DNA from: Acidobacteriaceae bacterium
GTDB lineage: Bacteria; Acidobacteriota; Terriglobia; Terriglobales; Acidobacteriaceae
NCBI GenBank assembly: GCA_030041045.1
Contig: JASHOQ010000131.1
Coordinates: forward strand, 1 to 64,000
Length of the DNA: 64,000 nucleotides
Direction of reading: 5' to 3'
A program made the position numbers and the translations under genes. Within the stretch, counting starts at the first letter, position 1. Every line of letters starts with the position of its first letter. The notes beneath the pieces were generated by a model. That model saw nothing but the letters and a program-made list of their open reading frames with translations. It was not told the origin of the DNA and searched no databases. Below, one piece after another: positions 1 to 64,000 of this stretch.

Positions 1-2
1 GG

Positions 3-137
3 CCCACGCCGATTCGCTTCAGCTGGTGGAAGGGCTCGCGGCCGTCGCTCTTCGCTTTTACCACCGAGGCCACCGATCCCGGCGTGGTGGACTTCGACTG
101 GGTGCACTACGAGCCGCAGGGCGTGAATCCGTGGTAA
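3..137 (+). CDS. C-terminal fragment of a probable glycoside hydrolase (GH43/DUF1349-like)
   Basis: The reading frame is open from the window edge to TAA at 135-137, leaving the last 44 residues of a gene that starts outside. The fragment ends in FDWVHYEPQGVNPW and carries VVDFDWVHYEP. That kind of ending is typical of the concanavalin A-like C-terminal domain of GH43 beta-xylosidase/arabinofuranosidase-type enzymes and of DUF1349 proteins. Catalytic residues lie outside the window, so substrate and family cannot be proved. An araB gene 12 kb away fits pentose use, but that link is inference. Confidence 0.5.
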   Translation, partial: PTPIRFSWWKGSRPSLFAFTTEATDPGVVDFDWVHYEPQGVNPW

Positions 138-226
138 GCCCGGCGGTCGCCGCAAGGTACATTGAGGGGCTGGATAGGCAGCGGAAATAGAGGGCCGCAT
201 CTCAGGCTGCAAGATGATGGATGAAA

Positions 227-438
227 CCGCAGCTACGGCATTTTCTGAGTTACTGTGTCCTCTTCGTTCCATCGCAAGGTCGCCGCTCCCTGTTGGTCCC
301 ACCCCAGCAAGCGAGAAGCGCTTGCCGGGGACCCGGGTTGGTCGCGTCGACTCTGCTTTCCGTCTTCGGGATATAGCTACTCAGAAAATGCTTTAGCCTC
401 TGCGGCTTCGGGATACAGCAACTGTGAAACCGCTGTAA
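227..438. repeat. Degenerate palindromic element with a fragment of the 108-bp repeat
   Basis: The stretch 138-452 holds no gene but is structured. CATTTTCTGAGT at 239-250 is answered by its exact reverse complement at 379-390, with weaker matching flanks. The right end, about 398-438, is an inverted fragment of the 108-bp element seen at 2211 and 41664 (GATACAGCAACTGTGAAACC is shared). Between the arms lies a small hairpin (GCAAGCG...CGCTTGC near 309-323) and the phrase TTGGTCGCGTCGAC, which recurs near 5380. It looks like a decayed composite repeat. No transposase is present. Confidence 0.55.
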
Positions 439-452
439 TCGATGAGCTGAGC

Positions 453-965
453 TTAATCCATAAGCTGGTCTTTGACGGAGGTCTTGCGCACGAAGAAATC
501 GAATTCACCCGGCTTGAGAGGAACGCGCGGGTCGCGCTCGTACTTGCCCTTGTAACACTCATTGGGCGCGATGACGCCGGTAGAGAGAATCTGGGCGACG
601 GGGTACCAGTGCAGCGCGGCCAGGTTTTTTTCCATGCCGGAATCGCAGTTGATGTAGATCTCCATGCCGTTGTCATAGGTGCCCTGCACGGAGAAGAACT
701 TGGCGCCGGCGGGGACGGTGACCGTACCCATGCCCTGGTCGTCGATGTGCAGAGTTTCGCTGTGAATATCGTCGTTATGATCGAGGCGGATGAGAAGATT
801 GGACGGCATGATCGGGTGCGCGGTGCGGGCGTCGAACATGCGGATGGTGATGGTGGCGCCGGTTTGTGCGTGCACGCGGGGAAGCGCGGCGAGACAGGAA
901 AAAACGGCGGCGGAGCAGAGAGCAAGGGCGGAGATCGGGAGCGGGCGCAACCGCGATGGGGTCAT
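453..965 (-). CDS. Hypothetical small secreted protein
   Basis: A 170-residue protein starting ATG at 965. Residues 1-34 form a classical signal peptide: basic start, alanine/leucine-rich core and an Ala-x-Ala-type site (RVHA/QTG). The mature part is beta-rich, with a repeated pattern of threonine/valine strands and two cysteines, and has no catalytic motif I recognise. It is the last gene of the minus-strand run secretin - pseudopilin - pseudopilin and 147 bp beyond the second pseudopilin, so it may be a periplasmic or secreted accessory of that apparatus. That role rests on position alone. No good Shine-Dalgarno sequence precedes the ATG. Confidence 0.7.
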   Translation of the reverse strand: MTPSRLRPLPISALALCSAAVFSCLAALPRVHAQTGATITIRMFDARTAHPIMPSNLLIRLDHNDDIHSETLHIDDQGMGTVTVPAGAKFFSVQGTYDNGMEIYINCDSGMEKNLAALHWYPVAQILSTGVIAPNECYKGKYERDPRVPLKPGEFDFFVRKTSVKDQLMD

Positions 966-1111
966 ACTTTTACTTTGCCATGACCGGCCTCAAGATTTCC
1001 AGCCGCGCCGCGATGGAAGCCGTTACTCTTCAGGAAACACGGTAAGCATCGAGGGCCTGAACCGAATCGGGCCTTGGGTGTGCGTGCGATCTGCGGATCG
1101 GCGAGGTGCAG

Positions 1112-1513
1112 CTACCAGGAAGAGTAGGGCTGGTCGTCGGAGCCGGTCTCTTCCGAGCCTGAGTGGACGTCGGAGATGCCGGGCTCGGTTTCGTCGATGG
1201 AGTACATGGCATCGCTGGTGTCGGTGACCCAGGTATCGTTGGCGTGGGTCATGGGGTCCTCGGGAATGGCGCGCAGGTAGCCGGCCTGGACGAGGTCGTC
1301 GAGCGATTGCGGAGCTTTCTGCTTGTCCATAGTGTAGGAATCGATGGCGTCGCGCATGACGTGCAGGTCTTCCTTGAGCACGGCCTCGCGCGCGGACTTG
1401 ATGGCGCCCGTGAAGCGGGGAATGGCCATGGCCATCAGGATGAGGATGATGGTCATCACCACCATCAGTTCGATGAGCGTGAAGCCGGATTCGGATTGGC
1501 GCGCGCGGGTCAG
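1112..1513 (-). CDS. Type II secretion/type IV pilus-like pseudopilin (GspG-like), start codon abnormal
   Basis: The protein contains the prepilin processing and helix motif GFTLIELMVVMTIILILM followed by a globular region, YLRAIPEDPMTHANDTW, typical of GspG (major pseudopilin) C-termini. The motif needs a short basic leader with Gly before the cleaved Phe. In this frame the only leader available is L-TRARQSESG, starting with CTG at 1511-1513, because an in-frame TGA lies five codons further upstream at 1526-1528. Starting at the ATG at 1465 would cut off the processing site. The upstream boundary coincides with a palindromic repeat (1523-1596), so the original start may have been displaced. 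Length from CTG is 133 residues, normal for GspG. It follows a second pseudopilin and a secretin in the same direction. Confidence 0.75.
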   Translation of the reverse strand: MTRARQSESGFTLIELMVVMTIILILMAMAIPRFTGAIKSAREAVLKEDLHVMRDAIDSYTMDKQKAPQSLDDLVQAGYLRAIPEDPMTHANDTWVTDTSDAMYSIDETEPGISDVHSGSEETGSDDQPYSSW

Positions 1514-1522
1514 GTTGAAATT

Positions 1523-1596
1523 CCTTCAGGGGGCTAAAGCCCCGCCTTCTCGTCTTGCCCTTCTGCGGCACGGCTGAAGCCGTGCCCTTTCAAAAC
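1523..1596. repeat. GGGGCTAAAGCCCC / GGCACGGCTGAAGCCGTGCC palindrome pair
   Basis: Two short palindromes, GGGGCTAAAGCCCC and GGCACGGCTGAAGCCGTGCC, separated by about 25 bp and followed by CTTTCAAAA. The same arrangement recurs at 50701-50775 and 54023-54099, and half copies occur near 2370, 5400 and 17910. This copy fills the gap between the two pseudopilin genes and abuts the abnormal start of the downstream one. It is a REP-like intergenic element; whether it is transcribed as a hairpin is not known. Confidence 0.8.
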
Positions 1597-1598
1597 CG

Positions 1599-2096
1599 TT
1601 ACCAGGTGTTGTACTTGGTGCCGTCGAGTCCGGTACCGTCGGATTTCGAGTACACGTCAAAGACACTTTGGCCGCCGTAGGAGTCCGAATCCGGGTCGTC
1701 CTGCATGGAACGCATACCCCACTCGGCCTTGCCGGTCATGGGGTCGACGGGGATGCGGCGCAAAAACTTGAGTTTCTTGCCTTGCACATCGACGCCATCC
1801 ACAAGGGTTTGCAGGTCGGGTGGGTAGTTCTGGCTGTCGACCTTGGTCTGAAAGGCGCCCTTGTCGGCTGCGTCCTTGTATTTATCGATGGCGTCGCGCA
1901 TCATCCACAGGTCGTAGCGGAGCTCCCGCTCGGACTGGCGCTTGTATTGAAAACGGGCGATGGGAAATGCGGCGCCGGCAAGCACGGCAAGAATGGTGAT
2001 GGTAACGATGAGCTCCACCAGCGTGAGACCGCGCTCGCGGGGCGGGATGGGGCGGGTTGGCGCGACGGGTTTCAGAATGCGTATTCCTCGGGGCAA
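1599..2096 (-). CDS. Type II secretion-like pseudopilin (GspG-like)
   Basis: A 165-residue pseudopilin. Residues 23-45 hold the prepilin motif RERGLTLVELIVTITILAVL, with cleavage expected after the Gly and the conserved Glu five residues later, followed by a hydrophobic helix. The C-terminal half has the GspG-type pattern FLRRIPVDPMTGKAEWGMRS and a DPDSDSYGG stretch resembling the calcium-binding loop of major pseudopilins. The start used is TTG at 2096, giving a basic proline-rich leader; no ATG lies upstream of the motif. It lies between the secretin gene and a second pseudopilin, pointing to a secretion or pilus-like assembly exported through that secretin. Confidence 0.85.
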   Translation of the reverse strand: MPRGIRILKPVAPTRPIPPRERGLTLVELIVTITILAVLAGAAFPIARFQYKRQSERELRYDLWMMRDAIDKYKDAADKGAFQTKVDSQNYPPDLQTLVDGVDVQGKKLKFLRRIPVDPMTGKAEWGMRSMQDDPDSDSYGGQSVFDVYSKSDGTGLDGTKYNTW

Positions 2097-2210
2097 CCGG
2101 CCCCTGAATCCATTATCAGGCTTTTTCGGCTTGGCTTGCCGTGCCAGCCTCGAGTTTCCCCGCGTCCGGGACCGCTTGAGCGGGAATCTGAAGCAGGGGC
2201 TACAGCGGTT

Positions 2211-2318
2211 TCACAGTTGCTGTATCCCTAAGCCGCAGATGCTAAGTGGCTTTTTCACCGAGAAAAAGCCACCTTCCGCAACTGTGAAATACGGCTACAT
2301 GTACTGTGGAACCGCTCT
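2211..2318. repeat. 108-bp hairpin element, copy A
   Basis: The stretch from TCACAGTTGC to ACCGCTCT is about 108 bp and matches 41664-41771 at all but about three positions. It contains an inner hairpin (AGTGGCTTTTT ... AAAAAGCCACT-like arms) nested within outer arms CACAGTTGC and GCAACTGTG. It lies downstream of the secretin gene. Between it and the secretin stop (2319-2406) are two more TCTGAAGCC half-palindromes. No coding potential is seen. Confidence 0.85.
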
Positions 2319-2406
2319 GAAGCCCCGACGTAATCCTGCGGTTTCCGCTCTGAAGCCGTGCCCTGGTTGCAAAGCCCCCTTCCGCAGAGTTTTTCAGCCT
2401 TCGCTC

Positions 2407-5124
2407 TCAGCGCACGCTGACGCTGGCCGGCGTGGACTGCGCGGCAACGGTCTGCTGCGCGCTGGTAACCACCGAGGCGCGGGTCATGGTGAGAGCGCTG
2501 GGTCCCGAGGCCTTCGCCTGAAATGTAAGGACGCAGACCACCCCTCCGCCGCTCACGCCGGCGGCGCCGGGCGGGCGCGAAGCCACGATGGTAAGGTTGC
2601 CCTGGCCGTCGTCGCGATGGACGAGGGCCGCCGCCTGGCCGTCGCCGCTCAGGAAGTTGCCGGAATCGACGTTGATGAGCCCGAGCTTGCCCGCATCGAA
2701 ATGGATCTGGATGGGCACCGAAGCGACGTTGGTCGCGCCGTTGAGGACAACGGGCACCTGGAAGGTGGCGCCATTGGCGAGCGGCGCAGCCGGGAGATTG
2801 AAGGTGAACACGGGCGAAGAGGAGGGCGGCGCGCCGGCCGGAGAAGCGTTCGCCGGTGAAGCGGCGCCCGGCGCGGCGCTGTCAGGCGGCACACTTGCCG
2901 GGGGAGCGTTGGCGGGGGCCACACGGTCAGGCGGCACAGGCTGCGGCCCGGGAGCAGCGTTCGGCGGAGTGCCGGTGGGCCCGTTCGCTGCGGCGTTGCG
3001 GGAGGCGCCGACTTCAGCGCCGGATTGGAGATTGTTGAGGGCGGACTGGCGGGCGTTGGCTGCCGCAGCCTGCTGCGCCGGCGTGGGCGGCGCGGGAGCC
3101 GGAGGCGAGTAAGGCGGCGGATTGAAGTTGGGTTGCTGGGCCTGGCGCATCTGGGCCAGCGCCTGCGGCGCCGCGACGTCAGCGCTCTGCGCGGGAACGG
3201 TGTCAAAGGCCTGCTGATTGGCAGCCGGCGGCGGCTGCTCAAAGGCTGTGGGATGCACGGCGGGCCCATCAGGAACTTCGCGGCGGAGATCGATGGACTG
3301 GCCGGAGCCGGTGTCGATGGCGCGCAGGTTTTCCTGGTCGAGATACTGCGAGCGCACGATGTGGGGCACGACCACGAACACGATCTCGTCGTTCTGGATG
3401 GTGTGGTCCTTGGAGCCGAAGATGTACTTGAGGATGGGGATGGAGCTCAGGCCGGGAATGCCGGTCCAGCTCTGCTGATCCTGGTTGTCCTGGATGCCGC
3501 CGAGGATGCTGGCCTCGCCCTCGCGCAGGCGGATGACCTGATCGACCACGCGTTGCGAGAGGATGGGCTCGGTGACGCCGCTGATGGTGACCGAGCCCGA
3601 TTGCGCGCTGACCGTGATCTTGATCTTGAGGGTGACGTCGTGATCGTAGTGAACGCTGGGTGTGACCTCGATATCGACGCCGACATCCTCGTACTGGAAC
3701 TGGGTGTTGACCAGCGAGCTGACTAGAGCCGTGGCCGCACCGGTTTGATACGAACCGGTGGCGATGGGAATCTTGGAGCCGATCTTCATCTCCGCTTTCT
3801 GCCCGTCGGTGGCGCGAATGCGGGGATCCTGAAGGATCTGCGTGTCGGTATCGGTGAGCAGAAGATTGAGCGTGGCCGAGCCCACGGTGACGGCAAAGTC
3901 AGAAGCCTTGAGATGGGCCAGGTTGTAGAGCGTGGGCGAAGTGGTGCTGGTGGTCGTGGTGCTGGTGGTTGTGGAGGTGCTGGAGCTGCTGCTCGAGTTG
4001 GGCGCCTGCAGGGCGACGCCGACGCTCGAGGGCCACTCGATGCCGACGGTGCGCTCCCAGTTCCTGCTCACTTCCAGCACCGCGGTATCCACCACGACCT
4101 CCGCGCGCGGTTTGTCCAGGTCGCTGATGATTTTCTGCGCGAGCAGAAGCTCGTCCGGCGTGCCGCGCATGACGATGGCGTTCTGGCTCTGCACGCCGTA
4201 AACCTTGGAGTTGGGCAGCACGTTGCGCAAGGCGGTCTGCACGTCATTGAGATCGTTCTGCTGCCAGGCGTTGGCCAGGTAGAAGGTCTGCACGGCCTGC
4301 TCATCGAGCTCGGTGCGCTTGACGCGCGTGTTCTGGGCCACAAAGATGGTGTTCCCGGTGATGGGGCGCCAGAAGGTGTTGGACATGGTGCTGACGATGC
4401 GCAGGGCGTCGAGCAGAGAAACGTTGTTGAGATCGACCTGAATGCGCTTGGAGTTGTAATCGGGATCGAAGAGCACGTTGATGCCGGCAGCCTTGCCGAT
4501 GGCCTGATAGACGACCTTGGTGTCTTCGGTCATGTGCAGGGTGAGCGGCTCATTGGACATGGGCTTGAGCTGCGCGGGGCCTTCAATGGTTTCGAGCTCA
4601 TGCTGCTCGCCGGCCAGCTCGGGCACGGCCATCTCCGGCGGCGGAGCGGCCTGGCCCTGCTTCTGGCGGACCAGGTTGATCTCCTGCTGGGCTTCTTCGT
4701 CGGAGGGGTCGATCTCCGAGGCGTGGAGAAACTCTGCCAGCGCGCCCTGCAGGTCGCCGGATTGGACGAGCTTGCGGCCGGCGCTGATGTGCGCGGCGGC
4801 GGCGGAGACGCGCACGCGGTAGAGCGCGGTCTGGTAGCGCAGGTCCTTGGGGCTCCTCTGGAAGGCCTTCTGGTAGTCCTCAAAGGCGGTGTCGTAGTCC
4901 TGGTGCGCTTCAGCCGCCTGGCCGCGCTTGAAATAGGCGTTGGCGGAGTTGCCGGACGCGTACAGGCTGGTGCTCGAAAGGCCGGCCAGCCCCAGCACGA
5001 GGAGTGCGGCAAAAGCGGGGAAGGCTCGCGGCCGGACGGGCCCGGAAGCCAGCCCGGAAGGGAGCGGGGAAGCGAACCTCGACGTAGACCTGGAGCTGGC
5101 GGAGGATTGGGGACGATGCGTCAT
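2407..5124 (-). CDS. Secretin (GspD/PilQ family) with N-terminal TPR and C-terminal cohesin-like domain
   Basis: A 905-residue outer-membrane secretin. The ATG at 5124 is chosen because it precedes a signal peptide (residues 1-58) ending near LYASGNS; the frame is open further upstream but with unlikely sequence. Residues about 60-155 are TPR-like (KRGQAAEAHQDYDTAFEDYQ). Secretin N-domains follow (YQAIGKAAGINVLFDPDYN; VYGVQSQNAIVMRGTPDELL), then a Ser/Thr-only linker and the secretin beta-barrel (VGVDIEVTPSVHYD, LREGEASILGGIQDNQ, PILKYIFGSK). After a long Pro/Ala-rich linker the last ~130 residues (FNLPAAPLANGATFQVPVVL to the end) read as a cohesin-type beta-sandwich. It heads an operon-like run with two pseudopilins. 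The cohesin-like tail could bind another surface component; no dockerin partner is seen here. Confidence 0.9.
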   Translation of the reverse strand: MTHRPQSSASSRSTSRFASPLPSGLASGPVRPRAFPAFAALLVLGLAGLSSTSLYASGNSANAYFKRGQAAEAHQDYDTAFEDYQKAFQRSPKDLRYQTALYRVRVSAAAAHISAGRKLVQSGDLQGALAEFLHASEIDPSDEEAQQEINLVRQKQGQAAPPPEMAVPELAGEQHELETIEGPAQLKPMSNEPLTLHMTEDTKVVYQAIGKAAGINVLFDPDYNSKRIQVDLNNVSLLDALRIVSTMSNTFWRPITGNTIFVAQNTRVKRTELDEQAVQTFYLANAWQQNDLNDVQTALRNVLPNSKVYGVQSQNAIVMRGTPDELLLAQKIISDLDKPRAEVVVDTAVLEVSRNWERTVGIEWPSSVGVALQAPNSSSSSSTSTTTSTTTTSTTSPTLYNLAHLKASDFAVTVGSATLNLLLTDTDTQILQDPRIRATDGQKAEMKIGSKIPIATGSYQTGAATALVSSLVNTQFQYEDVGVDIEVTPSVHYDHDVTLKIKITVSAQSGSVTISGVTEPILSQRVVDQVIRLREGEASILGGIQDNQDQQSWTGIPGLSSIPILKYIFGSKDHTIQNDEIVFVVVPHIVRSQYLDQENLRAIDTGSGQSIDLRREVPDGPAVHPTAFEQPPPAANQQAFDTVPAQSADVAAPQALAQMRQAQQPNFNPPPYSPPAPAPPTPAQQAAAANARQSALNNLQSGAEVGASRNAAANGPTGTPPNAAPGPQPVPPDRVAPANAPPASVPPDSAAPGAASPANASPAGAPPSSSPVFTFNLPAAPLANGATFQVPVVLNGATNVASVPIQIHFDAGKLGLINVDSGNFLSGDGQAAALVHRDDGQGNLTIVASRPPGAAGVSGGGVVCVLTFQAKASGPSALTMTRASVVTSAQQTVAAQSTPASVSVR

Positions 5125-5462
5125 TCTACTCCCGGGCGATTCAAGCCCGCCGTGGCGTGAAGGGCGGGATGATCCGGGCTGGCAAGGGGAGCCCGGTGCG
5201 CAATGGATGCTGTCGACGGAAATCAGCCGAAGCTGCCTCATTGTAGTGATCGAAGCCTCAGTTGAACAAATCCGCGTTGCGCCAAGGCAGAGTTCGGTCG
5301 GCAAATTGGGCCGATGCTGCAGCGATTCCCGAGTAATTCCATCCTTTGAGCAGAAGTGCTCGGTCGACGACTCCCTGTTGGTCGCGTCGACTTGAAGCCG
5401 GCGGCTTCAAAACGCGGTGACTCGGGAATCGCGATACGATGGGAATTCGAGGACGCATCCCC
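5125..5462. other. Divergent intergenic region between the secretin and smpB
   Basis: No gene is evident in these 338 bases. The stretch 5365-5412 carries CTCCCTGTTGGTCGCGTCGA, also present in split form near 283-356, and the palindrome TTGAAGCCGGCGGCTTCAA at 5393-5411, a relative of the GGCTGAAGCC repeats. Promoters for both flanking genes should lie here but I could not identify convincing -35/-10 pairs. Confidence 0.5.
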
Positions 5463-6014
5463 ATGGCCCGGCAGAGCAGCCACGTCGTGATTCCCAAGGG
5501 CGCGCCTGGCGCCGGCAAGCCCGTGCAGCCGCGCGATCCGGTGGCCGCGGGCGAGCGGGACGCGGCGCAGAACCGGGCCGCGGGGCACCACTATTTTCTG
5601 CTGGAGAAAGTGGAGGCGGGCGTGGCGCTGCGCGGGACCGAGGTGAAGTCGATCCGCGAAGGCAAAGCCAACCTGAAGGACGCCTATGGCTTGATCAAGG
5701 ACGGCGAGGCCTTCCTGCTGAACATGCATATCGGTCCTTATTCCCATGGGAACCTGGCCAACCACGATGAGACCCGAACGCGCAAATTGCTGCTGCACCG
5801 GGATGAAGTGCGCAAGCTACAAGGAAAGACGCAAATTAAAGGGCATACGCTCATCCCCACCCGGCTTTATTTCCGCAACGGCCGGGTGAAATGCGAGCTG
5901 GCCCTGGCTAAAGGCAAGCAGGACTGGGACAAGCGGGAGACAGAACGGCGGCGTGAGGCGGACCGCGAGGCGCGGGCGGCGATCAAGGCGAGCAAGCAGA
6001 GGAGCAGCCGGTAG
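5463..6014 (+). CDS. smpB: SsrA-binding protein SmpB
   Basis: SmpB binds the tRNA-like part of tmRNA and brings it to stalled ribosomes in trans-translation. The protein (183 residues from this ATG) has the family core: HHYFLLEKVEAGVALRGTEV, KSIREGKANLKDAYG, the NHDETRTRKLLLH helix, LIPTRLYFRNGRVKCELALA and the basic tail DKRETERRREADREARAA. GAGGA lies 9 bases before the ATG at 5463; an upstream in-frame ATG at 5439 would add eight residues and has no ribosome site. The 30-residue Pro/Ala-rich N-terminal extension before the core is longer than in most SmpB proteins. The stop is followed after one base by an octamer repeat array. The tmRNA gene itself is not in the window. Confidence 0.97.
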   Translation: MARQSSHVVIPKGAPGAGKPVQPRDPVAAGERDAAQNRAAGHHYFLLEKVEAGVALRGTEVKSIREGKANLKDAYGLIKDGEAFLLNMHIGPYSHGNLANHDETRTRKLLLHRDEVRKLQGKTQIKGHTLIPTRLYFRNGRVKCELALAKGKQDWDKRETERRREADREARAAIKASKQRSSR

Positions 6015-6015
6015 G

Positions 6016-6068
6016 CGGCGAGTCAGCGAGTCAGCGAGTTAGCGAGTCCGCGAGTCAGCGAGTCAGCG
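6016..6068. repeat. Octamer tandem array (GTCAGCGA type)
   Basis: About six imperfect copies of an 8-bp unit (AGCGAGTC/AGCGAGTT/CGCGAGTC) run from just after the smpB stop into the 3' end of vapC. The minus-strand TGA stop of vapC (6063-6065) is itself part of the array. The same unit recurs at 11154, 12050, 13881, 28348 and 36977. Confidence 0.9.
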
Positions 6069-6461
6069 GATGACTTCAATGTCGATTCCCAGGTTGAGGT
6101 TCTTCCAATTGTGGTCGGCAGTGTAGGCCGTGGCTCGGCGCTCGAGCGCGAGAGCCAGACAGGCGCGGTCGCCGAGAGACAGCCCGCGAGAATGCGTGCG
6201 GGCGACCAGGGCGCCGGCCAATTGGGCATGGTGATCGTCGAACACGATCGACGGGCACTTGAGCGATTGAATGCTCGCCCATGCGGTCTCCGGATCGATG
6301 CCTCTTTCGACGAGTTTCGACTGCACCTCCGCCAGATTGACGCTGCTGATGACTCCGTGCGCCACCACCTGCAAGGCGCGATCCAGCCCCGGTTCGCGGT
6401 GGAGAATGGCCAGCAAGACAGAGGCGTCGAGGACGGCTGCTTCGGGAGTAGCGCCTTCCAA
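6063..6461 (-). CDS. PIN-domain ribonuclease toxin (VapC-like)
   Basis: A 132-residue PIN-domain protein, likely an RNase toxin. The acidic residues expected for metal-dependent cleavage are visible: Asp in VLDASVLLAIL (residue ~12), Glu in VNLAEVQSKL, Asp in LSLGDRACLALA and Asp in AYTADHNWKNL. The start is TTG at 6461, one base after the stop of the antitoxin gene upstream, so the pair is almost certainly translated together. The stop codon TGA is supplied by the octamer repeat array that lies between this gene and smpB, so the array may have trimmed or replaced the original C-terminus. The family assignment is secure; the RNA target is unknown. Confidence 0.92.
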   Translation of the reverse strand: MEGATPEAAVLDASVLLAILHREPGLDRALQVVAHGVISSVNLAEVQSKLVERGIDPETAWASIQSLKCPSIVFDDHHAQLAGALVARTHSRGLSLGDRACLALALERRATAYTADHNWKNLNLGIDIEVIR

Positions 6462-6462
6462 T

Positions 6463-6804
6463 TCAGCCCACCTTCTTCAGGGATTCTTGCAAAGAGGACT
6501 CGAAGAGCGCTTTCCGCTGCTGTTCAAGCTCTTGCTGCTCGCGCCTAACTTCCTCGCGCCGGTCGGCGAGGAGCTCGTCCACGAGGGAGACACCGGGCAG
6601 GATCAGCTTCGCGATTTCCTCCTGGGCCTGTTTGATCCTGTGCAGGTAGGTCTCGATGCGCAGGGTTCCGTCAACTACTTCCATTACCAGGGTTTCACCG
6701 GGCTCAAATCCAAGCGCGCGGCGGATCTCCGCCGGGATGACGATACGGCCGTTGGGGGCGAGCTTTGTCTTGCCCCGCGGGCTCGAGTCGTCAGAAGCTT
6801 TCAT
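6463..6804 (-). CDS. AbrB/MazE-type antitoxin (VapB-like)
   Basis: A 113-residue protein with an N-terminal swapped-hairpin AbrB DNA-binding domain (GKTKLAPNGRIVIPAEIRRA, then LGFEPGETLVMEVVDGTLRI), followed by a long charged helix (RREEVRREQQELEQQRKALF) that would wrap the toxin. It directly precedes the PIN toxin gene, the usual VapBC order. The ATG at 6804 is preferred: GAGAAG lies 8 bases upstream. A GTG at 6813 is also in frame but has no ribosome site. AbrB-type antitoxins normally repress their own operon, and TGTGACA-like repeats occur in the promoter stretch just upstream. Confidence 0.9.
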   Translation of the reverse strand: MKASDDSSPRGKTKLAPNGRIVIPAEIRRALGFEPGETLVMEVVDGTLRIETYLHRIKQAQEEIAKLILPGVSLVDELLADRREEVRREQQELEQQRKALFESSLQESLKKVG

Positions 6805-6835
6805 TTGTGTCACTTCTCTATATTATGTCACATAG
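6805..6835 (-). promoter_or_regulatory. Probable vapBC promoter/operator
   Basis: On the minus strand this AT-rich stretch reads TGTGACATAATATAGAGAAG followed by TGACAC just before the ATG. It contains two directly repeated GTGACA-type sites separated by a TAATAT/TATAGA -10-like sequence, an arrangement expected for an autoregulated toxin-antitoxin operon. The assignment is by position and composition only. Confidence 0.4.
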
Positions 6836-6923
6836 CTACCCGGATGACAAATCCGACAGGTTTATCGGCGCGCTGTTCGCGCGATGTTTCGCACATCTGG
6901 GGCCGCGGTGAAAAAATGGCAAC

Positions 6924-8462
6924 ATGCGGAGTGATTTGAGTTTTGCGGGACTTCGAGAGATCGAGACCGAGCTGCTGGCGGTGCTGGCGGCAGATACACA
7001 AACGGCCAAAGGGCCTGAGGCCAAGCCGGCCCCGGTGCTGCTGACGGACGATGAGGCTGTGAAGGCTGCGGCTGCCGCGGTGCTCGGGAGCGGGGAGTTC
7101 AAAGCCGGGACGAATGAGACGCTACTGCTGCACGCACCGGCGGGGTTGAAGGCAAAGCGGCTGCTGGTGGTGGGGTTGGGCAAGCTCGCCACGGCGAGCG
7201 GGCAGGCGAAAGCGGTGCACAGCGTGCGCAATGCGGCGGGAACGGCGGTGCGGTTTTTGAAGCCGCGGGGGATCAAAGAACTTATTCTGGCGCTGCCGGT
7301 GGCGGAGGGACTCGAGGCGGCGGCGTGCGCCAAGGCCGTGGCCGAGGGCGCGCTGGTGGGGGATTTCGACGCCGACACCTATCGCAGCGAGCGCAAGGAC
7401 CAGAGCGTGCAGCGATTCACGCTGGTGGCGCCGGGGACGGCGGACCGCAAGGCGCTGGAAGCTGCGTTTGCCCAGGGAGCGCTTGTGGGCGAAAGCCAGA
7501 ATTTTGCGCGCGGGCTGGTGAACGAGCCGGGAAACAAGCTGACGCCGACCGTTCTGGGCCGGCGCGCGGCAGAGATGGCGCGGGAGGTGGGCCTTGCCTG
7601 GGAGGTGCACTCGACAGAGAAGCTGCACGAGCTGAAGATGGGCGCATTCTGGGCAGTGAGCCAGGGATCGGAGGAGCCGCCGGCGCTGATCGTGTTGAAG
7701 TACGAGCCGGAAGACGTGAAAGACGGTCCAGTCCTCGGGCTGGTGGGCAAGGGGATCACGTTCGATACCGGCGGCATCTCCATCAAGCCGGCCGACAACA
7801 TGGAGAAGATGAAGTACGACATGGCCGGCGGCGCAGCCATGCTGGGCGCCATGCGCGCCGTTGCGCTCCTCAAGCCGAAGGTGCGGGTGCTGGCGATTGT
7901 GTGCGCGGCCGAGAACATGCCCGACGGCAAGGCGCAGAAACCGGGCGACGTGCAGACGGCCATGCCGACTGCTCCTGACAAGAGGGGGAAGACGATTGAA
8001 ATTATCAACACTGACGCCGAAGGGCGGCTGGTGCTGGCCGACGGATTGAGCTACGCGCGGCAACTGGGCGCGACCCACCTCATCGATGCGGCCACGTTGA
8101 CGGGCGCGATCGGCGTGGCGCTGGGGCAGGTGAATGCGGGCGCGTTCGCGAACGACGACGAGACGTTCGCGAAGTTCGAGGCGGCGCTCAAGGTAAGCGG
8201 AGAAAAATTCTGGCGCATGCCGCTGGGCGAAGAATACGCCGAGCAGATCAAATCCGATATCGGCGACATCAAGAACACAGGCGGGCGCTATGGCGGCGCA
8301 TGCACGGCGGCCGAGTTTCTGCACGCGTTCGCCGAAGACGTGCCCTGGATACATCTGGACATTGCGGGGACGGCGTGGATCGACGAGACGCGGCCGTACA
8401 TTGCCAAGGGGCCGAGCGGGATCGGGGTGCGGTCGATTGTGGAGTGGGTGCGGAGCTATTGA
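6924..8462 (+). CDS. pepA: Leucyl aminopeptidase (M17 family, PepA)
   Basis: A cytosolic two-metal aminopeptidase that removes N-terminal residues from peptides. At 512 residues it has the usual length. The N-terminal macro-like domain is followed by the catalytic domain, with the metal and active-site motifs GKGITFDTGGISIKPADNM and KYDMAGGAAM (residues ~274-305), and the family signature NTDAEGRLVLADGLSYA (residue ~360). The C-terminal GGRYGGACTAAEFLHAFAED and HLDIAGTAW segments are also present. Start is ATG at 6924. The gene stands alone between the divergent vapBC pair and a convergent receiver gene. Confidence 0.97.
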   Translation: MRSDLSFAGLREIETELLAVLAADTQTAKGPEAKPAPVLLTDDEAVKAAAAAVLGSGEFKAGTNETLLLHAPAGLKAKRLLVVGLGKLATASGQAKAVHSVRNAAGTAVRFLKPRGIKELILALPVAEGLEAAACAKAVAEGALVGDFDADTYRSERKDQSVQRFTLVAPGTADRKALEAAFAQGALVGESQNFARGLVNEPGNKLTPTVLGRRAAEMAREVGLAWEVHSTEKLHELKMGAFWAVSQGSEEPPALIVLKYEPEDVKDGPVLGLVGKGITFDTGGISIKPADNMEKMKYDMAGGAAMLGAMRAVALLKPKVRVLAIVCAAENMPDGKAQKPGDVQTAMPTAPDKRGKTIEIINTDAEGRLVLADGLSYARQLGATHLIDAATLTGAIGVALGQVNAGAFANDDETFAKFEAALKVSGEKFWRMPLGEEYAEQIKSDIGDIKNTGGRYGGACTAAEFLHAFAEDVPWIHLDIAGTAWIDETRPYIAKGPSGIGVRSIVEWVRSY

Positions 8463-8520
8463 GATGCGCCGTACGCCGGGTTGCGAACGGGAGCGGCCCG
8501 GCGCTGCAGTTGCGGCGCGT

Positions 8521-8964
8521 TTACATCGGTACCACTTCGACCTTGCCTGCACGCATCCCGGCGCCTTTTGAAGTTCTTCGCATGGCTTTTCTTTTCCGGG
8601 TTTGCCGCAGAGCAAACTGGATGGCGGCCTTCAACTCTTCGCTCCTGTGGGGCTTGGTCAGATAGCCAAGCGGGAACGCCTCTTCGGCTCGCGCCAGAGT
8701 CGATGGGTCCATGTTCGAAGCAAGGAAGATCGCCGGGATTTCGAAAGCCCTGAGCAGCAAACCCGCGGTGTGAATTCCATCCAATGTTCCTGGAATACGA
8801 ATCTCAATCAAGGCAAGTTCCGGCTGCAGCAGGTAGGCAATCTCCAGGGCTTGGTCCGCGCGGTCGGTGAGGCCGACAACCTCATAGCCAAACTGCTCGA
8901 TCTCGAAAACCAGATCGAGTCCCGTAGAAAGCTCGCTTTCTACGATGAGAATTCTCTCTTTCAC
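8521..8964 (-). CDS. Stand-alone receiver-domain protein with Glu at the phospho-acceptor position
   Basis: A 147-residue single-domain CheY-like protein. The fold is clear: ERILIVESELSTG for strand 1, LALIEIRIPGTLDGIHTAG for strand 3, IFLAS for strand 4 and LTKPHRSEEL with the conserved Lys. However, the usual DD pair is replaced (VESE) and the acceptor Asp of the typical DIRIPG motif is Glu, as in phosphomimetic or pseudo-receivers. A basic tail (RQTRKRKAMRRTSKG) follows the domain. Start is the GTG at 8964 because GGGAGGT stands 6 bases upstream; the in-frame ATG at 8979 overlaps that site. No kinase or output domain is adjacent. It is convergent with pepA. Confidence 0.88.
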   Translation of the reverse strand: MKERILIVESELSTGLDLVFEIEQFGYEVVGLTDRADQALEIAYLLQPELALIEIRIPGTLDGIHTAGLLLRAFEIPAIFLASNMDPSTLARAEEAFPLGYLTKPHRSEELKAAIQFALRQTRKRKAMRRTSKGAGMRAGKVEVVPM

Positions 8965-9399
8965 GTACGTACCTCCCAATGGGGATGTGGGAATGGCGTG
9001 CGTTCTGGAGACAGCCTATCCGAACATACTTCGATTAGAAACTCGGCAAATCACCGGGGCCTTGAGGTATTGAGGTAATTTGCAGGTTCCAATCTGTCGC
9101 GGTGCTTCCTGAACCGCGATCCGCATCTGAAGAGGCGCTGGCCGCTTCTGAATGCCAAGCGCAACGGATGAATTGCGCGGCTGCATCTGCACAGCCGGCA
9201 CCTGGCGCCGGAGCGGCGCAACCTCTTAAAAATCCTCCATTTGAATTTCCTTATTCCTTCTTTCTTCCCATAGAGGTGCGCCTCCTTTTGCCGATAGACC
9301 GGTTAAGGCGCCATCCGGCGCGGTGTGCCTGCGACCGCCCGCATGCAGACACGCTCTGCGCGGCGGCCCGGTAGGGATGGGTTGGGAAAGAAGGACGCG
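8965..9399. other. Intergenic region upstream of the PAS/GGDEF-motAB genes
   Basis: No convincing gene was found in these 435 bases; the open frames have atypical codon use. It should hold divergent promoters for the receiver gene and for the PAS-motA-motB run. GCCGATAG near 9288 resembles a flagellar sigma-28 -10 box, but no TAAA-type -35 lies about 15 bases before it, so it is not called. Confidence 0.4.
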
Positions 9400-10281
9400 A
9401 TGACCGATCGCATGGAACTGCTGGAGTCGGCGCTGGACACGCTGCCGGATGGTCTGGCGGTTTTTGGTGCGGCGGGAGAAGTGGTTCTTTGGAACCACGC
9501 GGCGGAGGCCATTACCGGTTACGCGAGCATGGAGTTGTTGCGGCAGCCGGTTCCCGGAATTCTGAAAACGCTGCTGGTGGAAAGACCGCGGCTGGTGGAG
9601 ATGCAGAGGCCCGGAGGCGCGGTGGTGCGCGTGCGGCACAAGCTGGGACATGAAGTGCCGGTCATGGCGCGGTCGCTGGTGCTGCGCGACGGGCTGGGCG
9701 AGCGCATCGGCATGGCGGCGATGTTTCATCCGGCCGAGGGCCTGGATGCGCTGCCCCGCGGCGAAGGCGGCGAGGACGAGGACGGCGCGCTGAGCCGGGA
9801 GGATCTGGACGACCGCGTGAACAGCGAGTTCGACGATTTTCTGCGCGGCGGATTGCCCTTCGGGTTGTTGTGGGTAGGCGTGGACCAGGCCCAGGAGCTG
9901 CGCCGGACGCACGGCGCCGCGGCCTGCGCGGCCATGCTGGCCAAGGTGGAGCGGGCGCTGCGCGCGGGACTGCGGCCGGCCGAAGCCATCGGACGCTGCG
10001 GCGAAGACGAGTTCCTGGTGATTGCGCGCGAGCGCACGGCGGTGATGCTTGGGCGCCATGCGCAAACGCTCGCCGGACTGGCGCGGACGGCGGACTTCCG
10101 CTGGTGGGGCGATCGCGTGACCTTGACGGTGAGCATTGGCGCGGCGCAGGCGGAAAGCGGACGCGACACCGATCTGGCGCCGCTGCTCGAAGGCGCGCGC
10201 AAGGCCATGATGGCGAGCATGCGCGCGGGCGGAAACCGCATCACCTGCGCGGGAGGAGGACAGGGATGTTTGCCATCGTAG
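9400..10281 (+). CDS. PAS domain protein with degenerate GGDEF domain (GEDEF)
   Basis: A 293-residue cytosolic signalling protein. Residues ~1-110 form a PAS domain (LLESALDTLPDGLAVFGAAG, VVLWNHAAEAITGYASMEL). Residues ~140-285 form a GGDEF-type nucleotide cyclase fold (FGLLWVGVDQAQELRRTHGA, AIGRCGEDEFLVIA, VTLTVSIGAAQ). The signature is GEDEF rather than GGDEF, so cyclase activity is uncertain; such domains may instead bind GTP or a partner. The ATG at 9400 follows an AAGGA site; an upstream in-frame ATG at 9325 gives an unlikely basic extension. Its last 16 bases overlap the start of motA, implying translational coupling and a role in controlling motility. Confidence 0.88.
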   Translation: MTDRMELLESALDTLPDGLAVFGAAGEVVLWNHAAEAITGYASMELLRQPVPGILKTLLVERPRLVEMQRPGGAVVRVRHKLGHEVPVMARSLVLRDGLGERIGMAAMFHPAEGLDALPRGEGGEDEDGALSREDLDDRVNSEFDDFLRGGLPFGLLWVGVDQAQELRRTHGAAACAAMLAKVERALRAGLRPAEAIGRCGEDEFLVIARERTAVMLGRHAQTLAGLARTADFRWWGDRVTLTVSIGAAQAESGRDTDLAPLLEGARKAMMASMRAGGNRITCAGGGQGCLPS

Positions 10282-11144
10282 GCATCTTCGTTGTGTTTGC
10301 CGCCGTCATTGGCGGCTTCCTGATGGAGAAAGGCCATCTGGCGGTGCTGCTGCAGCCGGCGGAGCTGCTCATCATTGCCGGCGCGGCGATGGGGACGATG
10401 CTGGTGGCCAATCCCTTGCGCATTCTCAAAGCCATTGTCGCCGGCGTGCTGGGCGCGCTGAAGGGTTCGCCGTTTACCCAGGAGCGCTACCTGAGCACCC
10501 TCAAGATGATGTACGAGTTCCTGAACAAGGTGCGCAAGGAGGGGTTGCTGGCGGTGGAGATGGACGTGGAAAAGCCCGCCGAAAGCGCGATTTTCAAGAA
10601 CTATCCCGAATTTCTCGGCGATCACGAGGCGCTCGAATTCGTATGCGACACGCTGCGCACGGCGATCACGGGAGGCGTGGAGCCGTTCGACATGGACCAG
10701 ATGATGGAGCTGGACATGGAAGTGCATCATCACGCGGCCATGCAGCCGGTGGATGCGCTGACCACGGTGGCCGACTCGCTCCCCGGGCTGGGCATTGTGG
10801 CCGCGGTGCTGGGGGTGGTGATCACCATGGGCTCGCTCGGCGGTCCGCCGGAAGAGATCGGCAAACACGTGGCCGCGGCGCTGGTGGGCACCTTTCTGGG
10901 CATCCTGCTGTGTTACGGCGTGGCGGGGCCGCTAGGCGCGAACATGCGCAAGTCTGCCGACGAGCACAACGACTATCTGCACATGCTGCGCGTGCTGTTG
11001 CTCGCGTTCTTGAAGGGCGCGGCGCCGCTGATTGCGATCGAGACAGGCAGGCGCGCCATTCCGGCCTATGCGCGGCCCAGCTTCGATGAGATGGAGAAGA
11101 AGTGCAAGAACCATGGGCCGGCGGCGACCGTCGCCGCAGCGTGA
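10266..11144 (+). CDS. motA: Flagellar motor stator protein MotA
   Basis: MotA forms the proton channel of the flagellar stator with MotB in the inner membrane. The 292-residue protein has the family pattern: two N-terminal membrane segments (MFAIVGIFVVFAAVIGGFLM and LLIIAGAAMGTMLVANP), a cytoplasmic loop with charged residues, then LPGLGIVAAVLGVVITMGSL and GTFLGILLCYGVAGPLGANM as the last two helices. The ATG at 10266 is preceded by GGAGGA within the end of the previous gene, so the two overlap. motB follows after about 80 bp containing an octamer-repeat relic. No other flagellar genes are in the window. Confidence 0.95.
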   Translation: MFAIVGIFVVFAAVIGGFLMEKGHLAVLLQPAELLIIAGAAMGTMLVANPLRILKAIVAGVLGALKGSPFTQERYLSTLKMMYEFLNKVRKEGLLAVEMDVEKPAESAIFKNYPEFLGDHEALEFVCDTLRTAITGGVEPFDMDQMMELDMEVHHHAAMQPVDALTTVADSLPGLGIVAAVLGVVITMGSLGGPPEEIGKHVAAALVGTFLGILLCYGVAGPLGANMRKSADEHNDYLHMLRVLLLAFLKGAAPLIAIETGRRAIPAYARPSFDEMEKKCKNHGPAATVAAA

Positions 11145-11153
11145 CGAGACCGC

Positions 11154-11191
11154 AGGTCAGCAAGCCAGCAAGTTGGCGAATTGGCGAGTTG
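11154..11191. repeat. Octamer array relic after motA
   Basis: Four to five diverged units (GTCAGCAA, GCCAGCAA, GTTGGCGA, ATTGGCGA, GTTGCC) begin nine bases after the motA stop and fill part of the motA-motB gap. It belongs to the same family as the longer array after motB. Confidence 0.7.
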
Positions 11192-11225
11192 CCCCCGGGA
11201 CGGGCATTGAGGAGAGAGCGGGAAA

Positions 11226-12047
11226 ATGCAGGGGAAGCCGCAGCCGATCGTGATTGTGAAGAAGAAGGGCGGCCACGGCGGCCATCATGGCGGCGCGTGG
11301 AAGGTGGCCTACGCCGATTTTGTCACCGCGATGATGGCGCTGTTCATCGTGTTGTGGCTGATGAGCCAGAGCGACCAGGTGAAGAAAGCGGTCGCGGGGT
11401 ACTTCAACGATCCCAAGGGAACGGCAAACCTGCTGGGCACTACCATGGCCGGCAACGGCGTGCAGGTGACGCAGAACGACGATGCGCTGAAGAGGCTCAA
11501 GGAAAAGCTCGAGAAAGAGATCATGGCCAAGAAGGAATTGCAGAAGCTCTCCAAGCAGATTGAGATCACGATTACGCCGGAAGGCTTGCGCATCGAACTG
11601 CTGGAGACCAAGAACGGCACGTTTTACGAGAGCGGCAGCGCGCGGCTGAGCGACAGCGGGCAGGAGCTGCTGGAGCTGCTGGCGGCGGAGCTGAAAACGC
11701 TGCCCAACAATCTGCTGATCGAGGGGCACACGGACGCGGCGCAGTACTCGACCAACGCGAATTACTCGAACTGGGAGCTCTCGGCCGACCGCGCCAACTC
11801 GGCCCGGCGGCTGTTGCAGCAGGACGGCGTGCGCCAGGACCAGGTGACGCAGGTGCGCGGCTATGCAGACCAATTGCTGCGGGTGAAGAATAATCCCTTT
11901 GACCCGTCGAATCGCAGAATATCGATCCTGGTGAAGAACGACAGCGGCGCGCCGTTGCCCGACATCCGCCAGGGACAGGTGGTGAACGGTGCGCCGGAAG
12001 CGGCTCCCGCGGGAAGCGGGACTGCGCCGGCGGGGAAAAATAAATAG
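11226..12047 (+). CDS. motB: Flagellar motor stator protein MotB (OmpA-like peptidoglycan binding)
   Basis: MotB anchors the stator to peptidoglycan. The 273-residue protein has a His/Gly/Lys-rich N-terminus, then the single membrane helix AYADFVTAMMALFIVLWLMS containing the essential Asp of the proton path. A plug/linker follows, then an OmpA-family domain (NNLLIEGHTDAAQYSTNANY, NWELSADRANSARRLLQQ, RRISILVKN). The tail is Pro/Ala/Gly-rich. GGAGAGAG precedes the ATG at 11226. The stop codon is immediately followed by the longest octamer repeat array in the window. Confidence 0.96.
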   Translation: MQGKPQPIVIVKKKGGHGGHHGGAWKVAYADFVTAMMALFIVLWLMSQSDQVKKAVAGYFNDPKGTANLLGTTMAGNGVQVTQNDDALKRLKEKLEKEIMAKKELQKLSKQIEITITPEGLRIELLETKNGTFYESGSARLSDSGQELLELLAAELKTLPNNLLIEGHTDAAQYSTNANYSNWELSADRANSARRLLQQDGVRQDQVTQVRGYADQLLRVKNNPFDPSNRRISILVKNDSGAPLPDIRQGQVVNGAPEAAPAGSGTAPAGKNK

Positions 12048-12049
12048 GG

Positions 12050-12198
12050 CGAGCGAGCCAGCAAGTCAGCGAGTCGGCGAGCCAGCAAGTCAACGAGTCA
12101 GCGAGTCAGCAAGTCAGCGAGTCAGCAAGTCAGCGAGTCAGCAAGTCAGCGAGTCAGCAAGTCAGCGAGTCAGCGAGTCAGCAAGTCAGCGAGTCAGC
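12050..12198. repeat. Long octamer tandem array (18-19 units) after motB
   Basis: An almost uninterrupted run of 8-bp units alternating GTCAGCGA and GTCAGCAA, starting two bases after the motB TAG. Units become more uniform toward the right end. The array occupies most of the motB-araB gap (12048-12283). No inverted repeat or CRISPR-like spacer structure is present, and the rest of the gap shows nothing else clear besides a ribosome site for araB. Confidence 0.95.
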
Positions 12199-12283
12199 TA
12201 TGAGATGCGCTGCGCGGTCGCACGGGCGGCGTGGTGTACTCTGGTGAGCGGATAAGAAAGCGTTTACCAGAGGTCAAGATGGC

Positions 12284-13891
12284 ATGAGCGTGGTGGCCGG
12301 TGTTGATTTTGGCACACTCAGCGTGCGCGTGACGCTGGTCTCAAGCGACAAAGGGCCAATCGGGACGGCCTCAGCCGCCTACCCGCTGCACCGGCGGCAC
12401 GAGGATCCGAACTACGCGACGCAAGCGCACGCCGACCAGATGAAGGCGCTGGTTGAAGCCACGCGCGACGTGCTCAAAACCACAGGCGTGCGCGGCGAAG
12501 CGGTGGAGGCCATTGCGCTGGATACGACCGGCTCGAGCGTGGTTCCGGTGGGCGAGGGGCTGGAACCGCTGGACGAATACTACCTCTGGTGCGATCACCG
12601 CGCCTTTGCCGAGGCCGAGGAGATCACGCGCAAAGCCCACGAGCTCAAGTTCGAGGGCATCGAGTGGTGCGGCGGCGTCTACTCGCACGAGTGGGGCTTT
12701 GCCAAGCTCTTGCACTGGCTGCGCCATAATCCAAAACTGAGAGAAAAAATGGTGACGGCGCTCGAACACTGCGACATGGCGGCGGCCACGCTGAGCGGCG
12801 TGACCCGCGTGGAAGATCTAAAGCGCAGCGTGTGCGCCATGGGCCACAAGTGGATGTGGAATCCGAAATGGGGCGGGCTGCCGCCGGAAGAGTTTCTCGT
12901 CGCCGTCGATCCCCTATTCAAGGGCGTGCGCGCCAAGCTGGGCGGCGCATACCTGACCAGCGACCGCGTGGCCGGGCAATTGACGGCGAAGTGGGCGGAG
13001 GCGCTGGGACTGCGCGCGGGGATTGCGATTCCTGTCGGCGCGTTCGATGCGCACTGGGACGCGATCGGATCGAATATACGCGAGGGCGACGCAGTAAACG
13101 TGGTGGGCACGTCGACCTGCATCATCGCCATGGCCCGTCAGGCGGAGCTGGTTCCGGGCGTGTGCGGCGTGGTGCCGGGCAGCGTGCATCCCGGGTACAC
13201 GGGGATCGAAGCGGGGCTTTCGGCCACCGGCGACATCTTTGACGCGATTGCGACCCGCGCAGGGACCACCGTGGCTGCGTTGAGCGAGGGGCTCGAAGAC
13301 TACCGCGCCGGGCAGACGGGCCTGCTGCGGCTGAGCTGGGACAACGGCGACCGCACGGTGCTGGTGAATCCGGAGCTGGGCGGGGTGACGCTGGGCTGGA
13401 ACCTTGTGCACACGGCCCAGGACGAGTTGTTCGCGGCCATCGAGGGCACGGCGTTGCACACGCGCATCATTCTGGAGCGCATGGCCGAGCGCGGCGTGCG
13501 CGGCGAAAGCAAAGTGAAAATCGATCGCGTGATCAACGCCGGCGGCATTCCGCAAAAGAACGAAGTGCTGAACCGCGTCTACGCCAATGTGCTCAACAAG
13601 CCGGTGCTGGTGCCCCAAGGGGTTCCCACGAGCCTGGGGTCGGGGATTTTTGCGCTGCTGGCTGCGGGCGCGTACAAGACCATCGAAGAGGCGCAGGCGG
13701 CAGTGTGTCTGCCGTTCCGCACGGTCGAACCGGACGCGCGCTCGGCCGCGGTGTACGAGCGGCTTTACCGGCATTATCGCGACGTGTATTTTGCGCTGGG
13801 TTCGCGCAACGCTGCGCCCGCGGCGCTGGGCGCGGTGCTGCCGGAGTTGCGGAAGATCGCGAGCGAGCAGGTTAACAAAACAGCGAGTTAG
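12284..13891 (+). CDS. araB: Ribulokinase (FGGY carbohydrate kinase, AraB)
   Basis: Phosphorylates L-ribulose in arabinose catabolism. The 535-residue length matches AraB. It begins with the actin-fold phosphate motif VAGVDFGTLSVRVTLVSS, has the ribulokinase-type stretches ALDTTGSSVVPVG, EYYLWCDHRA and EWCGGVYSHEWGFAKLL, and the C-terminal FGGY features NVVGTSTCIIAM, GLSATGDIFDA and NAGGIPQKNEVLNRVYANVL. Start ATG at 12284 follows AGAGG. The last codons (Ala-Ser-stop) and the TAG stop are written in octamer repeat sequence. No araA, araD or regulator lies beside it. Confidence 0.94.
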   Translation: MSVVAGVDFGTLSVRVTLVSSDKGPIGTASAAYPLHRRHEDPNYATQAHADQMKALVEATRDVLKTTGVRGEAVEAIALDTTGSSVVPVGEGLEPLDEYYLWCDHRAFAEAEEITRKAHELKFEGIEWCGGVYSHEWGFAKLLHWLRHNPKLREKMVTALEHCDMAAATLSGVTRVEDLKRSVCAMGHKWMWNPKWGGLPPEEFLVAVDPLFKGVRAKLGGAYLTSDRVAGQLTAKWAEALGLRAGIAIPVGAFDAHWDAIGSNIREGDAVNVVGTSTCIIAMARQAELVPGVCGVVPGSVHPGYTGIEAGLSATGDIFDAIATRAGTTVAALSEGLEDYRAGQTGLLRLSWDNGDRTVLVNPELGGVTLGWNLVHTAQDELFAAIEGTALHTRIILERMAERGVRGESKVKIDRVINAGGIPQKNEVLNRVYANVLNKPVLVPQGVPTSLGSGIFALLAAGAYKTIEEAQAAVCLPFRTVEPDARSAAVYERLYRHYRDVYFALGSRNAAPAALGAVLPELRKIASEQVNKTAS

Positions 13892-13924
13892 CAAGTGAGC
13901 GAGTTAGCGAGTTGGCAGGTTGGC
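13881..13924. repeat. Octamer array overlapping the araB stop
   Basis: Units AGCGAGTT, AGCAAGTG, AGCGAGTT, AGCGAGTT and GGCAGGTT begin inside the araB coding sequence and supply its last two residues and TAG stop. The rest of the 13892-14035 gap holds no gene. Confidence 0.85.
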
Positions 13925-14035
13925 GTGGGCCGATATTGATCCGGAAATTGGAGCTTTTTCTTTTCCCGTCCTTCGCGCAGAGAGCGCGTGAAGGCTGGAG
14001 GGCCCGGCGAGAGACGGCGCACCGCGAGAAGCGTC

Positions 14036-14386
14036 TCAGGTTGAGCGGAGCCGCAGTACAAGTGCGGCAACGGCCAGCAGAAGCCAACCGAGCGGGAAGG
14101 GCAAATGCGCGTACCAGCGGACACAGATTGCCCACACCATTGCGGCAACAAAGAACAGCACGAGACCTGCCGCCGCAGCAATTCCAATCGATGGAATGGC
14201 GATGCCGACGAGCAGCCCCACGGCACCGAGCGCCTTCAGAATGCCCAGCGTTGGAAACCACCGTTCCTCGATTCCAAGCGTCATCATGTTGGTGAGTATC
14301 CACGCGGGCCGGGTGAAATCATTGGACGCCGCGTAGAGGTTCGCGGCCGCAGTCAAGATCACGACGATAAGAAACGCGGAATGCAC
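14036..14386 (-). CDS. DoxX-like integral membrane protein
   Basis: A 116-residue protein with four hydrophobic helices: FLIVVILTAAANLYAAS at the N-terminus, LGILKALGAVGLLVGIAIP, IGIAAAAGLVLFFVAAMVWA and a C-terminal GWLLLAVAALVLRL. The sequence pattern KALGAVGLLVG matches DoxX-like proteins of unknown biochemical role. It starts at GTG 14386 with GGGAGAA six bases upstream. It diverges from an ECF41-type sigma factor gene; DoxX-family genes are frequent neighbours and targets of ECF41 sigma factors, which supports regulation by that factor. Confidence 0.8.
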   Translation of the reverse strand: MHSAFLIVVILTAAANLYAASNDFTRPAWILTNMMTLGIEERWFPTLGILKALGAVGLLVGIAIPSIGIAAAAGLVLFFVAAMVWAICVRWYAHLPFPLGWLLLAVAALVLRLRST

Positions 14387-14462
14387 GGCTTCTCCCTGCC
14401 CGACTCATGAAAACGGTCTTCGTTTGCCGCCGCAACCCGATTCCTCTTGCTTGAATCCTCGT

Positions 14463-14501
14463 TGTCACAGGGTTGCGAATTCATGTGTCACTACCATGAC
14501 A
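14463..14501 (+). promoter_or_regulatory. Putative ECF41-type promoter and palindrome between doxX-like and sigma genes
   Basis: TGTCACA at 14463-14469 is followed 16 bases later by TGTC at 14486-14489, close to the TGTCACA-N16-CGTC promoter described for ECF41 sigma factors (one mismatch). The second motif is the left arm of an inverted repeat, TGTCA-ctacca-TGACA (14486-14501). The sigma gene starts at 14526, so this may be an autoregulated promoter. Assignment is from motif similarity only. Confidence 0.5.
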
Positions 14502-14525
14502 CCGGGCGACCAGGAAATGTGACCG

Positions 14526-15443
14526 ATGCGGAACAACGATTGGCTGGCGGGGCAATTCGAGGCGAGCCGGGCGCGTTTGAAAGCTGTGGCTTACAGAATG
14601 CTCGGAAACGGCACTGAGGCAGACGATGCCGTTCAGGAATGCTGGTTGCGCGTGAGCGGCGCGGATACGAGCGCTGTGGAGAATCCCCAAGGCTGGTTGA
14701 CCGCCATTGTTGCCCGGATTTGTCTGAACATGCTGCGAGCCCGGAGGTCACGGCGCGAGGAGTGGTTGGACGAGGGGGCGGAAGATCCCAATCTGGCGGT
14801 CAACAGGCCGGGCGATCCCCAAGACGAAGCCATGCTTGCGGAATCCGTCGGCCTGGCGCTTCTGGTGGTACTGGAGAGGCTCAAGCCCGCCGAGCGGGTC
14901 GCGTTCGTGCTGCACGATGTCTTCGGCGCGACCTTCGACGAGATTGCTCCGATCGTGAAGCGGTCGCCGGAGGCCGCGCGCCAGCTGGCGAGCCGCGCCC
15001 GGCGCCGCGTGCGGGGAGGGACAAGCGCAGGGGACGGCAATATCTCGCGGCAGAACGAAACCGTGAGGGCGTTCTTGATCGCCTTGCGCGCTGGGGATGT
15101 GGATGGGCTCCTTGCCGTTCTGGATCCGGAGGTCGTGCGCAGGGCGGACGCGGCTGCTCTGCGTCCCGGGGCAGCCAGAGAGCTGCGAGGCGCGGCGGCA
15201 GTCGCCGAGGAAGCGATGGCATATTCCCGGGCCGCAGGGATGGCGCAGACGGCGCTGGTGGATGAGTCGGCCGGCTTTGTTGTGGCGCCGCGCGGGCGAC
15301 TGCGGATCGCGATTCGTTGCGAGGTCAAGAATGGACGGATTGCGAGGATGGAAGTGACCGCCGATCCCCGGCGCCTGGCAGAGCTGAGGCTGTCCCTTTC
15401 ACCAGGACGCGGGGATGAGTTTCCGTCAGAGATCAACCAATGA
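14526..15443 (+). CDS. ECF41-family RNA polymerase sigma factor (SigJ-like) with SnoaL-like C-terminal domain
   Basis: A 305-residue extracytoplasmic-function sigma factor. Region 2 is AYRMLGNGTEADDAVQECWL with NPQGWLTAIVARICLNMLRA; region 4 is LKPAERVAFVLHDVFGATFD with EIAPIVKRSPEAARQLASRA. These are hallmark ECF41 sequences. After residue ~180 comes a NTF2/SnoaL-like domain (RAFLIALRAGDVDGLLAVLD), which in this family controls sigma activity in place of an anti-sigma factor. The divergent doxX-like neighbour is a usual ECF41 partner. Start ATG at 14526. Confidence 0.93.
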   Translation: MRNNDWLAGQFEASRARLKAVAYRMLGNGTEADDAVQECWLRVSGADTSAVENPQGWLTAIVARICLNMLRARRSRREEWLDEGAEDPNLAVNRPGDPQDEAMLAESVGLALLVVLERLKPAERVAFVLHDVFGATFDEIAPIVKRSPEAARQLASRARRRVRGGTSAGDGNISRQNETVRAFLIALRAGDVDGLLAVLDPEVVRRADAAALRPGAARELRGAAAVAEEAMAYSRAAGMAQTALVDESAGFVVAPRGRLRIAIRCEVKNGRIARMEVTADPRRLAELRLSLSPGRGDEFPSEINQ

Positions 15444-15476
15444 GAGCAAAGCCTGCGACCGGGAGAACGGACGGGC

Positions 15477-16460
15477 TCACTGCTGTTGCTGCATCTGCTG
15501 CATGTCGAGGAACGGCGCGGGATCTTCGGGAGGCTGCTGGGCGCGTTCGACGAGCACGCTCCAGTCCTCAGGGATGGGCAGCTTGCGGTCGAGGGCCGGA
15601 GCCTGAACGCTTGCTTCCACCTGCACGGCCACATAGAGCTCGCTCGAGGTCTTGCCGCGGAAGATGCCGTGCGTAGGCGGAACGTCGGCGTAGTCGCGGC
15701 CCACCGCGGTGCGAATGTGGCGGTGATGGGCGATGAGATTGTTGGTGGGATCAAAGCCCACCCAGCCAAGGTGCGGAAGCAGGGCTTCGACCCAGGCGTG
15801 GGTGGCATCGGGCGTGGAGCGGTCGTGGTCTTCGCGGCTGCGGTAGAGGTAGCCGGAGACGTAGCGCGCCGGGACGCGCACGTGGCGCAGCAGGGCAATC
15901 ATGGCGTGGGCGAAGTCCTGGCAGACGCCCCTGCCGCTGACGATTGCCTCGTCGATGGGCGAATCGACGCGCGTGGAGCGGGGCACGTACTCGAAATAAT
16001 CGTAGAGACGCTGATTGAGCTCGCGCACCAGCAGGAGGGGATCGTCGCGGCGCGCAACTTCCAATTGCACGGCGAGCCTTTCGACTGCGGGCGTTTCGAC
16101 GGCGAAGGTCGAGGGCAGGAGCATCTCCCAGTAGTCGCCGTTGGCGATGAGCTCGTCGAGGGCGTCCCACGCATCGGGCGCGAGGAAGCCGGGTACGTCG
16201 GGCGCGGGCTGCAGTTCGACCACGGATTCAGCGACGATGACCAGCTGGTTGTGCTCGCCGGGAATGTCAAAGTGCTGCACATTGTTGCCCAGGTGGTCGC
16301 GATAGCTGAAGACGCGGCAGCGCGGGCTGACGGAGAGCGCAAAGGTGAGGCAGTGCTGGCTCGAGTCCGAGCGCGGGTGCATGCGCGTTTCCATGATGCT
16401 CTCGCTGATGGGGCGCGCGTAGCGGAAGCGGGTGAGATGACGGATAGAGAAGAAGTTCAT
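15477..16460 (-). CDS. Transglutaminase-like cysteine protease-fold protein
   Basis: A 327-residue cytosolic protein of the bacterial transglutaminase-like family. Residues ~1-85 form the bacterial N-terminal beta domain (FFSIRHLTRFRYARPISES). The core has the Cys in GRGVCQDFAHAMIALLRHV, the His in DATHAWVEALLP and the Asp in WVGFDPTNNL. The tail is Pro/Gln-rich. It is the third gene in the run ATP-grasp - alpha-E - transglutaminase on the minus strand, a widely conserved but biochemically obscure combination. Its leader region consists of a heptamer repeat and no Shine-Dalgarno sequence is seen. Confidence 0.9.
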   Translation of the reverse strand: MNFFSIRHLTRFRYARPISESIMETRMHPRSDSSQHCLTFALSVSPRCRVFSYRDHLGNNVQHFDIPGEHNQLVIVAESVVELQPAPDVPGFLAPDAWDALDELIANGDYWEMLLPSTFAVETPAVERLAVQLEVARRDDPLLLVRELNQRLYDYFEYVPRSTRVDSPIDEAIVSGRGVCQDFAHAMIALLRHVRVPARYVSGYLYRSREDHDRSTPDATHAWVEALLPHLGWVGFDPTNNLIAHHRHIRTAVGRDYADVPPTHGIFRGKTSSELYVAVQVEASVQAPALDRKLPIPEDWSVLVERAQQPPEDPAPFLDMQQMQQQQ

Positions 16461-16477
16461 AGGTCAGGGTTCAGGGG

Positions 16478-16546
16478 TCAGTGAACAGTGAACAGTGGAC
16501 AGTGGACAGTGAACAGTGAACAGTGGACAGTGGACAGTGGACAGTG
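16478..16546. repeat. Heptamer tandem repeat (CAGTGAA/CAGTGGA)
   Basis: About ten copies of a 7-bp unit, alternating CAGTGAA and CAGTGGA, occupy the gap between the alpha-E gene and the transglutaminase start. The unit differs in length and sequence from the octamer family. Being in a transcribed leader, changes in copy number would alter the 5' untranslated region of the transglutaminase gene. Confidence 0.9.
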
Positions 16547-16557
16547 AGTGGTCAGCC

Positions 16558-17520
16558 TCATACGGCCAGCGCCGATTGAATGGAATAGTGGACGTAATAG
16601 CGGTAGATGAGCTCGTGGATGTGCACGCACTGCTCGCGGATGGTGTGCAGAAAAGCCGCCGGATCGGCGGAGAGGATTTCGCCGATGGTGGTAAAGCCAA
16701 GCATGGCGTGGAGGCGGCCGATGGCGGCGGTGAGCTCGCCCGGAGGCCGGCGCCCGCCCGACTGCTGGATGGATTGAACGGCGTCGCGCACGCCTTCGAC
16801 GCAGTAACGGATGGCGTGGGGAAAATCGCGGTTGAGGAGGAGAAACTCGAGGATTCGGCCGGGGGCAACATCAGCGGTGTAAACCTGGCAGTAAGCCTCA
16901 AACGAAGTGCAGCAGCGCAGCAGGCCCACGAGCTCAAGATAGAGATGGCCGGTGCTCGCCTCGGCGGTCTGATGAAAAAGGTCGGGCTGGTAGACCTCGA
17001 GCAGCGTGGCCGTGGAGTAAGCGCGTTCCAGATAGCGTCCCAGGCGGATGAACTGCCAGCCCTGGCCGTGAATCATGGTGGTGTCAGTGGTGCCTTTGAA
17101 GAGATAGATACCGTCGATGATGGAGGCCAGCGTGTCACTGACGCTGGAGCCGAACTGCGCCTGCGCGTGCGGCGAGTGAATCTGGTGGAAAAGACGGTTG
17201 AGGCGCTGCCACTGCTCGGTGGAGATTTCCTCGCGCACCTGGCGGGCATTTTCCCGCGCCGCGTTGACGCAGTAGGTAACCGATAACGGATCGAGCCGGT
17301 CGAAGACCAGCTTGCGCGCCATGGCCTCAAGCGAGCCGTCCCAGGCCAGTCCCACCGCGTTGCCCAGCGCGGCGGCCATGCGCTGCCAGCGCTCGCGCGC
17401 GTGCGCGCCGCCGCCGTCGAGCATCAGGCTCATGGTCACGTCGAGCTGGCGCGCGGTGTTCTCGGCCCGCTCCAGGTAGCGGCTCATCCAGTAGAGGCTG
17501 TCGGCAACGCGGGAAAGCAT
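16558..17520 (-). CDS. Alpha-E domain-containing protein
   Basis: A 320-residue all-helical protein starting at ATG 17520 with the family opening MLSRVADSLYWMSRYLERAE; GGGAG lies 10 bases upstream. An upstream in-frame ATG at 17562 lacks a ribosome site. Other family features are NAARENARQVREEISTEQW and FIRLGRYLERAYSTATLLEV. Alpha-E proteins occur next to circularly permuted ATP-grasp enzymes and transglutaminase-like proteins, as here (ATP-grasp upstream, transglutaminase downstream), and are thought to act with them in an uncharacterised peptide ligation or modification pathway. Confidence 0.92.
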   Translation of the reverse strand: MLSRVADSLYWMSRYLERAENTARQLDVTMSLMLDGGGAHARERWQRMAAALGNAVGLAWDGSLEAMARKLVFDRLDPLSVTYCVNAARENARQVREEISTEQWQRLNRLFHQIHSPHAQAQFGSSVSDTLASIIDGIYLFKGTTDTTMIHGQGWQFIRLGRYLERAYSTATLLEVYQPDLFHQTAEASTGHLYLELVGLLRCCTSFEAYCQVYTADVAPGRILEFLLLNRDFPHAIRYCVEGVRDAVQSIQQSGGRRPPGELTAAIGRLHAMLGFTTIGEILSADPAAFLHTIREQCVHIHELIYRYYVHYSIQSALAV

Positions 17521-17562
17521 AAAGTGTGGGCTCCCTGTTGAACCGGTGTGCGTGGCGGCCAT

Positions 17563-17939
17563 GATGTTTTTGCCGCGTCCACGCGTGAAGATTCGTGCAT
17601 GGATGCGGTTCGATTTCCTCTCCTGTTAAGTGCGGCGCCTGGTCCGGGCTTTATTCAATCCCCCGGCGCCTGAAGCCATTCCGTGCGAAGCTGAAAAGTT
17701 GACTTTCGCGGCCCGGTTCCTTCGCCCCTACGGGGCTGGCATTTGCCTTTGCGCTGTTCCCAGGATCTCGTTCGCTGCGGCGAACTCCATCCTGGGCTAT
17801 TCTCGCGGCATCCCTCCGGGATGCCCCCCTCCCTAGCCGACACGGCATCTGCGACTTCTCGCGGCTGAACTGGGCCCCCCAACTTGTTCCTCGATGCTTT
17901 CCGTGGCGGCTGAAGCCGTTCCCTTTCAAAGCTCACGCG
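17563..17939. repeat. Repeat-rich gap between the ATP-grasp and alpha-E genes
   Basis: No gene is seen. Three repeat motifs are recognisable: CGCCCCTACGGGGC near 17723, a long imperfect stem GTTCCCAGGATCTC ... CATCCTGGGC near 17757-17798 followed by GGCATCCCTCCGGGATGCC (17808-17826), and a half copy of the GGCTGAAGCCGTTCCCTTTCAAA repeat near 17906-17930. The CCTGGGC/TAGGGA-type pieces resemble the repeats at 47760-47930. This is an unusual 400-bp break in an otherwise conserved gene trio. Confidence 0.7.
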
Positions 17940-19400
17940 CTATTCCAGAACCCATGTGTCCTTGCTGCCCCCGCCCTGCGAGGAGTTGACCACGAGCGAG
18001 CCCTTCTCCAAGGCCACGCGCGTCAGGCCGCCGGGGACGATGTTGATCTTGTCGCCGAAGAGGATGTAAGGCCGCAGATCCACGTGGCGCGGCTCCAGGC
18101 GCTCGCCGATGAGGCAGGGAGCGCGGGAAAAATCCAGCGTGGGCTGGGCGATGTAATTGCGGGGATTGGCCTCGATCTGGCGCGCGAACTCCTCGCGCTG
18201 CCGGGCCGTGGATTGCGGGCCGATGAGCATGCCGTAGCCGCCGCTCTCGCCCACGGCCTTGACCACCAGCTTGTCGAGATGGGCGAGCACGTGCGCGCGC
18301 TCCTTCTCTTCGCCCAGCAGAAATGTTTCCACATTGGGAAGAATGGGATCCTCGTTGAGGTAGTAGCGGATCATGCGCGGGACGTAGGCGTAGACGGCTT
18401 TGTCGTCGGCCAGGCCGGTGCCGAAGGCGTTGGCAACGGTGACGTTGCCGGCGCGGTAGGCGTTGAACAGGCCGGAGCAGCCGAGGGCGGAGTCGGCGCG
18501 GAAGATGAGCGGATCGCTGAAGTCGTCGTCCACGCGGCGATAGATGACGTCGACGCGCTTGAGGCCGTCAGTGGTGCGCATGTAGACGATGTTGTCGTGC
18601 GTGACCAGGTCGCGGCCTTCCACCAGGTCGATGCCCATCTGCCGGGCGAGGTAGGTGTGCTCGAAGTAAGCGGAGTTGAAAACCCCCGGGGTGAGCAGGA
18701 CGATGTTCGGTTCCGGGCGGCCTTCGGGCGCGAGCGAGCGCAGCGTGGCCAGCAGCAACTGCGGGTAATGCTCGATGGGCTTGACGCCGTAACTCTGGAA
18801 GAGCAGGGGGAAGGTGCGCTTCATGACGCGGCGGTTGGTGAGCATGTAGCTCACGCCGGAGGGAACGCGCAGATTATCTTCGAGGACGACGAAATCGCCG
18901 TTCGCCAGGCGCAGCAGGTCGCTGCCGACCACGGCGATGTAGACGTTGCGCGGCACCTGCAGGCCGCGCATCTGGCGGCGGTAATGCTTGCAGCTGTAAA
19001 CCAGCTCGCGGGGAATGACGCGGTCCAGGAGGATTTTTCCGTCGGAGTATACGTCGCGCAGAAACAGGTTGAGCGCGGTGATGCGCTGGGTGAGGCCGCG
19101 CTCGATGCGGTCCCACTCGGCGGCCGTGACCAGGCGCGGCAGAAGGTCGTAGGGAAAGATGCGCTCGGTGCCTTCTTCGCGGCCGTAAACGGTGAAAGTG
19201 ATGCCCTGGGTGAGAAAGGCGAGGTCGGCCGACTGCTTGCGCCGCTCAAGTTCATCGGCGGGCAGGCGGGCGAGGGTTTCGGCCAGTGCGCGATAGTGCG
19301 GGCGGACTTCGCCGCCCGCCTCGCGCATCTCGTCGAAGGCGCGGTCGAGGGGGTAATCGCCGAAAAGCGCGTCCAGTTCGACTGCAGGTCCGGCGCTCAA
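17940..19400 (-). CDS. Circularly permuted ATP-grasp type 2 protein (DUF404/DUF407)
   Basis: A 486-residue ATP-grasp ligase-like enzyme. The start is TTG at 19400, chosen because AGAGGAG stands five bases upstream and the resulting length fits the family; the frame is open to 19508. Characteristic stretches are [21 protein letters not shown], split here as family motif, [65 protein letters not shown] and [11 protein letters not shown] at the end. The enzymes are predicted to make an amide bond from ATP and two peptide-like substrates, but no substrate is established. It leads the alpha-E/transglutaminase set. Confidence 0.92.
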
Positions 19401-19626
19401 GGGTGCTCCTCTGTGCGGGCTCGGGAATCGGAAATCACAGGCGGCGAAGAAACGGCGATGCTGAGGCGCGCGCTGCGCCGCAACTTGCCCTGCCCGGATT
19501 TCGAGCAAGCTCCGCCTGTGCCCTGTTCTTCTGTTTCTACCATGGAGGGAATAAAGGAGCCATCAGGAAGAGCGGGGAGGGCCGCATGGGTGGGCTGCGA
19601 TAGGCTTATCTCTCAGGAGAATGTGC

Positions 19627-21699
19627 ATGAAAAGGATGTGGTTCCGGCTTGCTTTGGCCAGCGGGCTGGCTCTGGGAGTTCTGGCGCAAGCGTATGCAGA
19701 GGAGGGAATGTGGACCTTCGACAATCCCCCGCTCAAGGACCTGGCGGCGAAATATAACTTCACGCCCACGCAGGCGTGGCTCGATCATCTGCGCCTCTCG
19801 AGCGTGCGGCTGAACGACGGAGGCTCGGGATCGTTTGTGAGCCCGGACGGGCTGCTGCTGACCAATCATCACGTGGCGCGGCTCCAGCTGCAGAAGAACT
19901 CGACCGCGGAGCACGATTATCTGCGCGACGGTTTTTATGCGGCTACCGAGGACCAGGAGATGAAGTCGCCCGACCTCGAAATCAACGTGTTGGTGGGCAT
20001 GAAGGAGGTGACCGAGCGGGTGGAGAGCGCGGCCAAGGGGATTGCCGATCCGGCGCAGGCGCTCAAAGCGCGGCAAGCGGAGATGGCGGCCATTGAAAAG
20101 GAGAGCAAGGACGCGACCGGCCTGCGCTCCGACGTGATTTCCCTTTATAACGACAGCGAGTACTGGCTTTACCAGTACAAGGCCTATACCGACGTGAGGC
20201 TGGTGTTCGCGCCCGAGGAGCAGGCGGCATTCTTCGGCGGCGATCCGGATAATTTTACCTATCCGCGCTACGACCTGGATATGGCGCTGTATCGCGTGTA
20301 CGAGAACGGCAAGCCGCTGCATACGGAGAACTATCTGAAGTGGAACTCGAAAGGTGCGGCGCCGGGCGACCTGGTGTTTGTTTCCGGCAATCCGGGATCG
20401 ACTTCGCGGCAGGAAACGATGGCGCAACTGCTGGTAGAGCGCGACATCGTGGATCCGGACTTTCTCGAACTGGTCGAGCGGCGCATACAGGCCGAGCAGG
20501 AGTTCGCCAGGCAGGGAGCGGAGCAGGCGCAGAAAGTGGACAGCTCGATTTTCTTTTACCAGAACGACGTGAAGGCGATCGCGGGCGAACAGGAGGCGCT
20601 CGAGGACAAGGGAGTGATTGCAAAGAAGCAGGCTGAAGAGGACGAGCTGCGCGCCAAAGTGGCGGCGAATCCGGAATGGCAGCGGGAATACGGCGATGCC
20701 TGGGACACGATTGCGCAGGTGGAGGAGCAGGCGAAGCCGGAGTTGACGCGGCAGATCTTCCGGCGCAGCGGCAGCCAGCTTTTCTCGTTTGCGCTGGAGA
20801 TCGTGCAATATGTGGCCGAAGTAAAGAAGCCGGATGGCGAGCGGCTGCCGGAGTATCACGAAGCGGGCTTGAGCTCGCTCCGGTTCCAGATGCTTTCGCC
20901 GGCGCCGATTTACCCCGACGTGGAAAAGCTGGACATGACCACGACGCTCAAACTGGCCACGGAGAAGCTTGGCGCAAGCGATGCCTACGTGCAGGCCCTC
21001 ACGCAGGGCGGCAGCATTGAGCGGGCCGTGGACGCGCTGGTGGATGGGACCAAGCTCTACGACCCGGCGGTGCGCAAAGCGCTGCTCGATGGCGGCGAGG
21101 CGGCGGTTGCGGCGTCGACCGATCCGATGATTGAGGCGGCGCGCCGCGTGGATCCGATCGCGCGGGCGCAATACGTTTACCTGCGCGACCACCTCGAGAG
21201 CGTACTGCAGCTGGCGGAGGAAAAGATCGGCAAGGCGCGCTTTGCCGTCTACGGCAAGAATGCGTATCCGGACGCGACCTTTACACTGCGCCTGAGTTAC
21301 GGCACGGTGGAGGGTTATCCCTACAACGGGACGCAGGCGCCGCCGTTTACCACCTTCTACGGTCTCTTTGACCGCTCGGCCGGCTTCAGCAACAAATCTC
21401 CCTGGGATTTGACGCCTAAAGAAGCTGCGGCCCTGGGCAGACTGGATCTTGCCACGCCGATGAATTTTGTGTGCAGCGACGATATCATCGGCGGCAATTC
21501 CGGTTCGCCGGTGGTGGACCGCAACGGCGACCTGGTGGGGCTGATCTTCGACGGCAATATCGAGTCGCTGGCCGGCGATTTTGTTTATGACCCCGAAAAG
21601 AACCGCGCTGTGGCCGTGCACGCGGCGGCCATGATGGAGGCGCTGCGCAAGATTTATGGAGCCGATGCGCTGGCGGACGAGATCGAGGGCAAGCAATAG
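19627..21699 (+). CDS. S46 family serine dipeptidyl-peptidase (DPP7/DPP11-like), exported
   Basis: A 690-residue periplasmic serine peptidase that removes dipeptides from oligopeptides. A signal peptide (MKRMWFRLALASGLALGVLA, cleavage after QAYA) is followed by EEGMWTFDNPP, the typical S46 opening. The catalytic His is in LLTNHHVARLQLQ and the Ser is in DIIGGNSGSPVVDRNG; the Asp lies in the central part. AGGAG is 7 bases before the ATG at 19627, while the ATG at 19621 is too close to it. The length fits DPP7/DPP11 (~700). The residue that sets specificity could not be assigned by eye. It is the first of five exported proteins in this region. Confidence 0.93.
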   Translation: MKRMWFRLALASGLALGVLAQAYAEEGMWTFDNPPLKDLAAKYNFTPTQAWLDHLRLSSVRLNDGGSGSFVSPDGLLLTNHHVARLQLQKNSTAEHDYLRDGFYAATEDQEMKSPDLEINVLVGMKEVTERVESAAKGIADPAQALKARQAEMAAIEKESKDATGLRSDVISLYNDSEYWLYQYKAYTDVRLVFAPEEQAAFFGGDPDNFTYPRYDLDMALYRVYENGKPLHTENYLKWNSKGAAPGDLVFVSGNPGSTSRQETMAQLLVERDIVDPDFLELVERRIQAEQEFARQGAEQAQKVDSSIFFYQNDVKAIAGEQEALEDKGVIAKKQAEEDELRAKVAANPEWQREYGDAWDTIAQVEEQAKPELTRQIFRRSGSQLFSFALEIVQYVAEVKKPDGERLPEYHEAGLSSLRFQMLSPAPIYPDVEKLDMTTTLKLATEKLGASDAYVQALTQGGSIERAVDALVDGTKLYDPAVRKALLDGGEAAVAASTDPMIEAARRVDPIARAQYVYLRDHLESVLQLAEEKIGKARFAVYGKNAYPDATFTLRLSYGTVEGYPYNGTQAPPFTTFYGLFDRSAGFSNKSPWDLTPKEAAALGRLDLATPMNFVCSDDIIGGNSGSPVVDRNGDLVGLIFDGNIESLAGDFVYDPEKNRAVAVHAAAMMEALRKIYGADALADEIEGKQ

Positions 21700-21936
21700 A
21701 AAAATGCGGGCGCCGGCAGGCGCAGGTCGGCGAGCGGCTGGTGCGGCGTGAAAGCCAGGAATTCGTTTGCCTTGGCCCTGCAGAAGACGTTGGTTCTGAA
21801 TCCGTTCGTTCCGTGAAGTCTTCCCTCCACTCCGGTCCGGAGCAAATCTCCGCTTGAAATCCTCCCTCGCGGCGGCGTAAGATGCGCCATCTGCTTACCG
21901 CTTCGCCCACATATCCCGGGAGGGAGTCGAACCGCT

Positions 21937-24900
21937 GTGTCTTTTTCTGCGTTGTACTTCGCATCCTGTTCTGCGCTCCGTTCCACGTCGCGACCGTCGC
22001 TGCGTTCGATCCGCTCCAGGGTTGCACGGTGCGGAACAATTTCGCTTGCAGCAATCCTCTGCACCCTTGCCGCTGCGTTGCTGTCCGCCGTGCCGCAACC
22101 AGCCCGCGCGCAATTTGACCGCTGGTACCAGCTCAGCGAGCAGGCCGTGCAACTCAAAGGCCAGGGCAAGAATGCGGATGCGCTTCCGGTCGAGCAGCAG
22201 GCCGTGCAAGTGGCTCAATCCACCTGGGGTCCGGACGACGCGCACGTAGGCTTGTCTTTGAACCTCGAAGGCATGCTGGAGATGGACCTCGAGAAATACA
22301 GCGACGCGGAGACCCATCTCCAGCGCGCGCTCGAAATCTTTACCCGCGCAGAAGGCGGCACCAGCAGAAACACGGCCGGTGTGCTCAACAACCTGGGTGT
22401 TCTTTACGGGCATCTCGCCAATTATCCTGAGGCGGAGAAGGCCCTATCCCAGGCGCTCGCCATCGAGGAGAAGCTCCTGGGCGACAACGATCCCACCATT
22501 GCCACCGACGCCAACAACCTGGCCCTCATTTACATGAAGGAAGACAAATACGTCGACGCCGAAGCGCTTTACAAGAAGGCCATCGCCATCGACCAGCGGC
22601 TGGGCCGCACGGACTTGAGCATCGATCTCGGCGGACTGGGGACAGTCTACGAGCAGATGGCCCGCTATTCCGACGCCGAGCAGGCATTCAACCAGGCGCT
22701 CGCGGTGGATCTGAAGGCGCTCGGACCCAACCACCCGCAGATCGGCATGGATCTCTACCACCTGGCGCAGGCGTACCAGTTCGAAGGCAAATTTGCCGAC
22801 GCGGAGCAGACTTACGGCAAGGCCATGGTGATCGAGCAGAAGACGGGCGCGCAGGATCCGGCCACCATCTCTTTCATTGAATCGGACATGGGTGACCTTT
22901 ACCGTGCCGAAGGCAAATACCCCGCGGCCGAATCCATGTTGCTGCAGGCGCTCAAGAGCCGCGTGCAGGCCCTGGGGCCGAACCATCCGGATGTGGCCAG
23001 CGACCTCTCGGGCCTGGGCCTTCTCTACGAATACGAGTTCCGTTACAGCGATGCCGAGCGGGCCTTTCAGCAGGCGCTGCAAATCGATATGAAGAGCCTC
23101 GGACCGCAGAATCTGCAGACGGCCAAAGCCATGATCGATCTCGCCAACCTCTACGGAACGCACGGCGAGTCCGGCGCCTCCGAGCAGTTGTTCTATAACG
23201 CCATCCAGATTTTTCTCAAAAGCCCCGGGCAGGTGGAAAAGCGCGTGGCGAGTGTTGTCTTTGAGGGGGCGCAGCAATTCCTGACCGATGGGAAGCTGGA
23301 CACGGCGGCCAAGCTGTTTAATTCGGCGGGCGGCATCTACCAGCACGTGGAAGGCGACGCGGGCCTGGATGTGGCGAAATGCCAGGCCAATCTTGGCGCC
23401 ATTGCCGAGGACATGGGCCGTCACGACGATGCCGAGCGGCTCAACCGGGAGGCGCTCGCCACCTTCGAAAAGCTATCCGGACCGGACTCGCTCGACCTGG
23501 TCATGCCGCTCGAAGGCCTGGGGAAAACCCTGAAAGACGAGCATCGCTTTGCCGATTCCGAGCCCTTCTACCAGCGCGAGCTCAAGATCGATCAGGCACA
23601 ATTCAAGCCCAACGATCCCGGGCTGCGCGACGCCGAGGCCGACCTCGCCGCTCTCTATTACGTGTGGGACAAGCCGGAGCAGGCCGCGCCCTTCTTTCAG
23701 GCCTATCTCGGCAACCTCATGGACGAGTTCCGCCTGAACGCAGCTACGATGAGCGAGCGCGAGCGCATGATTTACTTTGCCACCGAGCGCTGGGCCTTTC
23801 CGCTGTTTTTCAGCTTCGTGCTCAAGTTTCACCAGCAGATGCCGGAGCTCAGCGGGCAGATGTACGACGCGCTGCTCGAGGAAAAGGGCATGTTCGCCGC
23901 GAGCGCCACGGCCATGCGCTCGGCCATTGAGAACAGCGGCGATGCGCAGGCGCTGCAGATGCTGGACAAGCTCTCGAGCGACAAGGCGCAGCTGGCCGCG
24001 CTGGCCGAGTCAAACACCGCCAACCATCAGGATCAGATCAACCAGCTCGGCGCGGAAGCCAACACCCTGGAGCAGGAGCTGCTCAAGCGCTCGGCCGTTT
24101 TTGTACGGCAAAAAGGGCAGAACGCCGCTACCTGGCGCGACGTGCAGAAGGCATTGAAGCCGGGCGAGTCCGCCGTCGAAGTTACGCGCTTTCCCTTCGA
24201 CGACGGCTTCGCCGGAGGAGGCGACATGATCTACGTCGCTCTCGTGGTCACGCCCGATTGCAAGCAGCCCATCTTCATCCTTCTCGGCAAGGCGAGCGAT
24301 TTGGAGTCCGCGCCCCTGCTCGCCTTCCGAACCGACGTGGGCCAGACGCGCGGCGTCGAGGCCGAAGCAGAGCCTGCGGCTCCGGGCCAGCCTCCGGCAT
24401 CCCCACCCAATACCACCGCCGCGTATACCGCTTTCTGGAAGCCGCTCGAGCCTGCGCTGAGCGGTGCGAAGCGCGTTTACTTTTCGCCCGACGGCGTGCT
24501 CAATACCATCCCCGTCGGCCTGCTCGCGGACGCCGACGGCAAGCTGGTGATGGAAAAAGTCCAGCTCCGCCTGGTCAACAGCACCAAGGACATTCTCGTT
24601 CCCGCCGGCTCAGCTCCAACCAAGGCCGCGCTGCTGGTCGGCAATCCTGCCTTTGCTCTCAGCGCGGCGGAGCAGCAGTCGGCCCTCGCGCAGTTACGCG
24701 GAGGTGCAGATCCGGCTATGGCTGCGCAAGCGGGCGATACAGCGCGGAACACGAACGCGGGCGCGGCCCAGTTCACTGGGCGCGGCGGCGACTTGAAGGG
24801 TGGCGATCTCAAACCCCTCCCCGGCACGCAAATCGAAGTCGACTCCGTCGACAAGCTGCTCCAGGGCGCGGGATGGGGGCCGAGCGAATTCACCGGCAAT

Positions 24901-25482
24901 CTCGCCCTCAAGCAGACCATCACCCAGGCGCGCGGCCCGCGCATCGTCCACATCGCCACGCACGGATTCTTCCTCTCCGACGAAGTGCTCAAGGCCACGG
25001 CGGAATCGCAGGGACGCCAGGCCAACCTCAACGAAGATCCCATGCTGCGCTCGGGATTGTTCTTTGCCGGCGCCGATCGCGTGCGCGAAGGCGCGCCGCC
25101 CGGGCCGGGCCCCGACTCTGGTATCGACGACGGCGTGCTTACCGCCTATGAGGCCAGCCAGCTCAATCTTCAGGGCACGGAGCTGGTGGTGCTGAGCGCA
25201 TGCGAAACCGGCCTGGGCGAGCAGCTCAACAGCGACGGCGTCTTCGGCCTGCGCCGCGGCCTGCAGGAGGCCGGCGCCGAAGCCGTGATGATGAGCATGT
25301 GGTCCGTCCCCGACCAGGAGACGCAGGAGCTGATGTCGCTCTTCTACGCCAAATGGCTCTCCGGCATGGACAAGCCCGAAGCCCTGCGCCAGGCTCAACT
25401 TGCCGAGCGCGAAGTGGTGCGTAAGCGCTACGGCAAAGACCTTCCTTACTATTGGGGCGCCTTTGTCATGGTCGGCCCCTGA
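21937..25482 (+). CDS. Exported TPR-CHAT domain protein (caspase-clan peptidase)
   Basis: An 1181-residue protein starting at GTG 21937 (GGGAGGGAG about 10 bases upstream). Residues ~1-58 are a long signal peptide ending PQPARA/QF. Residues ~65-600 hold roughly ten TPR units of the 42-residue kinesin-light-chain type (ALPVEQQAVQVAQSTWGPDD, ALAIEEKLLGDNDPTIATDA, ALAVDLKALGPNHPQIGMDL). A coiled region follows, then a CHAT domain from ~760. Its likely catalytic dyad is His1009 (IVHIATHGFFLSDE) and Cys1089 (ELVVLSACETGLGE), with the terminal YYWGAFVMVGP typical of CHAT. CHAT proteins are caspase-clan proteases such as separase and the craspase protease. Here the protein is predicted to be outside the cytosol and its neighbour is a second caspase-clan protein. 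Confidence 0.93.
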   Translation: MSFSALYFASCSALRSTSRPSLRSIRSRVARCGTISLAAILCTLAAALLSAVPQPARAQFDRWYQLSEQAVQLKGQGKNADALPVEQQAVQVAQSTWGPDDAHVGLSLNLEGMLEMDLEKYSDAETHLQRALEIFTRAEGGTSRNTAGVLNNLGVLYGHLANYPEAEKALSQALAIEEKLLGDNDPTIATDANNLALIYMKEDKYVDAEALYKKAIAIDQRLGRTDLSIDLGGLGTVYEQMARYSDAEQAFNQALAVDLKALGPNHPQIGMDLYHLAQAYQFEGKFADAEQTYGKAMVIEQKTGAQDPATISFIESDMGDLYRAEGKYPAAESMLLQALKSRVQALGPNHPDVASDLSGLGLLYEYEFRYSDAERAFQQALQIDMKSLGPQNLQTAKAMIDLANLYGTHGESGASEQLFYNAIQIFLKSPGQVEKRVASVVFEGAQQFLTDGKLDTAAKLFNSAGGIYQHVEGDAGLDVAKCQANLGAIAEDMGRHDDAERLNREALATFEKLSGPDSLDLVMPLEGLGKTLKDEHRFADSEPFYQRELKIDQAQFKPNDPGLRDAEADLAALYYVWDKPEQAAPFFQAYLGNLMDEFRLNAATMSERERMIYFATERWAFPLFFSFVLKFHQQMPELSGQMYDALLEEKGMFAASATAMRSAIENSGDAQALQMLDKLSSDKAQLAALAESNTANHQDQINQLGAEANTLEQELLKRSAVFVRQKGQNAATWRDVQKALKPGESAVEVTRFPFDDGFAGGGDMIYVALVVTPDCKQPIFILLGKASDLESAPLLAFRTDVGQTRGVEAEAEPAAPGQPPASPPNTTAAYTAFWKPLEPALSGAKRVYFSPDGVLNTIPVGLLADADGKLVMEKVQLRLVNSTKDILVPAGSAPTKAALLVGNPAFALSAAEQQSALAQLRGGADPAMAAQAGDTARNTNAGAAQFTGRGGDLKGGDLKPLPGTQIEVDSVDKLLQGAGWGPSEFTGNLALKQTITQARGPRIVHIATHGFFLSDEVLKATAESQGRQANLNEDPMLRSGLFFAGADRVREGAPPGPGPDSGIDDGVLTAYEASQLNLQGTELVVLSACETGLGEQLNSDGVFGLRRGLQEAGAEAVMMSMWSVPDQETQELMSLFYAKWLSGMDKPEALRQAQLAEREVVRKRYGKDLPYYWGAFVMVGP

Positions 25483-25502
25483 GAGCTTCACAAAAATTTC
25501 GT

Positions 25503-25530
25503 TTGACAGCGGTTGCGAATGATTTATTCT
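25503..25530 (+). promoter_or_regulatory. Sigma-70-type promoter upstream of the C14 gene
   Basis: TTGACA at 25503-25508 and TATTCT at 25525-25530 with a 16-base spacer make a near-consensus housekeeping promoter in the gap after the CHAT gene. Transcription would start near 25537, leaving a leader of about 140 bases before the ATG at 25677. This implies that the C14 gene can be expressed independently of the CHAT gene. Confidence 0.65.
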
Positions 25531-25676
25531 TGGATCACCCCCGCCTTACAGCATTCCCGGGAATCGTGCGAGGTTTTCGCCGGAGGGCCAGACCGCTTGT
25601 TGTGTTGGCGCTGGCCTGGGTGGACCGGTTTCTGCCCTGCAACCTTTCCAGGATCGCTGGAACTTGAGGCGTTTGC

Positions 25677-28343
25677 ATGAAAGTTCACCCGGTAGCAGCT
25701 CTTACCGCTCTGGCTGCCGTGCTCGCGTCTGCGCCTTTGCCGTCCCAGACGGGAGGGCAGGCAGGCGGCGCGAAACACGCCCTGCTGGTGGGGATTGACC
25801 TTTACGAACCGACCGGAACCCAGGCGCAGCATCCATCCGGATGCCACGGCGGCCGCTGTGATCTGCCCGTCTTCAAGAACCTCGATGGCCCTCTCAACGA
25901 CGTGGCCGCGATGCGCGACCTGCTGAGCAGCCCCAAGTTCGGATTCGATCCCAAAGACATTGTGGCGGTGACCAACCCGGCGCTGCCGGCCGCGCAGCTG
26001 CCGTTCGTCAATCTGCCGGCTGAGGAAACCGCGCATGACGGGCTGCTCAAGGCCATGCAGAAATACCTCGTCGATGTTCCGCAGAAGGGCGACACGGTGG
26101 TGTTTTACTACGCCGGGCACGGCTCTCTGCGCGTGAACAGCCAGGGCACGAAGATGGCGATGCTGGTGGACGGCAAGCCCAGCCACGCCGACAGCACGCT
26201 GGTGCCTTCAGACGCGTGGACGGGCAACTTCGACATTCGCGACCGCGAGATGACGCGCATCTTCAATGCGGCGCTGGATAAAGGAATCAAGCTGACGGTT
26301 TTGCTCGACAGTTGCCATAGCGGCTCGTTTACGCGCGGCGTGGAGATGGGCAAGCAATACACGGAGCGTTCGCTGGGCTACGATCCGCGCGACATCAACG
26401 AAGCGCCGGACCTGCTGGCGAACGGCGAGGAAGCGCCGGCGCCCACGGAGCGCAAGGCGAATCCGGCGCTGGTGTTCTCAGCCGCGCAGCAGGACCAGAC
26501 GGCCAAGGAGCGCGACTTCGGCGACACGCCTTCGACCACGGTGGCGCACGGCGCGTTCACGGTGGCGCTGATCAAGGCGCTGGAGGTGCTGCCGGCCGAT
26601 GCCCCGGCTTCCGACGTGTTTCGGCAGGTGAGGGCAACCCTCGAGGGCGAGCAGGTGGGCGACCAGACGCCGGCCATGGACGCCAGCGCAGACCGGTTGC
26701 GCGAGCCGCTGTTCGGCGGCATGAAAGCCGACGTGGGCAAGACGCGCGCCGCGGTGATCGGTGTGGACGAGGACGAAGGCACGGTGCTGCTCGATGCGGG
26801 CAAGCTTTCCGGCATCGACGCGGGAAGCGAGTTTACGTCTCTGAGCGCGGACAGCGAGGGACGGCACACGAAGCTGAAGGTCGATAGCCTGGACGGGCTG
26901 ACGCACGCGACGGCGAAAGTGGTGACGCCGCTCAAGGCGACGGTGACGGTGGGGCAGGTCTTTGAGATGAGCAAGTGGGTGCCGAGCGAGATTGACACGC
27001 TGCACGTGTGGACGTGGCCGGCAAACCTGAGCCTGCAGGCGATTGAGAGCACGGTGGAGCAGGTGAAGGCCTCGGGTGTGACCGCGGTCGACGACCCGGT
27101 GGAGAAGCCGTGGAGCGACATGCTGGCATGGAACGGCTCGGCGTGGGAGCTGCGCCACGCCGGACGCACGGCGGACACCAGCGTGGGCGCGACGCTGACG
27201 GCGGATGCGATCCAGACGGCGGCGAACGGATTTGCGCGGCTGTGCGTGGATGAGACCCTGAGCGCGGATGAGAAGCAGGCGCTGGCCGCGGTGAAGAGCC
27301 CGGCGATCTCCTATCAAACAGACGTGAAGGGATGCGAAACGTTTCTGCTCAAGCAGAACAGCGCGTGGATGATTCGCCACGTGGAGCTGGCTTCCACGAA
27401 GACGCTGGGCGCGACCGTAAGCGCAGCGGCCCTGAAGCAGGCGCTGGGCGCGGATGCCAAGCTCTGGGTGAACTTGCCCCCGCCGCAGGAACTCGCAGCG
27501 AAGCTGGCGCTACACGTGGACGGCAGCCTGGTGAAGGGCGTGGACGACGTGGCCACGGCGGACTACATCCTGGCCGGCAGCCTGAGCGACGACGGACCGC
27601 AGTGGGCGTGGTTCCACAAAGCGGAGTACGCGGCCGGGCCGCGCGCTGCCCAGACGCACGATCACAGCCCGGGGTGCTCCACCAGTTCCAAATATCCCGT
27701 AGCCAGCGACTGGGTGGTGCTCGCCGATCCGGCGTCGGCTGGCGATGCCAGCGCGGTGCTGAACGGCTATGCCGAGCGGCTGGCCAAGGTGAATGGATGG
27801 CTGAACATTGCCGACAATCTTTCGGGCGCCTCGGATGCCGAGTATTACAGCCTGGTCTTCAAGCGCGTCACCGATCAGTCGGTGCTTCCGGAGGGCGTAG
27901 CGGCGAAGCAGAATGAGCGCTTCAAGATGTACCTGAGCTCGGACGACCAGATCATCGAGAAGCGCTGGGTGTATGTGCTGGATATCGACTGCCACGGCAA
28001 GGGGTCGCTGTTATATCCGGCGGATACGGCGGACAACCGCTTCCCCAACGATGCCGACACGCCCATGCAATTCGTGCTGCCGGGCGCGCCCACGCTGCAC
28101 ATCGTGGCGCCCTTCGGCGTGGACACCATTCTGCTCATCAGCACGCAGGAACCGCTGCCCGATCCGTCAGCGTTGAATTTTGAAGGAGTGGGCACGCGCG
28201 GGGGTGGGAGCGCATCGACCAACCCGCTGCAGCAATTGCTTTCCGGCGCCAGCGCGGGAACGCGCGGGGCGGTCGCGGAGATGCCGACCAACTGGAGCAT
28301 CGATGCCACCACGCTCGAGAGTGTTCCCGAGGGAGCGAAGTGA
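25677..28343 (+). CDS. Exported metacaspase-like C14 peptidase with DUF4384-like C-terminal domain
   Basis: An 888-residue protein. Residues 1-27 form a signal peptide. The caspase-like domain (about 33-345) opens with KHALLVGIDLYEP, has the catalytic His148 in VVFYYAGHGS and the Cys213 in LTVLLDSCHSGSFTRG, and includes a conserved FSAAQQDQTAKE segment. The middle contains an SH3-like GTVLLDAGKLSGIDAGSEFT and two similar modules (WELRHAGRTADTSVGATL; WMIRHVELASTKTLGATV), suggesting an internal duplication at about residues 490-510 and 563-580. The last ~150 residues match DUF4384 (WVYVLDIDCHGKGSLLYPAD). It lies between the TPR-CHAT gene and a Tat-exported unknown protein, with four bases of frame overlap possible with the latter. 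Substrate and activation are unknown. Confidence 0.92.
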   Translation: MKVHPVAALTALAAVLASAPLPSQTGGQAGGAKHALLVGIDLYEPTGTQAQHPSGCHGGRCDLPVFKNLDGPLNDVAAMRDLLSSPKFGFDPKDIVAVTNPALPAAQLPFVNLPAEETAHDGLLKAMQKYLVDVPQKGDTVVFYYAGHGSLRVNSQGTKMAMLVDGKPSHADSTLVPSDAWTGNFDIRDREMTRIFNAALDKGIKLTVLLDSCHSGSFTRGVEMGKQYTERSLGYDPRDINEAPDLLANGEEAPAPTERKANPALVFSAAQQDQTAKERDFGDTPSTTVAHGAFTVALIKALEVLPADAPASDVFRQVRATLEGEQVGDQTPAMDASADRLREPLFGGMKADVGKTRAAVIGVDEDEGTVLLDAGKLSGIDAGSEFTSLSADSEGRHTKLKVDSLDGLTHATAKVVTPLKATVTVGQVFEMSKWVPSEIDTLHVWTWPANLSLQAIESTVEQVKASGVTAVDDPVEKPWSDMLAWNGSAWELRHAGRTADTSVGATLTADAIQTAANGFARLCVDETLSADEKQALAAVKSPAISYQTDVKGCETFLLKQNSAWMIRHVELASTKTLGATVSAAALKQALGADAKLWVNLPPPQELAAKLALHVDGSLVKGVDDVATADYILAGSLSDDGPQWAWFHKAEYAAGPRAAQTHDHSPGCSTSSKYPVASDWVVLADPASAGDASAVLNGYAERLAKVNGWLNIADNLSGASDAEYYSLVFKRVTDQSVLPEGVAAKQNERFKMYLSSDDQIIEKRWVYVLDIDCHGKGSLLYPADTADNRFPNDADTPMQFVLPGAPTLHIVAPFGVDTILLISTQEPLPDPSALNFEGVGTRGGGSASTNPLQQLLSGASAGTRGAVAEMPTNWSIDATTLESVPEGAK

Positions 28344-28347
28344 TGAC

Positions 28348-28368
28348 GAGCGAGTCAGCAAGTCAGCG
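28348..28368. repeat. Short octamer array after the C14 stop
   Basis: Two and a half units (AGCGAGTC, AGCAAGTC, AGCGG) begin four bases after the TGA of the C14 gene. This is the shortest clear member of the stop-codon-associated octamer family. Confidence 0.75.
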
Positions 28369-28444
28369 GCAAGTGGGCGCATCGGGAGAAATGTGGAGTT
28401 TTTTTGAATCAGGAAACAACCGAAAGCCGTGGAGGAAAGATCGT

Positions 28445-29596
28445 ATGAGCATCCGACGCCGTGAGTTTCTTTTGGGCGCCCCTGCGCTGGGCCTGCTGGG
28501 CGCGCTGTTTACGCCCGAGCAACTGCGCGCAATTCAGGACGCGCAGGACCAGAACGCGCAGAGCGAAGCGGCGCAGGAGGAAGAGGAGCTGCCGCACTCT
28601 TCCACCGGATTCTGGGGCGGATTTTACGACCAGGTTAATCCGAACAGTCCCGACTACGGAAAGCCGGAAGCGACGCGCGGCGCCGAAAGCCTGGCCAGCC
28701 CGGGGCTGGAGACGCAGTACCTGCATTACCTGAGTGACGCCAAGCAACTGCGCTATGCCACGTCGATCGACAAGAGCGAGCTGCTCGATCACGACGGCGA
28801 CGTTTCCGTGAGCATTCTCATGAACCAGTTCCGGCCCAGCTCCGAGGATGCCAAGGACAAGAACGCCTCGCAACTGCGCGTGGACACGACGCAGAACCAT
28901 CCCTTCATGAACCTGCTTTCGCCGCTGGCGTGGTCGGCGATGGCCTCGCTCCGGCCGGACAAGGCAGGCCAGATTCCGCCGCTCGATCAACTCGGATTCA
29001 AGTCGGACCAGGTGATGAACTCGTCGAGCCACATTCTGCTCACCCAGGGTAGCGGCAAAGTTGCGGTGAATATTTCGCGCGCGGCCAAGAATTCGGGCTT
29101 CGTGAAGGCGCTGGGGGTGATGGTGGAGGCGGCTAAAATGGCGGCGCCGTTTGTGGCGCTGCCGGCGGTGAGCGTGCCGGCGATGAGCGCGTTTTCCGAG
29201 GCCTTCAGCTATTGGGAGAATCGCACGCAGTTTCTCATCAACGGCAACCTGGTGAACGCCGCGGCCACGCAGCAGGCCATGGACGATCCGGAGCTGCACT
29301 CTCCATTGATCGGGCTGATGGCCGGCGACTATGTGGTGGTAGCCAAGAAGGATACCGACCAGCTGCAAGCTGTGCTGCCGCAGCTGCGCATCTTTCAGGG
29401 CTACCTGGTGCACGCGGATACCGACCTGAACCAGCCGCTGGAGCAGGTGCTTGCCGACAAAAAGATTCCGGATATCACCTACGCAACCGTGAAGGTGGGT
29501 GTGAATCCGATCGATACCTCCGCGGCGAAGGCGAGCCCGGCCGCGGCGGGTGCGGCGGCGAGCGCGAAAGAAAAAAAGAAGTCCAGTAAAGAGTGA
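28445..29596 (+). CDS. Unknown protein with Tat signal, partner of the CHAT/C14 block
   Basis: A 383-residue protein from ATG 28445 (GGAGGAAA seven bases upstream); the open frame extends to 28340 through repeat sequence, which is unlikely to be translated. The N-terminus MSIRRREFLLGAPALGLLGA is a twin-arginine signal, so it is exported folded. No known domain is recognised. The body is helical/amphipathic (NSGFVKALGVMVEAAKMAAP) with a GDYVVVAKKDTDQLQAVLPQ strand region, and the tail is Ala- then Lys-rich (SAKEKKKSSKE). Position between a C14 peptidase and a DUF3857 protein suggests a shared envelope function, as substrate, inhibitor or scaffold, but there is no direct evidence. Confidence 0.8.
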   Translation: MSIRRREFLLGAPALGLLGALFTPEQLRAIQDAQDQNAQSEAAQEEEELPHSSTGFWGGFYDQVNPNSPDYGKPEATRGAESLASPGLETQYLHYLSDAKQLRYATSIDKSELLDHDGDVSVSILMNQFRPSSEDAKDKNASQLRVDTTQNHPFMNLLSPLAWSAMASLRPDKAGQIPPLDQLGFKSDQVMNSSSHILLTQGSGKVAVNISRAAKNSGFVKALGVMVEAAKMAAPFVALPAVSVPAMSAFSEAFSYWENRTQFLINGNLVNAAATQQAMDDPELHSPLIGLMAGDYVVVAKKDTDQLQAVLPQLRIFQGYLVHADTDLNQPLEQVLADKKIPDITYATVKVGVNPIDTSAAKASPAAAGAAASAKEKKKSSKE

Positions 29597-29768
29597 ACGG
29601 GAGGGCGGCGGCGGCGCGCGAGGCGCCGGGGGCGCAGCCGCGCCGGGCGGACATGATGGCTTGCGGGCTGCTCGCCGCCGGCCGGCTGGGTAATCCGATT
29701 TCTCAGGGGTCTGGAGCTGCGCAGAATTCTCGCTCCGGCTTTCCGTTTTCGGAGTACCCTGTGCGTAT

Positions 29769-32700
29769 ATGCGAGATACATTAGGTTCACTTTCCCCGGC
29801 TTTCGCTTTGGCATTCGCCCTGGCTCCCCTTGCCGGACCCGCGCAGACGCCGCCCGCAACGCCTGCCCCCGACGCGTACAAAAATGAGTCCGTCGTCCTC
29901 GAGCGCTCTGAAACCACGTACAAGATGCATGCCGACGGAACCGGCGAGCGCGATGTGCGCGTGATCGCGCGCGTGCAGTCCGACGGCGCCGCGCAGCAGT
30001 TCGGCGTCCTCACCTTTGACTACGCCTCCGCCTACGAGACTCCCGTGATCAAGTTCGTGCACGTGCACAAGGCCGACGGTTCCGTGGTCGATACGCCGGC
30101 CTCGGACGCCATTGACATGCCCGCCGACGTGACGCGCGAGGCGCCCCTCTACAGCGATCTCAAAGAGAAGCACGTGCCCGTGCGCTCGCTGGCCTCCGGC
30201 GACACGCTCGATTACGAGATAGACACCACCATCAACAAGGCGGAAGCGTCGGACGAATTCTGGGGCGCCGACCACTTTACACCTCCGGGCACGGTGATCG
30301 TGCTGGCGGAGATTCTCAATCTTGAAGTTCCCGCGGACAAGTACGTGCAGGTCTGGAGCCCGAACCACAAACCCACGGTGGCGGAGAAAGACGGCGTGCG
30401 CACTTACACGTGGAATGTCGCCCAGCTGGTGACCGCGCCCAGAAACAGCGGAGACGAGAAGGCCGTTCAGCCCAAGGATCCCGATGAGGACGAGGACGGG
30501 CGCAAGGTTCCCTCCGTCGCCTGGACCACCTTCCACAGCTGGGCGGAGGTGGGCGACTGGTATCGCGGCCTGGCGCTCAAGCAGGCGCAGCCGAATGACG
30601 AAATCCGCACCCGCGCCGATGAGCTGACCCGAGACGCGAAAACGCCCGAAGACCAGGTGCAGGACATCTACGACTTCGTTTCTACGCACACGCGCTACGT
30701 GGGCATCGACTTCGGCATCGGCCGCTATCAGCCCCACGCCGCAGGCGAGGTGCTGGCCGATGGCTACGGCGACTGCAAGGACAAGGACACGCTGCTCGAA
30801 TCGCTGCTGCGCGCCAAGGGATTCTCGTCCGCGCCCGCGCTCATCGGCGCCGGCATTGCCCCCGTGCCCGACGTTCCTTCACCTGCCGTCTTCAACCACG
30901 TCATCACCACCGTGAATCTGCCCAGCGGACGCATCTGGCTTGACAGCACGCCGCTCGACGCCCCTTACCGCTATCTCACCGCTGTCATCCGCGACCAGAA
31001 GGCGTTGATCGTTCCCACTGACAAGCCGGCCTCGCTTGAGTCCACGCCGGCCGACGCGCCTTATCCTTTCGCCGCGCGCTTTGAGGCCGACGGCGCGCTC
31101 GACGCCGAGGGCAAGCTCACTGCGAAGATGTCTGCAACTTATCGCGACGACGACGAAGTGCCCATTCGCGCGCTGGCGCGCGGCATGGCTCCCGCGGATT
31201 GGGACAAGGCCTCGCAATATGTCTCCTCGATCACCGGCTTTGGCGGCACCACCAGCGACACCAAGTTCGAAAACGCCGGAGACGCCTCCCATCCCATCGT
31301 GATGACTTACGATTATGCGCGCCATCCCTTCGGCGACTGGGACAATCTCCGCATTGTTCCGCTGTTTCCGGCGCTTGAATTCGCGGCGCTCGACAGCGAC
31401 ACCACCGAGCCCCAGGAAGACATTCAGCTGGGCGCGCCGCGCACGCTCACGGCCATCTCCCGCATCCACCTGCCCGACGGCTACCGCACCGACCTGCCCG
31501 ACCCCATCCACGTAAAGACCGATTTTGCCTCCTTCGACAAGACCTATCGCTTCGAGGAGGGCGAGATCGTGGCCGAGCGCACCATCGTCGTGCTCAAAGA
31601 GAAGGTGCCGCGCGCGGACTGGAAGCAGTACCAGGGCTTTACCAGGGACATCAGCCTCGACGGCGAGCCCTGGATCCAGCTCATCCGGCCGTCGAAGGTG
31701 ACGGCGGCGGCTGAGCCGAAGCTCAACCTGCATCCGCCTGGAAGCGCCGGGTCGGGCAACGATTCGAAATCGTTGCCCCTCCACGTGCAAGAAGTGCCCG
31801 CGCCGGAGAGCCCGTCCGCCGCACCCTCCGTCGCTGCTCCTTCCGGCGAATCGGCCTCGGACCTTATGCAGCAGGCGCAGGACCAGATGAGGGAGGGCGA
31901 CTGGACAGCGGCGCGGCAGACGCTCGACGAGGTGAAGGCCAAGAATCCGGAAGAGGAGAATCTGTGGAGCGGGTATGGAGTGATTGCCGCGGCCCAGCAG
32001 AAAAACTTCGAAGAGGCTGAAGCCGATTTCCGCAAGGAGATCACTGCGCATCCCGACAATGAGCCGGCGGTCATGGCCCTTGCCGGGGCGGAGTCGCAAA
32101 ACGGCGACGCGGCCGGGGCGCAGAAGACGTTGCAGCTATACCTCGCGCGCAATCCGGGCAACATGCGCATCAGTTTGTATCTTGCAGGCCTGGAGCGCAC
32201 CGCGGGCGACTATGCCACCGAGCTGAAGACTCTGGAAAGCGCGGCCGACCAGGCTCCCGACAACCGCGAGATTCGCGTGCAGGAAAGCGAAGCCCTGGTG
32301 CGGCTGAACCGCAATGAGGAAGCGGCTGCCGCGGCCAAGAGCGCGCTCGACGGCGCCGACGACCCCGGCGTACTCAACGATGCCGCCTACGAGCTGAGCG
32401 AGTCCGGCCTCGATCTCGACGTGGCCGAGGAGGCTTCGCGCCGCAGCGTGGAGAAGCAGGAGGAAAAGAGCGCCCAGATGACCACCGAGCAGGCCAACAG
32501 CAACGCTTTCTTCCAGGCCAATCTCCTCATTGCCTCGTGGGACACGCTGGGCTGGATCCTGTTTCGCGAGGGCAAAGTCGACGCGGCCAAACCCTACCTG
32601 AGCGCCGCGTGGCGCGCCGGGCTTGAAGCCGAGGTGGGCGATCATCTGGCCCAGCTCTACGAGAGCCAGGGCCAGAAAGACGAGGCGCTGGCCGCGTACG

Positions 32701-33113
32701 TGCTCGCCCAGGCGGCCGTCACGCGCAATCTGCCGCCCGACGTGCGCGCGCACATCGATGACGGCATCCGGCGCCTCAAAGCCGCGGGCGCCAAGCCGGG
32801 CCCGGCCGACCCCAAGCAGGCCCTGCAGGACCTGCGCACCTTCCAGTTCACGCGTCCGGAAGACGCAAGCGGCTGGGGCGCCTTCCGCCTCGAAATTACC
32901 AACGCCGGGGTGATTCAGTCGCAGCAGATGTCCGGTGAAAAGAAGATCGTGCTTGCCGTGCCCGCGCTCAACAAAATGAAATTGCCGGAGCTGCTTCCGC
33001 CGGACTCGAAAGCGCACCTGCTGCGCAGCGCCGTGGTGGATTGCAACGCGGGAGCCCTCACCTGCAATCTGATCCTGGTTCCCGACGGCGGACTGCAGAC
33101 AGAGCAGCAATAA
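29769..33113 (+). CDS. Exported DUF3857 / transglutaminase-like / TPR protein
   Basis: A 1114-residue protein with a signal peptide (residues 1-25, ending GPAQ). DUF3857 (about 40-230; SETTYKMHADGTGERDVRVI) is followed by a transglutaminase-like core whose triad is visible: Cys in ADGYGDCKDKDTLLESLLRA, His in VFNHVITTVNLP and Asp in RIWLDSTPLDAPYRYL. A beta-rich DUF3858-like part follows, then a low-complexity Pro/Ser linker (about 655-695) and a TPR array (about 700-1000). The linker contains a perfect 10-bp inverted repeat at 31754-31778 that is read in frame. It comes last in the row of exported proteins. DUF3857 proteins are common in Acidobacteriota and Bacteroidetes, without a firm biochemical role. 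Confidence 0.9.
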   Translation: MRDTLGSLSPAFALAFALAPLAGPAQTPPATPAPDAYKNESVVLERSETTYKMHADGTGERDVRVIARVQSDGAAQQFGVLTFDYASAYETPVIKFVHVHKADGSVVDTPASDAIDMPADVTREAPLYSDLKEKHVPVRSLASGDTLDYEIDTTINKAEASDEFWGADHFTPPGTVIVLAEILNLEVPADKYVQVWSPNHKPTVAEKDGVRTYTWNVAQLVTAPRNSGDEKAVQPKDPDEDEDGRKVPSVAWTTFHSWAEVGDWYRGLALKQAQPNDEIRTRADELTRDAKTPEDQVQDIYDFVSTHTRYVGIDFGIGRYQPHAAGEVLADGYGDCKDKDTLLESLLRAKGFSSAPALIGAGIAPVPDVPSPAVFNHVITTVNLPSGRIWLDSTPLDAPYRYLTAVIRDQKALIVPTDKPASLESTPADAPYPFAARFEADGALDAEGKLTAKMSATYRDDDEVPIRALARGMAPADWDKASQYVSSITGFGGTTSDTKFENAGDASHPIVMTYDYARHPFGDWDNLRIVPLFPALEFAALDSDTTEPQEDIQLGAPRTLTAISRIHLPDGYRTDLPDPIHVKTDFASFDKTYRFEEGEIVAERTIVVLKEKVPRADWKQYQGFTRDISLDGEPWIQLIRPSKVTAAAEPKLNLHPPGSAGSGNDSKSLPLHVQEVPAPESPSAAPSVAAPSGESASDLMQQAQDQMREGDWTAARQTLDEVKAKNPEEENLWSGYGVIAAAQQKNFEEAEADFRKEITAHPDNEPAVMALAGAESQNGDAAGAQKTLQLYLARNPGNMRISLYLAGLERTAGDYATELKTLESAADQAPDNREIRVQESEALVRLNRNEEAAAAAKSALDGADDPGVLNDAAYELSESGLDLDVAEEASRRSVEKQEEKSAQMTTEQANSNAFFQANLLIASWDTLGWILFREGKVDAAKPYLSAAWRAGLEAEVGDHLAQLYESQGQKDEALAAYVLAQAAVTRNLPPDVRAHIDDGIRRLKAAGAKPGPADPKQALQDLRTFQFTRPEDASGWGAFRLEITNAGVIQSQQMSGEKKIVLAVPALNKMKLPELLPPDSKAHLLRSAVVDCNAGALTCNLILVPDGGLQTEQQ
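31754..31778. repeat. In-frame palindrome inside the DUF3857 gene
   Basis: GGGCAACGAT and ATCGTTGCCC form perfect 10-bp arms around TCGAA. It falls exactly in the linker between the transglutaminase and TPR regions and encodes Gly-Asn-Asp-Ser-Lys-Ser-Leu-Pro. It looks like a short REP-type insertion tolerated in a linker. Confidence 0.7.
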
Positions 33114-33254
33114 ACGGGAGGCGGCTGCGCCGATCGGCCTCGTATCCTTTTTTCAGCGGACCCGGCGTTCGGGAAGTCAAACGATCCAATGAATTCATCG
33201 GCCTGAAGCAGACGGCGCAGTGGGTCCGGGCTCAATCCCGTTTCGGAGGCAGGC

Positions 33255-34811
33255 ATGCAGGAAAGCAACGGCGCGGTAGCGCGTCATTCTCCCCTCGAGA
33301 TCGCACCCGCGGAGTTCCGCGCGCTTGGGCACCGGCTCGTCGACCGCATCGCAGAGTTTCTCGAATCGCTCCCTCAGCGTCCCGTCACTCCCGGCGAATC
33401 GCCCGCGCGCATCCGGCAGGCGCTGGCGGCGGAGCGCTCCCTGCCGCATGCCGGGTCCGATGCTGCGGGGCTGCTCGATCGCGCCGCCGACCTGCTCTTT
33501 GCACACTCGCTCTTTAACTCACATCCGCGCTTCTGGGGGTACGTCACCTCCTCCGCCGCGCCCATCGGGGTCCTGGGCGATTTGCTTGCTTCTGCCGTGA
33601 ACGCCAACGTGGGCGCCTGGCCGCTCTCGCCCATGGCCAGCGAAATTGAGGCCCAGACTGTGCGCTGGATCGCAGAGCTGCTCAACTACCCCGTCGATTG
33701 CGGGGGCCTGTTCGTGAGCGGCGGCAACATGGCCAACCTGGTGTGCTTTCTCGCCGCCCGGCAGGCCAGGGCCGGCCGCGATGTGCGCAAAGAGGGCGTG
33801 GACGGCGCGCGCCTGCGCGTCTACTGCTCCACTGAGACGCACACGTGGATTCAGAAGGCCGCGGACATCTCCGGCATGGGCACCGATGCGGTGCGCTGGA
33901 TCGCCGTCGACGGGCAAGGGCGCGTTGACACCCGCGCCGTGCGCGCGCAGATCGAGCGCGACCGGGACGCGGGCGAGCGGCCGATTCTGCTGGTTGCCAA
34001 CGCCGGCACCGTGAGCACCGGCGCCGTCGATCCGCTGCCCGAGCTTGCGCACATCGGCCGCGAGTTCGGCCTCTGGCTGCACGTGGATGGCGCTTACGGC
34101 GCGCTCGCCGCCGTCGCGCCGGACGCGCCGGCCGCGCTGCGGGCTTTGGCTGAAGCGGATTCCATTGCCGTAGACCCGCACAAGTGGCTGTACGCACCGC
34201 TTGAGGCCGGATGCGTCCTGGTGCGCGAAGCGGGCAGGCTGCGCGATGCCTTTTCGTATCACCCGCCCTACTATCATTTCGGCGATGAAGCGATCAATTA
34301 CTTCGATCTCGGGCCGCAGAACTCGCGCGGATTCCGCGCCCTCAAGGTCTGGCTTGCGCTCGAGCAGGTGGGCCGGGAAGGCTACGCACGCATGATCGCG
34401 GACGACATCCGTCTTTCCGGCGAGCTCTTTGCGCATTTGGCGCAGTTCCCCGAGATCGAAGCCCTGACGCAATCGCTCAGCATCGCCACCTTCCGCTTTG
34501 TGCCCGCGGATCTGGGTCCCGGTGAGGAAAGAGATGATTATCTCGATCAGCTGAATCGCGAGCTGCTCACGCGGCTGCAAAACGGCGGCGAAGCCTATCT
34601 CTCCAACGCGCTCATCCAGGGAAAATTCGCGCTGCGCGCCTGCATTGTGAACTTCCGCACCTCGGCTTCGGATATTCGCGTGCTTCCGCCGCTGGTGGTG
34701 CGCATCGGCAGAGAAGTGGATGCGGAGCTGCGTCCGTCGGGACTCCGCATCGGCTCCGGCCCCGCCGGCCAATTCCCGCATCCTTCCGGTGCGCGCTCAA
34801 CAAACGGCTGA
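33255..34811 (+). CDS. PLP-dependent group II amino acid decarboxylase (aromatic-L-amino-acid decarboxylase-like)
   Basis: A 518-residue pyridoxal-phosphate enzyme. The family pattern is complete: HPRFWGYVTSSAAPIGVLGD near the N-terminus, GLFVSGGNMANLVCFLAARQ, ILLVANAGTVSTGAVDPL, LWLHVDGAYGALAAV, and the Schiff-base Lys310 in SIAVDPHKWLYAPLEAG. The C-terminal QNSRGFRALKVWLALEQVGR and NALIQGKFALRACIVNFRT are typical of DOPA/tryptophan decarboxylase-like enzymes, but the substrate cannot be told from sequence. ATG at 33255 has GGAGGC about five bases before it. Its end lies 76 bp before ctaB; no functional link is evident. Confidence 0.93.
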   Translation: MQESNGAVARHSPLEIAPAEFRALGHRLVDRIAEFLESLPQRPVTPGESPARIRQALAAERSLPHAGSDAAGLLDRAADLLFAHSLFNSHPRFWGYVTSSAAPIGVLGDLLASAVNANVGAWPLSPMASEIEAQTVRWIAELLNYPVDCGGLFVSGGNMANLVCFLAARQARAGRDVRKEGVDGARLRVYCSTETHTWIQKAADISGMGTDAVRWIAVDGQGRVDTRAVRAQIERDRDAGERPILLVANAGTVSTGAVDPLPELAHIGREFGLWLHVDGAYGALAAVAPDAPAALRALAEADSIAVDPHKWLYAPLEAGCVLVREAGRLRDAFSYHPPYYHFGDEAINYFDLGPQNSRGFRALKVWLALEQVGREGYARMIADDIRLSGELFAHLAQFPEIEALTQSLSIATFRFVPADLGPGEERDDYLDQLNRELLTRLQNGGEAYLSNALIQGKFALRACIVNFRTSASDIRVLPPLVVRIGREVDAELRPSGLRIGSGPAGQFPHPSGARSTNG

Positions 34812-34887
34812 AACCAATCGGAACCGGACCCTGCTTGGTATCATCAAAGCAGCAGTGCATTCCCGTCGCTCCACCTTTCAGATCCCG

Positions 34888-35889
34888 ATGGCTCCCGTCT
34901 CCCAGGCCGCAACCCGCATTCATCTGGCCGCTGCGTCTTCCGTAGAGGTCCGCGAGCACGCGCAAAACCTGCATGCGCCGTCACCCGGCGCCACGGCTAC
35001 GCTGATCCACGACCTGCGCGAGCTGTTCAAGGTAAAGGTTGTGGGCCTGGTGCTGGTTACCGGGTGGGGCGGTTTTTATCTGGGATCGCTGGCCTCGGGA
35101 ATCTCCAGCATGCAGCGCGGCCTTATCGATGCTCTGCTGGGCATTGGCCTGGTTTCGGCCGGAGCCGGGGCGCTGAACGAGGTGCTGGAGCGCAAGACCG
35201 ATGCGCTGATGCGGCGCACGGCGGACCGTCCCCTGGCTTCGGGCCGCATCTCGCTGGGCGTGGGCCTGGCCGCCGGCATGGGCGCGCTCGCGCTGGGCGC
35301 GTGGTGGCTGCTCTTACGCGCCAACCTGCTCACGGCCGCCCTGGCGCTGCTCACGGCGTTCACCTACGTGGCCATCTACACTCCGCTCAAGCGGGTCACC
35401 ACGCTGGCCACGTTCATTGGCGCGTTTCCCGGCGCCATGGGCCCGCTGCTGGGCTGGACCGCCGCGCGTCCGCAGATCGACTGGCAGGCGGTCGCGCTTT
35501 TCGCCATTCTCTTCGTCTGGCAATTCCCTCACTTCATGTCCATCTCCTGGCTCTATCGCGACGACTACGCGCGCGCCGGCATCCGCATGCTGCCCGTGGT
35601 TCAGCCCGATGGATGGTCCACCGTAATCGAAGCGCTGTTTTATGCGGTGCTGATGATTCCCGTGAGCCTGGCGCCGTGGCGGCTGGGCATGGTCGGCGCG
35701 GCCTACGCCGCGATCGCCGTTGCGCTGGGGCTGGTCTACCTTGCGTACACCATCCGTTTTGCGCGCATCCTCAAGGTGCGCTCGGAGACCGAGAGCCGCA
35801 TGCTGGCGCGCGACCTGCTCAAGGTGAGCGTGCTCTATCTTCCGCTGCTGTTCACCGCGCTCATGCTCTGCGCCAACGGAAAGCGCTAG
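34888..35889 (+). CDS. ctaB: Protoheme IX farnesyltransferase (heme O synthase)
   Basis: Adds a farnesyl group to heme B to make heme O for terminal oxidases. The 333-residue UbiA-family membrane protein has the first prenyl-binding motif as GAGALNEVLERKTDALMRRT (equivalent to NxxxDxxxD), followed by ADRPLASGRISL, and the second region ILFVWQFPHFMSISWLYRDD with YARAGIRMLP. These are diagnostic for CtaB/CyoE. Eight to nine membrane helices are apparent. The ATG at 34888 is chosen over an open frame that extends into the decarboxylase end. It is followed after eight bases by a DUF420 gene, so both probably serve cytochrome oxidase assembly. Confidence 0.96.
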   Translation: MAPVSQAATRIHLAAASSVEVREHAQNLHAPSPGATATLIHDLRELFKVKVVGLVLVTGWGGFYLGSLASGISSMQRGLIDALLGIGLVSAGAGALNEVLERKTDALMRRTADRPLASGRISLGVGLAAGMGALALGAWWLLLRANLLTAALALLTAFTYVAIYTPLKRVTTLATFIGAFPGAMGPLLGWTAARPQIDWQAVALFAILFVWQFPHFMSISWLYRDDYARAGIRMLPVVQPDGWSTVIEALFYAVLMIPVSLAPWRLGMVGAAYAAIAVALGLVYLAYTIRFARILKVRSETESRMLARDLLKVSVLYLPLLFTALMLCANGKR

Positions 35890-35897
35890 GCGAGCCG

Positions 35898-36464
35898 ATG
35901 ACCACCGCCGCATCCGTCCCGGCTTCGCGGTCCGGCGCTAAAGACGGATCTCGACGCGCCATTGCCGCCATCCTCCTCATCAGCGCCGCGGCCACGCTAT
36001 TCCTCTTCTGGCTCATCTACATTCATCCCGCTTCGGCCTCGAGCGATGAATTCGCCTTCCTGCCTGCGCTCAACGCCATCTTCAACGGCCTTGCCGCCAC
36101 ATCGCTGCTCGTCGGCTATGCCTTCATTCGCGCGCGCAAAATCCGCCAGCACCGCGCGGCCATGATCACGGCCTTTGTCTTCTCCTCGCTGTTTCTGGTC
36201 AGCTACATCCTGCACCACGCCCTGCACGGAGACATCCGCTATCCCGCGCACGCGGCCCTGCGCCAAGTCTATCTGCCGCTGCTCGCGAGCCACATCGTTC
36301 TTGCCGTGGTGGCGCTGCCGCTGGTGCTGGTCACCTTTTTCTTCTCGCTCTCCGGGCGCATTCCGCAGCACCGCAAAGTGGCGCGCTGGACCTTTCCCCT
36401 GTGGCTCTACGTCTCCGTCACCGGCGTGCTCACCTGGGTGATGCTGCGCCTGGCGCAGGGATGA
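35898..36464 (+). CDS. DUF420 membrane protein (cytochrome oxidase biogenesis)
   Basis: A 188-residue membrane protein starting eight bases after the ctaB stop. It has five hydrophobic segments (IAAILLISAAATLFLFWLIY; ALNAIFNGLAATSLLVGYAF; AAMITAFVFSSLFLVSYILH; LLASHIVLAVVALPLVLVTF; TFPLWLYVSVTGVLTWVML) with conserved histidines in SYILHHALHGD and LASHIV, and RIPQHRKVARW between. This matches DUF420, a family usually encoded with heme-copper oxidase genes (CtaM in Bacillus). Direct coupling with ctaB supports a role in oxidase maturation. Confidence 0.9.
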   Translation: MTTAASVPASRSGAKDGSRRAIAAILLISAAATLFLFWLIYIHPASASSDEFAFLPALNAIFNGLAATSLLVGYAFIRARKIRQHRAAMITAFVFSSLFLVSYILHHALHGDIRYPAHAALRQVYLPLLASHIVLAVVALPLVLVTFFFSLSGRIPQHRKVARWTFPLWLYVSVTGVLTWVMLRLAQG

Positions 36465-36475
36465 GAGCACAGGCC

Positions 36476-36690
36476 TGTCATCCTGAGCGAGGTCGCCGCA
36501 GGCGACCGAGTCGAAGTCACAGATCCGCCGTGGCGGGGACCTGCAGTTGTCTCGAAAGGAATCGGGGTGCCCCATCCATTTCGCGTTTTGTGCGAAATGG
36601 GTGGGAAAGCACGAAACCAACCGCTGTCATCCTGAGCCACCGCGTGCGAAGTGCGAACGAGTCGACGGAACGCGGCTCGAAAATAACTTG
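36476..36690. repeat. Composite repeat region: TGTCATCCTGAGC pair flanking a GGGTGCCCCA palindrome
   Basis: TGTCATCCTGAGC occurs at 36476 and again at 36625, each followed by a short palindromic segment (GGTCGCCGCAGGCGACC; CGCGTGCGAAGTGCG) and CGAGTCGA. Between them lies GGGTGCCCCATCCATTTCGC ... GCGAAATGGGTGGGA, a member of the family also seen at 37046, 41571, 50214 and 50340. This fills the whole gap between the DUF420 gene and the next small gene. Confidence 0.8.
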
Positions 36691-36693
36691 TAA

Positions 36694-36975
36694 ATGCCAA
36701 CGAACGCTCAATTCGGCCCTCCCGCTCCGCAGGACGACGGCACCCGCCAACTCCTCCAGTGGGGCAGCTCGATCGTCGCTGCCGGCGTGGTGGCGGGCGT
36801 GCTTCTTGAAACCGTTTTAGGCGGCTACACGCGCACCGGCGCGCACACCAACGCGGGCTGGTTTGCGCTGATCGTCGTGCTGGGCTGCGTCCCCTTCGGC
36901 GGCATGCTGCTCGCGCTGGGCGTGGCGAAATGGTTGCGCAACCGGCGCATCGCGCAGGGAAGGGAAGAGCGGTGA
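36694..36975 (+). CDS. Small two-helix membrane protein
   Basis: A 93-residue protein with two predicted membrane helices (SSIVAAGVVAGVLLETVLGG and ALIVVLGCVPFGGMLLALGV) and a basic C-terminus (KWLRNRRIAQGREER), placing the C-terminal end in the cytosol by the positive-inside rule. No family is recognised. It follows the heme O synthase and DUF420 genes after a repeat region and could be a small oxidase-related protein, which is inference from position only. The stop is followed at once by an octamer array. Confidence 0.65.
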   Translation: MPTNAQFGPPAPQDDGTRQLLQWGSSIVAAGVVAGVLLETVLGGYTRTGAHTNAGWFALIVVLGCVPFGGMLLALGVAKWLRNRRIAQGREER

Positions 36976-36976
36976 A

Positions 36977-37030
36977 GCGGCGAGTCGGCGAGTCAGCAAG
37001 TCAGCGAGTCAGCAGGTTGGCGGAGCTAGC
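36977..37030. repeat. Octamer array, followed by a GGGTGG-type palindrome
   Basis: Units GGCGAGTC, GGCGAGTC, AGCAAGTC, AGCGAGTC, AGCAGGTT, GGCGGAGC, AGCGGAGTT start two bases after the stop of the small membrane protein gene. Just beyond, 37043-37087 carries GTCCCACCCTTGCCGC ... GCTCGGCAAGGATGGGGCAA, a member of the GGGTGCCCCA/TGGGTGGG family. The htrA stop follows at 37120. Confidence 0.85.
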
Positions 37031-37119
37031 GGAGTTGGTGCTGTCCCACCCTTGCCGCAAAAAAAGCTCGGCAAGGATGGGGCAACGGCAGCGCGCCTTC
37101 CCACGCGCTGCTTCTTCGC

Positions 37120-38697
37120 TTACCCGTTCTGGTTCTGGTCGGGATGAATCACCAGGAAGCTGGTGCCGCCATTCGACCACACCAGCAGCAGAATGTCCTT
37201 GTCTGCCGGCAGCGCGTGGACGGCGTTCACAAAGCTGCTGGCGTCATCCACCGGTTTGCGGTCGACCGAGAGAATCACATTGCCGGGAGCCAGGCCCGCG
37301 TCCTCGGCCGCGCTTCCAGACCGTACGTTCTCGATGACCGCGCCGTGCACCTGGTCAGGAATGTTGAATTGCTGGCGCACGTCCGGCGTGAGGTTGGCGA
37401 CAGCCAGGCCGAGCTTTCCGCCGTCTTCGCGTCCGGAACCTGAGTTCGCCGCGACCTCAGTGCCTTTTTCGTTGTACTCGCCCACCGTGGCGTGCAGCGT
37501 CATTTCCTTGCCGTTGCGGATGATGCCCACTTCAACCGCGGTTCCCGGCGTCATCTCGCTCACCGCAACCTGCAGCGCGCTGCTGTTGGGGATCTCTTTG
37601 CCGTTGAGCGTGCGGATCACGTCTCCGCTCTCCAGGCCGGCGCGGCTGGCCGGCGAATCCGGCGTAACCTGGCTGATCACGGCGCCGGAGGCGTTGGGCA
37701 GATTAAAGAATGTGGCGTTGTCCGGCGTCACGTTGTTGATGCTGATGCCCAGGTATCCGTGGTGCACCGTCCCGGTCTTCATGATCTGGTCGACTGAGGC
37801 ACGCACCATCTGCGAAGGAATGGCAAATCCCGCGCCGGCAAAGGAGCCGCTGTTGGAAATAATGAACGTGTCAATGCCGACGAGCTGGCCATACGCATCC
37901 ACCAGCGGGCCGCCGGAGTTGCCGGGGTTGATGGCCGCATCCGTCTGGATGAAGTCGCCGGGCTTGCGCGGGTCATCCGAGTATGGGTTGGGCCGGTCGA
38001 GGCCGCTCACAATGCCGCGGGTGACGGTGAAGGGGAAGTTGCCGAAGGGATTGCCGAAGGCCAGCACGGTTTCTCCCGGGCGCAGCTGGGCCGAGTCACC
38101 CCAGGCGATGGTAGGCAAGTCGCGGGTGTCGATTTTGATCACGGCCAGATCGTCGAGCTTGTCCACGCCCACTACCTTGGCCGGAAAGACGCGGCGGTCG
38201 TTGAGGGTGACGCGAATCTGCGTGGCGCCATCCACCACGTGGTCGTTGGTCACGATGTAACCGTCGGGCGAGATGATTACGCCGCTGCCGATGCCGTGCT
38301 CAAACTGCGGCTGCGGCTTCATGCCCTGCCCGCCGAAGCCGAAGAAGAACTGGCGGAACTGCGGCGGCAGGTCCTGCGGATTAATGCCGCCGAACCCCTG
38401 GCCCTGACTCTGGCCGTCGCCGCCATCGCCGGTTTCATCCGCGTTGACGCGCGAGGTCACGGCGACATTCACCACCGCCGGCGTTACCCGCGCGGCCACT
38501 GCTTCCACGGCATTGTCGAGAGCCACGAGCGGCGCCACGCTCGACTGGTCCATGGGCGCCGCGGCGGCAACGGCGGCGGCGTGCGCCGAGTTGCGGCCGG
38601 AGAAAAAGGCGAAGGTGAGAACGAGCACCGCGGCTGCGGCCAGTGGCGCCACCACGGACTTCGACTTCGCAATTAAAGAATTAGTTGGTGCGGACAT
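37120..38697 (-). CDS. HtrA/Deg-family periplasmic serine protease
   Basis: A 525-residue Do-like protease/chaperone. An N-terminal membrane anchor or signal (VVAPLAAAAVLVLTFAFFSG) is followed by a trypsin-like domain with His153 (GYIVTNDHVVDG), Asp183 (LDDLAVIKID) and Ser261 (INPGNSGGPLVDAYG). Two PDZ domains follow (GYLGISINNVTPDN ... ASRAGLESGDVIRTLNGKEI; KLGLAVANLTPDVR ... AAEDAGLAPGNVILSVDRKP). A Gly/Gln-rich loop (residues ~88-125) separates the signal and protease. ATG at 38697 has GGAGAAAG six bases upstream. It ends the minus-strand group BlaI-BlaR1-HtrA, 32 bp after the BlaR1-like gene, and may belong to that stress regulon. Confidence 0.94.
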   Translation of the reverse strand: MSAPTNSLIAKSKSVVAPLAAAAVLVLTFAFFSGRNSAHAAAVAAAAPMDQSSVAPLVALDNAVEAVAARVTPAVVNVAVTSRVNADETGDGGDGQSQGQGFGGINPQDLPPQFRQFFFGFGGQGMKPQPQFEHGIGSGVIISPDGYIVTNDHVVDGATQIRVTLNDRRVFPAKVVGVDKLDDLAVIKIDTRDLPTIAWGDSAQLRPGETVLAFGNPFGNFPFTVTRGIVSGLDRPNPYSDDPRKPGDFIQTDAAINPGNSGGPLVDAYGQLVGIDTFIISNSGSFAGAGFAIPSQMVRASVDQIMKTGTVHHGYLGISINNVTPDNATFFNLPNASGAVISQVTPDSPASRAGLESGDVIRTLNGKEIPNSSALQVAVSEMTPGTAVEVGIIRNGKEMTLHATVGEYNEKGTEVAANSGSGREDGGKLGLAVANLTPDVRQQFNIPDQVHGAVIENVRSGSAAEDAGLAPGNVILSVDRKPVDDASSFVNAVHALPADKDILLLVWSNGGTSFLVIHPDQNQNG

Positions 38698-38729
38698 GAG
38701 CTTTCTCCATTCGGGTTGAAGGTTGAGGT

Positions 38730-40436
38730 TTAGAGTCGGATGACCAGCCAGCCGCTGGAGAGCGGCACAACTGCCTGCCGGTGCAAGACGGAATTGAAAA
38801 CTGGATTCGGCCGCGTCGAATTGGCGCCGGCGGCCTGCGCCTTCGCGCCACGCGCGGGAACAGCGTTCGCGGGATAAACGCGCAAAATCAACTGCGTCAC
38901 CGTGATTTGCCGTGCATTGCTTTTGCCCGGCTGCGCGAGCGCCGCGGCAGCGGAATCCGCGCCGAAATCCGCCGTCGTGCCCGCGCCCGCTGCCGGGACT
39001 TCCACCTGCTCCCAGGTGGTGAGCACGATCCACTGCTGCGGCAGCGCGCTTGCCTGCGCCAAGCCTGTTCTTGCGGCGTCCGTCGTCTCGGCCTCTCTCA
39101 TTTCGGCTTTCGTCAATGGCGGCCGCAACCCGTTCGAGGCCGGCCCGGTCGAAGCAAGTCCCCATCGATTCGCCTTGAGGATTGCCGTTGCGCCCGCGAA
39201 GGCCTCGGATGTGACTGCGCCGTTTCTGGCCGCGCTGCTTGGCATTATCCGCTGCGGCGCGGCGGGCATAATCGCCATTGCATTCACGGCGCGGAAGGCC
39301 TGCGCGCTGCGCCCGTCAAATCGGCCGAGATCCTCGGGCGAATTCGTTGCTGGTAAGAGCTGCGCCGCTTGCGCCCCCGCTGCCGGCGCGCTCACAAAAG
39401 CAACCACCTGCGGCGAGCGCGCCAGCTCCACGGCGCCCACGAGCAGCCCGCAGCCAACCACGCCCACAAGCGCCCGCGATCCGAGCGGACTCAACACGCT
39501 TCTCCGCCGCAGGATGCTGTGCACGCGCCGGACGAGCTCCGAACGGCACTCGAAGGCGCCCAGCGAAAGCGCGGCGGCTGCGCGGCGCGCGAGGCTTTGT
39601 TCGAGACGGCGCTCGGCCATGCTGGCCAGGCAGGCGGCATAGGCTCGCGGCGCGCACGTCACGCGCACCACGGCTTCGTCGCAGGCCATCTCGCGTTCGC
39701 GGCACAGGCGATGCTCGATCCACGCCAGCGCCGGATTCAAAGGGAAGAGAACCAAGGCAAGTTTCTGCAGCAAATTGGTCCAGTCGTCGCGCCGGCGCAG
39801 ATGCTCGCATTCATGCAGAACCACCTGCTCCAGCTCGCCCGGCGTGAGCCGCGTATAGAGCCAGTCGGGAATGAGAATGCGCGGCCAAAAGAAACCGATG
39901 ACGCTGGGCCGGTCCAGCTCGGCGGTGACGCACACGGCAACTCGCCTGCGCCCGCTTGCGCCAGCCGTGGAAATTCCATCGACCGGGCTTGCGCTTTTCC
40001 ATAGCTTGCGCAGCCGCAGCGTGTGCAGGGCAAGATCGACCGCGCGCGCGAGTGCAAAGACAAGCCACAACGCCGCAATCGCCAGCGCCCAGCGCACGTC
40101 GAATTCAACTTGAAACCATGGGTGAGCTGGCAGGCCGCTCGGGTTGATTGGGCTCTCCGTTCCCTGAGCAGCGGCGAGATGGAAGAACAGCGGCAGCGCC
40201 TGCAACCCCAGCAGCACCACAAACCCGCCGGCCCAAAGGCTGAAGCGATGCGCCGCCGAAAGGCGCGGAGCCAGGCGCAGGCAAATGGCCAATCCCAGCG
40301 CCACCACTGCTCCTTGCCACAGCGCGGCAATCGCAACCGGCGCCGCTGCATGCGCGAAGCGGACAAACGCGGCGGCGAGTTCGTAACCGGCGGACTGCGC
40401 CAGGGGAAAAAAGCCGGCAATGGCAGCAAGATGCAT
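38730..40436 (-). CDS. BlaR1-like M56 family membrane metallopeptidase
   Basis: A 568-residue protein. The N-terminal part has several membrane helices (VAIAALWQGAVVALGLAICL; SLWAGGFVVLLGLQALPLFF; ALAIAALWLVFALARAVDL). The M56 zinc-protease motif HECEH is at about residue 208 (EQVVLHECEHLRRRDDW), with MACDEAVVRV downstream. After a last helix (ALVGVVGCGLLVGAVEL) comes a ~240-residue extracytoplasmic part of low complexity. It has no penicillin-binding sensor domain, so this is a BlaR1-type signal protease with an unknown input. ATG at 40436 lies four bases after the stop of the BlaI-like gene, confirming an operon. Confidence 0.92.
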   Translation of the reverse strand: MHLAAIAGFFPLAQSAGYELAAAFVRFAHAAAPVAIAALWQGAVVALGLAICLRLAPRLSAAHRFSLWAGGFVVLLGLQALPLFFHLAAAQGTESPINPSGLPAHPWFQVEFDVRWALAIAALWLVFALARAVDLALHTLRLRKLWKSASPVDGISTAGASGRRRVAVCVTAELDRPSVIGFFWPRILIPDWLYTRLTPGELEQVVLHECEHLRRRDDWTNLLQKLALVLFPLNPALAWIEHRLCREREMACDEAVVRVTCAPRAYAACLASMAERRLEQSLARRAAAALSLGAFECRSELVRRVHSILRRRSVLSPLGSRALVGVVGCGLLVGAVELARSPQVVAFVSAPAAGAQAAQLLPATNSPEDLGRFDGRSAQAFRAVNAMAIMPAAPQRIMPSSAARNGAVTSEAFAGATAILKANRWGLASTGPASNGLRPPLTKAEMREAETTDAARTGLAQASALPQQWIVLTTWEQVEVPAAGAGTTADFGADSAAAALAQPGKSNARQITVTQLILRVYPANAVPARGAKAQAAGANSTRPNPVFNSVLHRQAVVPLSSGWLVIRL

Positions 40437-40440
40437 CGGC

Positions 40441-40881
40441 TTATGCCCCTTTCTTCCCCGGCGTTGACGCGCTCTCCGCCCGCATTGCCGCATCGGCCGC
40501 GTCGGGTGCCGCGCTGCGAATGAGTTCCTTCAGCCGCTGCAGCTCTTCGGCGGAGATCTCCTGATCGCCCAGCAGCGAGAGCAGCAGCCGCTCGCGCGAG
40601 TTGCCGAAGAAACGATTCAGCACGTGGCGCACCTCGCTGCGGCTGGCCTCGTGCTCCAGCACGCAGGGCCGGTACACAAACGCCCGGCCCTCCTGCCTGT
40701 GTTCGACGTATCCCTTTTGCTCGAGGATGCGAATGGTGGTGAGCACGGAGTTGTAGGCCAGGGTTTCGCCTTCAGGCATGGCCGCCACCAGGTCGGTCAC
40801 CGCCGACTCGCCGCGCCGCCAGAGAATTTTCATCAGCCTCAGCTCGGCTTCAGTGAGCGTGTTGGATTTCTTCGGGGGCAT
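40441..40881 (-). CDS. BlaI/MecI-family transcriptional repressor
   Basis: A 146-residue winged-helix repressor. The DNA-binding domain is EAELRLMKILWRRGESAVTD ... LAYNSVLTTIRILEQKGYVE followed by the wing HRQEGRAFVYRPCV. The dimerisation part, VRHVLNRFFGNSRERLLLSL, is the region BlaR1-type proteases act on in relatives. It is the first gene of an operon with a BlaR1-like protease. No beta-lactamase is in the window, so the regulated output is probably the operon itself and perhaps htrA. A perfect palindrome lies 64 bp upstream. Confidence 0.95.
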   Translation of the reverse strand: MPPKKSNTLTEAELRLMKILWRRGESAVTDLVAAMPEGETLAYNSVLTTIRILEQKGYVEHRQEGRAFVYRPCVLEHEASRSEVRHVLNRFFGNSRERLLLSLLGDQEISAEELQRLKELIRSAAPDAADAAMRAESASTPGKKGA

Positions 40882-40944
40882 CCTGCTGATTCCATAGAGG
40901 GGATCCGGTTTCCGGCGCTACTCTCACACCAGTATAGACGCATC

Positions 40945-40960
40945 AACTAATGGATTAGTT
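40945..40960. promoter_or_regulatory. Palindromic operator candidate for the BlaI-like repressor
   Basis: AACTAATGGATTAGTT is a perfect 16-bp palindrome with 7-bp arms in the gap between the blaI-like gene and ssb. Its ACTA...TAGT core resembles operators of BlaI/MecI repressors. It is 64 bases from the blaI start codon and 95 bases from ssb, so either divergent promoter could be controlled. Confidence 0.6.
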
Positions 40961-41054
40961 CCGTGAATTTCAAAAAATTCTCGCCCCCTTGCGGCGTCGT
41001 CCATGACCCCCTCCACGCGTCTGCTATGCTTTCTCCTTACCGGAGATCACCAAG

Positions 41055-41534
41055 ATGGCCAAGAGCGTGAACAAAGTCATCCTTTTGGGGAATGTGGGCA
41101 AGGACCCCGAGATTCGTTCCACCCCCGGAGGCACCATGGTGGCCAGCTTCAGCCTGGCCACAAGCGACCGGCAAAAAGATACGCAGGGCAACTGGCAGGA
41201 TCGAACCGAATGGCACAATCTCGTCGCCTTCACGCGCCTGGCCGAGATCGTCCGCGACTACGTGAAAAAGGGATCGAAGCTCTACATCGAGGGCAAGATC
41301 CAGACGCGCAGCTGGGACGACAAGGAATCGGGGCAGAAGCGCTACCGCACGGAGATCATCGTGAACGATCTCTCGCTGCTCTCCGGCCGCGATGAAGGCT
41401 CGGGCGGCTACAGCCGCTCAGCGAATCAGTCCTCGGGCCAGGCCGCGGCGTCGAATTTCGACCAGCGCCAGCCCGCCGGAGCCGACGACGTTGCCCAGAG
41501 CGCCGAAATCTCCGACGAAGATATTCCCTTCTGA
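41055..41534 (+). CDS. ssb: Single-stranded DNA-binding protein
   Basis: A 159-residue SSB. The OB fold covers residues 1-105 (KVILLGNVGKDPEIRSTPGG, VASFSLATSDR, EWHNLVAFTRLAEIVRDYVK, YIEGKIQTRSWDDKESGQKR). A Ser/Gly/Gln-rich linker follows and the acidic tip DEDIPF that recruits repair and replication proteins ends the chain. GGAG is nine bases before the ATG. It is divergent from the blaI-like operon; downstream is a repeat region, not a ribosomal protein gene as in many bacteria. Confidence 0.97.
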   Translation: MAKSVNKVILLGNVGKDPEIRSTPGGTMVASFSLATSDRQKDTQGNWQDRTEWHNLVAFTRLAEIVRDYVKKGSKLYIEGKIQTRSWDDKESGQKRYRTEIIVNDLSLLSGRDEGSGGYSRSANQSSGQAAASNFDQRQPAGADDVAQSAEISDEDIPF

Positions 41535-41564
41535 CTGCCACCCCGGTCCACCACAAAAATGGGC

Positions 41565-41771
41565 ACGAAAATGGGTGCCCCATCCAAGCTCTGCTTGGGT
41601 GGGGAAGAATCAATTTGGGTGCCCCAGGCTCGGCGCGCTTTTGTTTTTGCGCCTACTGCGGCTTCACAGTTGCTGTATCCCGAAGCCGCAGATGCTAAGT
41701 GGCTTTTTCACCAAGAAAAAGCCACCTTCCGCAACTGTGAAATATGGCTACATGTACTGTGGAACCGCTCT
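41565..41771. repeat. GGGTGCCCCA repeats followed by the 108-bp hairpin element, copy B
   Basis: From 41571 two GGGTGCCCCA-type units stand in tandem (GGGTGCCCCATCCAAGCTCT ... GCTTGGGTGGGGA, then GGGTGCCCCAGGCTCGG). Copy B of the 108-bp element occupies 41664-41771 in the same orientation as copy A at 2211, with only about three differences, one of them in the loop of the inner hairpin. Both lie in gaps downstream of genes. The 41535-41825 gap holds no gene. Confidence 0.85.
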
Positions 41772-41825
41772 AGCCTGGGAACGCAAGATGGATTCCCTTC
41801 ACGACCCTTACTGAAATCGTGGCCA

Positions 41826-43112
41826 TCACCGCGCCAGCGCCTGCATCGCCACTGCGCCCAGCAGCGCCACGGCAAGCGCCACGGGCATGGCGATCGCGCC
41901 CACCTTCAAAAAATCCGCGTAGCCTACGTGCAGCTTTTCTTTGCGGAGCGCAATCAGCCAGAGTATCGTCGCAAGCGATCCGCTCACGGAGAGATTCGGC
42001 CCCAGGTCGACGCCGATCAGCACCGCTGAGGCCATCAACCCATGCGTCACCGGGCGCGAGGCGTGCGCGTTTTTGAGCGCTTCGCCGGCCATCAATCCCA
42101 GGGGCAGGTTGTTGATCAGGTTGTTGGCCACGCCCACGGCAAAGCCTGCGGCCAGAGCGGCTGGAACGGCCGCCAGCCGCTCCGCCAAGGCGAGCGCGTG
42201 CTCTGCCCACGCGAGCGCGCCGATGCTTTCGACCGCATCCACAAGGACGAACAGCCCGGCCACCAGCGCGATGGTGCTCCAGCTGATCTCGCGCGCCAAA
42301 CGCAGAGGGCCGGTGCGCGTTTTGATGGAGAGAACCGCCGTGACACCGAGCGCGGCCAGGCATGTGGGCAGACCCAGATTGCGATTCAGCGAGGAAACGG
42401 TCAGCAGCACAGCGCCGGCGAGCACCAGGCCGGCGAGCACCAGTTTCCCGTCCGCTGTGAGCGGCGCATCGAGATGGTCTTCCGTCCGTCCGTCCAAGTC
42501 CTTGCGAAAGAGGAGACGCAGGACTGCGTAGGTGGCGACAATGGAGAGCAACGAGGGAATGCCGAACCAGGCCAGCCATCTGCCCAATGGGGGTATGCCG
42601 AGCCGGAAGACCACCAGGTTGGCGGGATTAGAGATGGGCAGCACAAACGAGGCCGCGTTGGCGATGAAGGCGCAGGCGAAGAGATACGGGAGCGGCGGCA
42701 CTTTGGCTTTGCGGATGGCCGCGAGAATGGCCGGCGTGAGCACCACCGCTGTGGCATCGTTCGAAAGAAAAATCGTTACCAGCGTGCCCAGCCCGTAAAC
42801 CAGCGCAAACAGGCGCGCGGCCGATCCGTGCGCCAGTTCAATGGCTTCAGAAGAGAGCCAGTCGAAGACGCCGTACTCGCGCGCCAGCTCGGAGAGCAGC
42901 ATCATGCCGGCGAGAAAAAGATAGACGTCCGTGCCTTCGCCCACCGCGCGCCCGGCGAGCCGCAGCGGCGCCAGCCGGAGAGCGAGAATCAGGAATACGC
43001 CGCCGCCGATCCAGTAGACCTCCGCAAGGCCGCGCGGGCGCACCAGCATGAGAACGATGCTGACGGCGGCGATCAAAAGGAGGGCGATGTGGGGAAGGGC
43101 GGCAGACGGCAT
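41826..43112 (-). CDS. ArsB/NhaD-type permease (ion transporter superfamily)
   Basis: A 428-residue membrane transporter with 10-12 hydrophobic segments. The two re-entrant motifs of the ArsB/SLC13-like fold are clear: TIFLSNDATAVVLTPAILAA in the first half and ANNLINNLPLGLMAGEAL in the second, with FVLPISNPANLVVF and GVDLGPNLSVSGSLATILWL between and after. These match arsenite efflux pumps of the ArsB type. No arsR, arsC or arsA gene is next to it, so arsenite as the substrate is likely but unproven. It is divergent from fdhD with only 28 bases between the start codons, so their promoters must overlap each other or the coding regions. Confidence 0.88.
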   Translation of the reverse strand: MPSAALPHIALLLIAAVSIVLMLVRPRGLAEVYWIGGGVFLILALRLAPLRLAGRAVGEGTDVYLFLAGMMLLSELAREYGVFDWLSSEAIELAHGSAARLFALVYGLGTLVTIFLSNDATAVVLTPAILAAIRKAKVPPLPYLFACAFIANAASFVLPISNPANLVVFRLGIPPLGRWLAWFGIPSLLSIVATYAVLRLLFRKDLDGRTEDHLDAPLTADGKLVLAGLVLAGAVLLTVSSLNRNLGLPTCLAALGVTAVLSIKTRTGPLRLAREISWSTIALVAGLFVLVDAVESIGALAWAEHALALAERLAAVPAALAAGFAVGVANNLINNLPLGLMAGEALKNAHASRPVTHGLMASAVLIGVDLGPNLSVSGSLATILWLIALRKEKLHVGYADFLKVGAIAMPVALAVALLGAVAMQALAR

Positions 43113-43140
43113 CCAGCCTCAGAGTATAGCCTGAGATCGA

Positions 43141-43971
43141 ATGGTCCGCGCCACCCCCAGAACGGTCGAGCTGACGCCGGTCACCGAGTGGGAAGACGGT
43201 GCGGTGCGCGCCGTGGACGATTTTCTTGCCGCCGAGGAGCCGCTCGAAATCCGCGTGCAGGGGCGTCCACTCACCGTGACCATGCGCACGCCGGGCAACG
43301 ACTGCGAGCTGGCGGCAGGCTTCCTGTGGACCGAGGGAATCATCGACAGGCCGGAGCAGATTGCCTCACTGCGCGAGCCGGAGCCGGGCGAAGGCGCGTC
43401 GGGCAACGTCGTTCAAGTGGAACTCAAACAGCGGCTCCTGCAGCCCGCCGACCTGCAACGCAATTTCTTTGCCGCCTCAAGCTGCGGCATCTGCGGCAAG
43501 GCTTCCATTGAAGCCATTCGCGTGCGCGGCCTGCGCGCGCCCAATCCTGCGTTGCGTTTGGACGCGGGGGTTTTCTGCGAACTTCCGGCGCGGCTGCGTG
43601 AGCGCCAATCTACCTTCGACCGCACCGGCGGCCTGCATGCTGCGGCGCTCTTTGATGCTTCGGGCGCGCTGCTCGAAGTGCGCGAAGATATCGGCCGCCA
43701 TAACGCCGTGGACAAGATCGTGGGCTGGGCGCTGCTCGCGGGTAAGCTTCCGCTCTCAGAGCATGTGCTTATGGTGAGCGGACGCGGCGGATTTGAAATT
43801 GTGCAGAAGGCGCTCGCCGCCGGAATTCCCGTCGTGGCCTCGGTCTCCGCGCCTTCGAGCCTGGCCGTCAAGCTGGCCCGCGAGATGAGTCTCACCCTGG
43901 TCGGCTTTCTGCGCGGGCGCCGCTTCGTGGTTTACTCCGGACAGGAGCGCTGTCTTCCCGCTGCTCGCTGA
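43141..43971 (+). CDS. fdhD: Formate dehydrogenase accessory sulfurtransferase FdhD
   Basis: FdhD passes sulfur from a cysteine desulfurase to the molybdenum cofactor, a step needed for active formate dehydrogenase. The 276-residue protein has EEPLEIRVQGRPLTVTMRTP and GNDCELAAGFLWTEGII at the N-terminus, the sulfur-carrying Cys115/Cys118 pair in SSCGICGKASIE, then FDRTGGLHAAALFD, REDIGRHNAVDKIVGWAL and SGRGGFEIVQKALAAGIPVV. It lies directly upstream of a DUF1641 gene and the alpha subunit it would serve, about 150 bp apart. Confidence 0.96.
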   Translation: MVRATPRTVELTPVTEWEDGAVRAVDDFLAAEEPLEIRVQGRPLTVTMRTPGNDCELAAGFLWTEGIIDRPEQIASLREPEPGEGASGNVVQVELKQRLLQPADLQRNFFAASSCGICGKASIEAIRVRGLRAPNPALRLDAGVFCELPARLRERQSTFDRTGGLHAAALFDASGALLEVREDIGRHNAVDKIVGWALLAGKLPLSEHVLMVSGRGGFEIVQKALAAGIPVVASVSAPSSLAVKLAREMSLTLVGFLRGRRFVVYSGQERCLPAAR

Positions 43972-44125
43972 TTGCGGCGGAGCTGAATCGCGGAGCACCT
44001 GGGATTTCCGCAATTCCCATCCCGCCCGCCACGGGAGTATGCTCGAATCCACGCGGTAGCACTGCGACACGGAAGTCAGGCAGCGAGCATTCGATTCCCC
44101 GGTTCCTGCATGAGGAGACAATCCC

Positions 44126-44623
44126 ATGGCTCAGCCCATTCCGTTGGAAGCGCCTCCACGCGACTTGCGCAAGGAAAGAATCGAGCGGCTTGAGGCGGCG
44201 CGAGTGGAACACGCCGACGCTCTTGTCGAGGCCTACGAGCTGATCGGACAACTGCACACGAGCCGCACGCTTGAGCTGCTGCGCGGCGCGCTGGCCGCGC
44301 GCGGCGACCTGGCAGCGACCGTGGCCACAGCGGCCGATTCGCCCGAGGGCGTGAACGCCGTGCGCAATCTCATTCTGCTGGCCAAGATGCTGGGCTCGAT
44401 CGATTCGCGGGTGATGGAAAGCTACGTCGACGCGGTCATCGGCTCGGTGGGCCAGCCGCCGGATGCTGCTGCCGGGCCGCCGGGCATTTTCACCGTGCTC
44501 AACCAGCTTCGCCGGCGCGAAGTGCGGCGCGCGCTTGCGCTCGTGAACCGCTTCCTTGAAATTTTCGGCACGCGCCTGGGCCAGATCCGCGCCAACGAAG
44601 CGAAAGGAGATGGCGGAGCATAA
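44126..44623 (+). CDS. DUF1641 protein, formate dehydrogenase partner
   Basis: A 165-residue helical protein of the DUF1641 family. The central LHTSRTLELLRGALAARGDL and GVNAVRNLILLAKMLGSID fit the family pattern. GAGGAG precedes the ATG by eight bases. In Bacillus the DUF1641 proteins YjgD and YrhD are encoded with the formate dehydrogenase-like YjgC and YrhE, which also lack NADH-reacting subunits. The same pairing here, with a 56-bp gap to the alpha subunit gene, suggests it is the partner subunit linking that enzyme to its electron acceptor, probably at the membrane. Confidence 0.88.
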   Translation: MAQPIPLEAPPRDLRKERIERLEAARVEHADALVEAYELIGQLHTSRTLELLRGALAARGDLAATVATAADSPEGVNAVRNLILLAKMLGSIDSRVMESYVDAVIGSVGQPPDAAAGPPGIFTVLNQLRRREVRRALALVNRFLEIFGTRLGQIRANEAKGDGGA

Positions 44624-44679
44624 CCGCGGCCGGTCGCGTCCGTGTGACGTGATCGCTTCGGCGCGCCATCCAAGTTCCT

Positions 44680-47600
44680 ATGAGCCTCGAGAAGCGACTC
44701 CTCAACACGCCTTTGGAAATGGACCCGGACGTCACCCTTGTGCTCGACGGGGCCACGGTGCCGGCCACGCAGGGAGAGCTGCTCATCGAGGCTATCAATC
44801 GCGCTAGCCCCAAGCGGCATCTCGCGCAAGTTTGCTATCACCCGCAGATGGGACCCATTGAGACCTGCGATACCTGCATGGTTGAAGTGAACGGCAAGCT
44901 GGTGCGCGCCTGCGCCACGCTGGTGGCTGCGGAGATGAACGTGCTCACCGCAAGCGCGCGCGCTGACCAGGCGCAGCGCGAGGCCTTTGACCGCATACTC
45001 AGGAATCACGATCTCTACTGCACCGTCTGCGACAACAACAATCACAACTGCACGATTCATAACACCACGGAGCATCTGCGCGTCGATCATCAGTCCGAAC
45101 CGTTCAAGCCCAAGCCGTACCCTCAGGATCACTCCAATCCTTTTTATCGCTACGATCCCAGCCAGTGCATCCTCTGCGGGCGCTGCGTGGAAGCCTGCCA
45201 GAACGTGGAGGTGAACGAGACCCTCACCATCAACTGGGAGTCAGACCATCCCCGCGTGCTGTGGGACGGCGGCGAGAAGATCGAGGGCTCGTCGTGCGTC
45301 TCCTGCGGCCACTGCGTGACGGTTTGCCCGTGCAATGCGCTCATGGAAAAATCGATGCTCGGCCAGGCCGGCCTTTTTACGGACCTGCCGCGCGCGGCGC
45401 TTGACCGCATGATCAGCGCGGTCAAAGCGGTCGAGCCCGACACGGGATTCGCACCCATCCTGGCCGTTTCGAACGCCGAAGCCGCCATGCGCGCGCAGTT
45501 GACCAAAAAAACCAAAACCGTATGCACCTACTGCGGCGTAGGCTGCTCCTTCGACGTGTGGACGCGCGGCCGTCACATTCTCAAGATCGAGCCCGCCGAG
45601 GGCCCGGCGAACGGAATCTCCACCTGCGTGAAAGGCAAGTTCGCCTGGGACTACGTGAACGCGCCGGACCGGCTGACGCATCCGCTGATCCGCGCGCGGA
45701 ACGCACAAGGACACGACGAGTTTCGCGAAGCCACCTGGGACGAGGCGCTCGCGCTCATCGCCGAGCGATTCACGGAGATCAAGCGCAAGCACGGCGCCGA
45801 TGCGCTGGCCTTCATTGCTTCTTCGAAATGCACCAACGAGGAAAGCTACCTGATGCAGAAGCTGGCGCGCGCGGTCATCGGCACCAACAACGTGGACAAC
45901 TGCTCGCGCTATTGCCAGACACCGGCCACCATGGGCCTGAAGCGCACCGTGGGCTACGGCGGCGACACGGGAACGATCCAGGACATCGAGCGCGCCGGCC
46001 TCATCATTCTTGTGGGATCAAACACCGCCGAAAGCCATCCCGTCATCGCCACGCGCATCAAGCGCTCGCACAAGTTCCGCGGCCAGCGGCTCATCGTGGC
46101 CGATCTGCGCAAGCATGAGATGGCCGAGCGCGCCGACCTCTTCATTCGCCCCGCGCCCTCGACGGACGCGGTGTGGATCAACGCCGTGGCCCGGTACATT
46201 CTCGACCAGGGCTGGCACAGGCAAAAGTTCATCGACAAATGGGTGAACAACTTTGCCGAGTATAAAAAATCGCTCACGCCCTACACGCTCGAGTTCGCCG
46301 AGAAACGCACCGGCATTGCTGCGAAGACGCTTGAGCAGATCGCCCGCGAGATTGTGCAGGCAGACGGCGTGTGCGTGCTCTGGGCCATGGGCGTCACGCA
46401 GCACTGCGGCGGATCGGATACTTCCACCTCCATCTCCAACCTGCTCTTACTCACCGGCAATTACATGCGCCCCGGCGCGGGTTCGTATCCCATGCGCGGC
46501 CACAACAACGTGCAGGGCACCAGCGATTTCGGCTCCATGCCCAATGTGTATTCCGGTTATCAGGAAGTCGAAGACGCGGCGATCCGCGCCAAGTTTGAAG
46601 CCGCGTGGGGCGTCCCGCTGCCGCCGAAAAAGGGCCTCGACAACCACGAGATGATCCAGGCCGTGCACGACGGCAAGCTGAAATGCATTTACCTCAAGGG
46701 CGAGGACACGATCACCTCGGACGCCAACGCCAATGACGTCGCCCGCGCGCTTACCGACCTTGAATTTCTCGTGGTGCAGGACGTGAATTTCTCCCAGACC
46801 GCGCGCTTTGCCGATGTGGTTCTGCCCGCTTCGCCCTCGCTCGAGAAAGAAGGCACCTTCACCAACACCGAGCGGCGCATCCAGCGCCTTTACCGCGTCT
46901 TTGCGCCGCTCGGCGACTCGAAACCCGACTGGGAGATTATTCAACTGATCGCCAATCGCCTGGGCGCGGGCTGGAATTACCGGCATCCCTCGGAAGTGAT
47001 GGAGGAGATTGCCGCGCTCACGCCTATCTTTGCCGGCGTGACCTACGAGCGCCTGGAAGGCTACAAGTCGCTGCACTGGCCGGTTGAAAAAAGCGGCAAG
47101 GATTCGCCGCTTCTGTTCCTAGAAAAATTTCCCTTTCCTGACGGCAAGGCGAAGTTCTACCCGGTGGAATGGATCGAACCCTGCGAAGAGACCACGCCGG
47201 AGATCGCGCCGCACCTGAACAACGGCCGGCTGCTGGAGCACTTTGAGCAGGGCGCCATGACCTATCGCTCCAAGGGGATTCGCGAGATTACGCCGACGAA
47301 CTTCGTTGAAGTCTCTCCGGAACTTGCGCGGGAAAAGAATCTCTCGAACGGCAGCGTAGTGCACTTGAAAAGCCTCCACGGCGAAGTCACCGTACCGGTA
47401 GTGGTCACAGACCGCGTGGCCGGCACGCAGGTGTACATGCCGCTCAATTCGGTTGACCAGCCCGTGAACCGGCTCACCGGCTCGAAGGTGGACCGGGCCA
47501 CGCATACGCCGGCGTACAAGGAGACCGCGGTGCAGATGACGGTGCTCCAGGAAAAAGGGCCCAACCCGCTGCCGCCCGGCAACTTTCGCCACGGCCATCG

Positions 47601-47733
47601 CACCCCGCAGAGCGGCGTGGAGGTGGAGCGCAAATGGCAGCGCGCGGATTACCGCCTGCCGGGCGATGAGGCCGGTTATGGTCTCGTCCAGATCAAAACG
47701 CAGGCGGGGCTTCCGCAGGAGGCGCCGAAGTAG
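44680..47733 (+). CDS. Molybdopterin formate dehydrogenase alpha subunit (YjgC/YrhE type, Cys form)
   Basis: A 1017-residue oxidoreductase. Residues ~15-90 are a 2Fe-2S ferredoxin domain (Cys52, Cys63, Cys66, Cys78), followed by a His/Cys cluster site (HDLYCTVCDNNNHNC), two 4Fe-4S sites (CILCGRCVEACQNV; CVSCGHCVTVCPC) and the bis-MGD domain with its own cluster (CTYCGVGCSFDVW, then CVKGKFAWDY). The Mo ligand is Cys412 in NNVDNCSRYCQTPATMGL. The His that follows selenocysteine or cysteine in well-studied formate dehydrogenases is Gln413 here, as I recall for the Bacillus YjgC/YrhE clade. With fdhD and DUF1641 beside it, formate oxidation is the best prediction; another substrate is possible. 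No diaphorase subunit is present. Confidence 0.92.
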   Translation: MSLEKRLLNTPLEMDPDVTLVLDGATVPATQGELLIEAINRASPKRHLAQVCYHPQMGPIETCDTCMVEVNGKLVRACATLVAAEMNVLTASARADQAQREAFDRILRNHDLYCTVCDNNNHNCTIHNTTEHLRVDHQSEPFKPKPYPQDHSNPFYRYDPSQCILCGRCVEACQNVEVNETLTINWESDHPRVLWDGGEKIEGSSCVSCGHCVTVCPCNALMEKSMLGQAGLFTDLPRAALDRMISAVKAVEPDTGFAPILAVSNAEAAMRAQLTKKTKTVCTYCGVGCSFDVWTRGRHILKIEPAEGPANGISTCVKGKFAWDYVNAPDRLTHPLIRARNAQGHDEFREATWDEALALIAERFTEIKRKHGADALAFIASSKCTNEESYLMQKLARAVIGTNNVDNCSRYCQTPATMGLKRTVGYGGDTGTIQDIERAGLIILVGSNTAESHPVIATRIKRSHKFRGQRLIVADLRKHEMAERADLFIRPAPSTDAVWINAVARYILDQGWHRQKFIDKWVNNFAEYKKSLTPYTLEFAEKRTGIAAKTLEQIAREIVQADGVCVLWAMGVTQHCGGSDTSTSISNLLLLTGNYMRPGAGSYPMRGHNNVQGTSDFGSMPNVYSGYQEVEDAAIRAKFEAAWGVPLPPKKGLDNHEMIQAVHDGKLKCIYLKGEDTITSDANANDVARALTDLEFLVVQDVNFSQTARFADVVLPASPSLEKEGTFTNTERRIQRLYRVFAPLGDSKPDWEIIQLIANRLGAGWNYRHPSEVMEEIAALTPIFAGVTYERLEGYKSLHWPVEKSGKDSPLLFLEKFPFPDGKAKFYPVEWIEPCEETTPEIAPHLNNGRLLEHFEQGAMTYRSKGIREITPTNFVEVSPELAREKNLSNGSVVHLKSLHGEVTVPVVVTDRVAGTQVYMPLNSVDQPVNRLTGSKVDRATHTPAYKETAVQMTVLQEKGPNPLPPGNFRHGHRTPQSGVEVERKWQRADYRLPGDEAGYGLVQIKTQAGLPQEAPK

Positions 47734-47990
47734 CCAGGACGCAACCATCGCGGATGCGTGGTCGGCAGTCACTCGTGTAGGGAGCGCCGGGAATGGCTCA
47801 GATGCGGTTCTGGAGGATTCTTTGCTTGGGATGCTCCCGTAGGGAGCGCCGAAAATAGCCCAGGGCGCAAGCCCTGGGAACCCGGGCGAAGATCTTGCCC
47901 GCCGTCCCGTAGGGACGGCCGACTTTCCCTAAACTCCTTCTCCAGGAGATGGTTAGCGCCGAATCAGCCGGATTCCACAGGCATTTTCTT
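47734..47990. repeat. Intergenic repeat block (GTAGGGAGCGCCG / CCCAGGGCGCAAGCCCTGGG)
   Basis: Two units begin GTAGGGAGCGCCG (47778 and 47840). The second continues into the palindrome CCCAGGGCGCAAGCCCTGGG (47859-47878), then a third palindrome GCCGTCCCGTAGGGACGGC (47901-47919). Related pieces occur near 17757-17826 and 61793-61930. No gene is present between the fdh alpha subunit and the imuA promoter. Confidence 0.75.
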
Positions 47991-48054
47991 TTGACAAGCG
48001 CAAGGAATGGAGCGAATCTATATAGGCGAATAAAAAGCGAATATACGAGTTCGC
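47991..48054 (+). promoter_or_regulatory. imuA promoter with possible SOS operator
   Basis: TTGACA at 47991 makes a consensus -35; -10 candidates (AATCTA, TATATA) follow with wide spacing. Three direct GCGAAT repeats at 48012, 48026 and 48037 overlap and follow the -10 area, and the last forms an inverted repeat GCGAA-N8-TTCGC (48037-48054) ending four bases before the ATG. Repressor binding there would block imuA. The match to LexA boxes of other phyla is incomplete, so the regulator is not proved. Confidence 0.5.
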
Positions 48055-48057
48055 CCC

Positions 48058-48945
48058 ATGCCTTCCGCTGCCGCCCTTCGCCTCACCATCGAGCGCTCTC
48101 TTGAACGCCGCTTTCCCGCTGCGCTTACTCCCGCGCCGCGCGCCGTGCGCGAAACGGCGGCCACGGGCATTGCCGAGGTGGACGCGCACCTGGAGGGCGG
48201 ATTGCCGGTGGGCGCCATCAGCGAGCTAACCGGGCCTGCGTCCTCGGGCCGGACGAGCCTGGCGTTGGCTTTCGTGGCGCGCCGCACGAGGGAGGGTCCG
48301 GCGGAAGGCCGCGCCTGCGCCTGGGTGGATGCGAGCGACGCCTTCGATCCCGAGTCGGCCGCAGCCGCGGGCGTGCTTCTGCCGCGACTGCTGTGGGTGC
48401 GCTGCTGGGATCAGAACAGGGCTGGGATCTCGCCCGCGCAGACAGGCAAAATTCGCGGCGCTCAAACTGCCGTTTGGACGCGGCCCGGCTGGACACATCT
48501 CGGCTGGGCTCATCTTGACCAGGCCCTGCGCGCCACCGATCTGCTGCTGCAGGCCGGCGGCTTTGCTGCCCTGGTGCTCGATCTGGGCAACATCGCACGT
48601 GAGCAGGGCAACCGCATTCCCCTGGCCACGTGGTTCCGCTTTCGCCAGGCCGCGGACCGCTCCCGCTCGAGCCTTGTGGTGCTGGGCCGCGCCTCGTATG
48701 CGCAGTCGGCCGCGGCCCTGGTGCTTGCGTGCCGGCCGTCGCGCTCTCTTGCCGCGGGAGAAACCGCGTTGCGCGGATTTCAATTTCAGATCGAGCGCCG
48801 CAGGGAGCGCTTTGAGCCGCTTCAAATTCGTGAGCGCAAACCAGTGCTCTCCACATGGAGCGCGGACGCGGCCTGGGACACGGCGGACGCGCGCTGGGAG
48901 ATCGACCGGACCAAAAAGCCGCGTGTGGGGGAGCGGCGTGCATGA
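48058..48945 (+). CDS. imuA: ImuA, RecA-like protein of the SOS mutagenesis cassette
   Basis: A 295-residue RecA-fold protein that works with ImuB and DnaE2 in damage-induced mutagenesis. The Walker A-like motif is TGPASSGRTSLALAFVARRT (residues ~59-78), preceded by EVDAHLEGGLPVGAISELTG, a typical ImuA/RecA-like opening. A Walker B-like strand is AALVLDLGN, and the HIDAEGAF-like segment of RecA is replaced by CAWVDASDAFDPE. Its TGA overlaps the imuB start (ATGA), so the genes are translationally coupled. The promoter region just upstream carries repeats that may form the SOS operator. Confidence 0.92.
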   Translation: MPSAAALRLTIERSLERRFPAALTPAPRAVRETAATGIAEVDAHLEGGLPVGAISELTGPASSGRTSLALAFVARRTREGPAEGRACAWVDASDAFDPESAAAAGVLLPRLLWVRCWDQNRAGISPAQTGKIRGAQTAVWTRPGWTHLGWAHLDQALRATDLLLQAGGFAALVLDLGNIAREQGNRIPLATWFRFRQAADRSRSSLVVLGRASYAQSAAALVLACRPSRSLAAGETALRGFQFQIERRRERFEPLQIRERKPVLSTWSADAAWDTADARWEIDRTKKPRVGERRA

Positions 48946-50595
48946 GCCGCACTCTTTATGCCTGCGCCCATGCCGCGGAGTTTCCCGCGCAGGCCCTCCT
49001 GCGCCTGCGCCCCGATCTGGCCGCGAAGCCGGTGGTGGTGCTCGAAGGCCAGCCGCCCAAAGAAACCGTCTGCGCGCTTAACCGGCAGGCGCGGCTGCGC
49101 GGCGCGGCCCTGGGCATGACCAAGCTCGAAATCGAAGAATTCGGCGGGTTCGTCCTGCTCCCGCGTTCCGTCGCCGGCGAAGCGGCTGCGCGCGCCGTCT
49201 TCCTCGAGTGCGCGGCGCAGTTTTCTCCGCGCATCGAAGAAGACAGTCGCGAGACCGCATGCGCCTTTGTGCTCGACATTGCCGGCACGGAACGGCTCTT
49301 CGGCCCTCCCGCGCAACTCGCCCGCCGGCTGCGCGCGGCGCTTGCCGCCGCCGGCTTTCGCGCTTCCATTGCCGTGAGCGCCAACTACCACGCGGCGCGC
49401 ATGAAAGCCGCGGCCGGCCGGGGTCCCCATCGACAGGAAACGCGCGGCATCGCCGTCATTCCCGCAGGCGAAGAGGCTGCGGCGCTCGAGAAACTGCCCA
49501 TTGCCGCACTTGAGCTCGAGGAAGAACACGAAGAGACGTTTGCGTTGTGGGGCATGCGCACGCTGGGCGAGCTGGCCCGCGCGCCGGAATCGGAACTGGT
49601 GACTCGGCTGGGCGCGGCGGCGCGCGCCTGGCGCCGGCTTGCGTGCGGCGAGGCCGAGCACACCTTTGCGCCCATCGAGCCCGAGCTGGCGCTTGAGGAG
49701 TTCTGCGAATTTGAAAATCCCGTCGACCAGATCGACTCGCTCCTCTTCATCGGCGCGCGCATGATCGATTGCCTCGCCCGCCGCGCGGAAGCACGCGCGC
49801 TCGCCCTGGCCGCGCTCACCCTCGATCTCAAGCTCGACTTGAAGCTCGAAGACGGCCGCGTGCCCCAACGCGTGTATCGCCGCGTGCTGCGCCCGGCCCT
49901 GCCCTCCACCGACCGCAAGTTTCTGCTCAAGCTGCTGCAACTCGAAATTGGCGCGCATCCGCCGCCGGCCGCGGTGGTTGCCCTCACGCTTGCCGCCGAA
50001 GCCGGCCGCGCGGGCAAGGTGCAGCTCGGCCTGTTTGTGCCCTCCGCCGACGGCGGACCTGAGCCCTCGCGCCTCGACGTGACGCTGGCGCGGCTCAAGG
50101 CCATGGTGGGCGAAGACCGCGTGGGCGCGCCCGCGCTTGAAGACACGCACCGCGCCGGCAGTTTTCGCATGGAAAGTTTTTCGGTCGCTCCTGCCGATCT
50201 GCCAAAAAACCGGGTGCCCCGCCCTCGGCACGCTTCTGTTGTTGTGCCTGGGGTGGGAGACCACAACGATGATTCGTCGGCGCAACCCCGCATGGCGCTG
50301 CGCCGCGTGCGCCCGCCTGCGCCGGTGCGCGTGGAGTTGTTCCCCACCCTCTCATCCAAAAACGGTGCAAGGGTGGGGCAACCGACTGTTTTTCGCGACG
50401 CGCAGAATCGCTTTGAAGTGGCGGCTGCCTACGGCCCGTGGCGCGCGAGCGGCTGCTGGTGGTCCGGCGAAGACTGGGACGACGAGGAGTGGGATGTGCT
50501 GGCCCGCGCGAGCGGCGGCGCAGGCGACGATACTCTCTTCGCCTGCCTGCTCGTCCGCGACCGCACGCGCAATGCCTGGCGCCTGGAGGCTTTTT

Positions 50596-50603
<8 letters not shown>
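48942..50603 (+). CDS. imuB: ImuB, inactive Y-family polymerase-like protein
   Basis: A 553-residue Y-family polymerase homologue that lacks the catalytic acids: the first-motif Asp position reads YACAHAAEFPAQ. Family stretches include PVVVLEGQPPKETVCALNRQ, GAALGMTKLEIEEF, CAFVLDIAGTERLFGPPAQL and LWGMRTLGELARAPESELVT. ImuB recruits DnaE2 to the clamp in other bacteria; a clamp-binding motif was not assigned. Two repeat elements of the GGGTGCCCCA family are inserted in frame in the C-terminal third (residues ~424-441 and ~467-482). The start ATG overlaps the imuA stop and the stop overlaps the dnaE2 start. Confidence 0.92.
50213..50384. repeat. Two GGGTGCCCCA-family palindromes inside imuB
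   Basis: GGGTGCCCCGCCCTCGGCAC ... GTGCCTGGGGTGGGA (50214-50259) and CCCCACCCTCTCATCC ... GGTGCAAGGGTGGGGCAAC (50343-50384) match the intergenic copies at 36568, 37046 and 41571. Both are read through without stop or frameshift and add about 16-18 residues each to the variable C-terminal region of ImuB. Confidence 0.75.
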
Positions 50604-53991
<3,388 letters not shown>

Positions 53992-54022
53992 GCAGGCCGC
54001 ATAGATGAACCGAGGCCGCGAA

Positions 54023-54099
54023 GGAGCCTCCCGGGGCTAAAGCCCCCAATACTCTATGCGACTCTTTCGGCACGGCTGAAGCCGTGCCCCTTCAAAAAA
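54023..54099. repeat. GGGGCTAAAGCCCC / GGCACGGCTGAAGCCGTGCC palindrome pair
   Basis: A full copy of the element (CTCCCGGGGCTAAAGCCCCC ... GGCACGGCTGAAGCCGTGCC, CCTTCAAAAA) in the convergent gap between dnaE2 and the metallophosphoesterase gene. It could double as a bidirectional transcription stop, but no proper T-run follows. Confidence 0.8.
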
Positions 54100-54117
54100 C
54101 CACGCATGCAACCAGCT

Positions 54118-55017
54118 CTACGCCGCCCTCAGCGTGAACACCGTGATCTCCGGCGGGCAATCGAAGCGGAAGGGAAGGCCCACCGTGCCCAGGCCGCGAT
54201 TCACGTAAAGCTGCATCCCTTGGAGGCGAAACCATCCCTCCACATATCTCCTGCCCATCGGCGGCAACTCCAGAGCGCCTACGAACGGCATGCGCACCTG
54301 GCCTCCGTGCGTGTGCCCGCTCACCATCATCGCCACGGCCTGGCCAGCCGGTTGCTTCAGCAGCGCATCGGCATAGTCGGGCGCGTGGCAGAGCAGAATC
54401 ACCGGCTCGTTGCCAAGGTGACGGATCTGCGGAGGAATCGCACGCTCCGGATCGGGCCGCCCTTCGATGGCATCGTCCAGCCCGGCCAGCCAGAAACGCG
54501 CGCCCGCGCGCTCGATGGGCAGGCACGCGTTCACCAGCACCGTCATGCCGTTATCGGCGAGCGCCCGCGCCACCAGGCCCGAATTCACCAGCACGTCATG
54601 ATTGCCCAGGATGGTATAGCGCAGGCGGCACTCCAGGCCGGCGAGGAGATTGGCGCACTGCCATGCGGAACTCTCGGCAAATTTTCGCGTGGTGACCCCC
54701 GCGGTAACGTAATCGCCGGTGAGAAAGACCGCATCCGGCTTCAACGCGTTGATGCGATCGACGGCGTGGCGGACAAACAAGGGCTCGGAAAACTCATCCA
54801 TGTGGATGTCGCTCAGCTGCGCGATGCGCATGCCGTCGAAAGCTGCGGCGAGGCCGGGAACATGAACCTCCTGCCGCGTGATCTCGATCCAGTGGCGCTC
54901 CCCTTCGCCCGCGTACAGCGCCAGGCCGGCCGCGCCCCACAGCGTGGCCTTGAGAAACCGGCGCCGCGTCAGTTTCGAACCTGTCGTCAAATCCGGGGAA
55001 GAGACAGAAACAGCCAT
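54118..55017 (-). CDS. Tat-exported metallophosphoesterase (YkuE-like)
   Basis: A 299-residue calcineurin-type phosphoesterase. The N-terminus has a twin-arginine signal (KLTRRRFLKATLWGAAGLAL). Metal-binding motifs are in order: RIAQLSDIHMDEF, AVFLTGDYVTAG, YTILGNHDVLVNSG, VILLCHAPDYAD and VSGHTHGGQVRMP. These match the YkuE/YaeI group, which in some bacteria cleaves lipid pyrophosphates, but the substrate cannot be read here. ATG at 55017 is used; an upstream ATG at 55044 has AGGAG three bases away and would add nine residues. It runs in the same direction as malQ, 144 bp downstream of it. Confidence 0.9.
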   Translation of the reverse strand: MAVSVSSPDLTTGSKLTRRRFLKATLWGAAGLALYAGEGERHWIEITRQEVHVPGLAAAFDGMRIAQLSDIHMDEFSEPLFVRHAVDRINALKPDAVFLTGDYVTAGVTTRKFAESSAWQCANLLAGLECRLRYTILGNHDVLVNSGLVARALADNGMTVLVNACLPIERAGARFWLAGLDDAIEGRPDPERAIPPQIRHLGNEPVILLCHAPDYADALLKQPAGQAVAMMVSGHTHGGQVRMPFVGALELPPMGRRYVEGWFRLQGMQLYVNRGLGTVGLPFRFDCPPEITVFTLRAA

Positions 55018-55161
55018 TCTCTCTATGGTATCGAATGAGACCATCAGCTCCTGAAAGATCGAGCCTGCCCGCGCATCGCGCAAAATCCTGTTGTGCAATC
55101 CTTCAGCAGCCACAATCCGTGCAGCCGAGTGCACATTCTTTGTGATGGAATCCAGCGGGAT

Positions 55162-56730
55162 TTAGTTTTCCGCGCCCTCGGCAGCCGGCACTGCGTTCTC
55201 CGTTTTCACTTCCAGGCCCAGCGGATCGTTGTCGCGATCGGTGACCTCGGCCAGCGCGGCCAGCCTGGCTGCGAGCTCCGGCGTCCAGCAATTCTCCGGC
55301 GCGCGCCAGCTCCAATTGCCCTCGGGAATGGCAGGCGTGTTCATGCGCGCCTCCGGTCCCAGCTCCAGCAGATCCTGCGCGGGAACCACGGCGATCTGCG
55401 CCACGCTCGCCTCCACGGCGCGGATCAGCGGCCACGCCGGCCGCTCGCATTCCGGACCCACGAGCGCTTCGGCGGCCTTGCGTTCCGCGTCGCTCGCGCG
55501 CTGCCACCAGCCGGGCGTGGTGTCGTTGTCGTGTGTGCCGGTGTAAGCGATGGTCGCGGGAACATACTGGTGCGGAAGGTGCGTGTGCGCGCCGCGGCTG
55601 CCGAATCCGAATTGAATCACTTTCATGCCCGGTATTTTCAGTTCCTGGCGCAAGGTCTCCACTTCAGGCGTAATCATTCCCAGGTCTTCGGCAACCAGCG
55701 GCAGCGGGCCCAGCGCCGCCTCCAGCGTGCGGAACAGCTCCAGCCCCGGCGCCTTCACCCATTCGCCGTTGACCGCGGTCTCTTCCTCGGCCGGAATCGC
55801 CCAGTACGCCTCAAAGCCGCGGAAGTGATCGAGACGCACAATGTCGTACAGCTCCACCGCGCGCCGGATGCGCTCCACCCACCAGTCGAAGCCGCGCATC
55901 GCGAGCACATTCCACCGGTACAGCGGATTGCCCCAGCGTTGCCCGGTCGCGGAAAAATAGTCGGGGGGAACGCCGGCCACGCGCTCCGGCCTGAAATCCT
56001 TGTCCAGCTCGAACAGTCCCGGATGCACCCACACGTCGGCCGAATCCATATTCACGAAAATGGCCACGTCGCCGAGAATGCGGATGGCATGCCGCGCGGC
56101 CGCCTCGCGCAGGTTCGCCCACTGCTGCGCAAAGGCGAACTGCAGCGCCTGCTCTGCGGCGAGCGCGCGGCTGCTGTTGTCATAAAGCGCCTCAAGCGCC
56201 TGCGGATCGCGCCGCTTGAGCGGCTCCGGCCATTCGCTCCACGCGCCCGTCTTGAACTGCCGGCGCAGCTCGGCGTAGAGCGCGTAATCGTTCAGCCACG
56301 AAGCCTGCGCGCGGCAGAAGGACTCAAACTGCTTCCACTGTTCGGCGAGCGCCGCATCGCTCATGCCGCGTTCGAGAAAGTTTTGCGCGGCCTCGTACAG
56401 CAGCGGCAGCTTGCGCTCTTCCACGGCGAGAAAATCCACATTGCCCGCTCGCCCGGCCAGACCGGCGATGCGTTCAGGCTCGATCCAGCCCCAGTCGGCT
56501 AGAAACTCGAGACTGATGAGGAGCGGATTGCCCGCAAACGCCGACGAGCCCGCGTAGGGTGAATTTCCAAAGCCGGTGGGCGCAAGCGGCAGCACCTGCC
56601 ATACATGCTGTTTGGCCGCCGCCAGAAAGGCCACAAACTCGTGCGCCGCCGGGCCCAGATCGCCGATGCCGCCATACGAGGCCAGCGAGCTTACATGGAA
56701 AAGAACCCCGGATGAACGCTCGAATTCCAT
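55162..56730 (-). CDS. malQ: 4-alpha-glucanotransferase (amylomaltase, GH77)
   Basis: Transfers alpha-1,4-glucan segments in maltodextrin/glycogen metabolism in the cytosol. The 522-residue protein has the GH77 signatures SSGVLFHVSSLASYGGIGDL, WQVLPLAPTGFGNSPYAGSS and IRILGDVAIFVNMDSADVW. The nucleophile Asp is in DIVRLDHFRGFEAYW and the acid/base Glu in LVAEDLGMITPEVETLR, with the second Asp in TIAYTGTHDNDTTPGWW. ATG at 56730 follows GGGGAGAGG; an ATG at 56757 is also in frame. It diverges from the GH2 gene, sharing a 130-bp promoter region. Confidence 0.96.
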   Translation of the reverse strand: MEFERSSGVLFHVSSLASYGGIGDLGPAAHEFVAFLAAAKQHVWQVLPLAPTGFGNSPYAGSSAFAGNPLLISLEFLADWGWIEPERIAGLAGRAGNVDFLAVEERKLPLLYEAAQNFLERGMSDAALAEQWKQFESFCRAQASWLNDYALYAELRRQFKTGAWSEWPEPLKRRDPQALEALYDNSSRALAAEQALQFAFAQQWANLREAAARHAIRILGDVAIFVNMDSADVWVHPGLFELDKDFRPERVAGVPPDYFSATGQRWGNPLYRWNVLAMRGFDWWVERIRRAVELYDIVRLDHFRGFEAYWAIPAEEETAVNGEWVKAPGLELFRTLEAALGPLPLVAEDLGMITPEVETLRQELKIPGMKVIQFGFGSRGAHTHLPHQYVPATIAYTGTHDNDTTPGWWQRASDAERKAAEALVGPECERPAWPLIRAVEASVAQIAVVPAQDLLELGPEARMNTPAIPEGNWSWRAPENCWTPELAARLAALAEVTDRDNDPLGLEVKTENAVPAAEGAEN

Positions 56731-56776
56731 TCCTCTCCCCGTCTGCCCTGCGACCATCCCTGGCGCGCTGCGACCC

Positions 56777-56805
56777 TTGAGTCACTATAATTGACCCGCT
56801 ATAAT
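56777..56805 (+). promoter_or_regulatory. Promoter of the GH2 gene
   Basis: TTGAGT at 56777-56782 and a perfect TATAAT at 56800-56805 are separated by 17 bases. Transcription would begin near 56812, about 49 bases before the TTG start of the GH2 gene. Confidence 0.65.
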
Positions 56806-56860
56806 CCCTGCGTCCGGCGCGTACGGTCGCGAACTTGACAGAAGGCCCAGGTGTCCGCCT

Positions 56861-59551
56861 TTGAAGAATTTTTCCCGTTCTTGGTTTGCCGTTCTATTGG
56901 CAGGGGCATCGGCCTTCGTGTGCGCAGCGCCCGCCGTGGCTGCGCCCGCCGCGTCTCTGCCCGTTCCGTTCACCCTCGCCTCCGGCTGGCAGATGCAGGA
57001 TGCCGCCAAGGTGGCGTACCCGGCCGCGCAGGTGGCGTTGCCCGGTTTCGATACCAGTGGCTGGTACGCGGCCACGGTGCCGGGAACGGTTCTCACCACG
57101 CTGGTCAACAATCATGTATATCCCGAGCCGCTCTACGGCGAAAACGACCGGCCCGAGATCATTCCCGACACCCTCGCCCAAACCTCCTGGTGGTACCGGA
57201 CTACGGTTCTGGTGCCGAAGGCCTACAAGCATCGCCGCGTTTGGCTCAACTTCGACGGCATCAATTTTTCTGCCGACGTGTGGGTCGACGGCATCCAGGT
57301 GGGCTCCATCCACGGCGCCTTCATTCGCGGCATCTTCGACATTACCGCGCAGGCCGAGCCGGGCAAGCAGGCTGTCATCGCGGTGCTCGTCTCGCCGCAA
57401 CCGCATCCCGGCATTCCCCACGAGCACACGCTGCGCGCCGGCATCGGAGCCAACGGCGGCATCAGCGCCATCGACGGTCCCACGTTTCTCTGCACCCTGG
57501 GCTGGGACTGGATTCCCGCCATCCACGATCGCGATTCCGGCATCTGGCAGAAGGTGTTCCTGTCGGCGTCCGGCCCCGTGCTGGTCAAGGATCCGCTGGT
57601 CACCACCGATCTTCCCTTGCCGAAAACGGATTCCTCCGACGTCACAGTAGAAGCGACCGTCGAGAACGTAACCGACAAGCCGCAGAAAGGCGTGCTCGAA
57701 GGGACGATCGAGAACATCACCTTCTCACAGCCGGTCACGCTTGCCGCCCACGCCAAGCAGCTCGTCAAGTTCTCGCCCCAATCCACGCCCGCGCTGCACA
57801 TCCTCAATCCGCGCCTGTGGTGGCCCAACGGGTACGGACCGCAGAATCTCTATTCCCTGCATCTCGATTTCAAGCGCGACAACGAAATCTCCGACGCCCA
57901 CGATCTCGAATTCGGCATCCGCAAAATCACTTACGATGTTCCCGGCACAGACACGCTCACCATTTCCGTGAATGGCGTTCCCGTTTTCATCCGCGGCGGC
58001 GACTGGGGTCTGGATGAAGCCCTCAAGCGCATCCCCCGCGAGCGGCTGGAAACGGAAATCCGCCTGCACCAGCTCGCTCACCTGAACATGATTCGCAACT
58101 GGGTGGGCCAGAGCACCAGCCAAGACTTCTACGAGCTCTGCGACCAATACGGCATCATGGTGTGGGACGAATTCTTCCAGCCCAACCCCAGCGACGGCCC
58201 CGATCCCGACGATCTCGATACCTACATCGGCAACGTGCGCGACAAGATTCTCCGCTTCCGCAACCATCCCTCCATCGTGCTTTGGTGCGCGCGCAACGAG
58301 GGCTACCCGCCGCCGGAGATCGACGCCGCGCTGCGCAAGCTGCTGGCCGAGCTCGAGCCTACGCGCCGTTACCAGCCCAGCTCCACCGAGGGCGGAGGCG
58401 TGCGCTCGCACGGCCCCTACTGGTGGCGCCCGCCGCGCGACTTCTATGTTGTAACCGACGATTACTTCAAGACCGAAACCGGCAGCGTCTCCGTGCCCAC
58501 GCTCGAATCCATCCACGGCATGATGCCGAAGAAGGACTGGGAGACGATCAACGACGACTGGGCCGAGCACGACCTGGCGCGCGGAAACTCCGCCTCACAG
58601 GATTATCGCGAGGAGATTGCCGGCCGCTATGGGCCCATCCGCAACCTGGCCGACTTTGTGCGCAAAGCGCAGATGGCCAACTACGAGGCTTTCCGCGCCA
58701 TGTACGAGGGGCGCAATGCGCTGCTCTTCCATCCCACCACCGCCATCCTCACCTGGATGAGCAATCCCGCGCAGCCGAGCTTTGTGTGGCAGATCTATCA
58801 CTACGATCTCGAGCCCATGTCCTCGTACTTCGCCGTGATGCATGCGTCGGAGCTCGAACACATCCAGCTCAATGAAGCCGACGGCCACGTGCAGGTGATC
58901 AACAACCTGCCGCAGGCGCTCAACGGCGCCATGGCCAGCGTGGCCGTTTACTCGCTTGACGGCGAGCGCGTGAGCGAGAAGGACACGCTGGTGACCGCGG
59001 CGCCCGACGTGGCCACCGATCTCGGCGAGCTCGAGCTGCCGGACAGCGTGACCACGGTCTATTTCGTCAAGCTGGAGCTGCGCGACTCGGCCGGCCGGCT
59101 GCTTTCCAGCAACTTCTATTGGCGCGGCGTGCCCTGGAACCCGGACGATCTCACTCTGCTCAACAAGCTGCCCAGGGTGGCGCTCACCGCGCAGATGGAG
59201 CGCAAAGACGCCGGCGGCAAATGCTTGCTCACCGTCACCCTGCATAATCCCACGCAGAGCATCGCGCTCATGGCGCACCTGCAATTGCGCCGCAAATCGG
59301 GTGAGCGCGTGCTGCCCGTGTTCTACAGCGATAACTACATCTCTCTTGCTCCCGGCGAATCGCGCGCCGTCACCATCGAGGCGGCGCTCGATGACTTGCA
59401 CGGCGAAGACGCGCTTCTGGTCTTCGATGGATGGAACACGACCGTCGAGCCGGCTTCGTTTGTGGGCGTCTCCGTTGCGCCCAACCGCGAAGCGCAGCCG
59501 GAAGACTCGCCCGCAACCGGCTTGCCGTTTCAGACTGCCGGATTGCGTTGA
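56861..59551 (+). CDS. Exported glycoside hydrolase family 2 protein (beta-mannosidase/exo-glucosaminidase-like)
   Basis: An 896-residue exported enzyme. It starts with TTG at 56861 (AGGTG seven bases upstream) and a signal peptide ending near AVAAPAA. A sugar-binding domain (VWLNFDGINFSADVWVDGIQ; GWDWIPAIHDRDSGIWQKVF), an immunoglobulin-like domain and a TIM barrel follow. The probable acid/base is Glu480 (IVLWCARNEGYPPPEID) and the nucleophile Glu549 (VPTLESIHGM). The layout resembles GH2 beta-mannosidases and exo-beta-D-glucosaminidases; the RGGDWGLDEALKR segment supports the latter group. Two more beta domains make up the C-terminus. It lies beside malQ, but nothing shows co-regulation. 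Confidence 0.9.
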   Translation: MKNFSRSWFAVLLAGASAFVCAAPAVAAPAASLPVPFTLASGWQMQDAAKVAYPAAQVALPGFDTSGWYAATVPGTVLTTLVNNHVYPEPLYGENDRPEIIPDTLAQTSWWYRTTVLVPKAYKHRRVWLNFDGINFSADVWVDGIQVGSIHGAFIRGIFDITAQAEPGKQAVIAVLVSPQPHPGIPHEHTLRAGIGANGGISAIDGPTFLCTLGWDWIPAIHDRDSGIWQKVFLSASGPVLVKDPLVTTDLPLPKTDSSDVTVEATVENVTDKPQKGVLEGTIENITFSQPVTLAAHAKQLVKFSPQSTPALHILNPRLWWPNGYGPQNLYSLHLDFKRDNEISDAHDLEFGIRKITYDVPGTDTLTISVNGVPVFIRGGDWGLDEALKRIPRERLETEIRLHQLAHLNMIRNWVGQSTSQDFYELCDQYGIMVWDEFFQPNPSDGPDPDDLDTYIGNVRDKILRFRNHPSIVLWCARNEGYPPPEIDAALRKLLAELEPTRRYQPSSTEGGGVRSHGPYWWRPPRDFYVVTDDYFKTETGSVSVPTLESIHGMMPKKDWETINDDWAEHDLARGNSASQDYREEIAGRYGPIRNLADFVRKAQMANYEAFRAMYEGRNALLFHPTTAILTWMSNPAQPSFVWQIYHYDLEPMSSYFAVMHASELEHIQLNEADGHVQVINNLPQALNGAMASVAVYSLDGERVSEKDTLVTAAPDVATDLGELELPDSVTTVYFVKLELRDSAGRLLSSNFYWRGVPWNPDDLTLLNKLPRVALTAQMERKDAGGKCLLTVTLHNPTQSIALMAHLQLRRKSGERVLPVFYSDNYISLAPGESRAVTIEAALDDLHGEDALLVFDGWNTTVEPASFVGVSVAPNREAQPEDSPATGLPFQTAGLR

Positions 59552-59599
59552 TTCCCGGAAACTGCGGCGAGAGGGAAACGAACCGCCTCGTCGCGCAAA

Positions 59600-59630
59600 A
59601 AGGCCCGCAACGGAGTCCGCTGCGGGCCTT
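59600..59630 (-). terminator. Rho-independent terminator for the PpiD-like gene
   Basis: AAGGCCCGCA (59600-59609) pairs perfectly with TGCGGGCCTT (59621-59630) around an 11-base loop. On the minus strand the stem is followed by TTTTT, as expected for a terminator of the leftward gene ending at 59656. The GH2 gene converges from the other side, but a T-run on that side is short. Confidence 0.85.
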
Positions 59631-59655
59631 CCTGTGCTCCGAGGTCCCTGCACCT

Positions 59656-61629
59656 TTACATGCCGGGCAACTGCGGCCCCTGGTTCTTGGCATTCATGCG
59701 GATGAGGTTGTGCTTCTTGTAGTCGTCTATCACGCTGCTCATGAAAATGTTGAAGGCGTCGGTGCGGCGCTCGTCCAGAATCTGGTCGCGGGTCTGGTCG
59801 AAATTCTTCTGGATCTCGTCTTCGCTCGGTTCCTGCTTGTCATCGATCTTGACCACAATGCCGTTGTGCTCGGCGCTGAGGGGTCCCACGATGGCGCCCA
59901 CATTCATGTTGAAAAGCTGCGGCGCCACCTGGCCCACATCGCCCAGGTCCGGCACCTGACCGGCGGGCGTCACCAGATCGCTGGTCTTCACCGTGGCGCC
60001 TTCTTCCTTGGCCGCTTTGGCCAGATCGTTGTCCGCTTTCGCCTTGTCGGCCAGCTCCTGGGTCTTCTGGTTCAGCAGCGCCGGCAGCTTCTCGTTGCGG
60101 TAGTCGTCCAGCACGTGCGATTTCCAGTCAGCGAACGCGGGCGCGTGCGCCGGCTGGATGCCCGTCACCTGGAACACGGCGTAGCCCTCGCCCGTGGCTG
60201 CAAACTGCGGCGGATCGCCCTGCTTGGCCGCAAAGGCCTTGGTCAGCAGTTCGGTGCTCGAGGGCAGCGCGGCAATCACGCCGTTGCGCTCGACCGGCGG
60301 CGTGGTCACCACTTCAAGATGATGCGCGGCCGCCGCTTTCTCCAGCCCCTCCTTATCCGCTTCCGAGGTGAGCGTCCGCGCGTAGTTTTCCTGCGCCTGC
60401 GCTGAGGCTTCACGCACCAGCGCCGCTTGAATCTGGGGCAGCACTTCATTCAGCGGCTGCGTGTGCGCCTCCTGCCGGTCTTCCACCTGCACCACGTGGT
60501 AGCCGAACTGGCTCTTCACAATTGCAATGTCGCCGATCTTCTGCGTGAAGATGGCGTTGTCGAATTCCGGCACCATGCGCCCCGGTTGCGCCCATCCCAG
60601 TTCGCCGCCGGAGTCTTTGCTGCCGGGGTCGTCGGAATACTTCTTTGCCAGGTCGGTCCAGCTTCCTCCGGCTTGGAGCTGCTTCAGAACGTCTTCCGCC
60701 TTGGCCCTGGCTGCGGCATCGGTCTTGGCATCGGCGCCGGGAGCCAATTTGATGAGGATGTGCCGCGACTTGGCCTGCTTGGGAACCTGGTAGTCGGATT
60801 GATGATCGTTGTAGTACTGCTGAATCTGCTGCTGCGTAGGCTGCGGCAGCCCGCCGGGAAGATCGTTGGGCGTGAAGGCGAAGTAACTAATCTTGCGCGC
60901 CTCCGGCACCGCGCGGGCGTAGCGCGCGGCGTTCTGCTTGAAAAATGCCTCCAGGTCGCTGTCGGAAGGATTGATGGTTTTGAGCAGGTCGGCCGAGGAA
61001 ATCACCGCGTAATCGAACTTGATCTTGACGTTCTGCTTGCGATAGCTGTCGCGCACATCCTGCGGGCTCACGGTCACGCCCGCGGTAATCATCGATTGCA
61101 GGCGCCGGATGACGATGTCCTTGCGCACGTTTTCTTCAAATTCCGCCACCGACATGTTCAGCCGCTGCGAGATGAGATTGGCATAGGCGTCCTCGCCGAT
61201 GAATTTGCCGTCGGGGAAAAGCACCTGGCCGGTGGGACCGCTCTGCAGATACTGGCGCACATCGTCATTGCCGGCGCGGATGCCAAGCTTTTGCGCCACT
61301 TGCAGCAGCACCGCTTGCTCCACCATTTGCTGGCCCACCCGCCCTTCGTAGAGCTTCACGATAAAGTCATTGTTTGCGTACTGCGGATTCTGCTGCATCA
61401 GCTCCTGGCGCGTCATCTGTTCCACGCGCGCCTCGCTCACCGTGTCGCCCGAGGAAAACCAGCGGCTGTACCAGTGTGGATAAACCACCGCGTAGGTGTC
61501 GGGCGCAGAGGCACCCAGGCCGGTGAGGCCGGGGATCAGGTAAATCACCATGCCCACCGAGGCGGCGCCGATGACGACGATGAAAAGCGCCTTGGTCAGG
61601 CGATTATCTGTTTGCAGAAAACGAATCAT
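59656..61629 (-). CDS. PpiD/SurA-like periplasmic peptidyl-prolyl isomerase
   Basis: A 657-residue membrane-anchored periplasmic foldase. Residues ~12-34 form one helix (KALFIVVIGAASVGMVIYLI), after which the protein is outside the membrane. A SurA/PpiD-type N-domain (QQMVEQAVLLQVAQKLGIRA; FIGEDAYANLISQRLNMSVA) precedes a parvulin domain (AKSRHILIKLAPGADAKTDA; WTDLAKKYSDDPGSKDSGGE; KSQFGYHVVQVEDRQ) and a second parvulin-like, probably inactive, part (GPLSAEHNGIVVKIDDKQEP). Length fits PpiD (~620). It helps fold outer-membrane or secreted proteins, fitting the many exported proteins around. A strong terminator follows it. Confidence 0.93.
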   Translation of the reverse strand: MIRFLQTDNRLTKALFIVVIGAASVGMVIYLIPGLTGLGASAPDTYAVVYPHWYSRWFSSGDTVSEARVEQMTRQELMQQNPQYANNDFIVKLYEGRVGQQMVEQAVLLQVAQKLGIRAGNDDVRQYLQSGPTGQVLFPDGKFIGEDAYANLISQRLNMSVAEFEENVRKDIVIRRLQSMITAGVTVSPQDVRDSYRKQNVKIKFDYAVISSADLLKTINPSDSDLEAFFKQNAARYARAVPEARKISYFAFTPNDLPGGLPQPTQQQIQQYYNDHQSDYQVPKQAKSRHILIKLAPGADAKTDAAARAKAEDVLKQLQAGGSWTDLAKKYSDDPGSKDSGGELGWAQPGRMVPEFDNAIFTQKIGDIAIVKSQFGYHVVQVEDRQEAHTQPLNEVLPQIQAALVREASAQAQENYARTLTSEADKEGLEKAAAAHHLEVVTTPPVERNGVIAALPSSTELLTKAFAAKQGDPPQFAATGEGYAVFQVTGIQPAHAPAFADWKSHVLDDYRNEKLPALLNQKTQELADKAKADNDLAKAAKEEGATVKTSDLVTPAGQVPDLGDVGQVAPQLFNMNVGAIVGPLSAEHNGIVVKIDDKQEPSEDEIQKNFDQTRDQILDERRTDAFNIFMSSVIDDYKKHNLIRMNAKNQGPQLPGM

Positions 61630-61945
61630 GGATGGATCGGGACCTTCAACTCTCTACGCGGCGGCAGGGGAGGAGGCGTCCTGGAATTCCGCGCCCGCGA
61701 ACCAACCGGGGCGCGCCCTGCGACGCGCAATTCGCGCTCGATGCGGCAGCTTCATTATAGCGGAGCGCCGTCGGCGCCCGAATTCGCGGGATCGCATCCC
61801 GTGGGGATGCTGCGAAAACAGCCGGGGATGAAGCGTCTCGTCCGTCCATGCGGACGACATGCGGAATCCTGGGAAATTGCCATCAAAATCGCCCCCAGCC
61901 CCGATGGGGGCGACGGATCCCAGTCCGCGGGCCGAACGAACCGGG
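61630..61945. other. Gap upstream of the PpiD-like gene with promoter and repeat palindromes
   Basis: No gene is seen. On the minus strand TATAAT at 61759-61754 is a perfect -10, without a good -35, and would give a leader of about 120 bases for the PpiD-like gene. To its right are palindromes of the kind seen at 47760 and 17760 (GCATCCCGTGGGGATGC at 61796; GTCCGTCCATGCGGACGAC near 61841; CCCCAGCCCCGATGGGGGCG near 61892). Confidence 0.5.
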
Positions 61946-62473
61946 CTATTCATCCCCCGCTGCACCCAGAAAGGACCGGGCGCCGACGGCGATCGGCAGC
62001 CCAATCAGAAACATCTGCATAATCATCCCTCGCAGAAGTTCTGAAGCCGTGAAAGGCCCCACCCGGGGCAGCGCCGAATGCGGCAAGACCACCAGGCTCA
62101 TGAACAGGAACACCGTCATTCCGTAGTAAGCTGCGGCGACAAGGAAATGCTTTCTGAGGAAGGTGAGCTTCAGGCTCGCCAGGCAGTAGACCGCTGCCGC
62201 CGTAAACGCGATGAGGAAGTGCAGCGCGAGGCCAAGGGTCCAGATGGCAGCGCCGCCCTGAAAGGCCTTCATGCCCAGCAGTCCGCACGCAATGCCGAGC
62301 GGCATGCGCCGGCCATACGTAATAAAGGCCGAAGTAGCATCGATGATTCCGGCCCCAGCCCCGCCGGCTGCGATGGCCAGAGCCAGTCGTGGTCCCAGTC
62401 TTGGTCCCAGTCTTGGCCCCAGTCTTGGCCCCAATCTTGTTCGTTGCGCAGGGCTGGCGGCGGAGGAATTCAT
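61946..62473 (-). CDS. Unknown integral membrane protein with N-terminal RLGP repeats
   Basis: A 175-residue membrane protein. Residues 14-30 are four copies of Arg-Leu-Gly-Pro, encoded by a 12-bp tandem repeat. Four hydrophobic segments follow (LALAIAAGGAGAGIIDATSA; AAIWTLGLALHFLIAFTAAA; HFLVAAAYYGMTVFLFMSLV; MIMQMFLIGLPIAVGARSFL). The GIIDATSAFITYGRRMPLGI region suggests a conserved small membrane family whose function I cannot name. ATG at 62473 has GGAG five bases before it. It lies between the PpiD-like gene and the BON gene, all on the minus strand, but a terminator separates it from the latter. Confidence 0.75.
   Translation of the reverse strand: MNSSAASPAQRTRLGPRLGPRLGPRLGPRLALAIAAGGAGAGIIDATSAFITYGRRMPLGIACGLLGMKAFQGGAAIWTLGLALHFLIAFTAAAVYCLASLKLTFLRKHFLVAAAYYGMTVFLFMSLVVLPHSALPRVGPFTASELLRGMIMQMFLIGLPIAVGARSFLGAAGDE
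62383..62442. repeat. 12-bp tandem repeat in the membrane protein gene
   Basis: Five copies of a 12-bp unit (TGGTCCCAGTCT / TGGCCCCAGTCT, last one CCAATCTTGTTC diverged) are in frame and encode Arg-Leu-Gly-Pro repeats just before the first membrane helix. Because the unit is a multiple of three, copy number can change without a frameshift. Confidence 0.9.
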
Positions 62474-62652
62474 CCCATCTCCTCGGCAGCAACACTCTCA
62501 ACCCGCAGACACACGAAAACCGGCCCTGAGCGCATGGCGCCATTCTCGCACCGCCCAGGGAAATTCTGCAGGAGGAAAGTGACGAACAGAAGCCCGGCAG
62601 GTGCGAGTAGTCCGCAATTCCTTGGCTCAGGAATCCCACGCGCAAAAAGAGC

Positions 62653-62675
62653 GGGCGCCCCAGAATCGGGCGCCC
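62653..62675 (-). terminator. Rho-independent terminator after the BON-domain gene
   Basis: GGGCGCCC (62653-62660) and GGGCGCCC (62668-62675), each self-complementary, form a stem around CAGAATC. On the minus strand it is followed by GCTCTTTTTG. It stands 27 bases beyond the stop codon of the BON-domain gene. Confidence 0.8.
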
Positions 62676-62701
62676 GGATTTCTTGCTGCTTCTGAAGAAG
62701 C

Positions 62702-64000
62702 TCAGCGCCAGTAATAAACCCCGCCCACCATGTAGTAAGGACGGTAGTAGACCGGCGGGTAGCCGTAGGGATAGCCATAGTAGGCATAAGGATAGGGTCC
62801 AGCCATATACGGCGAACCATAGGGAGGATAGCCGCGCTGGTAGAGATTCGGACCGCCGGGATACAATCCCTGCGCCAGCCGCGCCGCTTCCTGCTGGCTC
62901 ACCGGGTTTACGGTAATCGGCGCCTTCAGGTGGAACGTGACCAGCGCCTCGGACGGAATCCACACGTTCGGTCCCGGCGTGGCCGCCGTTGCAGCCGTGC
63001 CTGCGGCCGCGCCCGCGCCCGCGCCGATGGCGCAACCTTCTCCGCGGCCCACCGCGCAACCAATGATGGTGCCCAGAACCGCTCCGCCCACGGCGTTACC
63101 CACCGTGCGCCCGGCCTTGTTCGGTCCCTTCACCTTGAACTGGTCGGTGGTCAGAGGATAGTTCTGGCCGCCCATGTCCAGCGACGTCAGCGTGAGCGCC
63201 AGCTCCGGACTCCCGGCCAGCTCGCCCGCCTTCTTGGTCTCCGTCACTACGCCGTGCACCGTGGCTCCGCGCGGAATGGCCAGCATGCCGTTCAAGGTCA
63301 CATCCTGGATCACCGTGAACTGCACCGGTGTTCCATCCGCCGCTTTCTTGTTGTCCACGGCCTCGGAGGTGCGCAACTGCAGCAGCGTGCCGGGCAGCAG
63401 CGTCATGGGCCCTTTGGCGGGCTCATACTGCGGCGCCGGGGGCTGCTGGTATCCGTAGCCGTTGCCTTGACCCTGATATTGCGGATTTCCGTAGCCCGGA
63501 TATTGCGGACGGCCCGGAGGCGGATAAGCCGGATAGCCCGGCGGCGGCGGAGGAGCCTGTTGCGTCTGCGCCGGTGGAGGCGGTGCCTGCTGACCTTGAT
63601 CGGGCGGAGGCGGCGCCTGCGGGCCCTGATCGGGCGGAGCCGGCGCGGCATTGGGTTGCGGCTGGCCGTTGTCTGCCATCGCATCCGTGTCCGCATCGGG
63701 CGGAGGCGCCTGTGCGCCCTGCGCATCCTGCGGATTGCCCACCGTAAGGTTGTTGTTCACCTTGGTCACGCCGTTCACGTGCGAGGCGATCGAGCCCGCC
63801 AGCTGCTTGGAGGCATCGCTGGAAACTGTGCCGGAAAGCGTAACCTCGCCCTGAATGGTCGCGGCCGTGATCATGTCGTTCTTGAGCGCCTGCGAAGCGT
63901 CCAGGGCCTGCACGACATCCATTTCGATCTGCCCGTCGGTGCGCTGGCCCTGCGCCGCCGCAGCTGCGCCGCTCGAGTCCTGTGCCGGCGCGCCGTTATC
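62702..64000 (-). CDS. BON-domain protein with proline-rich linker (5' end outside the window)
   Basis: The frame is open from the window edge to the stop at 62702, giving 432 residues; the true start lies beyond 64000, and an internal ATG at 63922 would cut a domain. Residues from about 24 form a BON domain (LKNDMITAATIQGEVTLSGT, LAGSIASHVNGVTKVNNNLT), a periplasmic lipid-binding fold. A ~110-residue Pro/Gln/Tyr-rich linker follows, then a beta domain (LLPGTLLQLRTSEAVDNKKA; MLAIPRGATVHGVVTETKKA), a glycine-zipper stretch (VGNAVGGAVLGTIIGCAVGR) that suggests membrane association, and a Tyr/Pro/Gly-rich tail. It is an envelope protein of unknown role, common in Acidobacteriota. Confidence 0.85.
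   Translation of the reverse strand, partial: DNGAPAQDSSGAAAAAQGQRTDGQIEMDVVQALDASQALKNDMITAATIQGEVTLSGTVSSDASKQLAGSIASHVNGVTKVNNNLTVGNPQDAQGAQAPPPDADTDAMADNGQPQPNAAPAPPDQGPQAPPPPDQGQQAPPPPAQTQQAPPPPPGYPAYPPPGRPQYPGYGNPQYQGQGNGYGYQQPPAPQYEPAKGPMTLLPGTLLQLRTSEAVDNKKAADGTPVQFTVIQDVTLNGMLAIPRGATVHGVVTETKKAGELAGSPELALTLTSLDMGGQNYPLTTDQFKVKGPNKAGRTVGNAVGGAVLGTIIGCAVGRGEGCAIGAGAGAAAGTAATAATPGPNVWIPSEALVTFHLKAPITVNPVSQQEAARLAQGLYPGGPNLYQRGYPPYGSPYMAGPYPYAYYGYPYGYPPVYYRPYYMVGGVYYWR

What the first reader, a model, noticed from the sequence alone, without database searches (positions are those of the whole stretch)
19621..33113. Secreted double caspase-clan locus: TPR-CHAT protease, metacaspase-like C14 protein, Tat-exported unknown and DUF3857/transglutaminase protein
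Two caspase-clan proteins, each with an intact His/Cys dyad (His1009/Cys1089 and His148/Cys213), sit side by side, and both carry signal peptides. Known CHAT and metacaspase systems act mostly in the cytosol. They are followed by a Tat-exported protein of unknown family and a cysteine-transglutaminase protein with TPRs, and preceded by an S46 peptidase, so five exported, mostly proteolytic proteins run in one direction over 13.5 kb. This could be an envelope proteolytic cascade (CHAT cleaving C14, or either acting on the Tat protein), a signalling system or a peptide scavenging apparatus. The cascade is inference; domains and order are seen.
Basis: partly seen in the sequence, partly recalled or inferred. 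Interest (0 to 1): 0.75.

Follow-up and report, generated by a model that had tools for sequence, protein, structure and literature searches.

The report
Exported caspase module with Tat partner
A soil acidobacterium and its relatives carry a recurring gene module in which exported caspase-like proteases sit beside an unnamed, separately exported protein that is probably their partner or target, a hint that caspase-type signalling can work in the bacterial cell envelope.

Summary
In detail: five same-strand genes at 19621-33113, with caspase-clan dyads in place in the CHAT and C14 proteins. The five are not one conserved system. The conserved core is C14 (25677-28343) plus the Tat protein (28445-29596), an unnamed family with over 500 homologues. 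A caspase-clan gene lies within 3 kb, same strand, of 25 of 28 Tat-family genes mapped; in two of the three exceptions a contig end cuts off one side. Some relatives carry a fuller set: large C14, Tat protein, an LptE-like protein X, a second C14 and TPR-CHAT. The window's CHAT gene is inserted relative to both nearest relatives, where S46 is followed directly by C14, and C14 keeps its own promoter-like site. CHAT genes of three subfamilies still recur near C14 or Tat genes. In the stretches examined, S46 neighbours the module only in the closest relatives and DUF3857 nowhere else. Best reading: an envelope caspase module whose Tat-exported protein is the cognate partner, most likely the substrate. 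Its model (pLDDT 81) is a largely beta core whose best, sub-threshold matches are C2 domains. Cleavage, location and membrane action are inference.

The parts
25677..28343 (+). Large exported C14 (metacaspase-like) protein, 888 aa; caspase domain 67-336, His148/Cys213; core of the module
   Evidence: homologues adjacent to Tat-family genes in relatives
28445..29596 (+). Tat-exported protein of an unnamed family, 383 aa; core of the module and probable partner or substrate of the proteases
   Evidence: homologues, none named by function in the rows listed; Pfam: only weak, unrelated matches; model and fold comparison
25503..25530 (+). Promoter-like TTGACA-16-TATTCT upstream of C14, identical in both hexamers in the two nearest relatives
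   Evidence: the scan itself finds no more such sites (2) than shuffled sequence does (mean 2.3), so the weight is on conservation
21937..25482 (+). TPR-CHAT protease-like protein, 1181 aa, His1009/Cys1089; inserted relative to the nearest relatives, not a conserved member in this position
21701..25502 (.). Approximate extent of the block absent between S46 and the C14 promoter-like site in G775 and G729
19621..21699 (+). S46 peptidase; local neighbour, found beside C14 only in the two nearest relatives, judged not part of the module
29769..33113 (+). DUF3857/transglutaminase/TPR protein; not found in any other of the 37 stretches mapped, judged not part of the module

Best explanation
This is one variant of an exported caspase-clan module of Acidobacteriaceae-type bacteria. 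Most of the C14 and TPR-CHAT proteins carry Sec-like signal sequences, while the partner carries a Tat signal and so would be exported folded; protease and partner would then meet only outside the cytoplasm. The Tat-exported protein is most likely the cognate target of the proteases: cleaved, and thereby released or activated at the membrane or envelope, when an envelope signal turns on C14 or CHAT. Shown: genes, domains, dyads, twin-arginine motif, recurrent linkage and parallel divergence. Inferred: subcellular place, cleavage, the direction protease-to-partner, membrane action and the trigger.
For: 25 of 28 Tat-family genes mapped (one of the 25 broken) have a same-strand caspase-clan gene within 3 kb. 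One more, G757:C464, lies 454 bp from a C14 hit. The protease type changes (large C14, small C14, CHAT) while the Tat protein stays. C14 matches number 0-5 per genome in 29 genomes and CHAT matches 1-7 in 16 genomes of my choice; these are lower bounds, but chance adjacency is improbable (no formal null computed). C14 and Tat divergences run in parallel, r=0.91, n=14, 0 of 5000 permutations as high. 14 of 15 Tat-bearing genus genomes carry the large C14 and the 15th (G601) has CHAT beside its Tat gene, while six keep the large C14 without a Tat match: the Tat protein seems to depend on the protease more than the reverse, as expected for a substrate rather than an inhibitor. Twin-arginine motif in 27 of 27 N-termini listed.
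Confidence: 0.42

Rival explanations
1. The Tat protein is a regulator, scaffold or membrane anchor of the exported proteases (it binds or restrains them) and is not their substrate.
For: Same linkage and parallel divergence; a C2-like fold would suit membrane anchoring; the long variable low-complexity C-terminal tails look like linkers rather than a conserved cleavage site.
Against: Six genus genomes keep the large C14 without a Tat match over threshold, one of them with a weak 31-residue match at the expected place, which is awkward for an essential restraint.
Confidence: 0.3
2. The CHAT and C14 proteins of the window form a proteolytic cascade in the envelope (CHAT cuts C14 or C14 cuts CHAT) upstream of the Tat protein.
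For: A CHAT gene lies on the same fetched stretch as the large C14 in 12 of 20 genus genomes, same strand in 9 of the 12; three CHAT subfamilies occur there.
Against: The window's CHAT is inserted relative to both nearest relatives and is of another subfamily than the usual module CHAT; 8 of the 20 show no CHAT on their stretch, some because contigs end; C14-CHAT parallel divergence is weaker (r=0.45, 237 of 5000 permutations as high).
Confidence: 0.12
3. Peptide scavenging: the genes are a loose cluster of exported peptidases for nutrition.
For: S46 peptidase and transglutaminase-like protein next door.
Against: S46 and DUF3857 are not conserved neighbours; metacaspases are specific processing proteases rather than digestive ones (general knowledge, recalled); the Tat protein has no peptidase match.
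Confidence: 0.08
4. Linkage without function: an old gene block inherited or moved together.
For: Patchy distribution, 23 of 398 family genomes and 15 of 80 genus genomes; no expression data; no control for species history.
Against: Linkage survives rearrangement: gene order and the kind of protease differ between loci while a caspase-clan neighbour persists.
Confidence: 0.08

Closest known systems
Prokaryotic metacaspases (Peptidase_C14, PF00656), including multi-metacaspase operons and N-terminal signal/TM variants surveyed in PMC3501461
   Same: p20-type domain with His/Cys dyad; more than one metacaspase per gene cluster; some with signal-like N-termini
   Different: That survey lists multi-metacaspase operons only in Alphaproteobacteria, Bacteroidetes, Cyanobacteria and Deltaproteobacteria (section 13 read); no Tat-exported partner is mentioned in the two sections and the passages that I read
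TPR-CHAT / Csx29 of Craspase (type III-E CRISPR)
   Same: TPR repeats followed by a CHAT protease domain with His/Cys dyad
   Different: Signal-like N-terminus here; the only PADLOC match of the window's CHAT at E <= 0.01 is a generic TPR model
Caspase-like processing peptidases of polymorphic toxins (PMC3482391, passages read)
   Same: Caspase-clan protease linked to exported proteins that it may process
   Different: There the peptidase is a domain just upstream of the toxin in the same chain; here it is a separate gene and no toxin domain was recognised
C2 domains (PLC-beta2, PLC-delta1, intersectin, Itchy, Notch ligands)
   Different: Sequence identity 3-12% in those rows; long helical insert and N-terminal helices; below the level at which the tool trusts a match

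Membership tests
Peptidase_C14 / metacaspase | Caspase p20-type domain over the Pfam cut-off | tested here: met
   69.2 bits against a cut-off of 21.4; PDB sequence matches to metacaspase-1 and metacaspase-9, E 1.6e-6 to 3e-5
Peptidase_C14 / metacaspase | His/Cys dyad | tested here: met
   YYAGHG with His148 and DSCHSG with Cys213; both motifs matched by pattern in 17 of 22 large C14 sequences, the window's included; the other five matched only one pattern and were not aligned
Peptidase_C14 / metacaspase | Cleavage after Arg/Lys | not testable with these tools
   needs an assay
NCBIfam NF047832 caspase, EACC1-associated type | Score above curated cut-off | tested here: not met
   34.7 bits against 140
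TPR-CHAT proteins (PF12770) | CHAT domain over cut-off with TPRs and His/Cys dyad | tested here: met
   214.5 bits against 24; dyad aligned in 17 of 17 put in
Craspase Csx29 | Match to a type III-E model | tested here: inconclusive
   PADLOC at E <= 0.01 gives only a generic TPR model for this protein; that the library holds a Csx29 model was not checked
Craspase Csx29 | Association with gRAMP/Cas7-11 and a CRISPR array | not tested
   no search for cas genes or arrays was run
Tat-exported proteins | Twin-arginine motif followed by a hydrophobic stretch at the N-terminus | tested here: met
   RR motif in 27 of 27 N-termini listed
Tat-exported proteins | Export by TatABC | not testable with these tools
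   needs a Tat mutant or reporter fusion
C2 domain | Fold match well above unrelated folds | tested here: inconclusive
Bacterial gasdermin (protease-activated pore former) | Gasdermin fold | tested here: inconclusive
   The fold comparisons do not decide this

The most novel reading that the evidence does not exclude
An envelope-located caspase cascade: up to three different caspase-clan proteases (two C14, one TPR-CHAT) exported with an LptE-like protein, converging on a Tat-exported C2-like protein that acts on a membrane once cut. This would be a periplasmic counterpart of caspase-gasdermin logic, used for self-killing, killing of neighbours or envelope repair.
Probability: 0.13. Interest if true: 0.9.

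Novelty: new variant of a known kind. Interest (0 to 1): 0.62.

Why it matters
Bacterial caspase relatives are usually discussed as cytosolic sensors or death proteases, and few have known targets (general knowledge). A compact module in which exported caspase-clan proteases travel with one unnamed family gives a candidate natural partner for an exported metacaspase and makes it testable with two proteins. It would also suggest a function for an unnamed family with over 500 members.

Tried and rejected
Rejected: the five-gene unit (order not found in the other 36 stretches mapped); a CHAT-C14 operon as conserved design (CHAT inserted, C14 keeps its own promoter-like site); the window's CHAT as orthologue of the usual module CHAT (different subfamily motif).

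Led nowhere or weak: first structure model of the Tat protein from 30 sequences (pLDDT 42.8), replaced by one from 87. PDB sequence search with the Tat profile: 0 matches at E <= 1. Pfam on 13 Tat relatives: only PF02863 in 2 members (best E 0.063) and PF13556 in 1 (E 0.0019), both taken as unrelated. Viral contigs: 51 pattern stretches, none a relative. Viral structure library: one match at E 1.4e-4 to an unnamed Hokovirus protein, TM 0.34-0.39, rmsd 7.9, not followed beyond one paper search. The third homology search listed no functionally named relative in its 120 rows. The downstream flank of the G729 CHAT maps to another contig of the window's genome, but whether CHAT once lay there could not be told; the upstream flank gave only short matches. 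No bacterial gasdermin appeared in the rows printed, which is no evidence of absence.

On re-check two of the 17 four-base X-C14' overlaps (L042, L044) were found doubtful: in L044 the frame from that start meets a stop after six codons, and both proteins have a better start downstream.

Literature: nine of ten searches used. I saw search listings; passages of PMC3501461, PMC5756287 and PMC3482391; and sections 10 and 13 of PMC3501461. No title or abstract start in those listings described this module; subscription journals and preprints are not covered. What I say of Csx29, gasdermin and C2 biology beyond that is recalled.
Full report
What is in the window. The Tat gene should start at the ATG at 28445, not at the longer ORF start 28340: this start gives a twin-arginine signal, and the family aligns from here. 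N-terminal signals were judged by hydropathy and by eye only.

The Tat family. A search with the 383-aa protein gave 531 homologues, 120 listed. Of the listed ones only P0040 carries a Pfam domain, PF04989, in a protein whose C-terminal part is unlike the rest of the family, and the only name beyond 'hypothetical protein' is 'uncharacterized membrane protein YgcG'. Two profile searches gave 251 and 569 hits with the same picture in the 120 rows each listed. Scanning 13 diverse members against Pfam gave only weak matches taken as unrelated; the PDB sequence search gave none. Among genomes, 2 of 396 drawn from the phylum have it, both in the window's family, 23 of 398 of that family and 15 of 80 of the genus. 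Two relatives have public names: MAGs of 'Acidobacteriaceae bacterium', whose contig lengths equal those of G729:C128 and G775:C287.

The module in relatives. I fetched the surroundings of Tat-family genes and of all 20 genus genomes with a large C14 at 160 bits or more (fetched) and mapped the genes by tblastn. A recurrent same-strand set appears: large C14, Tat protein, X (about 350-500 aa, mostly with a signal-like N-terminus, its tail read by eye as TPR-like; of five X proteins scanned one reaches Pfam LptE, 25.4 bits against 23, and the other four match nothing over a cut-off), a small C14 (about 417 aa, motif DTCYSG) and a TPR-CHAT of about 1020 aa. All five are in L034 and L039, and in L097 with broken Tat, X and CHAT frames. 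Shorter forms are C14-Tat (window, L103, L031, L040), Tat-C14 (L041), C14-Tat-X-C14' (L036-L038), Tat-X-C14' (L042-L047), C14-Tat-CHAT (L035), Tat-C14-Tat-hydrolase-CHAT (L032), Tat-Tat then CHAT (L033), CHAT-Tat (L048) and C14-X-C14'-CHAT without Tat (L093, L094, L095, L099, with broken X frames in L094 and L095; L101 runs off its contig after the start of C14'). In 17 of 20 X-C14' pairs the called genes overlap by exactly 4 bases; two of these (L042, L044) are doubtful because the C14' start is, leaving 15 firm, as in translationally coupled genes. In the window's genome neither X nor the small C14 was found beyond weak partial matches.

How regular is the link. Of 28 Tat-family genes (L097 broken, L117 partial), 25 have a same-strand caspase-clan gene (large C14, small C14 or CHAT) within 3 kb. 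In L113 and L117 one side is cut by the contig end, and the side that is seen, 2.4 and 2.8 kb, holds none; in G585 (the genome of L113) an X-C14' pair starts another contig (L114), which would fit a broken assembly. L049 (G453), the most divergent member, is a real exception: 7.7 kb to the large C14 homologue, with another C14 gene by Pfam about 5 kb from the Tat gene. A 29th Tat gene, G757:C464, lies 454 bp from a C14 hit; a partial one, G766:C413, lies at a contig start and was not examined. C14 matches number 0-5 per genome in 29 genomes (28 of 29 have one) and CHAT matches 1-7 in 16 genomes of my choice. Both are lower bounds: one search lists one C14 for G453 where Pfam shows two on L049 alone. 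Neighbours by chance should be rare, but no formal null was computed.

Dependence. In the genus, 20 genomes carry the large C14 at 160 bits or more (six more have weaker matches, left out) and 15 carry a Tat match. Of the 15, 14 also have the large C14 and the other, G601, has CHAT beside its Tat gene. Six have the large C14 without a Tat match: G708, G723, G750, G751, G753 and G769. G708 keeps a 31-residue match at the expected place, weak (19.6 bits) and not over threshold. This asymmetry fits a Tat protein that needs the protease. Draft genomes (two of the six, G751 and G753, are under 80% complete) and shared ancestry weaken the count.

Parallel divergence (first gene of each family per stretch). 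C14 and Tat r=0.91 (n=14, 0 of 5000 permutations as high), X and C14' r=0.95 (n=16, 0), C14 and C14' r=0.82 (n=11, 0), C14 and X r=0.75 (n=9, 24), Tat and X r=0.69 (n=11, 0), Tat and C14' r=0.52 (n=11, 0), C14 and CHAT r=0.45 (n=12, 237), Tat and CHAT r=0.41 (n=8, 425), X and CHAT r=0.87 (n=5, 34), C14' and CHAT r=0.82 (n=6, 71). The low CHAT values include the window's different subfamily. There was no background-gene control, so species history may explain part of it.

The CHAT gene in the window. In G775 and G729, the nearest relatives, S46 is followed after about 120 bp by C14. Blastn similarity to the window stops at the S46 end (21692 and 21700) and resumes at 25664, and the alignment of the gap shows TTGACA-16-TATTCT (window 25503-25530) and the bases after it shared by all three. 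The window carries in addition about 115 bp between that site and the C14 start. So the CHAT block lies between S46 and the C14 promoter-like site. In G729 a CHAT piece 93% identical has no C14 in the 1950 bp after it (L105); in G775 CHAT lies 5.9 kb beyond the Tat gene on the other strand; in G643 it is on another contig. The window's CHAT and its relatives have ATHG, the usual module CHAT has ASHF; the dyad stands in 17 of 17 put in. Even so, some CHAT gene lies on the same fetched stretch in 12 of the 20 genus genomes with the large C14, on the same strand in 9 of them (G775, G753 and G760 differ), and the window type, the L034 type and the L048 type all occur near the module, so the tie between CHAT and the module is recurrent although this copy is a newcomer in its place.

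S46 and DUF3857. Among the 37 stretches mapped, S46 is in the window, G775 and G729 only, DUF3857 in the window only; many stretches are short. Both are taken as neighbours.

How it may work. Sec-like signals on most of the proteases and a Tat signal on the partner mean that the two sides would meet only after export. The protease type varies while the Tat protein stays, and proteases persist without it but it hardly ever stands without them. I therefore read it as the target that an exported caspase-clan protease acts on (0.42), with regulator or anchor as the main rival (0.30). The trigger is unknown; X and the TPRs of CHAT are natural sensor candidates (inference).

What is known. The 2012 survey of prokaryotic caspase homologues reports N-terminal helices that may be signal peptides and 20 multi-metacaspase operons, in four bacterial groups that do not include Acidobacteria, and an Acidobacteria-containing Xanthomonas type with a polysaccharide deacetylase domain (sections 10 and 13 and passages of PMC3501461 read). 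Passages of PMC3482391 describe caspase-like domains that process toxins in the same chain. In nine searches no listed title or abstract start describes an exported caspase module with a Tat partner; the library lacks most subscription papers.

Noticed in passing
window 21701-25502: Insertion of a CHAT gene block between S46 and the C14 promoter-like site relative to the two nearest relatives; no mobile element was looked for at its edges.
   Followed up: partly
L032 5144-10085 and L033 8641-10951: Two Tat-family genes per locus, directly tandem in L033 and flanking the large C14 in L032: the partner duplicates within the module.
   Followed up: no
L097 7679-8633; L093 around 8484-8576: Broken Tat gene in G757 and a weak 31-residue match in G708 at the expected place: the Tat gene may be being lost while the proteases stay.
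   Followed up: partly
L034, L036, L037, L039, L043, L045, L047, L093, L094, L095, L097, L099, L101, L114, L120: X and small C14 genes overlap by exactly 4 bases in these 15 pairs of 20 (two more, L042 and L044, doubtful), a sign of a coupled pair of its own.
   Followed up: partly
L111 5876-8821: The window's genome has a module-type CHAT (60% to the L034 CHAT) on another contig, without C14, Tat, X or small C14 found by tblastn in the 19.9 kb fetched.
   Followed up: no
window 28445-29596 (model m944b123c3bed): Single match at E <= 0.001 in the viral structure library, to an unnamed Hokovirus protein (E 1.4e-4, TM 0.34-0.39).
   Followed up: no
window 48855-53991; L104 15638-18377: An impB/mucB-type (IMS) gene followed by a DNA polymerase III alpha gene; in G643 DNA similar to the latter lies about 6 kb from the orthologue of the window's CHAT.
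   Followed up: no
window 15477-19508, minus strand: ORF trio read by eye (names recalled, no family search) as transglutaminase-like, alpha-E-like and ATP-grasp-like; the last two were seen again upstream of S46 in G775 (L103).
   Followed up: no
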